From a virus: 36,026 nt of DNA. The position numbers were made by a program, and so were the translations under genes. Below the pieces are notes generated by a model, which made no database searches, had not been told where the DNA came from, and was given only the letters and a program-made list of their open reading frames with translations. This document shows, one piece after another, positions 1 through 36,026 of this stretch (position 1 is the first letter of the stretch; each line of letters begins with the position of its first letter). The stretch covers positions 1 through 36,026 of IMG/VR virus record IMGVR_UViG_3300030419_007643; one strand, written 5' to 3'.

Positions 1-30
1 ATACTGGTCAATAGTTTTAAAATCTTCAAA

Positions 31-61
31 CCCCCTCTCTTCTTAGAGAGGGGGTTTTTTT
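31..61 (+). terminator. Rho-independent terminator
   Basis: A perfect 10-bp stem (CCCCCTCTCT at 31-40, AGAGAGGGGG at 45-54) encloses a 4-base TCTT loop and is followed directly by seven T residues. This is a textbook intrinsic terminator for transcription arriving from the left. The gene it ends lies outside the window; bases 1-30 show nothing I can assign. Confidence 0.93.
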
Positions 62-63
62 AT

Positions 64-91
64 TTAACATCCATTTTACTTATTGTATACT
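64..91 (+). promoter_or_regulatory. Sigma70-like promoter
   Basis: TTAACA (64-69) matches the -35 box at five of six positions. After a 16-base spacer, TATACT (86-91) matches the -10 box at five of six. It sits between the terminator and the first gene, so transcription appears to restart here through host sigma70. This would suit an early or middle unit covering the 59-aa protein, phosphomannomutase and FtsZ-like genes. The assignment is by consensus only. Confidence 0.6.
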
Positions 92-133
92 ATATATGAA
101 ATGAAGTAACAACCATTATATACGGAGGTAATC

Positions 134-313
134 ATGGAACAGAATCAAGCACTTCAACTACTCGTCGCTGGTGTCCAAAAGGGGCAAGCAAATGGGATCT
201 TTTCCCTAGAAGAGTCAGCAGCACTAGCACAGGCAGTCAACGCCTTCCGCCCACCAGAAGAGGCTGTTGAGGAAGAGCCTGAAGAAGCAGATGATGCCGA
301 AGCAGCAGAATAA
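134..313 (+). CDS. Small acidic phage protein, 59 aa
   Basis: This reading frame has a strong ribosome binding site (GGAGGT at 124-129) and ATG at 134, and ends at TAA 311-313. The first two thirds look like an alpha-helical segment rich in Gln, Ala and Leu (ALQLLVAGVQKGQ, SLEESAALAQAVNAF). The last 20 residues are almost all Glu, Asp and Ala. It has no signal peptide, membrane segment or catalytic motif, and I do not recognise a function. It lies just behind the promoter and overlaps the start of the phosphomannomutase gene by about 20 bases, so the two are probably translationally coupled. The ribosome binding site, helical composition and position make it a credible gene despite its size. 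Confidence 0.72.
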   Translation: MEQNQALQLLVAGVQKGQANGIFSLEESAALAQAVNAFRPPEEAVEEEPEEADDAEAAE

Positions 314-1094
314 AACGATTGTTCTTTTTGATTTAGATGGCACTCTAACAGAAGCCAGAAAAGAAATTGATCTTAGTTTGTTAGTCGAACCCCTCGAAAA
401 GCTCATAAGAGTTTCTGAGATTGGTATTCTCACTGGCAGTGGCTTAAATTATGTACAAGAACAAGCCGCTCCTCTTTTCCCATTTCACAGACTTATGGAA
501 AAGATGCACATTCTTCCATGCAACGGTACTGAATATTTTGCACCAATAATGAAGTTGACACACAGTACTGACATGTCAGAAAAGCTAGGGGAGCTTAAAT
601 TTGAAAGCCTCATGAAGAATATCATAGAACTACAACTGCAATGCATCGAAAAGTTTGATATTCCTCTTACCGGACACTTCGTTGATTTTCGAGGATCGAT
701 GATTAATTGGTGTCCAATTGGGAGAAACGCGAGCCAAGAGCAGCGGAATCGATTTAAAGAAATGGACAAATCTCTTGGCATTAGAGAAGAGTTCTTGTCT
801 TTGTTGAGAAAAGAAATCGAGAATAACAAAATAGAGGGAATAACTGCCGTATTAGGCGGGAATACATCGTTCGACATTTACCCAGATAATTGGGATAAAA
901 CATATGCCCTACAACATTTTGAAGATTATGATGTTTACTTTGTAGGCGACAGATGTGAAGAAAATGGTAATGATTATGAAGTTTGTAAAGCTTTGGGAGA
1001 AAGATGCTTCGCTGTAAAAAGCCCAGAAGATACCGCCAAACTTATAAACGAAACTTTGTTACCCATGTTAACAGATTGCCCTGATTGCAATTAG
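291..1094 (+). CDS. Eukaryotic-type phosphomannomutase (HAD superfamily)
   Basis: The protein (267 aa from ATG 291) belongs to the HAD-type phosphomannomutases known mainly from eukaryotes (PMM1/PMM2, about 250 aa), which interconvert mannose-6-P and mannose-1-P. The nucleophile and acid/base pair are in DLDGTLT (Asp14, Asp16). The family block FRGSMINWCPIGRNASQEQR and the later GGNTSFDIYPDNWDKTYAL match the human PMM2 pattern closely, and VGDRCEENGNDYE fits the Mg-binding loop. The product would feed GDP-mannose synthesis, which fits the glycosyltransferase island starting 5.5 kb downstream, although no GDP-mannose pyrophosphorylase is visible. ATG 294 is an equally possible start. A TTG at 267 would lengthen the frame by eight codons but lacks a ribosome binding site. 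Phosphoglucomutase activity is possible. Confidence 0.86.
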   Translation: MMPKQQNKTIVLFDLDGTLTEARKEIDLSLLVEPLEKLIRVSEIGILTGSGLNYVQEQAAPLFPFHRLMEKMHILPCNGTEYFAPIMKLTHSTDMSEKLGELKFESLMKNIIELQLQCIEKFDIPLTGHFVDFRGSMINWCPIGRNASQEQRNRFKEMDKSLGIREEFLSLLRKEIENNKIEGITAVLGGNTSFDIYPDNWDKTYALQHFEDYDVYFVGDRCEENGNDYEVCKALGERCFAVKSPEDTAKLINETLLPMLTDCPDCN

Positions 1095-1112
1095 AAAATA
1101 GGAGGAGACAGC

Positions 1113-2267
1113 ATGTCATTGGATTTAGATATCCCAACTTTAGATATTGAGGATTTTGACCCGGAGTTAGCGGAAGCACAAAAGGTTGATGAAGTTAAAG
1201 ATGAATCTGGCGGAGCACTAACTTACGCCATCATTGGCTCAGGCCAAGGTGGTGGACGGATCGCCAAAGCTTTTTATGATTTGGGGTATCGAAAGACAGT
1301 TGCTTTCAATACTGCAAAATCTGATCTGGCATTGTTGGATCTACCAGATAAACACAAGTTTTATGTGGACTATTATGGAGACCAGGGCGCCGGAAAGAAT
1401 CAGGAAAAAGCTCGAATTGCTTATGAGTCTCGAAGTCAAGAAATCTTCAACAAACTCCGTGAAATCTTTGGTGAGAATATTGACCGCATTATTGTTTGTG
1501 TTGGCGCCGCAGGCGGCACTGGAGGCGGAAGCGTCAATACTCTTGTGGACATTGCAAAACGTTATTTCACCTATGTAGGACGCGAAGATGCTAACGAGCG
1601 AGTTGGAGTCATTGCTTCTTTGCCAACAACTGGCGAAGCAGCCTCTCCTGCTGTTGCCAAGAACGCACACAATCGAATGACGGAATTGTGCGCTTCTGCT
1701 GAAAACGGTGAGTTTGCGCCACTTATTCTTGTCGATAATGATAAAATTAAGAAGCTTTATCCACAACTCACAGTCAAACAGTTTTGGCCGACACTAAATA
1801 ACACAGTTGCTGGCTTGTTTCACATCTTCAATGTGTTGGCAACAAAGAATTCGGATTATACATCTTTTGATCCAGCGGATTACGATACAATCATGAAGAC
1901 AAGGGGTTGCATGATTATGGGCGTTACAACTGTTAAGAATGTCGAGAATGAAACTTCTGTTTCTTTGGCCCTTAAACAAAACCTTGAGAAAACACTTCTC
2001 GCAGGAGGTTTTGATTTGACGACTGCTGAAGGTGCTGCAAGCATTATCGTTGGAGGAACCAAACTTTATGAAGAAGTTGCTGGTCTTATGGATTCTATTG
2101 AGTACGGCTTTGATACTCTTGCTACAATCACTGGGGGTGCCATTATTCACCGAGGAATCTATGAAGATTCTGCCAGGGATAAATTGGTTGCTTACACCAT
2201 GGTTGGTGGGCTAGACGCTCCTGAAAAACGACTTGAGGAGCTTCGAAAGTTTTTACAAATTAAGTGA
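1113..2267 (+). CDS. FtsZ/tubulin-superfamily GTPase
   Basis: This 384-aa protein has the layout of an FtsZ/TubZ-type polymerising GTPase, with a good ribosome binding site (GGAGGA) nine bases before ATG. Residues 1-35 form an acidic leader. The nucleotide-binding T1 loop is GSGQGGGR (42-49), DQGAGKN fits the T3 region, and the tubulin signature is AGGTGGGS (133-140). The T7 catalytic loop is probably FDPADYDTIM, with Asp253 and Asp256 equivalent to the paired acidic residues of FtsZ. Both GTP binding and polymer-dependent hydrolysis therefore look intact. No FtsZ-type C-terminal anchor peptide is seen; the protein ends soon after a helical ERLEELRKFL. Phage tubulins are known to centre or move DNA in jumbo phages, and bacterial FtsZ drives division. 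Which role applies here is unknown. Confidence 0.87.
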   Translation: MSLDLDIPTLDIEDFDPELAEAQKVDEVKDESGGALTYAIIGSGQGGGRIAKAFYDLGYRKTVAFNTAKSDLALLDLPDKHKFYVDYYGDQGAGKNQEKARIAYESRSQEIFNKLREIFGENIDRIIVCVGAAGGTGGGSVNTLVDIAKRYFTYVGREDANERVGVIASLPTTGEAASPAVAKNAHNRMTELCASAENGEFAPLILVDNDKIKKLYPQLTVKQFWPTLNNTVAGLFHIFNVLATKNSDYTSFDPADYDTIMKTRGCMIMGVTTVKNVENETSVSLALKQNLEKTLLAGGFDLTTAEGAASIIVGGTKLYEEVAGLMDSIEYGFDTLATITGGAIIHRGIYEDSARDKLVAYTMVGGLDAPEKRLEELRKFLQIK

Positions 2268-2274
2268 CAATGCA

Positions 2275-2604
2275 ATGAATAAGACGCTTCATTATGTTTG
2301 TGAACCAAATAATTTTAGCATCTCTTTGTCTATTTCATATAACAAAATAGCAACTGTGGCAATTTATAGCAACGAAGAACCTTTGTGTCGTAGAAAGTTT
2401 TTGATGGCCGATGGCGGCGCAGAAAAAGAAGAGATAAATGAGCTAGTTGCCATGTTTTGTGACTTGTTTATAGAAAATCAACTTAGGGAACAAAATTTTG
2501 AAGGTGAAATGGACGGAAGTGAATTTATTATACAAACAGCTAGATCTTCTTTGAGAAAAACGTACAACAAGCTTGGATTACCTGTGTGGCATCGGCGGCC
2601 CTAA
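2275..2604 (+). CDS. Hypothetical protein downstream of FtsZ-like GTPase
   Basis: This 109-aa protein has no family I recognise. ATG 2275 lies seven bases after the stop of the FtsZ-like gene. A TTG at 2233 would add 14 codons inside that gene but has no ribosome binding site, so I prefer the ATG. The N-terminal half is predicted beta (FSISLSISYNKIATVAIYSN), followed by an acidic helical stretch (EKEEINELVAMFCDLFIENQL) and a basic C-terminus. The tight spacing suggests co-expression with the GTPase, and a regulator or adaptor of the filament is possible but only inferred. Its last 27 bases overlap the 3' end of the protease gene on the opposite strand. Confidence 0.6.
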   Translation: MNKTLHYVCEPNNFSISLSISYNKIATVAIYSNEEPLCRRKFLMADGGAEKEEINELVAMFCDLFIENQLREQNFEGEMDGSEFIIQTARSSLRKTYNKLGLPVWHRRP

Positions 2605-3354
2605 CCAATTGATTTTTGGCACTAATTTCGGTGCCATCTCTCTATTGATAGTTTCCTTAATAAAATTAATCATGTCTTCGTGCGTGGGTGAAACAGAAAC
2701 CATCGGAAAGTATATATTTACCGAATGTATCATTCCTACCAAATGGCCTTTATCATTAAAAATGGGAGAACCAGAACTACCCCCAGCAGCGGGTATTGAA
2801 TAATATGCTGCTTTTTTATCTTCTACATTTCCCATAAAAAAGCCTTCTAATAGTGGAACAGTGTTTTTGTAAAAGATACCAACTGGTGCAGCAATGTTGA
2901 AAACCCTGTCTCCAATGTTTGGCATCTTGGTGCTAATTCTAGCTATTTTGTTTTTTAGATTTTTTGCAAACAGAATACATACATCAAAATCAAAATTCAT
3001 GTTAATGATATTGCTAAGATGCCTCTCTTCGTTTAATGTCACAGATTCGATAATCACTTCATACCCTATAACTCCAGGCTGTTTTGTCATATCGTCACTA
3101 TCACACACATGAGCAGCAGTCAGAATATAGGATCCTTGTTCGCCACCAGCAATCACAACTCCTGAACCAGTGGTCATCATTGGCTCTGTTGAGCAATAAC
3201 TGCTGTTTTCGTCAGTCTTACAGGAAAAAACATTTACAGTTTTTTCTATATTTACAAAAGTTTCTCGGGTATCGAGAGGTATGTTGATGTTTTGATTTGC
3301 ACAAGATGTGGTCAAAAACAATTGTATTAATAGGGCTGTTATTAAGGTGCGCAT
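2578..3354 (-). CDS. Exported trypsin-like serine protease, probable lipoprotein
   Basis: The 258-aa product starts with a short basic, hydrophobic signal (MRTLITALLIQLFL) ending in TTSC, so Cys18 could be lipidated. The lipobox is imperfect because Leu is at -4 rather than -3. The chymotrypsin-fold catalytic triad is complete: His82 in TAAHVC, Asp124 in NFDFDVCIL and Ser194 in GGSSGSP. This places it in the trypsin-like S1 family, acting in the periplasm or at the envelope. Three further Cys residues (45, 54, 84) may form disulfides. There is no PDZ domain. It is the only gene on this strand, surrounded by + strand phage genes, and looks like a moron acquired separately. Its start has no clear Shine-Dalgarno sequence. 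The function could be processing of envelope or virion proteins, or defence against host or rival factors. Confidence 0.85.
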   Translation of the reverse strand: MRTLITALLIQLFLTTSCANQNINIPLDTRETFVNIEKTVNVFSCKTDENSSYCSTEPMMTTGSGVVIAGGEQGSYILTAAHVCDSDDMTKQPGVIGYEVIIESVTLNEERHLSNIINMNFDFDVCILFAKNLKNKIARISTKMPNIGDRVFNIAAPVGIFYKNTVPLLEGFFMGNVEDKKAAYYSIPAAGGSSGSPIFNDKGHLVGMIHSVNIYFPMVSVSPTHEDMINFIKETINREMAPKLVPKINWLGPPMPHR

Positions 3355-3356
3355 GT

Positions 3357-3364
3357 TATAAATA
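3357..3364 (+). promoter_or_regulatory. T4-late-promoter-like TATAAATA box
   Basis: The octamer TATAAATA is the T4 late-promoter consensus recognised by gp55. It lies about 93 bases before the phoH start, just beyond the 5' end of the protease gene. A gp55-type sigma factor is encoded later in the window, so the box has a candidate reader. In AT-rich DNA a chance match is possible. Confidence 0.4.
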
Positions 3365-3374
3365 GATAAATTTA

Positions 3375-3396
3375 TTATAAATATTTTTCTTTTTTT
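3375..3396 (+). promoter_or_regulatory. TATAAATA plus T-rich tract, possible late promoter
   Basis: A second TATAAATA (3376-3383) runs directly into TTTTTCTTTTTTT. Nearly the same string, with one A missing, occurs at 18096-18115 after the late sigma gene. The repetition in two intergenic sites argues for a regulatory element, most simply a gp55-dependent promoter for phoH. On the opposite strand the same bases contain TATAAT (3379-3374), which could serve the protease gene. Confidence 0.5.
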
Positions 3397-3456
3397 ACAT
3401 GTTAAAATGTTTTAAAATAATCTATATATTATTGACAGCCCCAAGGCGGGAATAAT

Positions 3457-4770
3457 ATGGCAAAGAAAACCTACGTTTTTGATACTAGCGTCTGCTTGAC
3501 AGATTACAACTCTATTCGATCATTTGATAACAACGATGTTGTTATTCCATTAAAAGTATTAGATGAAATTGATGGAAACAAAAAGCGCCAAGATGGTGCA
3601 GGAACAAATGCGCGTAGAATTATCAAACTTTTAGATTCATTCAGAAGCAAAGGAAGCCTTCAAAAGGGCGTAAGAATTGAAAAGGGAAAGGGGATCATAT
3701 TTGTTAGAAACTATGATCCTTCAATCTTACCAAGCGATCTAGATCTTGCATGTCCTGATAATCAAATTGTAGCAACAGCTTTTACAGAACAGCACAATAA
3801 TCCTAAAAGAAAAGTAATCGTTGTCTCTCGCGATATTAATATGCGAGTAAAGTGCGATGCTTTGGGTCTGCTATCAGAAGATTACAACGAAAGCCAAGTT
3901 GTTGGCCGTGCAGAAGACGTTTATAAGGGATTTACCAAATACTTGGTTGATGATCAAATTATTGACCAGTTCTATGTTGATGAAAACATATACGTTGATG
4001 AAGAAGAGATCAGACTGTACGCTAACCAATTTGTCATGCTCGTGTCTAATTCAAACGAAAAGAAGACAGCCTTAGCGAGATTTGTCAATTATCAGCAACC
4101 TCTATCTAGAATCCATGAAAGAGAGATTTGGTCTTTGCGACCAAAGAATAAAGAACAAAGTTTTGCAATTGATCTTCTTATGGATCCAAAAGTTGCTGTT
4201 GTGTCCCTAATTGGCAAGGCTGGCTCTGGTAAAACCCTCCTGGCTATCGCTGCTGGACTTGAACAAAGTATTGGGAACTCAAATAACAGCAGATATCGTC
4301 GCCTAATAGTCTCCAGGCCAATTCAGCCTCTGGGCAAAGACTTGGGCTATTTGCCGGGGACTCTAGAAGAAAAAATGTCTCCTTGGTTGGCGCCAATCCA
4401 AGACAACTTAGAATATTTGATGGGAAATGATATCATGACCCTCAAAGATCATCTGCTTCGCGGAACAATCGAGATCGAAGCTCTTACCTATATAAGAGGA
4501 AGATCTATCTCTAATGCTTACATTATTATTGATGAAGCCCAAAACTTAACCAGACATGAAGTAAAAACTATCTTAACAAGAGTGGGAGAAAATACTAAAA
4601 TCATATTTACAGGAGATATAGACCAAATTGATAACATCTATGTTGATGGAACTTCAAATGGTCTTACATATGCTGTGGAAAAATTAAAGCAGTATGAAGT
4701 ATCAGCACATGTCTCTTTGAGAAAAGGTGAAAGAAGTAAAGTTGCTACATTAGCAGCAAACATATTATAA
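3457..4770 (+). CDS. phoH: PIN-PhoH family ATPase/RNase
   Basis: The 437-aa protein has the two-domain PhoH2/YlaK layout. An N-terminal PIN ribonuclease domain (about 1-140) carries acidic positions in VFDTSV, VLDEIDGNKKR and SRDINMR. A linker follows, then a PhoH-type P-loop ATPase. Walker A is GKAGSGKT (253-260) and Walker B is IIIDEAQN, with Asp359 and Glu360. PhoH2 proteins unwind and cleave RNA, and PhoH genes are very common in marine phages, often linked to host stress or phosphate limitation, although their role in phages is not settled. The length matches bacterial PhoH2 (about 430 aa). Upstream is the 100-bp divergent region with the late-promoter-like boxes; a GGCGGG stretch precedes ATG. 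It probably heads a unit running through the nuclease gene. Confidence 0.95.
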   Translation: MAKKTYVFDTSVCLTDYNSIRSFDNNDVVIPLKVLDEIDGNKKRQDGAGTNARRIIKLLDSFRSKGSLQKGVRIEKGKGIIFVRNYDPSILPSDLDLACPDNQIVATAFTEQHNNPKRKVIVVSRDINMRVKCDALGLLSEDYNESQVVGRAEDVYKGFTKYLVDDQIIDQFYVDENIYVDEEEIRLYANQFVMLVSNSNEKKTALARFVNYQQPLSRIHEREIWSLRPKNKEQSFAIDLLMDPKVAVVSLIGKAGSGKTLLAIAAGLEQSIGNSNNSRYRRLIVSRPIQPLGKDLGYLPGTLEEKMSPWLAPIQDNLEYLMGNDIMTLKDHLLRGTIEIEALTYIRGRSISNAYIIIDEAQNLTRHEVKTILTRVGENTKIIFTGDIDQIDNIYVDGTSNGLTYAVEKLKQYEVSAHVSLRKGERSKVATLAANIL

Positions 4771-4779
4771 GGTAATAAA

Positions 4780-5112
4780 ATGAGCGAAACACAACAAGAT
4801 AATTGTCAAGTTAATTATAGCATAGAAGATGTCGGAGAAGCCTCTGATTTAGAAAACATTGTAGTCCCCAATTCCTCTCTGAAAAAAATGGTGATTAATT
4901 ACGTGGGCCAAATTGTTAAGCCTCTTGATGATGAGGTTACAGTGGAAATGGTCATCTCTGTTTTGGCAGACGAATTTCCAGAAGTTATCATGCCATTGGC
5001 TGAAGAAAACTGGATGAGAGGATATGAACAAGCTTTGGCTGATGTTGATAAAGGCCAAGAATTATGGGCTCAAGACCAAGCCGCCCAAGCTCAGGAGGGG
5101 GAAGATGAGTAA
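4780..5112 (+). CDS. Small acidic hypothetical protein
   Basis: This 110-aa protein is strongly acidic, with no membrane segment or catalytic motif. Its middle (about 35-85) looks helical and globular: KKMVINYVGQIVKPL, then VTVEMVISVLADEFPEVIMPLAEENWMRGYEQAL. The last 25 residues are a Gln/Ala/Glu tail. It begins nine bases after phoH with a weak AAGG ribosome binding site, and its TAA overlaps the next ATG (TAATG at 5110-5114), showing translational coupling to the metallopeptidase candidate. I cannot name a function. A small transcription or virion-assembly factor is possible but nothing in the sequence proves it. Confidence 0.72.
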   Translation: MSETQQDNCQVNYSIEDVGEASDLENIVVPNSSLKKMVINYVGQIVKPLDDEVTVEMVISVLADEFPEVIMPLAEENWMRGYEQALADVDKGQELWAQDQAAQAQEGEDE

Positions 5113-5801
5113 TGGACGACTATATAAAAAACAAGGCATTAGAGGCGCAAGAGAACTCTAGTGAGAAATATCTCTTTAATGTTCCCATCATTATATTAGA
5201 TTCCTTCATAAATAAAATCAATCTCGACTTTGTTACGAAAAAGATAGAAAGCTTATTGCCAAAAACTCTTTTTAGAAACATCGAGGCAATATACATTGGC
5301 AATTTTGATGTGCTAAACAGCAGAGGTGTTAATGCAGCTTATACGGATGGCGTAATATATCTAACAAACGTGCAGGACGATGAAGCGGATATCATTGATG
5401 ATATTGTTCATGAGATTGCTCATGCTGTTGAAGAGATGTACGGGATGCACATTTATTCTGACGATAGAATCGAGAGTGAATTTATTGGCAAAAGAAAAAG
5501 GCTTTTCGATATGCTAAAAGCCGCTGGCCACACCGGCGCCTCTTTGAGCAGCTTTTTGAATCCTGAATATTCCAGAGAATTTGACGAATTTCTGTACCAA
5601 GAAGTTGGATATCCAGCTTTGGTGAACTATTGTTCTGGTTTATTCTTGAGTCCGTATGCTATCACTTCAATTCGCGAATACTTCGCACGAGGATTTGAGC
5701 ATTATTTTCTAAAAAATGATAAAAAGTACTTGATTAAATTGTGTCCTCAGTTATACTATAAGATAGATCAGATGTTTGATAGTATTAACTCAGGTGAATA
5801 A
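5112..5801 (+). CDS. Putative zinc metallopeptidase (HExxH)
   Basis: The 229-aa protein carries HEIAH at residues 100-104 inside a helix (DDIVHEIAHAVEEMYG), the zinc-binding and catalytic signature of gluzincin/metzincin-like peptidases. A third ligand is not obvious; the later EFDEFLYQEVGY and REYFARGFEHYF stretches contain acidic and His residues that could serve, the latter resembling the EYFA pattern of some phage-associated M-type peptidases. There is no signal peptide, so it would act in the cytoplasm, for example on a virion precursor or host protein. It is coupled by a one-base overlap to the upstream gene and followed two bases later by the nuclease gene. Protease activity is inferred from the motif and its helical context only. 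Confidence 0.65.
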   Translation: MDDYIKNKALEAQENSSEKYLFNVPIIILDSFINKINLDFVTKKIESLLPKTLFRNIEAIYIGNFDVLNSRGVNAAYTDGVIYLTNVQDDEADIIDDIVHEIAHAVEEMYGMHIYSDDRIESEFIGKRKRLFDMLKAAGHTGASLSSFLNPEYSREFDEFLYQEVGYPALVNYCSGLFLSPYAITSIREYFARGFEHYFLKNDKKYLIKLCPQLYYKIDQMFDSINSGE

Positions 5802-5803
5802 GC

Positions 5804-6568
5804 ATGACCCACATATCATTTTCGGCTCTTAAGATTTGGAACGAATGTTCCTATAAGCACAAATTAGTCTATATTGACCAAATTAAAGCGTTTAAAGGCA
5901 ATGCATACACTGCTTTTGGTACCGCACTCCACGATGTGTGCGAAAAGAAGCTTTTAGGCGAGAATATGGACGATAAAGACTATTTTTTAACTCGTTTTAA
6001 AGAGGTTCTCGCAGAAATTCCCGAGGAACATAACGAAAAGCTTGTAGAAGATATGAAACTGCAAGGCGTTAGGATTATTCCTCACATAATGCCGGCACTA
6101 AACAAATACTTTAAAGAGTACGAAGTTGTATCTGCAGAAGAGGATATCTTTGAGGTAGTGGATGATTATAAGTTTGCTGACTTCAATTTCAAAGGCTTCA
6201 TCGATCTGGTACTAAAAACACCAGACGGAAAATACCACATTATCGATTGGAAGACATGTTCTTGGGGCTGGGATGCTCGTAGAAAAAACGATAAGATGAC
6301 AACTTATCAGTTAACCTTTTATAAACACTTTTTCGCGAAGAAACACAACATCGACCCAGAAAACATTGAAACTCACTTTGCTCTTTTGAAGAGAACCGCG
6401 AGAAAAGAAAATGTTGAATTCTTTAGAGTAACAAGTGGCCAAACTAAAATTAATAATGCACTTAACTTACTAGAGAATGCTTTGTATAATATAGAAAAAA
6501 ACAACCACATTAAGAATCGGTTGTCCTGTTCGAAATGTGAATTCTACAAAACGGTGAATTGTCCATGA
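5804..6568 (+). CDS. PD-(D/E)XK nuclease, RecB/Cas4-like, probable Fe-S cluster
   Basis: This 254-aa protein has the core of the RecB-family exonucleases. GTALHDVCEKK gives the conserved His and helix, FKGFIDLVL the metal-binding Asp134, and IIDWKT the Asp148-x-Lys150 pair. One Cys near the N-terminus (Cys15 in IWNECSYKHK) and three at the C-terminus (Cys242, 245 and 253 in CSKCEFYKTVNC) match the four-Cys arrangement that holds a 4Fe-4S cluster in AddB and Cas4 proteins. It probably degrades or trims DNA ends during phage recombination, replication or host DNA breakdown. It is not part of a CRISPR locus: no repeats or other cas genes are nearby. Its stop overlaps the first glycosyltransferase start by four bases (ATGA). 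Confidence 0.88.
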   Translation: MTHISFSALKIWNECSYKHKLVYIDQIKAFKGNAYTAFGTALHDVCEKKLLGENMDDKDYFLTRFKEVLAEIPEEHNEKLVEDMKLQGVRIIPHIMPALNKYFKEYEVVSAEEDIFEVVDDYKFADFNFKGFIDLVLKTPDGKYHIIDWKTCSWGWDARRKNDKMTTYQLTFYKHFFAKKHNIDPENIETHFALLKRTARKENVEFFRVTSGQTKINNALNLLENALYNIEKNNHIKNRLSCSKCEFYKTVNCP

Positions 6569-7827
6569 AAAAAATTAAGGTATTAACTCTGGGTGACCAT
6601 CCACTAAGCCCATCGGGCGTTGGAACTCAAACAAAAAATGTAATTAAAGCTCTTATTGACACCGGTCGATATAGGTTCATTTCTCTAGGCGGTGCCGTTA
6701 AGCACCATGACTACAAACCAATGAAAATTGATCCATATGGAAACGATTGGGTTATACAACCAGTGGATGGGTATGGTACCCCAGAACACGTTAGATCTCT
6801 TTTGAGGACTGAGAAGCCCGATATTCTGTGGTTTATGACAGATCCTAGGTTTTATGAATGGCTGTGGTCAATTGATAACGAGATTCGTTCTTTAGTGCCT
6901 ATGGTGTATTACCATGTTTGGGATAATTATCCATATCCGAAGTTTAATCGACCATTTTATCAATCAAATGATCACATTGTTGCAATTTCTAAACTTACTC
7001 ACGATATCGTTCAAACTGTAACTCCGGAAGTAGACTCGTCCTATATCCCTCATGCAGTAGACTCAGAAGTCTTTAAGGTACTCCCGGAAAGTGATGTGTT
7101 GCAATTCCGCAAAGAGCACTTTAGGGACGAAGAAAATCCTGATAGAGTTATGTTCTTTTTCAACAGCAGAAACGCGAGAAGAAAAATGAGCGGTTCTATT
7201 GTGCTGTGGTTTAAAGAGTTCTTGGACATTGTTGGGCATGACAAAGCATGTTTGTTGATGCACACTGATCCAAAAGATCCACACGGGCAAGATTTAAACG
7301 CAATTCTGGACGATTTTTCTTTGCTAAATGGCCAAGTTCTCTTTTCAACTGAAAAGGTTGACCATCGACTGCTGTCGTTTATGTACAATATGGTTGATTG
7401 CACAATTAACATCTCTGATGCAGAGGGGTTTGGACTTTCAGCACTAGAATCACTTTCTTGCGGAACACCAATTATTGCGAACATGACAGGTGGTCTGCAG
7501 GAACAAGTAACGGATGGGAAGACAGAATTTGGAGTAGCCCTACAGCCAGCTTCCAAGGCAATTATTGGCTCTCAGGGTGTGCCATATATTTACGAGGATC
7601 GAGTCAGTAAAGAAGACTTCATTAAAGCTTTGCTTAAGATTTACGAGATGTCCAGTTCAGAACGAAAAGAACTTGGATCTATGGGCCGGCAACATGTTAT
7701 GAAGAACTATAACTTTAAAGACTTTAATGAAAAGTGGATTAATCTTATGGACAGCGTACATGAAAAGTACGGTTCTTGGGAAAATAGAAAGAATTACAAA
7801 TCTTGGGAGATATCAGAGGTAGTATGA
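6565..7827 (+). CDS. GT-B glycosyltransferase (GT4-like) 1
   Basis: The 420-aa protein opens with a Rossmann strand and a donor-side loop (KVLTLGDHPLSPSGVGTQTKNV). The C-terminal nucleotide-sugar domain carries the retaining GT-B E-x7-E motif, Glu287 and Glu295 in DAEGFGLSALE, followed by SCGTPIIANMTGG. This is typical of GT4 family enzymes. The sugar donor cannot be read from the sequence. I start it at ATG 6565, inside an ATGA overlap with the nuclease stop; a TTG at 6559 would add two codons. It is the first of three related glycosyltransferases in a row and defines the left edge of the sugar island. Likely substrates are phage virion glycans or a host surface glycan. Confidence 0.9.
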   Translation: MKKIKVLTLGDHPLSPSGVGTQTKNVIKALIDTGRYRFISLGGAVKHHDYKPMKIDPYGNDWVIQPVDGYGTPEHVRSLLRTEKPDILWFMTDPRFYEWLWSIDNEIRSLVPMVYYHVWDNYPYPKFNRPFYQSNDHIVAISKLTHDIVQTVTPEVDSSYIPHAVDSEVFKVLPESDVLQFRKEHFRDEENPDRVMFFFNSRNARRKMSGSIVLWFKEFLDIVGHDKACLLMHTDPKDPHGQDLNAILDDFSLLNGQVLFSTEKVDHRLLSFMYNMVDCTINISDAEGFGLSALESLSCGTPIIANMTGGLQEQVTDGKTEFGVALQPASKAIIGSQGVPYIYEDRVSKEDFIKALLKIYEMSSSERKELGSMGRQHVMKNYNFKDFNEKWINLMDSVHEKYGSWENRKNYKSWEISEVV

Positions 7828-9083
7828 AAAAGAAGATTTTAGTACATGGACCGGCCCTTAGTAGAAGTGGTTACGGTGAACAAACACGCTTTGCGATTCG
7901 TGCCTTGAGGGCTCACGAAGATAAATTTGATATCTATTTGTCAAATATCAATTGGGGCGCCACCGGCTGGCTTTATGAGGATAACGAGGAAAGGCAGTGG
8001 ATGGATCAAACGCTTATCAAAAGTCAACACTATATGATGGAAAAGAAGCCGTTTGATATCTCTCTGCAAGTTACAATTCCAAATGAATGGGAACGTTATG
8101 CGCCGGTTAATATCGGATATACTGCCGGGATTGAGACTACAAAGATATCTCCAAAGTGGTTGGAAAAAACTCCTGTTGTTGATAAAATGATCGTTGTTTC
8201 TGAGCATGCTAAATATGGATTTGACAATACGGCGTACCAAACAAAAGACGCCAACGGCAATGTTGGCTCCATTAAAAATACAACTCCAGTGGATGTGGTG
8301 GGTTATCCTGTGAGGGATTTTGAACCAGAACCTCTAGACTTAAACTTGACAACAGATTTTAACTTTTTGGCAGTCGCTCAATGGGGTCCAAGAAAGAACC
8401 TAGATAATACTATCTTGTGGTTTGTTGAAGAGTTCCTTGATAACGAGAATGTTGGCTTGGTTGTGAAAGCCACTATCAAAAGCGGCTGTACAATGGACAG
8501 GTTTTGGGCCAAAAAAAGAATTGAAAACACGCTTGCTAAATATCCTGAAAGAAAATGTAAAGTATATCTTCTCCATGGCGATATGACTGATGGCGAAATG
8601 ACTAGTCTTTATAGGCACCCAAAGATCAAGTCTTTGGTAACCTTGACGCATGGCGAAGGTTATGGCCTTCCAATCTTTGAGGCGGCATATAACAGTTTGC
8701 CGATTATTGCTCCAAACTGGAGTGGTCAAGTAGATTATCTTAGCATGCCGATTAAAAGCAAGGGCAAAAAGAAGAGAAATACCTCGATGTTTTCCAAGGT
8801 CGATTATGATATAAGACCAGTGCAAAAAGAGGCTGTTTGGAAAGGTGTGTTGGAAGCCGATTCTATGTGGTGTTTCCCAACTCAGGGGAGCTATAAGATT
8901 AAATTGCGAGATATGTACAAAAACCACAAAGATCATTTGTCCCGAGCTAGAAAGCTTGAAAAGCATATTCGAACAAAACACGCTCCTCAAGTTTTGTATG
9001 ACCAGTTCGTGGACTCGATCCTAAAGGCTCTGCCAGAAAGCCAAGTCACCAATGTTGTAGACGGAGAGTTGGTTGTACTATGA
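7824..9083 (+). CDS. GT-B glycosyltransferase (GT4-like) 2
   Basis: This 419-aa protein shares the layout of its upstream neighbour: an N-terminal loop in VHGPALSRSGYGEQTRFAIRAL and an E-x7-E motif, Glu278 and Glu286 in HGEGYGLPIFE, followed by NSLPIIAPNWSGQVDYL. A strand plus WGPRKN (around 190-200) begins the second Rossmann domain. It is a retaining glycosyltransferase of unknown donor and acceptor. ATG 7824 is preceded by AGAGGT and overlaps the previous stop by four bases (ATGA), so translation is coupled. Its similarity in plan to the genes on both sides suggests the three arose by duplication and now add successive sugars. Confidence 0.9.
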   Translation: MKKKILVHGPALSRSGYGEQTRFAIRALRAHEDKFDIYLSNINWGATGWLYEDNEERQWMDQTLIKSQHYMMEKKPFDISLQVTIPNEWERYAPVNIGYTAGIETTKISPKWLEKTPVVDKMIVVSEHAKYGFDNTAYQTKDANGNVGSIKNTTPVDVVGYPVRDFEPEPLDLNLTTDFNFLAVAQWGPRKNLDNTILWFVEEFLDNENVGLVVKATIKSGCTMDRFWAKKRIENTLAKYPERKCKVYLLHGDMTDGEMTSLYRHPKIKSLVTLTHGEGYGLPIFEAAYNSLPIIAPNWSGQVDYLSMPIKSKGKKKRNTSMFSKVDYDIRPVQKEAVWKGVLEADSMWCFPTQGSYKIKLRDMYKNHKDHLSRARKLEKHIRTKHAPQVLYDQFVDSILKALPESQVTNVVDGELVVL

Positions 9084-11056
9084 GGGTAGTGTATTGTGCC
9101 CAATTTCGAGATTATTCTGGTTATGGTGTTGCAGCTAGGGGATACTTAAAATCTTTAGATGAATTTTTGCAACAAAATCCGCAAGCAATTGATTTAAAAA
9201 TATACTCTGCCGTTGTGGGGAACAACCCCCTTTTATCGGACGAGGAAATCTCACTTCTTAAAAAATATGAATTTAAGAATGATGGTGAAATTAACGAATA
9301 TTTGAATAGCGATTACTTGTTCGTTTGGCATATGCCTCCTGCAATGATTGCTTTTTCGGATGAAAAGTTTAGCCCTAGCCCAAATTGTTCCCCGAGCATT
9401 AAAAAGCTTTGGAAGGCATCTTCTTCCAATATCAATCTTTCTGTTTGGGAAACAAATAAGATTCCTCGTGAATATGTGCGAGCACATGAGTACTACAATC
9501 CAAACGCCATTATTACATGCTCAGAGTGGAATAAAGAGGCTTTTGATGAATACATTGATTGCCACATTGTCCCTCATCTAATTGAAGAACCAAGTAAAAA
9601 ACTAGAAAGTTCTGAATTGCCATACGACATGGACAACACCTTTACAATCTTTTCCATGTCTCAGTGGTCTCGAAGAAAAGGGTTTGATGTATTGATTCAA
9701 GCGTTTGTGTCAGAGTTTGGTAGCCAAGATGATGTGCGCCTTCTTTTGAAAACATATCCTAGCGCAGAAGCCAACATGGAGACAATTCAAGAGGAGATCA
9801 AGTTTTACAGAAGCATCATTCGAATGCCAAATAAAGCAAACAATATCATTCTCATTCCTGGTTTTGTGCCTGATGAGAAGATTAACTGGTTTTATGACAA
9901 GTGTGATGCGTTTGCTCTTTTTTCTCGCGGAGAAGGGTTTAGTCTTCCAATCGCAGAAAGTTTGATGAGGGCCAAGCCCGTTATTGTTCCCAAGGAAGGT
10001 GGGCATATAGATTACATATCCGATGAAGCAGCCTTCTTTGTTGACGGGCAGTGGGATACTTGTATATGTCCACAACCTCCATACGATGTTGACGGAGAAT
10101 GGTACCAGTGTAATATTACTAGTGCCAGAAAACAGCTTAGAAAAGCTTACAATATGTGGAAAGAAGGGACACTAAAAGCCGCAGGGCAAAAAGGTCGAGA
10201 GCACATTCTAGCCAGCAACTATGATAAGCTTTCTGTAGGTCAGCGTTTCTATGATGTTGCAAAAAAAGTTTACAAGCCAACAGAGACTAAAATTGCAAAG
10301 ATTAAGAAACAAGTTGCTCTCAAGGGAAATTTAGAAGAAAAGCTAAAAGTTCTACGCAATTCTTTCGAGGGTGAAACATGTTATATCTTGAACTGTGGAC
10401 CGTCTATTAAAGATATTCCAGAAAATATTATAAAGGACAAGTTAAAAGACAAACTCGTTTTTTCGATCAAACAGGCGTATAACAAATTTCCTGAAATAAC
10501 TGATTTTCATTTTTTCAACTGTGCAAACTTACCAGCATTGAAAGGCGAGTATTGGCAAGAACATTATAACTATGGAAATAATGAACCATTTGTTGTTGCT
10601 AGTAGCAATTACAACATTGGCATGCGCTGGAGCCCTTATCAAAAACATGATGTGTTTTTTAAGGTGCCAATTAGGACAGAGATTAATAATGAATTTGTAA
10701 CTAAAACCAAAAAGTTTGAAGATTTTCTAATCGAAAAGAGCGCAGAACGCCCCTGTGGGCCTGGAATTATGTATGAGACTGTAATTTATATGGCTGTGCA
10801 TCTAGGAGTTAAAAAAATCGTTGCAATTGGTTGGGATTTGAGTAATAATAATCCTAACAAGCAAGACGATTATGAACATTTTTATGGAAATACCGATAAG
10901 CTTTTCAACAGAGGTGATATTTTGCCTTGGGAAGTTAAGGTAACTTGTGAGGCGTCGAAAGATCTTTATGAGTGGTTGTCTGATAAAGGTGTTGAGCTTG
11001 AATTAATTTCTAACAAAAGTTCCTTATATGAAGGAATTCCGAGGGTAAAACTATGA
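9080..11056 (+). CDS. Glycosyltransferase fused to sialyltransferase/DUF115-like domain
   Basis: The 658-aa protein joins two enzymes. Residues 1 to about 400 are a GT4-like GT-B glycosyltransferase with the N-terminal SGYGVAARGYL loop, SQWSRRKGFD and the E-x7-E motif (Glu285, Glu293 in RGEGFSLPIAE). After a Lys-rich linker, residues 430-658 begin with CYILNCGPS (434-442) and carry GVKKIVAIGWD (to Asp586). The same pair of motifs occurs in GT42 sialyltransferases (such as Cst-I/II) and in the DUF115/MAF proteins involved in transfer of nonulosonic acids. The gene is followed four bases back by a NeuB gene (ATGA overlap), so sialic-acid-type transfer fits the context. The bifunctional reading is inferred from motifs, and the C-terminal specificity is unknown. 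Confidence 0.85.
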   Translation: MRVVYCAQFRDYSGYGVAARGYLKSLDEFLQQNPQAIDLKIYSAVVGNNPLLSDEEISLLKKYEFKNDGEINEYLNSDYLFVWHMPPAMIAFSDEKFSPSPNCSPSIKKLWKASSSNINLSVWETNKIPREYVRAHEYYNPNAIITCSEWNKEAFDEYIDCHIVPHLIEEPSKKLESSELPYDMDNTFTIFSMSQWSRRKGFDVLIQAFVSEFGSQDDVRLLLKTYPSAEANMETIQEEIKFYRSIIRMPNKANNIILIPGFVPDEKINWFYDKCDAFALFSRGEGFSLPIAESLMRAKPVIVPKEGGHIDYISDEAAFFVDGQWDTCICPQPPYDVDGEWYQCNITSARKQLRKAYNMWKEGTLKAAGQKGREHILASNYDKLSVGQRFYDVAKKVYKPTETKIAKIKKQVALKGNLEEKLKVLRNSFEGETCYILNCGPSIKDIPENIIKDKLKDKLVFSIKQAYNKFPEITDFHFFNCANLPALKGEYWQEHYNYGNNEPFVVASSNYNIGMRWSPYQKHDVFFKVPIRTEINNEFVTKTKKFEDFLIEKSAERPCGPGIMYETVIYMAVHLGVKKIVAIGWDLSNNNPNKQDDYEHFYGNTDKLFNRGDILPWEVKVTCEASKDLYEWLSDKGVELELISNKSSLYEGIPRVKL

Positions 11057-11877
11057 GCGTACATGTAATTGCTGAAATTGGCATCAACCACAATGGCTGT
11101 TTGGATACAGCTAAAAAACTAATTGATATGGCCGCAATGGCTGGCTGCGATTCGGTTAAGTTTCAAAAAAGAAATCCTGATGTTTGTGTTCCGGAACATC
11201 AAAAGAATGTTCTTCGCGACACTCCTTGGGGCACTCAGTCCTACTTGGCTTACAAAAAACGTATTGAGTTTGAAAAAAGAGAATATGACGAAATTGATAT
11301 TTACTGTCGCCAACAAGGGATTGAATGGTCTGCTTCTCCTTGGGATTTGGATAGCCTTGAATTTTTGGCACAGTATAACGTCCCGTATATCAAGATCCCA
11401 TCTGCCATGCTAACAAACCATGAACTTTTGAAAGCATCCAGAGATACTGGAAAGAAAGTAATTCTTTCAACCGGTATGAGCACAATCGAAGAGATTGATG
11501 AAGCTGTTGAGATCCTAAAAGGCTCTGAGTTTGCTCTTTTGCACTGTAACTCGACATATCCTGCAAAACTCAAAGAATTGAACCTAAACTGCATCAAAAC
11601 ACTTAAAGAAAGATATAATTGTGAGGTGGGGTATAGTGGACATGAGTTTCGCTTAGGAACTTCTGTTGCTAGTGTTTATTTGGGTGCGACAATTGTTGAA
11701 CGCCACATTACACTAGATCGACAAATGTGGGGAACCGATCAACTTTCTTCTGTTGAGCCACAAGGTCTCATTAAGTTGGTTAGGGGTATCCGTGAACTAG
11801 AGGTGGCTTTGGGCGATGGTATCAAAAGAGTCACAGAAGACGAGAAGCCAATTCGAAAGAAACTGAGAGGTTATTAA
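11053..11877 (+). CDS. neuB: NeuB-type nonulosonic acid synthase, compact form
   Basis: The 274-aa enzyme is a TIM barrel of the N-acetylneuraminate synthase family, which condenses phosphoenolpyruvate with an N-acyl hexosamine to give a nine-carbon keto sugar acid. EIGINHNG near the N-terminus and SVKFQK are family motifs. The two metal-binding His are His197 (GYSGHE) and His218 (VERHITLD), 21 residues apart as in meningococcal NeuB. The protein ends right after the barrel and lacks the C-terminal SAF (antifreeze-like) domain of typical 340-350-aa NeuB, in which that domain helps close the neighbouring active site. It could use the SAF domain of the second NeuB gene product or work without one. 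Whether the product is Neu5Ac, legionaminic, pseudaminic or another acid cannot be told. Confidence 0.88.
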   Translation: MSVHVIAEIGINHNGCLDTAKKLIDMAAMAGCDSVKFQKRNPDVCVPEHQKNVLRDTPWGTQSYLAYKKRIEFEKREYDEIDIYCRQQGIEWSASPWDLDSLEFLAQYNVPYIKIPSAMLTNHELLKASRDTGKKVILSTGMSTIEEIDEAVEILKGSEFALLHCNSTYPAKLKELNLNCIKTLKERYNCEVGYSGHEFRLGTSVASVYLGATIVERHITLDRQMWGTDQLSSVEPQGLIKLVRGIRELEVALGDGIKRVTEDEKPIRKKLRGY

Positions 11878-12611
11878 TGTTTGGAGTTTTTGATCACCAC
11901 CGATCTCGTGGCACGTTCGACCAATGGGCTTCCGCAGATTGCAATGAAATGTTTTTTCAATTCGTAAAAGATCTTTACAAGGATAATGAAATCGTTTATG
12001 AAAAACTTCCTGAATTTGAAAACTATAAAGATTCAACGGTTTTGATCGTAGGCGGTGGCCCGTCTACAAGAGAACTGAATTTAAACGAACAGGAGTACGA
12101 TTATTTGTGGTCCATAAACCATTTCTTCAAAAACGACAAGTTTAAAGATGTGAAAGCTGACTTGCTCATGATTATGGGAGAGCCTGATATTGAAGCCCCC
12201 GAGTTTGTAGAATACAGAAACAAACATAACCCAGCAGTTGGGTTTGAAATCCATGATCGATGGAATGGTCATGAGTTTGACAACTACGAAAAGTATTTTT
12301 GTATGCACACGCGGTTTTATGGCAGGCTCGGCGGCGGCGCAAGAATGCTTTTGTTTGCTGCTGCTCTGGGTTGCAAAAAAGTAATCTTCACAGGATTCGA
12401 CGGCCCAGAAGCAATCTTTGATGGCGACCATGCTTTTGAGCCTGGGAAAACCACCCTGCCATCTATTTTCAACCACATGATGCCCGGTGAAATTGCCCTA
12501 ACTTGGAAAATGCAATATGATTATTTCTGGGATTACGTTCAAGACTTGTACCCCGAAACGCAGTTTGAGAATATAGGAGGGGGAGAAAAATATCATGAAA
12601 GAATTAAATGA
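11877..12611 (+). CDS. Sialyltransferase/DUF115-like protein
   Basis: This 244-aa protein starts in a TAATG overlap with NeuB. It shows VGGGPST (58-64) after a predicted strand and LGCKKVIFTGFDG (to Asp175), the same motif pair as the C-terminal domain of the upstream fusion protein and as GT42 sialyltransferases or DUF115/MAF proteins. The N-terminal 50 residues differ from those families, and HDRWNGHEFDNYEKYF lies between the motifs. A role in transferring the CMP-activated acid made by its neighbours is the simplest reading. A related non-transferase role cannot be excluded, since the overall similarity is limited to the nucleotide-binding fold. Its 3' end overlaps the cytidylyltransferase start by 17 bases. 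Confidence 0.72.
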   Translation: MFGVFDHHRSRGTFDQWASADCNEMFFQFVKDLYKDNEIVYEKLPEFENYKDSTVLIVGGGPSTRELNLNEQEYDYLWSINHFFKNDKFKDVKADLLMIMGEPDIEAPEFVEYRNKHNPAVGFEIHDRWNGHEFDNYEKYFCMHTRFYGRLGGGARMLLFAAALGCKKVIFTGFDGPEAIFDGDHAFEPGKTTLPSIFNHMMPGEIALTWKMQYDYFWDYVQDLYPETQFENIGGGEKYHERIK

Positions 12612-13287
12612 TATTGCCGTTATCATTCAAGCTCGCCTAGGTTCTCAAAGAATTCCATCAAAAATGTTAAGACCATTTGCCGGCACAACCCTGATGGACA
12701 TTACTATTGAAAAAATATTAAATTCAAAAGTTATTCCAAATGAAAACTTTTTTGTGTCAGTCTATGAACCAGAGCTTGTAGAGGTATGTGACAAGTGGGG
12801 AGCCAACATTTTTCATAGAAGTGAAAAGTCTGCTTTTTCAGAGGGCACTCCGATGACTGAAATGTATGAGTGGTGGGACAAGTTGCCTTCTTTTAAATAT
12901 TGCGTTTTGGTAAATGCATGCGCACCGTTTCTTAAGATTGAAACAATTGACAATTTTGTATTAGAATATACTAAGACAGATTCTGATGGTTTGTTTGGTG
13001 TAATGGAAAAGAAAAACTATTTTTGGAACTCTAACAATGAATTGATAACACCATGGCCCGAAGGGCAGGATGTTATGAACACTAAATTTGTTGGTAAAAC
13101 ATATGAGGCAGCACACTGCCTGTATGCCGGAAGAATGGATAAGATTGGTGACAATATTTGGATGGGAGATTTCCAAAAACCTGGAGACATTGAATTATTT
13201 CCAATGGCTGAAGAAGAGTGTCTAGATATCGATTATGAATGGCAGTTTAAAATGTGTGAATCTGTCTATAAGGGCTTGCAACAATAA
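12595..13287 (+). CDS. neuA: CMP-nonulosonic acid cytidylyltransferase (NeuA/SpsF-like)
   Basis: The 230-aa protein has the nucleotidyltransferase signature IIQARLGSQRIPSKMLRPFAG (11-31), where the Arg and Lys residues bind CTP phosphates, and the acceptor-side stretch VLVNACAPFLKIETID. Its length equals bacterial NeuA and SpsF (about 230 aa). NeuA couples CTP and sialic acid to CMP-sialic acid; SpsF-like enzymes do the equivalent for related sugars such as KDO or spore-coat glycans. Flanking NeuB genes on both sides favour a nonulosonic acid substrate. An AGGAGGGGG stretch precedes ATG 12595, although about 13 bases away. The protein ends with DIDYEWQFKMCE, the DIDxxxD-type end common in NeuA. 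Confidence 0.88.
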   Translation: MKELNDIAVIIQARLGSQRIPSKMLRPFAGTTLMDITIEKILNSKVIPNENFFVSVYEPELVEVCDKWGANIFHRSEKSAFSEGTPMTEMYEWWDKLPSFKYCVLVNACAPFLKIETIDNFVLEYTKTDSDGLFGVMEKKNYFWNSNNELITPWPEGQDVMNTKFVGKTYEAAHCLYAGRMDKIGDNIWMGDFQKPGDIELFPMAEEECLDIDYEWQFKMCESVYKGLQQ

Positions 13288-13299
13288 AGAGGTTAAATA

Positions 13300-14760
13300 A
13301 TGTTTTATATTTTCGAAATGGCTAATAATCACCAAGGTAGCGTAGAGCATGCCAAAAAGATTGTTGATACTTTTGCATCGTTGTCGGAAGCGATGAATAT
13401 TAATGCAGGCATTAAACTGCAATTTAGACAACTTGATAGCTTTGTGCATAAGAGCTTCAAAGACTCAGATCTCAAGTTTGTAAAAAGGTTTAACTCTACT
13501 AGATTGTCCAAAGAAGAGTTTGGGGAGATTGTAGAGCATATCCGCGAAAGAAACCTTACAACTATTGCGACCCCTTTTGATAACGAATCTTTGCCATGGT
13601 TGGAAGATTTGAACGTTTCAGTTGTAAAGATTGCTAGCTGCTCTATTGATGATTGGCCATTGTTGGAAGAAGTGTGCAAGATCAATAAAAAAATTATCAT
13701 CTCCACTGGCGGGGCTAGCATCGAGCATCTTAAAAAGGTGCATGATTTGTTTAAACACAATGAAAGAGATTTTGCTTTTATGCACTGTGTTGGAGAATAC
13801 CCGACAGCAATCGAGAGCGCAAATCTGAATCGCATTACAGCACTAAGAAAAGAATTCCCAGATATTCAAATTGGGTTTTCAACTCATGAAGCGCCATCGG
13901 AACCAACTTTAGCACCAGCAGCCCGAGCCTTGGGGTGCACAATTCTAGAAAAACACGTAGCAGTGCCTACAGATACGATTGGCATCAACGCTTATTCTTG
14001 CACTGTAGACGACATGAGGAGTGTCATTTCTGAAGTTGAGTTGGTTGAGAAGGCTTTGTTTGGCAAACCAAAGAACGAAAAAGAAACTCTTACAAACCTC
14101 AAGAGAGGTATTTATCTCAAAAAGAACATTTCTGCAGGAAAGAAGATTAGTAGAGATGATTTTTATTATGCAATGCCTGTCCAAGAAGGGCAATTCAATG
14201 CATCTTCGGTCTTGGCATTGGAAGGCCGGGTTGCAATAAACAATCTGAAAGCTCACAATCCCTTGACCAGCGTCGATGTTGTCACAAATGTTGACAGCGA
14301 AAAGATTGACCACATTGTTGAAATGGCCAAAGTTCTGCTGGAGAACGCTAATGTTCCTCTTAGTGGTAATGAATCTGCAGAACTTTCTGCACACTATGGT
14401 TTAAACAATTTTGCTGAATTTGGTGCCATGATCATTGACAAGGTTAATAGAGAATACTGTAAAAAGATTATTGTTAATCTACCAAACCAAACTCATCCCG
14501 TCCACCATCATATCAAAAAGGAAGAAGCTTTTGAATTGTTGCATGGGGATTGTACTTTGGATTTGAACGGAAAAACGGTACAGATGACAAAAGGAAAGCC
14601 CGTTGTTATCGCAAGGGGTGTCAAACACTCCTTCAGAACCAAAAACGGCTGCGTGATCGAAGAGATTTCAACAACACACATCCCAGGAGATTCAATTTAT
14701 GAGGATCCTCAAATTAATTCTCTCAAACTTTCTGACAGAAAGATAAAGATCAATTTTTAA
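13300..14760 (+). CDS. NeuB-type synthase fused to SAF and cupin domains
   Basis: The 486-aa protein is a three-domain version of NeuB. Residues 1-260 are the TIM barrel with EMANNHQGS near the start, IKLQFRQ, and the metal-binding His196 (FSTHE) and His219 (LEKHV). Residues about 270-335 are a SAF domain (KRGIYLKKNISAGKKISRDD and MPVQEGQFNASSVLALEGR). Residues about 370-470 form a cupin with HPVHHHIKKEEAFELLHG and RGVKHSF, supplying several potential metal-binding His. Such fusions occur in bacterial surface-glycan clusters, where the cupin may isomerise or protect a sugar substrate; that role is inferred. The gene starts 12 bases after the cytidylyltransferase with an AGAGG ribosome binding site. 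Finding a second, longer NeuB in the same cassette is unusual. Confidence 0.88.
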   Translation: MFYIFEMANNHQGSVEHAKKIVDTFASLSEAMNINAGIKLQFRQLDSFVHKSFKDSDLKFVKRFNSTRLSKEEFGEIVEHIRERNLTTIATPFDNESLPWLEDLNVSVVKIASCSIDDWPLLEEVCKINKKIIISTGGASIEHLKKVHDLFKHNERDFAFMHCVGEYPTAIESANLNRITALRKEFPDIQIGFSTHEAPSEPTLAPAARALGCTILEKHVAVPTDTIGINAYSCTVDDMRSVISEVELVEKALFGKPKNEKETLTNLKRGIYLKKNISAGKKISRDDFYYAMPVQEGQFNASSVLALEGRVAINNLKAHNPLTSVDVVTNVDSEKIDHIVEMAKVLLENANVPLSGNESAELSAHYGLNNFAEFGAMIIDKVNREYCKKIIVNLPNQTHPVHHHIKKEEAFELLHGDCTLDLNGKTVQMTKGKPVVIARGVKHSFRTKNGCVIEEISTTHIPGDSIYEDPQINSLKLSDRKIKINF

Positions 14761-14771
14761 AAGGATTAGCA

Positions 14772-15653
14772 ATGAAATTTAATAGCAAATGGATTCACAA
14801 AGTTACGGGTCCAAAGTGGCTAGAAAGAGGCAATCCTAGGTCTTTTTTTGGAGGAGAGCAAGCAATTAGTGCCTATGAGGCTGCTCTTGCTGATAGAAAG
14901 AAGAATTATCCATCTAATACCAACAAATATCCGGATATTGTAAGAGATTTAGAGGAAAATGGCTTTCATATATTAAAGAATGCCGTTAGTGCAGATATTG
15001 TCTCTAGATTGAAGGAAGAGTTCGAAAATGAGTATAATAGTGGCCAAAATCTCTTAGAAAAGAATGGTCATTTTTCTGTTGTTGGTGATCCCTTTTTAAA
15101 TTGCCCCACAACCGTTGAGCTAGCTTTCTCGGATTTGATAACAGATATCGCTTCTGAGTTTTTTAAATGCACTCCTTCAATTGGTACTTTTAATTTTAGG
15201 AGAAGTCATGTCAACTCTGATCCTCCCTGGAAACATCAACTTTTCCATGTAGACAAAAATAGTATCAAATTTATCAAATTCTTTATTTATCTCAATGATG
15301 TCGAAGAGGTTAACGATGGCCCATTGACTTTGGTGCCTGATAGTTTACATAAAAAGTTTGTTGATTGGGATGACCCACGCAGATACAGACGAACACAAGA
15401 GGAGATCGAGACAATATATGGCGACGACAGTGTTAAGTATATGTTTGCTAATGCTGGTGATTTGATCGTGGCTCGAACAACTTGCTTTCACCGTGGAACA
15501 AAGCCTATAAACAATGATAGAACTATGTTAACATTGAATTATGTTATCCACCCAGAAGAGTGGAGAGACACCGGATTTAAAATGAAGAGAGAAGATTACA
15601 ATAATCTTCCGGAAAATAAAAAACCAGTGGCAGACTTTTTGGAGAAAGTATGA
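14772..15653 (+). CDS. Phytanoyl-CoA dioxygenase-type Fe(II)/2-oxoglutarate enzyme
   Basis: The 293-aa protein has the Fe(II) triad of the PhyH superfamily: His159 and Asp161 in FHVDKNS and His240 in CFHRGTKP, with DGPLTLVPDSLHKKF and the conserved NDRTMLTLNYVI around it. It would use oxygen and 2-oxoglutarate to hydroxylate or otherwise oxidise a small molecule or a glycan. PhyH proteins are frequent in marine T4-like phages with unassigned substrates. Its position between NeuB and a phosphatase, with only 11 bases to the former and an ATGA overlap to the latter, argues for a substrate in the sugar pathway. AAAAGGA precedes ATG 14772 and supports that start. Confidence 0.87.
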   Translation: MKFNSKWIHKVTGPKWLERGNPRSFFGGEQAISAYEAALADRKKNYPSNTNKYPDIVRDLEENGFHILKNAVSADIVSRLKEEFENEYNSGQNLLEKNGHFSVVGDPFLNCPTTVELAFSDLITDIASEFFKCTPSIGTFNFRRSHVNSDPPWKHQLFHVDKNSIKFIKFFIYLNDVEEVNDGPLTLVPDSLHKKFVDWDDPRRYRRTQEEIETIYGDDSVKYMFANAGDLIVARTTCFHRGTKPINNDRTMLTLNYVIHPEEWRDTGFKMKREDYNNLPENKKPVADFLEKV

Positions 15654-16000
15654 TTGTTTACGTAGATATCGATGAAACTATTTGTAAGACTCCTAAAAAC
15701 AGAGACTATACAAAATCTATGCCAATTTTATCAAACATAGAGAAGATCAATAAATTATACGACGAAGGGCATGAGGTTGTGTATTGGACCGCAAGAGGTA
15801 CAGGTTCTGGAATTGATTGGCTGGAACACACAAAAAATCAGCTAAAAGAATGGGGAGTCAAATCACATGATGTAAAAGTTGGAAAGCCAATGTATGACAT
15901 CTTCATTTGTGATAAAGCGCTCAATACAGAAAGATTTTTTAGAAGTGGACCAATAAAGGATAAAAACATTATTTCGCTCACATTTGAGGATAAAACATAG
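15650..16000 (+). CDS. Small HAD-type phosphatase
   Basis: This 116-aa protein shows the four HAD motifs in minimal form: DIDET (Asp6 nucleophile and Asp8), TARG for motif II, and KPMYDIFICDKA giving the motif III Lys and motif IV acidic residues. It has no cap domain and resembles capsule-biosynthesis or KDO-8-phosphate-phosphatase-like HADs. In a nonulosonic acid pathway such an enzyme could remove a phosphate from a nine-carbon sugar phosphate or from a precursor, a step absent from the other genes here; this is inference from context. It starts in an ATGA overlap with the dioxygenase and its TAG directly abuts the methyltransferase ATG. Confidence 0.82.
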   Translation: MIVYVDIDETICKTPKNRDYTKSMPILSNIEKINKLYDEGHEVVYWTARGTGSGIDWLEHTKNQLKEWGVKSHDVKVGKPMYDIFICDKALNTERFFRSGPIKDKNIISLTFEDKT

Positions 16001-16675
16001 ATGCTAGTTCAGTCCGAAGAAGATTATTTTAGCAGAATTTTGCTCACATTAGACACATGTGATTTGCAAGGCGACATTGTTGAATGTGGAGCCGGCGCCG
16101 GCGACAGTTTGGCAATGATTTGTAATGTAATATTGAAAAATCGTTACAGAACAAGGAATATTTGGGGCTTTGATTCGTTTCAAGGGTACCCAGAGCCATC
16201 CGAGAAAGAAGAACAAATTATGAAGGATGTACACCCTCATGCCACCTGCCGACCGAAAGGGATTTGGAGGCGCACTTTTGAAGAGGCATACGTGCGTATA
16301 TATGCAACAGGGTACAGCCGCCAAAGACTTGACTGGGTTTGCCCGTGTTGTCCACCAAATACTGAACGAGTTAATCTTGTAAAAGGGTTTTTTGAAGAGA
16401 CGTTGCCTAGTAAATACGAGGGAAGTAAAATCGCACTATTACATCTGGACTGTAATCTGTACGAATCTTATAAGCATTGTTTAGAGTCTTTGTATGACAA
16501 AGTAGCCCCAGGGGGAGTTGTGATGTTCGATGAATACAGATCTCCTTTGCAACTTAGAAATTGCCCTGGAGCCTCCGTTGCCATTGACGAATATTTGGGT
16601 GATAAGAGAAAAAGAATTCAAAAAGTGTTATTTGCAAATTCAGAAGTAGAAAAATATTTTATAAGAAAAACATAA
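16001..16675 (+). CDS. TylF/MycF-type O-methyltransferase
   Basis: The 224-aa enzyme fits the TylF/MycF family of SAM- and Mg-dependent sugar O-methyltransferases. The SAM loop is VECGAGAGDSLAM, followed by the family landmarks GFDSFQGYPEPSEKE, LLHLDCNLYESYKHCLE and PGGVVMFDEYRSP. An insertion with VCPCC in the middle, with three Cys close together, is unusual. The family methylates hydroxyls on macrolide sugars in bacteria, and related enzymes act on surface glycans. Here it closes the sugar island, so capping or tailoring of the finished glycan is likely. There is no clear ribosome binding site. The start directly follows the preceding stop, which suggests translational coupling. Confidence 0.85.
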   Translation: MLVQSEEDYFSRILLTLDTCDLQGDIVECGAGAGDSLAMICNVILKNRYRTRNIWGFDSFQGYPEPSEKEEQIMKDVHPHATCRPKGIWRRTFEEAYVRIYATGYSRQRLDWVCPCCPPNTERVNLVKGFFEETLPSKYEGSKIALLHLDCNLYESYKHCLESLYDKVAPGGVVMFDEYRSPLQLRNCPGASVAIDEYLGDKRKRIQKVLFANSEVEKYFIRKT

Positions 16676-16687
16676 AAGGAGAATAAA

Positions 16688-16873
16688 ATGAATTTAAGCG
16701 ATCAAGCAGTTGGAGCAGTTATGATGGCACTGCAAAAAAGCCTCATGGAACAATCGGACATTGTGCCGACCCTAAAGGGATTTGAATTTAAGCAATCAGA
16801 GCAAGGTCTCGTGGTTATGAATCCCACATTGGTTAAGTTCGACATGGAAGAGATTCCCGAAGAAGATGCCTAG
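16688..16873 (+). CDS. Small hypothetical protein, 61 aa
   Basis: The gene has a clear AAAGGAG ribosome binding site and ATG 16688, and overlaps the zinc-ribbon gene by eight bases. The product has an N-terminal helix (SDQAVGAVMMALQKSLME), then beta-like segments with GFEFKQSEQGLVVMNPTLVKF and an acidic tail. No known domain is visible. It begins the small-protein run that leads to the late sigma factor, so a role in late gene expression or assembly is possible but unproven. Confidence 0.72.
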   Translation: MNLSDQAVGAVMMALQKSLMEQSDIVPTLKGFEFKQSEQGLVVMNPTLVKFDMEEIPEEDA

Positions 16874-17111
16874 ATATGAATACGAATGTGAAGAATGCTC
16901 ACAAACGTTTTTGGCTAGACATTCCATCAAAGAAAAACTAACTTCTTGTAAACTGTGTGGCGGTGAGAATTGCGTAACAAAGCTTTTTGGTACGTTAATA
17001 CCTGTCAAAAAACAAGAAGCTGGCCATTTAGTGAGATCTCACATAGAAGAGTCTAAACAAGATCTTGAGCAACAAAAGCGAGAGAGCAGAAGAGTGGAGT
17101 ATGACGTATGA
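16866..17111 (+). CDS. FmdB-like zinc-ribbon protein
   Basis: The 81-aa protein starts MPRYEYECEEC and has two CxxC knuckles, Cys8/Cys11 and Cys28/Cys31, spaced as in the FmdB family of putative regulatory zinc ribbons. The C-terminal half is charged and helical (ESKQDLEQQKRESRRVEYD). FmdB-like proteins are common small proteins in bacteria and in marine phages, with no firm function. Overlaps with both neighbours (eight bases upstream, four downstream) mark it as part of the operon ahead of the late sigma gene, and a transcription-related role is plausible. Confidence 0.82.
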   Translation: MPRYEYECEECSQTFLARHSIKEKLTSCKLCGGENCVTKLFGTLIPVKKQEAGHLVRSHIEESKQDLEQQKRESRRVEYDV

Positions 17112-17428
17112 CGACAGTAGTGTTGATTATTGCTTTAACGATTTCCATAGCCTTGAATGTATTGGGGGTTTGGTACGTTCGAAAGTTGTTACAAAGCTTC
17201 ATTCTCAATTCTGAAAATGTTGAAAACTTGCTTTTTGACATAGAAAAATACGAAGAGCACTTGACTTCAGTACACTCCTTGGAAACGTATTATGGCGATG
17301 AGACATTGGGTGGGCTAATGAGGCATACAGAAGCATTAGCGAATAATCTGAATCAATATAGAGAAGTGTATGCCATAGTTGAAGAAGAGGAAGAAGTTGA
17401 CTACTACGAGAACGAAACCAAAAGCTAA
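17108..17428 (+). CDS. Small membrane-anchored hypothetical protein
   Basis: This 106-aa protein has a single N-terminal membrane segment, roughly residues 4-23 (VVLIIALTISIALNVLGVWYV), followed by a helical soluble part and a very acidic tail (EEEEEVDYYENE). There is no cleavage site, so it should stay in the inner membrane as an anchored protein. Orientation cannot be fixed: the Arg-Lys after the segment suggests the C-terminal part is cytoplasmic. It starts in an ATGA overlap with the zinc-ribbon gene, and its acidic tail codons double as the start region of the late sigma gene. Function unknown. Confidence 0.75.
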   Translation: MTTVVLIIALTISIALNVLGVWYVRKLLQSFILNSENVENLLFDIEKYEEHLTSVHSLETYYGDETLGGLMRHTEALANNLNQYREVYAIVEEEEEVDYYENETKS

Positions 17429-18101
17429 GAGAAAAAAGAACCATTATTTTACAAAGGTTCATGAACAAGCAATTATTGATTATGTTGCTAGCAACGATCA
17501 GAAAGTAAGAACTCAGTTATACATAGATTATATTGGCCCTGCCTTTCATGAGATGGTTGACAAAATCATCTATACATATCGTTTCACCAGCCTCCCGAAC
17601 ATTGACATGTTAAAAGATGAGTGCAAAATTTGGCTCACTACAATTCTTAACAAATATGATCCCAATCGTGGATCAAAGGCATTTTCATATTTTAGCGTCA
17701 TCACAAAGAACTGGTTTATTCACAAAGTTAAAAAAACATCCATTGAAAACAAAAGAGAAGTTCACTATGATGACATTTCTAAGAATATTGAAATGGAACA
17801 ACTGTCTACCACAAATCGATATGATAAAGAACGAGAGCAAAGTGAGTTCTGGAATTTCTTTTGGAGCGAAGTTAGTTCTTGGGAAACTTACAACATGAAA
17901 CCTAATGAGAGAAGGGTTTATGACGCTGTGAAGATAATTTTTGAAAGCGCTGACGACATTGAGATTTTTAACAAAAAGGCCGTTTATTTATATTTAAGAG
18001 AGATTACTGGGCTAAATACGAAACAAATTGTTAATAATTTGAATAAAATGCGTGATCGCTACAGGACTTTTAAGAAAAAATGGGATGAAGGAGAGTTATA
18101 A
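17397..18101 (+). CDS. Late sigma factor, T4 gp55-like
   Basis: The protein (234 aa from TTG 17397, 240 aa from TTG 17379) resembles the T4 late sigma factor gp55. A sigma region 2-like core sits in the first half: LKDECKIWLTTILNKYDPNRGSKAFSYFS, then ITKNWFIHKVKK. The last part (KKAVYLYLREITGLNTKQIVNNLNKMRDRYRTFKKK) looks like a helix-turn-helix, perhaps a degenerate region 4 longer than in T4 gp55 (185 aa). gp55 redirects host RNA polymerase to TATAAATA late promoters together with a sliding clamp. No ATG starts this frame; TTG 17397 is preferred because GAGGA lies five bases before it. It overlaps the upstream gene by 32 bases. Confidence 0.85.
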   Translation: MTTTRTKPKAKRKKNHYFTKVHEQAIIDYVASNDQKVRTQLYIDYIGPAFHEMVDKIIYTYRFTSLPNIDMLKDECKIWLTTILNKYDPNRGSKAFSYFSVITKNWFIHKVKKTSIENKREVHYDDISKNIEMEQLSTTNRYDKEREQSEFWNFFWSEVSSWETYNMKPNERRVYDAVKIIFESADDIEIFNKKAVYLYLREITGLNTKQIVNNLNKMRDRYRTFKKKWDEGEL

Positions 18102-18115
18102 TATTTTTCTTTTTT
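18096..18115 (+). promoter_or_regulatory. TATAAT plus T-rich tract, second copy of repeated motif
   Basis: TTATAATATTTTTCTTTTTT overlaps the sigma stop codon and lies about 15-35 bases before the next start. It equals the element at 3375-3396 except for one missing A, and leads into the baseplate genes. I read it as a late promoter for the tail module, but it also resembles a host TATAAT box, and no hairpin precedes the T tract, so it is not an intrinsic terminator. Confidence 0.45.
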
Positions 18116-18129
18116 AACTAGTTACGAGT

Positions 18130-18411
18130 ATGAGCAAACTTGACGATTACATTGGCGAAGCCATCCAGAACGTAAGAAAAGATAGAGAAGTAACCAAGAA
18201 GCTTCTTGGTGAAATAATTTTATATCTCAGTGCAGATGATAATCGATATCGCGATGCTGGAGCAGTTGCCGCAAAATATGTAGAGACATTACAACGCTCA
18301 AATGAACAATTGGTAAAAATAGCCGCTTTAGTACAAAAGAAGAGTGGTGCCGAACGCGGATTAACTGATGAGGATAAAAGCGAGCTATTTGATTTAATTA
18401 AGGAAAACTGA
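18130..18411 (+). CDS. Hypothetical protein; possibly small-terminase-like
   Basis: The 93-aa product is entirely helical by eye: KLDDYIGEAIQNVRKDREVTKKLLGEII, then RYRDAGAVAAKYVETLQRSNEQLVKIAALVQKK, with an acidic end. The middle helix faintly resembles the central domain of T4 gp16, the small terminase subunit (AAKxxxET ... NxxxLKLH), and the size would suit a reduced form. That comparison is weak and I rate it as a possibility only. No good ribosome binding site is visible; the T-rich element at 18096 precedes it. It lies directly before the tail lysin gene, two bases apart. Confidence 0.6.
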   Translation: MSKLDDYIGEAIQNVRKDREVTKKLLGEIILYLSADDNRYRDAGAVAAKYVETLQRSNEQLVKIAALVQKKSGAERGLTDEDKSELFDLIKEN

Positions 18412-18412
18412 T

Positions 18413-20212
18413 ATGCCCGACAATCCGCAAAATCCAAACACTAGTCAACCTAAGCCAACTGCTGACAAATCTGCAGGGAACGGCGCCCTGCCATCCGGCG
18501 GCGGAGCCGCTGGTCAAGCACCAACAGCTTTAGATTCTTTTCATTACGCAGAATTAAATCCCGGAATTAGTGTTGCCTATAAGGCCAATTCGTTTGACCG
18601 CAAAGCGGTTAATCAATCCTTAAATACGGTTGTCCAAGGCGCGATGACGGCTTTTGAAAAGGATGCCATTGCCGGAACAGGTCCATACAAAGCCATTGTG
18701 TTAAGACAAGAGCCGCCATGGACACAAGAAGGGGCAGATGTAACATCTTGGTATTCAGTATTTAACAAAGCTCTTGGTGGCACCGAGCCAACAAATTTAT
18801 CTACCGTTGTACAAGTAAAAGCAAGAATTCCAGAGCTTCATCAATTAATTCCAATTACTAATCAAACACATATTGATTTGCACCCAACTTTTACTTCAAA
18901 AGATGACAACGGCGGTGCACAGGTCACATATCAGCCAAATGAGTTGGTGTGGGTTGATTTTGGTAATCGCTATACTTTTGAAGACCCTATTCTTATCGGA
19001 CCTGTCAAGAAGAAACCAGAGACAAATACAGGCGGCAGCCCTGGAGGTTCAGGCACTGGCGGTGACGGGTCTGGTAAAGGCGCCGCCCATGGTTGGAAAC
19101 CAGGAGGGTTCACTCCAGAAAATTTGAAACAAGCCGGCGCAGATAATGCAGCGAAATCATCATGTCCAACAAAGGGTCCAAATGGAACTTGCGTTGACCC
19201 CGGAAGTAGTAATCTCGGCGCCGAAGCATTGAGAGTTCTAGTTGGACAAATTGGTTGGGGTGAGATGACCATGAACGACGGTGATAGAATGTTGCAGATT
19301 CTTAACGCCTATGGAAGTAAGAGCATGCAAAAAGGATTGAGAAAATCTGTCCCCGGCACAGGCCAATCAACGAATTCAACCCCATTGTTGAGATGTGAAA
19401 AACTCCCAGCCCCCGGCTCTGAAGGGTGGGTTAAGGGTAAAATCAAAGGTAAATGTCATATGTGGTGCGCTCTTACACAATCTTGGGCTGTATATCAAGC
19501 TCAAGCTCGTTTTGGTGTCCCGATTGATCAAATTAGGGGAGAACTTCCAAAATTAACTAAAAGCGTGAGAGGCAACTGGGGAGCATGGTCGTCTGGCGAG
19601 GAAGCACAAGCTCCACACTTTCAACAACCCAAAAGACTATTGCGTGTTCCAACATGGGGCAAAAACAACAGATATAGGAAGTCTTGGGAAAAGAGATATT
19701 GGAACAAAGATGGAAGCCCGCAGGATGCATTTCCCTTTGCAGCAGTGATGGGCGTTAACGATCAGTGGCCAAATGCGGGAGATACTGTTAACTGGGGTGC
19801 AGGCAAAAAGCCTGGACAATCCCGTGGTCTTGGGCACGTAGGAATGGTTGAACATTATGATTCTGTTAATCATATAATGAACTCTGTAGAAGGAAACGGA
19901 AATGCTCGTTGTCATGGAGTCTGGCGCTTCTCTGGAACAGGAAAAGGTGGAGCAAAGATGAGCCCACTCCACCCGGTCAAGCCGAAGCATAAAGAAAATA
20001 CGTCGCCATACGTCACTTACGGAGATATTCCTGGCAACCCGACGCCTTCTGCAACGCAGCCAACACCAGGGATGATTGGTTCAAGCCCAGCTAGCGGCCA
20101 ACCGGGCCAACCGTCCTCACGTCCTGGCAAGTGCTTTGGATGGGTTGATCCTTCAACCGGTGTGCAGACGGCCAAGAGTACAGGAAAAGGTGAACCAGCA
20201 CACAGTGACTAG
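18413..20212 (+). CDS. Tail-associated lysin: gp5-like N-terminus with CHAP-type peptidase
   Basis: The 599-aa protein combines a virion domain with a cell-wall hydrolase. Residues about 120-200 (VKARIPELHQLIPI ... YQPNELVWVDFGNRYTFEDPILIGPV) look like the OB-fold N-terminus of T4 gp5. After a Gly-rich linker, residues 340-520 fit the CHAP family: Cys348 in GKCHMWCALT, His475 in GLGHVGMVE and an acidic residue in NSVEGNG. CHAP domains cut peptidoglycan as amidases or endopeptidases. T4 gp5 instead carries a lysozyme, so the catalytic part has been swapped. The C-terminal 80 residues are Pro/Gly/Ser-rich. The protein should sit in the baseplate hub and open the wall during DNA entry. The following gene provides a separate spike. 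Confidence 0.84.
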   Translation: MPDNPQNPNTSQPKPTADKSAGNGALPSGGGAAGQAPTALDSFHYAELNPGISVAYKANSFDRKAVNQSLNTVVQGAMTAFEKDAIAGTGPYKAIVLRQEPPWTQEGADVTSWYSVFNKALGGTEPTNLSTVVQVKARIPELHQLIPITNQTHIDLHPTFTSKDDNGGAQVTYQPNELVWVDFGNRYTFEDPILIGPVKKKPETNTGGSPGGSGTGGDGSGKGAAHGWKPGGFTPENLKQAGADNAAKSSCPTKGPNGTCVDPGSSNLGAEALRVLVGQIGWGEMTMNDGDRMLQILNAYGSKSMQKGLRKSVPGTGQSTNSTPLLRCEKLPAPGSEGWVKGKIKGKCHMWCALTQSWAVYQAQARFGVPIDQIRGELPKLTKSVRGNWGAWSSGEEAQAPHFQQPKRLLRVPTWGKNNRYRKSWEKRYWNKDGSPQDAFPFAAVMGVNDQWPNAGDTVNWGAGKKPGQSRGLGHVGMVEHYDSVNHIMNSVEGNGNARCHGVWRFSGTGKGGAKMSPLHPVKPKHKENTSPYVTYGDIPGNPTPSATQPTPGMIGSSPASGQPGQPSSRPGKCFGWVDPSTGVQTAKSTGKGEPAHSD

Positions 20213-20226
20213 TTAGAGGCTAAACT

Positions 20227-21228
20227 ATGGGCAAGAGAACAAAAAAGGAAGGTGACATCTCGAAAGGGATGTGTCCGGAGTTACTAGAACAACTCGAAAA
20301 CATGGATGAAATAAGCCAACTGCACTTTGAAGGCTTTTTTGGAAATCCAAAAATCGAACCGGTCACCGGATATAATTCAACACAAGATGAAGTTGTAATT
20401 TTAGGCAAGAACAATAGTCGTATTGTTTTGGGACGAGACCGACCCCATGGCCGTGTTAGTGGTAAAGGCGGGAAAGGTGCCGTTGGTTGTGGTGCGATCA
20501 TGTTGTGTGCTGGGCCTCATGGATCTTTTGCCAAACAATGCGATGAAGAGGGAAATCTAATTCTTGCAGACCCTAATATCAAAAACGATGCTGCTACAAT
20601 ATATTTAAGCCAATATACTGATATTGATTTTAATTACGGCACTAAGAGAGGCGGATCCGCAGGCGGCGGAACTTATTTTAATAAGTCCGGAATTGGCATA
20701 AAAGCAGATACGATTCGAATTGTGGGAAGAGAGAATATCAAAATTGTTACCAATACCGACGAAGATAACTCTCAAGGTGGCGCAGTCAAAAGTCTAGGAA
20801 ACATAATTTTTATGGCCGGCAATGATGACAGAGATGTACAACCTTTGGTAAAGGGGCATGCTTTGGTTCATGAACTTGAAAAAATAATGCTAAGAATACA
20901 AGAGTTGTCTGGAGTGGTTCTCACAAACCAAACTTTGCTGTATCAATTTTTAACAGCATTTGCAACACATACACACCCCGCAGTCACCGTCGGCGGTGTC
21001 GGCGTTGCATTCCCCAGTATCGAGGGTTCTATATTTGCTAGCGCAACAGCTTTGCAAGCTGCGACATTGGCAACACCTTCTTTGGTCACTACAAAAATCA
21101 ATAATATATTGCATGAACTTGAACAATGGCTCAAACCACTCAGGGAAGACGGACCTGGCCCATTGCCTTCACCTCTCGCAGAGTTTTATGGCAAGAAATT
21201 GTTAAGTAGAGGAGTTAAAACGAACTAA
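20227..21228 (+). CDS. Baseplate central spike-like protein
   Basis: The 333-aa protein has a Gly-rich, beta-structured middle: KNNSRIVLGRDRP, then GIGIKADTIRIVGRENIKIVTN, the strand pattern of VgrG/gp5-type spike needles. A helical part (PLVKGHALVHELEKIMLRIQEL) leads to THTHPAV, a motif seen in spike and hub proteins of contractile tails. It likely forms the membrane-piercing needle that in T4 is the C-terminal part of gp5, here encoded as its own gene next to the lysin. Its last base is the first base of the next start (TAATG overlap). Two His in HTHP could bind a metal ion as in spike tips. Confidence 0.75.
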   Translation: MGKRTKKEGDISKGMCPELLEQLENMDEISQLHFEGFFGNPKIEPVTGYNSTQDEVVILGKNNSRIVLGRDRPHGRVSGKGGKGAVGCGAIMLCAGPHGSFAKQCDEEGNLILADPNIKNDAATIYLSQYTDIDFNYGTKRGGSAGGGTYFNKSGIGIKADTIRIVGRENIKIVTNTDEDNSQGGAVKSLGNIIFMAGNDDRDVQPLVKGHALVHELEKIMLRIQELSGVVLTNQTLLYQFLTAFATHTHPAVTVGGVGVAFPSIEGSIFASATALQAATLATPSLVTTKINNILHELEQWLKPLREDGPGPLPSPLAEFYGKKLLSRGVKTN

Positions 21229-22361
21229 TGGCTACTGGAAGCGTATTTGATAATCCATTGTTTATAAAGGCAATTGCCAACCTGACCTCTGGCGCCACGC
21301 ACAGAACCAAGGGCATTATAACAAACAAGGTCGCTTTGTATCGTTTGCCCCATCGTAGTCCTAGCATGACAGTTGGGCTATTAAATGACAATGTACAAAT
21401 TCAGGTTGTTAGGGAGTTTGTCAACAGAGACTTCGCAGAAGTTAGAGTTGTTGATCCAAATCTACCAGCATTTTCTAAAGTGAAAGATAGATTTTTCTAC
21501 ATACTTGATCTCGAATGTATCCCTGTACCAGAAATGGCCCCTTTAATGTTGGAAAAACTTTACATCAAACCAGAGCGAATGAGTAAGCTTGAAAAGGCAA
21601 CTATACCAAACTGGGTCAAATTTACTACTCCCTATTATCACAAGGAGAGATTAGAATATTGGGTCACTGCAAAAACGTCTTACACTTGTATCGAGTCGGA
21701 ATCAACTTTGATAAAGGCCAAGGAAGAAGCTATTAAAATTGCTGTGAAAAACCTGTTTAAGCGTTACAATGTTTATTACAACGAAGAAACTGAAGAGGAA
21801 ATAATTAAGTTTTCCACGGGATTCTTGGCGGCACAAGTGCACGATTATCACTTGGAACCTAGGCCCGGTTCAAAATTGAAAATATTAGTTAGAATTAGAG
21901 CTATATACTTTGATTGGCTCAAAAAGTTTGGGGCACAGCTTCGAAAAACAAATTTGAACGACTTGCCACAAGCCGCTCATATAACGATTTTGGAGCCGGG
22001 TAAATGGGATGAACACATTAAAAAGACTTCAAGACTTTTGGCAAACGCAGCGCTTGACATGCAAAGAGAAAATGTTCACATTCCAGGCGTAAACTTTATG
22101 AGAGAAGCGAGAAGAGTACGAACTTTTGTACCAGAACTTAAAAAAATGCTGATTGCAAACGGTGTTGACCCGGATGGCAGAACTGGAAGACCTTACAACA
22201 TTGAGCTTGGTTATGACGAGGAATATAACTTGCTCTACACTGCCATACGTTACAAGGATACCAATAGGATCCGACGAAAGAAAACTGGGTTTAATATAAT
22301 AAAGCCACCAAGTCCTGACGCTACAGACTTGGTAACAAACACCAACATGTTAAAGTATTAA
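21228..22361 (+). CDS. Virion structural protein, probable baseplate component
   Basis: This 377-aa protein has no catalytic motif. Its N-terminus (about 25-75: IITNKVALYRLPHRSPSMTVGLLNDNVQIQVV) reads like an SH3-type beta barrel. The middle alternates helices and strands with many aromatic residues (HDYHLEPRPGSKLKILVRIRAIYFDWL), and the C-terminus is basic. It lies in the baseplate cluster between spike and giant protein, with coupled starts, so a virion role is very likely, but I cannot match it to a named T4 component; gp53 or gp48 counterparts are possible. Positions 22362-22375 hold the AGGG ribosome binding site of the next gene. Confidence 0.7.
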   Translation: MATGSVFDNPLFIKAIANLTSGATHRTKGIITNKVALYRLPHRSPSMTVGLLNDNVQIQVVREFVNRDFAEVRVVDPNLPAFSKVKDRFFYILDLECIPVPEMAPLMLEKLYIKPERMSKLEKATIPNWVKFTTPYYHKERLEYWVTAKTSYTCIESESTLIKAKEEAIKIAVKNLFKRYNVYYNEETEEEIIKFSTGFLAAQVHDYHLEPRPGSKLKILVRIRAIYFDWLKKFGAQLRKTNLNDLPQAAHITILEPGKWDEHIKKTSRLLANAALDMQRENVHIPGVNFMREARRVRTFVPELKKMLIANGVDPDGRTGRPYNIELGYDEEYNLLYTAIRYKDTNRIRRKKTGFNIIKPPSPDATDLVTNTNMLKY

Positions 22362-22375
22362 AGGGTTAAGATAAA

Positions 22376-25300
22376 TTGACTAAAAAGGTAACATCCACAA
22401 CAACATGTCCTGCAGATATGACTCAGGAAGAGTGTGAAAAGGAAATGAACGACCTTCAGGGCAGCGTTAAAGGCCCAAGCGCATCCAAAAAAAGCCCTGA
22501 AGACTCCTTTTCCGATCTAGATAAGGAAACCAAAGACGATCCTCCTCCGCCCCCGGAAAAGGCCGATGATGATGAAGACGATGAGGAAGAGCATCCTGAT
22601 GATATCAAAGAGCCTAAAGAAGGATATGCTAGCGATGGCACTAAGCTTTTAACTGCAGAAGAAAACCAAAAGCAAATTGAAGCGTTAGAAGCAAAGATTA
22701 AAAAACAAGACGAAGAGAAGGCCGCCGCCGCAGCCGCCAAATTAGAAAATGAAGGTGCAGATACAGATGGCGCAAACCTTCAGGTTGGACAAGAGGAGTT
22801 TGCACAAGGTGAAGCAGCGTCAGACCCAACCACAAACTCATATGTAAATCAAACAGAATCCACGATGCAACAACTTGATGAAGGATATAATCCTTCATGG
22901 GATGATTTCACCGAAACCAGATACCCAATCCAAGCCCGAGGTGCAGAAGAGCTACAAGGTCTCCGCAAAAAGGGTGGCAAAAAATTCATGGGCGTAGAGT
23001 TCGGTGAATGGTGTGGCTTTGGAGAATTTAAGTTCGATCCATTCCAGTTTTTGGGCGTCGGCGGTGAATTCGAAGCCGGCTTCGTTGGAGAGTTCAACTA
23101 TGACTTTGGAGCATTAAAGTTCCGCTGGTTTAAGTTTGGTCCACCTTGCCCTCTCGATCCTGTGGGCGTGGGGCCACCCCCTTACAAAAACAATCTTTAC
23201 AAGCAGATTGAGGATGCTTTCTTTAAGGATCCTGCAAATCTAGAAAAGGCAAAAGAAGAGCGCGATCAAGGCCCACCAGCCGAGATTGGCGATTATGCTG
23301 TTACCAAGGGTTACCTTGAGGACATGAAGCTTGAATTGCCGAACAAAAATACATTATACAAAATGTATGACATAATGTTAGATAGGATTAATTTGCAATC
23401 CTTGCTAAAATGGGTTTGTAACTGCTTTGGTGACCTAGAATTGGCTACAGTGCCATGGGTCGATTTTGAAATGGATCTTAGTGGTGGCGGGTCCATGGGA
23501 GCATCTGGTAAAGCCGGCGCAAAAGGTGGATTGGGAAATCAAGCTCAAAATGTAGAGACCGGCTTTATAACCGAAGAAGAGAAAGCAGCAAATACAACGA
23601 AAGCAACTGGGTTACAATCAGTCGGAAATCAGATGGCGGCAAAACCAGCCGTTGCTAAAATTCAGCATATTGATTGGGGCGTTGAAACAAATATTAAAGT
23701 TCCTGGCCATGGCTTTGCCGACTTAAATCCTGGCCCTGTTGTTCCAATTTTGATAATGGGTGTCAATGGATTTTTGGATGCCAAAATGAATGACATCGGC
23801 CCCAAGATAAACACGATGTGGAATGCCAAAATTGTTAATGAGGATTATCTTTCCATCGATCTTGAGACCGAAGGCTTCCTTTGGACTAAGGCTCTATCAC
23901 AAGGATCCTTTGCCAATGCAAAAGTTAAACTGTTAGATCCAAAACCTGCTCCATCGTCGTGGGATAAACCACTTCCGGTGGATGAGAGCATGTCAAGTGT
24001 AGAAAAGACAATGAAAGCTTGGGATTATGGCGAGACAAAAACAACTGCAGATGGCACAGAATTGGGATTTGACATTTCATATGACGAAGAGACCGGTCAG
24101 TGGGTGGAAATGCCACTGTTTTATGTCCCAACGCCATCGGATGTAGAAAAGCAAGTCGATGAAAAGAAGATCGAAATAGTAACTGCAAAATCAGAAAACG
24201 CATCTGAGGAAACAATAAACGAGCTTGAAAAAGAATTGGAAAATCTTCAATCCGCACAATACGAGCTTGAAGCCTCGATGAATGCCGGCTTGTATGATCC
24301 GGCAAAGAACCCGGACGACTTCAACATCTATTTTTCTGATAGTTATCAAACGCTTAAGAAAGCCGGCGGCAAAGCAGAAGCAGCTTGGGAAGCACCAGAA
24401 AATTTCCCTGTTCCAGTTGCCGTGTCTGCAGAAGCCGAGTATCAGGCCGAAGCTGAAATGCACTATAATGCCAAAGTTGGCGCTAGTATGGAAATGAAAA
24501 CAATCACAATTGCAGATGTATGTGATTTTTGCATCAATTGGCCATCTTTTGATTTTAGGGGGCCAACCTATGACATGATGGCAGCGGTTACTATGCTAAT
24601 GAAAACTGTTGTTGAGGCGTTGTTGGTGCAATTGTTAATGCAACTGTTGATTTCTTTATTGAATTGGCTAACTCAGTGTCCTGATTTCTCTTGTCCAATA
24701 GAAGACAATGACGATGTTGCAAAAGAGATGTCAAATGATTTTGGCGCAGTTGATATTTCAGACTTGATTGACAATTCAAACCCAGATTCCGAAGATCCTG
24801 TTGTTGATATATTTAACGAATGCGGATTGCCACTAATGTTGGAAGGTGACAAGCCACCATCAGTTAGTGACAGAAACATGCCAAGAGCGTTTGTCCGAGG
24901 TTTGTCAAAAAGACTGAGCGGCGCCGAAGTAGTTGGTGCCATGGCTGGCACTCCAACAAGAGAAGTGGTTGAGGTTACAAGAGAGTTTGTTAAGGATGAT
25001 TTCTCTGACCTTCTTGGGGAAAAACTAAAAACTTCCAAACAAATCGAGGATTTGTTCGTCTGCATGGCTCACGCAGTAGAGCCGGCAGAATTGGGAAGAA
25101 TAGAAGACCAAGTGTTAGCAAGGGCAAAAGACCCGAACATCTGTGGGCAAAATGGTTCCATCCGCTTGAGAGACCTCTACGAAGATAAATGCGCTAGTAT
25201 AGAAGATATTGAAAAGTTTTTCAAAAGGGAAATGAATCTGGATAGAAATGTGTTTGAAGAGATTTCAAACGCCCTCAGAGATCCAGAAGAGATGTCAAAA

Positions 25301-28300
25301 CTCATTCCGCCACTGTTCTCTTCTCCCGCAGTCCCTGGATCACCTGCTGTAACGGGCCTGTTAGAGTCTGCCGCAATGGACCCAGCCGCAGGGATGGGCG
25401 ACTTTAACGCCATGCAAGATAACCAAATCGAAATGATTTTTAAACCGGTTGTCAACATGATGGAAAAAGATACGGTGGGAAAAGCTTTCAACGCGGAATT
25501 GGTTAATCAAAATAACGCGCTCCTGAGCAATCTAGAGCGGGATCTGCCCTTGCGCGTGAGAAACGCATTAGCCGACCTTGAAGAAGCATATTCTGGAGGG
25601 TATTGCGAACAATATCTTGATGTGCTGACTAAAGGTAACGAACAATACCCAAAAATTGCCGCACCGCTGAAAAAATCCCTAGAGGATTATGATATAAACA
25701 CTAAAGACTTGATGCCCGATACTCCGAGCAACATTATTTTTGAAACGCCCGTTTTTGTGTCAAAAGAAAAAGTTGCAATAACATACTGGAATCCTACTTT
25801 TACCGAAAACGATGTGGTGCGTCTTTCCAAACAAACTGGTAAAATGCTAGAAGCTCTTGGACCCGGAGGAACTACAAAGGTAGAAGTAAAAATACCAGCC
25901 TCTAATGAGCTTGTAGATAAAACCATATTAACTCTACACATTGGTTACGGTTCGAGTCTATGGACTCCACAAACAGACGACTCAAACAAACAGTATTATA
26001 AAAATGAATTAGTCCTCGCCGCAGATGATCCTGTTCCAGAGGACATAAAAAACAAATTAATTTCAGAAGGACTTGTTATTGTTGGGGATACAACTCCAAA
26101 AGCTGATGTGTTTGCGCATCAAGCACTTAAAGTCTTTGAGAATACGGATGAAGATGTTAAGGGCAAGTTAAATGATCTTTTCAGAGGGCCTTTGTATAAG
26201 CGAGTAATTAGGAGTGTCCTGTCACAAATAGCCTTTGATGTTTCCAGATCCAAGCTTTGGTATGGAGGCCATGGCCACTCTCCGAAATGGCATGCACAAG
26301 CTTATGAACAATGCGTCGATGGGGCGGAACTCAAGAAAAAAGTTTTCGGCCAATTTGAAGAGCGTGGATTGTGGCAAAGCTCGCAAAGGTTTCACAATAA
26401 CTACACAAAACCAACGGAACTTCATGAGTACGTAATGTTTGACCTCGGGTGGAAAATGCATGAAAAAGAGCCCCAGAAATATGATGACCCAACAACTTTA
26501 GTCAAATCAATAGCGGAAATCCCCTCTCCAGAAGATGTTTATGCAGGAGAAAATAACCCCTGGGGACAGGAGCAATACAATAAAGCTTTAAAAAAGTTTT
26601 TTGACAATGGTGAATTTGTTAACAATATGTCAAAAAAACAGCTTAAAGAAGTGATGGACAAGCTGGATCCAGTTGCCTTAAAGATAAGCGCGTTGCAAAA
26701 ACCAAAGTTAATATTGGACCTTATAGACGTTGCTCCTGGGGGTCAACCCAATCATCCGGACAATAAGCCAGGGATTGTTGACATTAATTTGTTGAAAAAG
26801 GTTGTAAAAGAAAACTACAACATGTTTGAACAAGATGATCCAAATGACAAAGAAACTTATTCGTCTTTCCAGTTGGCAATTTTTAGAGCCGTGGTAAATG
26901 GATATATACAAATTTTTGCAAAAGAAATGGCAATATCCAACCTGTTTTCAATCACCAAATTTGACATGAAAGAGTTACAAACATTTGATTTGCTTTTGGA
27001 TTTGGTATACAAGAAAATGATAAACTACTTCTCACAGGAGAAGCAGAAAAAAGTGTGGAAAAAAATGCAGGAAATTCTTGTATTAATTGCAGAAGAGCGG
27101 ATTTTAAAGGACGACCTAAATGATCCTGTAAGCGGCGAACCGTTTAAACCCAAAGATGCGAAAGAAGTACTTAGATTTTTCATTAGAGAAGATTTGCCGG
27201 GTGCAATAAAGTCCGTCGATGGGTTTATTACAAATCCTGATCCTCCAAATCAGCTTGATGATGAGGGCAATCCTGATTCCAATGACCCTGAAGGATGGTT
27301 TGTAGATCCCGAAACAGGCCAACCAATAAAGATTGTCGAAAACAAGAGTTTGCGCGACGTACCAGTTGTCACTTATATGGAAAACGGTATAGAAAAGCCT
27401 CAAGTTTTTGATGTACCATGGTTTTGGAAACACACAACTGCTATACAGGAGAACACGCCACTTAATTTAACGACATATAATGAAAACGTTGGTTCAGATG
27501 GTGCACCAATTGACATAGGCTACCATGCAGCATATGCCTCTCCAAAAAATAGAGACAAATTTGAACGCGGAGTCTTCTTTTTCGAAAAATACATAAGATT
27601 AGAAACTCCCGGCAGACCCGGCGACGATAGAATAATTGTCCCTAAAAGCAAAAAAACCAAAGGATCCGAGAAAGTTTCTAATGCAAGTGGTGTGTGGAAT
27701 GAAACAAACTTTTCACTTATATTTTTAAATCCGGAGAATTGGAAAAATGATTCTAGCAAATCTCAAACATCCGTATTTACAGATAACGCTCCGGGACTTA
27801 ACACGTTTTCTAATTTAGGTCTTTGGAACGAATCCTTAGAAAAACATGTCGAAGATGGTCGGATAAACGATATTAAAGTGGGGGTTCGATTAAACTATGC
27901 CATGTTAGCATCTGTTGAAAATTCTGCTGTTTTTAACGAAGTGTACGAAAAAATATCCGATATTGCCCAACAGGATCCTGCTGTGGACAATTATGGAGTT
28001 AGAGAAAAAACCCTTAGAATGTATAACACGCAGTTTGCGGACAAAAATATGACACTGCTTAATAAAATGGTTAAAGATTTTGAAATTAGTGAAGGCATGG
28101 CTGAATTTACAGAAGGCTTGCTGGCTTCCGCAGCCAGTTCAATTTCAAAATCTGGTCATGTGTTTTCTTTGCCGATTGTTTCCAAAGAGGTGTCAATTTT
28201 AGACAGTGATATGCTTAGTAAGTCGCCTGCTCAAATAAATGCAGAAGACTCTAGCATATTTGCTGAAAAGATGGAAGAGCTAGTTCCTGACCTGATTGCC

Positions 28301-28615
28301 GAATTGAAGAACGGTATTGATTATAGGACTTTGTTTGATTATAGTATTTCTCCCCAAAAATTGTTCTATGCAATATACATGTACAACGCTTTGACCCTAT
28401 CCTTTAGAAAAGGGTTCAAGAACGGCTTTAAACGCACCAAACTGGGCCTAAAGACTGCATTTAAGCTAGCTTTGAGCGCGAAAGACCCTGTAAAACAGCG
28501 CAAAGATGCCATCGACTCTGCAGAAGAAGTGAAAAAGGTCGATGGTGAAAACGACCCGCAAGCGAGAACTTGGAAAGGGGAGTCAAAGATTCTCGGAATT
28601 ACTGGAGAGTACTAG
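22376..28615 (+). CDS. Giant virion-associated protein, 2079 aa
   Basis: This is by far the largest gene. It starts at TTG with AGGG ten bases upstream; the first ATG in frame (22418) lacks a ribosome binding site. The N-terminus is low-complexity, with an acidic proline-rich stretch (DDPPPPPEKADDDEDDEEEH, about 53-72) and a coiled coil (about 85-125, including EAKIKKQDEEKAAAAAAKLEN). A second coiled coil lies around 588-640. Residues about 731-770 are strongly hydrophobic (MLMKTVVEALLVQLLMQLLISLLNWL), enough for membrane insertion. The rest mixes helical and strand regions with many Cys-poor acidic blocks. It sits between the spike and gp25. Marine T4-like phages often carry a very large protein (sometimes called VrlC) near this point, which I offer only as a tentative parallel. 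Confidence 0.8.
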   Translation: MTKKVTSTTTCPADMTQEECEKEMNDLQGSVKGPSASKKSPEDSFSDLDKETKDDPPPPPEKADDDEDDEEEHPDDIKEPKEGYASDGTKLLTAEENQKQIEALEAKIKKQDEEKAAAAAAKLENEGADTDGANLQVGQEEFAQGEAASDPTTNSYVNQTESTMQQLDEGYNPSWDDFTETRYPIQARGAEELQGLRKKGGKKFMGVEFGEWCGFGEFKFDPFQFLGVGGEFEAGFVGEFNYDFGALKFRWFKFGPPCPLDPVGVGPPPYKNNLYKQIEDAFFKDPANLEKAKEERDQGPPAEIGDYAVTKGYLEDMKLELPNKNTLYKMYDIMLDRINLQSLLKWVCNCFGDLELATVPWVDFEMDLSGGGSMGASGKAGAKGGLGNQAQNVETGFITEEEKAANTTKATGLQSVGNQMAAKPAVAKIQHIDWGVETNIKVPGHGFADLNPGPVVPILIMGVNGFLDAKMNDIGPKINTMWNAKIVNEDYLSIDLETEGFLWTKALSQGSFANAKVKLLDPKPAPSSWDKPLPVDESMSSVEKTMKAWDYGETKTTADGTELGFDISYDEETGQWVEMPLFYVPTPSDVEKQVDEKKIEIVTAKSENASEETINELEKELENLQSAQYELEASMNAGLYDPAKNPDDFNIYFSDSYQTLKKAGGKAEAAWEAPENFPVPVAVSAEAEYQAEAEMHYNAKVGASMEMKTITIADVCDFCINWPSFDFRGPTYDMMAAVTMLMKTVVEALLVQLLMQLLISLLNWLTQCPDFSCPIEDNDDVAKEMSNDFGAVDISDLIDNSNPDSEDPVVDIFNECGLPLMLEGDKPPSVSDRNMPRAFVRGLSKRLSGAEVVGAMAGTPTREVVEVTREFVKDDFSDLLGEKLKTSKQIEDLFVCMAHAVEPAELGRIEDQVLARAKDPNICGQNGSIRLRDLYEDKCASIEDIEKFFKREMNLDRNVFEEISNALRDPEEMSKLIPPLFSSPAVPGSPAVTGLLESAAMDPAAGMGDFNAMQDNQIEMIFKPVVNMMEKDTVGKAFNAELVNQNNALLSNLERDLPLRVRNALADLEEAYSGGYCEQYLDVLTKGNEQYPKIAAPLKKSLEDYDINTKDLMPDTPSNIIFETPVFVSKEKVAITYWNPTFTENDVVRLSKQTGKMLEALGPGGTTKVEVKIPASNELVDKTILTLHIGYGSSLWTPQTDDSNKQYYKNELVLAADDPVPEDIKNKLISEGLVIVGDTTPKADVFAHQALKVFENTDEDVKGKLNDLFRGPLYKRVIRSVLSQIAFDVSRSKLWYGGHGHSPKWHAQAYEQCVDGAELKKKVFGQFEERGLWQSSQRFHNNYTKPTELHEYVMFDLGWKMHEKEPQKYDDPTTLVKSIAEIPSPEDVYAGENNPWGQEQYNKALKKFFDNGEFVNNMSKKQLKEVMDKLDPVALKISALQKPKLILDLIDVAPGGQPNHPDNKPGIVDINLLKKVVKENYNMFEQDDPNDKETYSSFQLAIFRAVVNGYIQIFAKEMAISNLFSITKFDMKELQTFDLLLDLVYKKMINYFSQEKQKKVWKKMQEILVLIAEERILKDDLNDPVSGEPFKPKDAKEVLRFFIREDLPGAIKSVDGFITNPDPPNQLDDEGNPDSNDPEGWFVDPETGQPIKIVENKSLRDVPVVTYMENGIEKPQVFDVPWFWKHTTAIQENTPLNLTTYNENVGSDGAPIDIGYHAAYASPKNRDKFERGVFFFEKYIRLETPGRPGDDRIIVPKSKKTKGSEKVSNASGVWNETNFSLIFLNPENWKNDSSKSQTSVFTDNAPGLNTFSNLGLWNESLEKHVEDGRINDIKVGVRLNYAMLASVENSAVFNEVYEKISDIAQQDPAVDNYGVREKTLRMYNTQFADKNMTLLNKMVKDFEISEGMAEFTEGLLASAASSISKSGHVFSLPIVSKEVSILDSDMLSKSPAQINAEDSSIFAEKMEELVPDLIAELKNGIDYRTLFDYSISPQKLFYAIYMYNALTLSFRKGFKNGFKRTKLGLKTAFKLALSAKDPVKQRKDAIDSAEEVKKVDGENDPQARTWKGESKILGITGEY

Positions 28616-28637
28616 TTAGTATTATAGGGGTATTAGA

Positions 28638-29024
28638 ATGGCCGGAATAACACCTAAATTACCATTATCAATCAGCCCAGAGGGTGATTACGCTTCTATT
28701 AAAACCCTGACTGCACTAGTGCAACAAAATTTTAAAAATCTTATTTTAACCGCTCCTGGCGAAAGAGTCATGGACGCTGATTTTGGAGTTGGACTAAGGC
28801 GATATTTGTTTGAGCCGTTTGGACCTAACTTAACACAATCAATAAGAGCAAACATAGTTAGACAAGTTGGCATATACTTGCCATTTGTTAAGATAATTGA
28901 TATCTTTTTTGACACGACAGAACTTGTTTTGGGGCAAGAAATAGATACTGAGACCCTAAGAGTTATAATTAATTATCAAATTACTCCACTTGATGTGACT
29001 AACGTTTTAGAAATTAGTCCATAA
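28638..29024 (+). CDS. Baseplate wedge protein, gp25/W family
   Basis: The 128-aa protein belongs to the GPW/gp25 family, the lysozyme-fold wedge protein at the base of contractile-tail sheaths. Family marks are IKTLTALVQQNFKNLILTAPGERVMDADFGVGLRRYLFEPF, containing the conserved PGER and FGxGL segments, and a C-terminal strand with INYQITP. Length equals T4 gp25 (132 aa). It recruits the sheath start to the baseplate in T4. A good AGGGG ribosome binding site precedes ATG. It is followed by the gp6/J homologue, the W-J order also seen in P2 and T4-type tails, which supports both calls. Confidence 0.93.
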   Translation: MAGITPKLPLSISPEGDYASIKTLTALVQQNFKNLILTAPGERVMDADFGVGLRRYLFEPFGPNLTQSIRANIVRQVGIYLPFVKIIDIFFDTTELVLGQEIDTETLRVIINYQITPLDVTNVLEISP

Positions 29025-29054
29025 AACACTATTTATCGTTAAGGAGATTTTGTA

Positions 29055-30860
29055 GTGCCTTTCATTAAAAAGAAAACAGTCCCAATTAATTATACAGATA
29101 GAGATTTCGATTCTATCAAGCTAGCGTTGTTAGACCATGCAAAAAGATATTACCCCGAAACTTATAAAGATTTTAGCGAGGCCGGCTTTGGTGCGTTGAT
29201 GATGGATAGTGTTGCCTATATTGGCGATATTCTTTCCTTTTATTTGGATTATCAGGTAAATGAGTCCTTTCTCGACTCTGCATTAGAATACAACAATGTT
29301 GTTAGATTGGCAAACCAATTGGGATATACTGCTCCAACTAGAGCTTCTTCAACTGGCATTATAACATGTTATTTAAAAGTGCCCTCCCTGTCTGCCGGAT
29401 ACGGACCAGACACTTCGTATTTGCCGGTTTTGAAAAAGGGAACTAAGTTTGTAAGCAATAGCAATGCAGTTTTTACATTAATTGAAGATATCAATTTTGA
29501 TGATAATAACAACGAGTATAGAGTTGCAACAACCAATTCAACTACCGGCATGCCAACGAACTATGCAATCAAAGCATCCGGCCTTGTGGTTTCCGGAGAA
29601 TTGGTGGAACAAACGATGACAATCGGAGATCACCAAAGGTTTCTAAAACTAAGATTGGATGGCGACAATGTGACTGAGGTTGTATCTGTTGTAGATTCTG
29701 AAGGTCATGAATACATCGAGGTGGATTATTTAACACAAAATGTTGTTTACAAGCCTGTTGTAAATCGAGGAGATGACAAAAACAAAGCTCCTTCTATTTT
29801 AAAGCCGTTTGCAGCCCCTCGCCGTTTTGTGACAGTACATGAGGGGACTACCACATCCCTGCAATTTGGTTTTGGATCAGAGTCCAATCTCAACACTGAA
29901 AAGGTTGTAGACCCCAGCAAAGTTGTTTTGAAAAGACATGGCAGAGACCACGTTACTGACAAATCTTTTGACCCCTCTGTTCTTATGGAAACAGACAAGC
30001 TCGGTGTTGCACCGTCCAATACAACTTTACGAGTTGTTTACAGAATAAACAGCGTCAACGATGTAAATGCAGGGGCAAAATCAATTACAAAAGTTATCGA
30101 TCCGGTCTTTAATTTCAAAGACTCAGCCACATTAACTAAATCTACGGTAAGAACTGTCATTGGCTCTCTTGAAGCAGAAAACGAAAACCCAATATTGGGA
30201 GATGTCATCATTCCAGAGACAGAAGAACTAAAGCAGAGGGCTTACGGATTTTTCGCAACTCAAAATCGTTGCGTTACAAAGATGGATTATGTACATCTTT
30301 CATATTCCATGCCGGCTACATATGGATCGATCAAGAGAGCGAATATTGTTAAAGACACCGATTCCTTCAAAAGAAACATGAATATGTACGTAATTTCTGA
30401 AGATGCAGACGGATATTTGATAGAATCTAGTGCAACGATAAAAAGTAACTTAAAAACTTGGCTCTCAGCGCATAAAATGTTAAATGACACGATTGACATC
30501 ATGAACGCAAAGATTGTTAATCTTTCGATACACTATGAGCTTGTAACTGATTTGACAGAAAATAAACATGACGTGATGGCCCGTGCATCAAAAGCAATTA
30601 GAACCAGAATGGTAAATACGAAGCTTGAAATTGGAGAACCCTTTAGGATATCAGAGGTGTACAGAGTTTTGAAAAATGTAGATGGTGTTTTGGATGTCGT
30701 TGACGTTAAAGTAAAAAGAAAGACAGGCGACTTATATGCCGATACATTTTATAACACTGCTGCGAACACTAGTCCGGACGGAAGATTAATTTGGGCACCA
30801 GAAAATGTTATATTTGAAATCAAATATCCAAACGCAGACATAAGGGGCGTAGTTAGATAA
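29055..30860 (+). CDS. Baseplate wedge protein, gp6/J family
   Basis: The 601-aa protein is the baseplate J/gp6 homologue. The N-terminus (DRDFDSIKLALLDHAKRYYPE, then ALMMDSVAYIGDILSFYLDYQVNESFLDSALEYNNVVRLANQLGY) is the hallmark helical region of this family, and IPETEELKQRAYGFFATQNRCVTKMDYVHL is the conserved central block. T4 gp6 is 660 aa. gp6 dimers form the iris-like ring that holds the six wedges and opens on contraction. It starts with GTG, preceded by a strong AAGGAG at 29041. The TAA overlaps the ATG of the next gene by one base, so the two are coupled. Confidence 0.92.
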   Translation: MPFIKKKTVPINYTDRDFDSIKLALLDHAKRYYPETYKDFSEAGFGALMMDSVAYIGDILSFYLDYQVNESFLDSALEYNNVVRLANQLGYTAPTRASSTGIITCYLKVPSLSAGYGPDTSYLPVLKKGTKFVSNSNAVFTLIEDINFDDNNNEYRVATTNSTTGMPTNYAIKASGLVVSGELVEQTMTIGDHQRFLKLRLDGDNVTEVVSVVDSEGHEYIEVDYLTQNVVYKPVVNRGDDKNKAPSILKPFAAPRRFVTVHEGTTTSLQFGFGSESNLNTEKVVDPSKVVLKRHGRDHVTDKSFDPSVLMETDKLGVAPSNTTLRVVYRINSVNDVNAGAKSITKVIDPVFNFKDSATLTKSTVRTVIGSLEAENENPILGDVIIPETEELKQRAYGFFATQNRCVTKMDYVHLSYSMPATYGSIKRANIVKDTDSFKRNMNMYVISEDADGYLIESSATIKSNLKTWLSAHKMLNDTIDIMNAKIVNLSIHYELVTDLTENKHDVMARASKAIRTRMVNTKLEIGEPFRISEVYRVLKNVDGVLDVVDVKVKRKTGDLYADTFYNTAANTSPDGRLIWAPENVIFEIKYPNADIRGVVR

Positions 30861-32743
30861 TGGCAATTACTAGATACAGCGCTAGCGCAGATACTACAAT
30901 TTCTGACGCTTATGAACTCAATCTTACGACTCGTGCTTCGGGCGCAAATATGGGTGCCGCTGATGTTTTAGAAACATTCATGATTTACAATCAGGCTGGC
31001 ACAGGATCGATTGAGAAAAGCAGAATCTTGATCAAGTTTCCCACAACTGACATATCTGCAGACAGAACTGCCGGCAATATTCCAGCCAGTGGAAGTGTTA
31101 GTTTTTATTTAAGAATGTTTAATGTAGCTCATGCAATGACAACGCCAAAAGACTTCACCCTATCCGTTAGACCAATTACAACCGATTGGCAAGAAGGCCA
31201 GGGTCTTGACATGGAAACCTATAAAGACGTCACCCGAGATAAGGTCGAAGGCGCAAACTGGAATATAGCCATGTCTGGTTCCGATGCGAAAGCTGTTGCC
31301 AAAGTAACAGCGGCAAGCAAAACGGCGGGTCAAGCAAATACAAGAGTTTTAAGCATCACGGACGCCGGCGCACAAACCGTTGATTTTCAAATCGATAACT
31401 CGATTAGCACCTCTACTGCAACCAAAATTGCATTCGGCAACGCAAATAGTAATGCTACACAATTTGCAACTAATATCGCTGCAGCCGTCAACGCTGCGAA
31501 TTCTGCAAATACTTGCAATGTCACAGCTACGTCTTCCGGCGCCGTTGTCACTCTCACACAAGACACTGCTGGGTTGGCCGGCCAAACAACAATTGAAGGA
31601 ACAGCAGTTGATGATAGTGTCGTGTCCGTAACACAGGCTTTTTCTAACCTCATAGCTTGGACCACTACGGGTGGGGATTATGATGACGATAGCACATACA
31701 CGAGCTACACCCAAACCTTCACCTCTGGAACGGAAGACATGAACATAAATGTGACGTCCCTGGTGGAAGAGTGGATTGCTGGCACTAAATCAAATTATGG
31801 AGTCGGGGTACACCTTACTGGCAGCGTTGAAACTGGCTCGGTTTCCCTCTATACCAAGAAGTTCTTTGCTAGAAGTAGTGAATATTATCTTAAAAGACCG
31901 GTTATTGAGGCCCGTTGGGATTCTACAAAAAAAGACGACAGAGGCAACTTCTATGTTAGTAGTTCGCTAGTTCCGGAGAAGGATAACGTAAATACCCTAT
32001 ATCTTTACAATTATGTACGAGGTCAGCTTAAAAATATCCCCTCTGTTGGAACAGGGCACATATATGTCACTTTGCACACGGGCTCTGGAGGCCCCTCCTC
32101 ATCTGCCATAGAACTAAGGGATTCTTCGAGTGCTGGCACCTCCACTATTCACACTTATGCGACCGGTGGATATGTTGAGGCGGGTGTATATTCTGCTTCG
32201 GTTGTTATCACCGGTGCCCTTAGTGGTGCAAATGAGTATTATTATGATGTTTGGAGTACAGGCCAGGGTGGTAACACCCTGTTCACGGGTTCGGGCTTTG
32301 TTCCTAAGACTTTTGGAGGTCAAAACGTCACAAACCCAGATACTTCATACTATACTAAGATAACAAATCTTAAATCAAAATATGCCCACAATGATACAGC
32401 TAGGCTTAGGTTGCATGTCCGACCAAAAAACTGGGATCCAAACATATACACAGTGGCATCTAAAACGATACAAAACACAATAATTGAGAATGCCTATTAC
32501 AAGGTTAATAGAATTATAGATAATCATCAGGTCATAGATTATGGCACTGGTAGTACCTCGCCACAAGTTGTGCCGAGTACGGGCTCTTATACAAGATTAT
32601 CTTTTGATGTGTCTGGAAATTATTTTGATTTAGACATGTCTTTGATGGAAAGTGGCTATTCATATGGAGTAAAGTTTCTTTATTACAACAACGGTTATTA
32701 TCATGAACAGTCAGAGTTGTTTAAATTTAGAGTTGAGAAATAA
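30860..32743 (+). CDS. Virion protein with DNRLRE-like fold and inserted ~120-aa domain
   Basis: The 627-aa protein begins with a pattern typical of DNRLRE-like beta sandwiches: ADTTISDAYELN, ANMGAADVLETFMIY, SRILIKFPTTDI and later DMNINVTSLVEEWIAG plus YLKRPVIEARW. Residues about 142-262, between GANWNIAM and AWTTTGGDYDD, break this pattern with a Thr/Ala/Asn-rich stretch (TAGQANTRVLSITDAG ... VTLTQDTAGLAGQT). That inserted block closely resembles the repeats in the following gene in size and composition. The C-terminal half is Gly/Ser/Tyr-rich beta structure (TGSGGPSSS, TGALSGANEYYY). It is likely a baseplate-associated fibre or wedge decoration that binds a host glycan. A direct T4 counterpart is not evident. 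Confidence 0.8.
   Translation: MAITRYSASADTTISDAYELNLTTRASGANMGAADVLETFMIYNQAGTGSIEKSRILIKFPTTDISADRTAGNIPASGSVSFYLRMFNVAHAMTTPKDFTLSVRPITTDWQEGQGLDMETYKDVTRDKVEGANWNIAMSGSDAKAVAKVTAASKTAGQANTRVLSITDAGAQTVDFQIDNSISTSTATKIAFGNANSNATQFATNIAAAVNAANSANTCNVTATSSGAVVTLTQDTAGLAGQTTIEGTAVDDSVVSVTQAFSNLIAWTTTGGDYDDDSTYTSYTQTFTSGTEDMNINVTSLVEEWIAGTKSNYGVGVHLTGSVETGSVSLYTKKFFARSSEYYLKRPVIEARWDSTKKDDRGNFYVSSSLVPEKDNVNTLYLYNYVRGQLKNIPSVGTGHIYVTLHTGSGGPSSSAIELRDSSSAGTSTIHTYATGGYVEAGVYSASVVITGALSGANEYYYDVWSTGQGGNTLFTGSGFVPKTFGGQNVTNPDTSYYTKITNLKSKYAHNDTARLRLHVRPKNWDPNIYTVASKTIQNTIIENAYYKVNRIIDNHQVIDYGTGSTSPQVVPSTGSYTRLSFDVSGNYFDLDMSLMESGYSYGVKFLYYNNGYYHEQSELFKFRVEK
31285..31645 (+). repeat. Inserted domain related to the 119-codon repeats
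   Basis: This stretch encodes about 120 residues placed between GANW and the WTTTGGDYDD strand of the DNRLRE-like protein. It shares with the later repeats the order Thr/Ala-rich strand, an ATNIAAAVNAA helix matching LVIKAINGT, VTLTQDTAGLAGQ matching ITLTMDAAGTAGN, and an acidic end. The relationship is judged by eye on pattern and length. Confidence 0.55.
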
Positions 32744-35700
32744 TGGATTTAAAGGATTTATTTTATAGGAAAACTCCTTACAAATTAGCATCTTCTGCTA
32801 GTTTGGAAGAGATCGGGAAAGAAATTGAATCTCCCGATTATATTGAAGCCGAAGCTGCCAACAAGCAAAGGTATACGCCGCTTGTTGAGTTTGGTACTGC
32901 GTCCCATTTCGCAAAATTTGGATCTGCAGAAGAATACTATAGAAAATCTATTCAAAATATTTATAGAAATTACCCTTATGACGGCTCTTTGGCAGAAAAA
33001 GTTAAATGGCATGTCTCGTCTTCATATTTAGATAACTACATTTTTGAACATGAATACCCAAGAACTAATGGTTTTGTTACCTTGGGGTACGGCTGGACAG
33101 ATGGGGTTGCTTCAACGGTTACGGTAACAGATGGCACCAGCAATGACGTTTACAAAAACGCGACAACATCTCAATATATTTCTTTAAAGGGTGGCCCTCA
33201 TGGCCCATCTACGCCGGCCCATCAAATGGATCCGGCCAAGCTAGATTGGAAAAAGTCAGAACACAAGGCAAATATATACAACACTGGTTCTGCTCGCATA
33301 TCAAATTTGGCAATCGATGGAGCTTTAGGTAACACCGTAGAATTTTGGTTTAAATCAGGTGAAAATTTTGCTGATGACAGTAACCAAATAAGCCCCTCTT
33401 TGTGTACCGCATATTTTGATTTGCACAATGGCAAGAGCATAGGGGCAGACAATTATGGTCGTCTTTTGGTCGAGACTAGAAGAACAGCCCAGAATACGTT
33501 TAGAGGCGACAAATTATTTTATGTCACTTACATGTCTGGTACTGCTGGCGTCAATCGAGCAAAGATAGGCAGCACATCTCTTGCATCTACTAGCACATTT
33601 TACAAGTGGAATCATTTTGCCTTTGTGATGGAAAATAGCGGACGTTCAACTTCTGATGAAGGGTTGGCTATCAAACTGTACATGAATGGCGAGCTTCAGG
33701 AGACCATCTATACTGGATCGGCCATCGCGGAAGTTGATGAAGGTGCGTTAGCTGCTCACATCGGCGCATATAAAACAGCGCCATCGTCAGACGCTAGTTC
33801 TGTAACCTCTGGTTTTGGAAGCATTTCTGGGTCTTTTGATGAATTTAGATTCTGGAAAATTGCCAGAAACTCAGAGAAGATTTATAGATACTGGTTCACT
33901 CAAGTTGGCGGCGGCACAAATACCGACACTGCAAACACAGATCTTGGCGTTTATTACAAATTTAACGAAGGCATCACTGCAACCTCTTCTTATGATTCGA
34001 CAACTTTGGATTATTCCGGAAGGGTTTCCAATGGCACAATCAACAACTATGATACAACTGCAACTGGCAGACATGCAATGCGTGTCACAGGCTCCGCAAT
34101 GGTGGAAGCCAGCGCGTCAACTGCAGCATCAGAGTTCAAAGATCCGATTATCTATCCTTGGCATGATGATGTCGTGGCGTTTATGACCTCATCGGTTATT
34201 AAAGGTCGCGAATGGGATTATGTTAATCCCTCATCGATGTATCATTCATTACCTGAGTGGATCTTGGCAGAAGACATGGGCTCCACAGATCAAGATAAAG
34301 ATTTGAGAAATTTGAGAGCTTTGACACAAGTACTTTCAAGTTATTTTGATGAGTTGTACATGCAAATACGAGAGGTACCTCGCCTAAAAGACAGGGCCTA
34401 TTTGAGCAGCAGTTATGGTAAACCTTTGCCGTTCGCCAACAAATTGGTTGAACAAGCCGGCATTATGATGCCAGAAATGTTTGTTGATGCAGACGTGTTG
34501 GCGCAATTTGCTTCGAGAGATGATACTAAAGAATTTACAGAGAAGCTTTACGATGTTAAGAATCTCATTTATCAAAACATATACAATAACTTAATTTACA
34601 TTTTTAAGACGAAGGGTACCGAAAAATCTATACGAAACCTTATTCGATGTTTTGGTGTTGATGACGAAATTTACAAGTTAAACGTTTATGCCGGCAATTT
34701 AACCCATACATTACCAGTTGGATACAATTACACGGTAGCTAGAAAAAGCTACGTTGACTTTAGTCATCGCAATAGACAGGGTGCAACAGTTTTTCAATAC
34801 CCAGACCCTGATGTGACAAACGCTGCTGGTTATCTCACAGCTAGTCACTCTGTCCTAGAATCTGGCTCAGTAGGCTCTGCATTCGATTCAGGTCTCGCAG
34901 TCACATTTGAGGCCGAGGCGATATTCCCTAATAAGCCAAAAATTACTGATATCGCTCATGAGCTTTATTCGATTTCTGACGTATCCTCGTCTATTTTTGG
35001 TGCTCACAGCGTCCCAAAAGACCAAACTGGAATTGATGCGTTTACTTGGGAACAGACTAACGCTTTCATTACCGACGCAATTGATATGGATGGATATCAT
35101 GCATCAGCCGATCCATCTACTAAGTTTTCCATCACAATTCCAGAATCTGCAGGCGGCGCCGCAGGCCCCGCAACCGCAGAAGACGCAATTGACATGAATG
35201 GGTATCAATCAACGGCTGATCCGGGTTGCAAATTTACTATTCAAGTTCCCACAGCAGCCGGCGGCTCAAATACGCAAATTACTATTAAATTTGATATTAG
35301 TTCAGCTAGTTCACCAACTAGTGCAGGGTCTGATCACATCACTATTGCCACAGCAGGTTCAGATGATAATGCCAATGCAGATCTTGTTATAAAGGCCATC
35401 AAGGGTACGACGGATAGCAGAATTACATATGGCAATACCTCTGGCGACGGATCCGCTGGAACCGGAGTCCAAGGTCTTACGGCACAAGATGGAACTACCA
35501 GTACCAAAGTTACGCTTAGAATGTCTACTGGGGGCACAGCAGGCAACGTTTCTAGCGTTGTCGCCCATGCGGGAGGCACTATAAACTTAGTTGATGAATC
35601 AGACTTTACAGGTGGTAACGCCACAAGTACAAAGATTTCTATCAAATTCAGTATCTCCGAAGCTAGCTCGCCAGCCAACACTGGCGCCGATCACATTACC

Positions 35701-36026
35701 ATTGCTTCGTCTGAAAACGCAGATTTGGATGATGCTGCTCTTGTTATAAAAGCTATAAATGGAACGACAGACAGCAAGATAACATATGGCAATGCTACTG
35801 GCCCCGGCTCCGCAGGAACTGGTGTTCAAGGCATCACAGCGACAGCGGGAAGTACCAACAAGAAAATTACACTTACGATGGATGCTGCAGGTACCGCAGG
35901 TAACATTTCTAGCGCCGTTGCTCACGTTGCGGGTGTTGTAAATCTTGTTGATGGAACAGACTTCGACGGAGGAGGTTTCGACGGAGGTAGTTTCCAAGTT
36001 TATGCTGTGAAAGACGAAACATTCTC
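32743..36026 (+). CDS. Large baseplate wedge/adhesin protein with LamG and tandem repeats (runs off the end)
   Basis: This frame is open from ATG 32743 to the window end, giving 1094 codons, so the gene is 3' incomplete. Residues 1-130 are a helical and aromatic leader. Residues about 186-433 form a LamG/concanavalin-like lectin domain (GNTVEFWFK, FYKWNHFAFVM, LYMNGELQE, SFDEFRFWKIARN). Residues about 600-640 (YNNLIYIFKTKGTEKSIRNLIRCFGV) match the pattern of phage tail protein I, the P2 counterpart of T4 gp7, and the W-J-then-I gene order fits. From residue 778 there are Thr/Ala/Gly-rich repeats. The protein probably links the wedge to receptor-binding parts. Its TAATG overlap couples it to the previous gene. 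Confidence 0.82.
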   Translation, partial: MDLKDLFYRKTPYKLASSASLEEIGKEIESPDYIEAEAANKQRYTPLVEFGTASHFAKFGSAEEYYRKSIQNIYRNYPYDGSLAEKVKWHVSSSYLDNYIFEHEYPRTNGFVTLGYGWTDGVASTVTVTDGTSNDVYKNATTSQYISLKGGPHGPSTPAHQMDPAKLDWKKSEHKANIYNTGSARISNLAIDGALGNTVEFWFKSGENFADDSNQISPSLCTAYFDLHNGKSIGADNYGRLLVETRRTAQNTFRGDKLFYVTYMSGTAGVNRAKIGSTSLASTSTFYKWNHFAFVMENSGRSTSDEGLAIKLYMNGELQETIYTGSAIAEVDEGALAAHIGAYKTAPSSDASSVTSGFGSISGSFDEFRFWKIARNSEKIYRYWFTQVGGGTNTDTANTDLGVYYKFNEGITATSSYDSTTLDYSGRVSNGTINNYDTTATGRHAMRVTGSAMVEASASTAASEFKDPIIYPWHDDVVAFMTSSVIKGREWDYVNPSSMYHSLPEWILAEDMGSTDQDKDLRNLRALTQVLSSYFDELYMQIREVPRLKDRAYLSSSYGKPLPFANKLVEQAGIMMPEMFVDADVLAQFASRDDTKEFTEKLYDVKNLIYQNIYNNLIYIFKTKGTEKSIRNLIRCFGVDDEIYKLNVYAGNLTHTLPVGYNYTVARKSYVDFSHRNRQGATVFQYPDPDVTNAAGYLTASHSVLESGSVGSAFDSGLAVTFEAEAIFPNKPKITDIAHELYSISDVSSSIFGAHSVPKDQTGIDAFTWEQTNAFITDAIDMDGYHASADPSTKFSITIPESAGGAAGPATAEDAIDMNGYQSTADPGCKFTIQVPTAAGGSNTQITIKFDISSASSPTSAGSDHITIATAGSDDNANADLVIKAIKGTTDSRITYGNTSGDGSAGTGVQGLTAQDGTTSTKVTLRMSTGGTAGNVSSVVAHAGGTINLVDESDFTGGNATSTKISIKFSISEASSPANTGADHITIASSENADLDDAALVIKAINGTTDSKITYGNATGPGSAGTGVQGITATAGSTNKKITLTMDAAGTAGNISSAVAHVAGVVNLVDGTDFDGGGFDGGSFQVYAVKDETF
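35074..35289 (+). repeat. Tandem 36-codon repeat (two units)
   Basis: Two units of 108 bases start at 35074 and 35182. Both encode DAIDM(D/N)GY, then an ADP segment, KF(S/T)I and a VP or IP segment ending in AGG. They lead directly into the longer 119-codon repeats, so they may be partial copies of the start of that unit. Confidence 0.7.
35278..35991 (+). repeat. Tandem 119-codon domain repeat (two units)
   Basis: Unit A (35278-35634) and unit B (35635-35991) are in register at a distance of 357 bases. Shared landmarks are IKF.IS.ASSP, DHITIA, LVIKAI.GTTDS.ITYGN, GSAGTGVQG and GTAGN.SS.VAH followed by NLVD. The nucleotide copies have diverged, so the duplication is not recent. Base composition is visibly richer in G and C than the preceding gpI-like part. 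Confidence 0.85.

Follow-up and report, generated by a model that had tools for sequence, protein, structure and literature searches.

A tubulin-superfamily GTPase shared by T4-like phages and Planctomycetota: a candidate DNA-coupled filament

Introduction

Which task might a tubulin-like GTPase perform in a phage that builds a T4-like baseplate? The question is raised by a gene in a stretch of 36,026 nucleotides, hereafter the window, which comprises bases 1-36026 of a 59,501-base IMG/VR virus record. Polymerisation with the T7 loop acting across the subunit interface is typical of the tubulin superfamily, and one of its members, TubZ, moves plasmid DNA. PhuZ is known to move phage DNA (PMC4244570). 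The initial annotation of the locus had proposed a filament-forming phage tubulin and, as its possible adaptor, the product of the adjoining 109-aa gene. Based on the analysis presented here, we give a slight preference to a cytomotive tubulin that is encoded by the phage, belongs to a family of its own and would form filaments coupled to DNA.

Results

The window encodes an intact tubulin-superfamily protein

The tubulin gene starts with ATG behind a strong GGAGGAG ribosome-binding site (Table 1). Pfam matches of its product to Tubulin PF00091 (E 5.3e-8) and Tubulin_2 PF13809 (2.2e-6) lie barely above the respective cut-offs, and its PHROG match, 17961, has no assigned function. An AlphaFold2 model computed with 38 family sequences (pLDDT 88.8, pTM 0.87) has its nearest PDB fold in TubZ of B. 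thuringiensis (2xka, 1.8e-21), followed by FtsZ and CetZ at about 1e-18. The profile ranking against PDB was likewise headed by TubZ (4ei7, 7e-18), ahead of the archaeal CetZ group (2e-13 to 1e-11) and FtsZ (about 1e-10). The Pfam match, the predicted fold and many phage relatives bear out the assignment to a tubulin-family GTPase from a phage. The open reading frame is not a chance one because relatives with 40-82% identity are present in more than 50 viral contigs and because dN/dS, where measurable, is about 0.03; the gene is real, intact and strongly selected.

Alignments confirmed that the nucleotide-binding loops and the T7 acidic pair are kept. The window protein retains T1-T4, T6 and the T7 pair D253/D256, and conservation extends across the family (T1 GSGQGGGR, T3 GAGK, T4 GAAGGTGGGS, T6 DNDK, T7 FDPADY), with D253 invariant and D256 absent from one member only. 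Three hallmarks of the superfamily are present, namely a T4 signature of the GGGTG[ST]G type, the Rossmann GTPase fold and the T7 acidic residues. Through D253/D256, each subunit would presumably induce its neighbour to hydrolyse GTP, and the residues found would permit polymerisation of the T7 type. The phage tubulin is therefore presumed to act as a GTPase and to polymerise.

Throughout the family, only one short helix follows the last core strand before the chain stops, in agreement with the initial statement that the C-terminal anchor peptide of FtsZ is missing. At the opposite end, the leader had been described as acidic. Its acidity is evident (12 D/E vs 2 K/R within the first 33 residues), but a merely acidic leader it is not, since a conserved motif common to the Planctomycetota homologues had been overlooked. 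Almost every viral member of the main clade has this motif, as do most Planctomycetota members; the outer viral clade has lost it. It reads LDIPTLDIEDF in the window protein and LPTLDLEQYEP in bacteria. Its conservation and predicted disorder suggest that it may serve as a docking site.

Table 1. Positions of the tubulin transcription unit, its elements and the baseplate genes in the window
Feature	Position	Strand	Basis or remark
Strong intrinsic terminator ahead of the unit	28..57	+	pattern scan
Sigma70-like promoter match TTAACA-16-TATACT, likely start of the unit	64..91	+	10/12 consensus bases; region total not above chance
HAD phosphatase, eukaryotic-type phosphomannomutase family, upstream gene of the unit	291..1094	+	PF03332, E 5e-43
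Tubulin/FtsZ-superfamily GTPase gene	1113..2267	+	384 aa; Pfam PF00091/PF13809, AF2 fold
N-terminal motif LDIPTLDIEDFDP (P-x-[LI]-x-[LIM]-E), codons 5-17	1125..1163	+	predicted disordered, pLDDT 42-52; candidate docking site
T4 loop (tubulin signature) GAAGGTGGGS	1503..1532	+	residues 131-140; alignments
T7 loop YTSFDPADYD with D253 and D256	1857..1886	+	alignment of the family
109-aa protein, family of unknown function	2275..2604	+	relatives only in L002, L004, L142-L146
Terminator-like hairpin closing the unit	2617..2636	+	pattern scan
Two T4-type baseplate wedge genes	28638-29024, 29055-30860	+	PHROGs 261/43 and 219/10646

The phage is of the T4 type

The presence of a T4-like baseplate in the same genome was substantiated by the wedge proteins encoded at 28638-30860. 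Some relatives possess a gp23-type capsid protein, which together with the baseplate argues against a nucleus-forming phage. This bears on the possibility that the protein builds, like PhuZ, a spindle for centring a replication compartment or for moving capsids. PhuZ belongs to the same superfamily, and the structure search in BFVD matched the window protein to PhuZ from Pseudomonas phage Noxifer (E 1e-10, TM 0.52). However, the window tubulin is far closer to TubZ and CetZ than to PhuZ, and its T4-like setting is unlike that of the nucleus-forming Chimalliviridae, so that we regard a spindle of this kind as quite unlikely.

Several other genes of the window were recorded. Three glycosyltransferases, two NeuB-type synthases, a cytidylyltransferase and MptE-like proteins encoded at 6559-13287 and 13300-14760 form a surface sugar cluster of the sialic/pseudaminic-acid type in a phage. 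The small protein encoded at 5112-5801 has relatives in 13 contigs and matches the ATLF metallopeptidase fold only weakly (7e-5, under the curated cut-off); it is probably an ordinary zinc peptidase. A late sigma factor (PHROG 234) is encoded at 17379-18101, and a 2079-aa protein at 22376-28615, 5′ of the baseplate genes, had no PHROG match when searched as two halves.

The tubulin gene has no universal partner

In the window, the tubulin gene is a probable member of a unit that comprises a 59-aa ORF, the HAD phosphatase of the phosphomannomutase type, the tubulin and the 109-aa gene and that is bounded by a terminator and a promoter-like site on one side and a terminator-like hairpin on the other. 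A T4 late promoter was not found ahead of the tubulin gene. The sequence TATAAATA is placed only upstream of phoH, where two T4-late-promoter-like boxes lie just 5′ of that gene (3357-3364 and 3376-3383); the four copies in the window are not above chance.

As initially stated, seven bases separate the tubulin stop codon from the ATG of the 109-aa gene, and both genes are probably co-transcribed in the window. The proposal that the 109-aa product is a filament adaptor was not supported, as the two genes are adjacent in the window only and most tubulin-bearing relatives are devoid of the 109-aa gene. Its family was found in the window, L002, L004 and five other contigs (L142-L146), and the AlphaFold2 model of the protein (pLDDT 74) has no significant fold match in PDB. 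In L002, the tubulin is followed by a small basic gene, ClpP, the 109-aa homologue, a protease and PhoH. The order in L144 is a divergent tubulin, the basic gene, a 350-aa gene, the 109-aa homologue, the protease and PhoH, and L146 contains the same block with no detectable tubulin. Two genes thus intervene in L002 and L144, and a fixed or dedicated partnership is rejected; loss of the two intervening genes best accounts for their adjacency in the window. The syntenic tubulin of L144 (2265-3389) is a far more diverged replacement with the T1 loop GVGGGGG and a match of about 1e-39 to the family profile.

Elsewhere in the family, no neighbouring gene is fixed. Judged by eye, the tubulin gene of other clades lies close to the terminase gene, or to genes for primase and DnaE; in another phage clade (L033, L034, L050), it adjoins genes that looked like those for primase and the alpha subunit of DNA polymerase III. 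One phage subclade has a small secreted-looking protein with a haem-type CxxCH motif directly 3′ of the tubulin (L029:2769-3119). A phage tmRNA gene with the tag ANTDTYSEYALAA lies beside the tubulin locus of L028 (8521-8845, minus strand) and may help to identify the host.

In several relatives, L029 and its kin, a lytic transglycosylase gene is located just 5′ of the tubulin, as might be expected if the protein formed a static scaffold or a filament bound to the membrane, with a role in, e.g., lysis or remodelling of the envelope. Yet this neighbour is confined to one subclade, the tubulin has no visible membrane anchor and its conserved T7 pair argues for turnover, all of which makes a static scaffold improbable.

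Relatives are numerous among uncultivated viruses

A scan with the window protein detected the family in 13 viral contigs, a number that rose to more than 60 after profile scans. None of the 50,697 phage records of the INPHARED collection matched the window protein. Two of its relatives matched gp138 of phage G at 22-25% identity, the sole match in this collection, and close relatives in isolate phages are thereby dismissed. The nearest viral structure in BFVD is A0A6J5RW92 from an uncultured Caudovirales (E 2.8e-33, 26% identity). No description of this tubulin family was found in the literature searched, and the tubulin family of the marine T4-like phage is apparently undescribed, although annotated distant viral relatives do exist.

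Planctomycetota encode the closest cellular members

The closest cellular members of the family are chromosomal genes of Planctomycetota. One scan of GTDB species genomes, which was seeded by short peptide patterns that diverged members elsewhere could escape, returned 13 loci, all from this phylum (Phycisphaerae, Phycisphaerales, Sedimentisphaerales) and 44-53% identical to the phage protein. The family is present in 4 of 392 genomes drawn from the phylum and in 25 of the 148 genomes of one order. A prophage origin was rejected for two loci: that of L055 is located on a 2.96 Mb chromosome close to folK/dNK, panC and lgt, and that of L057 has pheT nearby.

Planctomycetes are described as lacking FtsZ (PMC5147048; PMC11929135), and how Planctomycetota divide and segregate their DNA without this protein is an open question (PMC5147048). 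We scanned the 148 genomes of the order with Pfam tubulin, a procedure that detected 13 of 14 known genomes as a control. Every match above the cut-off fell into a family-bearing genome, and the matches listed were the family genes; a single additional genome gave a weak match of 21.6 bits. Because the above-cut-off matches belong to this family, no canonical FtsZ was found in these metagenome-assembled and possibly incomplete genomes, which is consistent with its absence from the order.

Many bacterial copies carry a tail of approx. 50-270 residues ahead of the motif, in which K, R, A and T abound; K+R make up approx. 25-45%, and D/E number at most three. Such tails look like those of histone H1. 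A second, tandem paralog (L057:11233-13029, L063:6708-8288) contains a C-terminal AAA_lid_14 domain (E 2e-17), and the L063 copy additionally has a Fis-type helix-turn-helix (HTH_8, 6e-5) fused to the tubulin. This paralog is also encoded at L065:8878-10581, and its T3 and T4 loops are altered in all three contigs. Tails and fusions point to a putative contact with DNA. Phage copies have neither the basic tail nor the helix-turn-helix and begin at or near the motif.

The kinship between phage and bacterial proteins brings in the main rival explanation, according to which the phage protein co-polymerises with, or mimics, a putative host tubulin of the family and captures host factors through its motif, so that host division or growth is rewired. 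Such a role would fit proteins that are about 50% identical and share the N-terminal motif, as well as a family that is the only Pfam tubulin found in that order. The FtsZ C-terminal peptide is DIPxFL, and the LDIPTLD of the motif bears some likeness to it, but the FtsZ peptide has a basic end that the motif lacks. Moreover, the phage protein retains all catalytic loops, which exceeds the needs of a simple inhibitor. On balance, we consider interference with host division unlikely.

The direction of transfer

With the outer viral clade as root, the trees grouped the Planctomycetota sequences into one clade (100/97) amid many viral lineages. It lies beside L053 (90/82) or, once long rows are omitted, the L044 group (77/80). 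Viruses were united on one side of a branch in only 0-3% of bootstrap trees, and a single viral clade was not rejected by the AU test (p 0.351). Transfer from phage to host is accordingly favoured but not shown, with the reverse direction not excluded by the AU test. A tentative scenario, to which we assign somewhat less than even chances, is that a family which arose in tailed phages was acquired once by an FtsZ-less lineage of Planctomycetota and gained histone-like tails and DNA-binding fusions of the transcription-factor type; as the sole tubulin-type protein found there, it would act directly on the nucleoid.

Discussion

How would a DNA-coupled tubulin filament operate in the infected cell? 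Monomers would bind GTP via the loops T1-T6 and join head to tail, and hydrolysis, triggered by D253/D256 of one subunit in the next, would render the filaments dynamic. The conserved hydrophobic-acidic motif in the flexible N-terminus may dock a cargo adaptor. DNA is the likeliest cargo because bacteria have the same motif joined to an H1-like tail and because, in a paralog, a sigma54-activator lid and a Fis-type helix-turn-helix are attached to the tubulin. The primase- and polymerase-like neighbours in the clade of L033, L034 and L050 also speak for it. The precedent of TubZ and PhuZ is in keeping with this assumption, by which a DNA-related role is carried over to the phage from bacterial homologues whose own function is putative. 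Counter-evidence comes from the phage copies, which have no basic tail or helix-turn-helix, from the lack of a TubR-like gene or iteron array next to the window tubulin and from the changing gene neighbours within the family. In the phage, a separate protein would link the filament to DNA, and the filament might place or segregate replicating phage genomes.

Taken together, the data suggest that the family provides filaments for moving or holding DNA and has been passed between viruses and bacteria. An apparently undescribed tubulin-superfamily protein that includes candidate DNA-binding parts is harboured by some Planctomycetota, a phylum known to lack FtsZ, and its family is widespread in T4-like phages of marine origin. 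The family adds a phage tubulin beyond the nucleus setting of jumbo phages, offers in its N-terminal motif a testable candidate site for cargo docking and is a possible case of a viral cytoskeleton adopted by cells.

Fold, T4 signature and the T7 D-x-x-D are common to the window protein and FtsZ. Nevertheless, the protein scores 56 bits vs an equivalog cut-off of 295 for TIGR00065 and has neither an FtsZ_C Pfam match nor a C-terminal linker or peptide. Judged by these sequence features, it is not an FtsZ. A recent copy of host FtsZ without phage relatives, the alternative named in the initial annotation, is rejected in view of the many viral relatives and the score far under the equivalog cut-off.

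FtsZl1 and FtsZl2 are side branches of the FtsZ superfamily (Makarova and Koonin 2010), and FtsZl1 occurs in Planctomycetes, too (PMC2875224). In FtsZl1, a T6-H7 region cannot be recognised, and vWA genes are found alongside (PMC2875224). In contrast, the window family keeps T7, its PF13809 match is partial (27.6 bits vs a cut-off of 27) and vWA genes were not encountered among the scanned neighbours of the window tubulin.

Among phage-borne tubulins, gp138 of phage G, a 'putative FtsZ-like cell division protein', is very distant, has no N-terminal motif and reads FDKNDL at T7. A0A6J5RW92 is named 'FtsZ Cell division GTPase' by automatic annotation only. PhuZ of the nucleus-forming jumbo phages is also a phage tubulin but comes from another virion type, and its BFVD match (TM 0.5-0.55) is weak and well behind TubZ; genes for partners of PhuZ were not seen.

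The closest relative by profile and fold is TubZ/RepX of the type III partition systems of Bacillus plasmids, with which the T7 pair is shared. A weak match to the TubZ-like C-terminal domain PF22453 in one bacterial member (2e-4, under the cut-off) is a further likeness. The differences are an identity of only approx. 18-21%, the short C-terminus of the family and the N-terminal motif of the phage family, which is not known from TubZ. Features of a tubRZ operon were not found near the tubulin, where the Pfam scan identified the HAD phosphatase and the 109-aa gene as neighbours and no TubR-like gene. A TubZ partition cassette with iterons was not found; window positions 1-3460 contain neither iterons nor centromere repeats. 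In a tree meant to place the family among FtsZ, TubZ and CetZ, the PDB sequences were very long-branched. As part of the best overall explanation, we narrowly favour a separate family that belongs with TubZ and CetZ rather than with other parts of the superfamily. Because no TubR gene or iteron array adjoins, we do not claim membership in the TubZ group; our claim is that the protein would work like a cytomotive tubulin.
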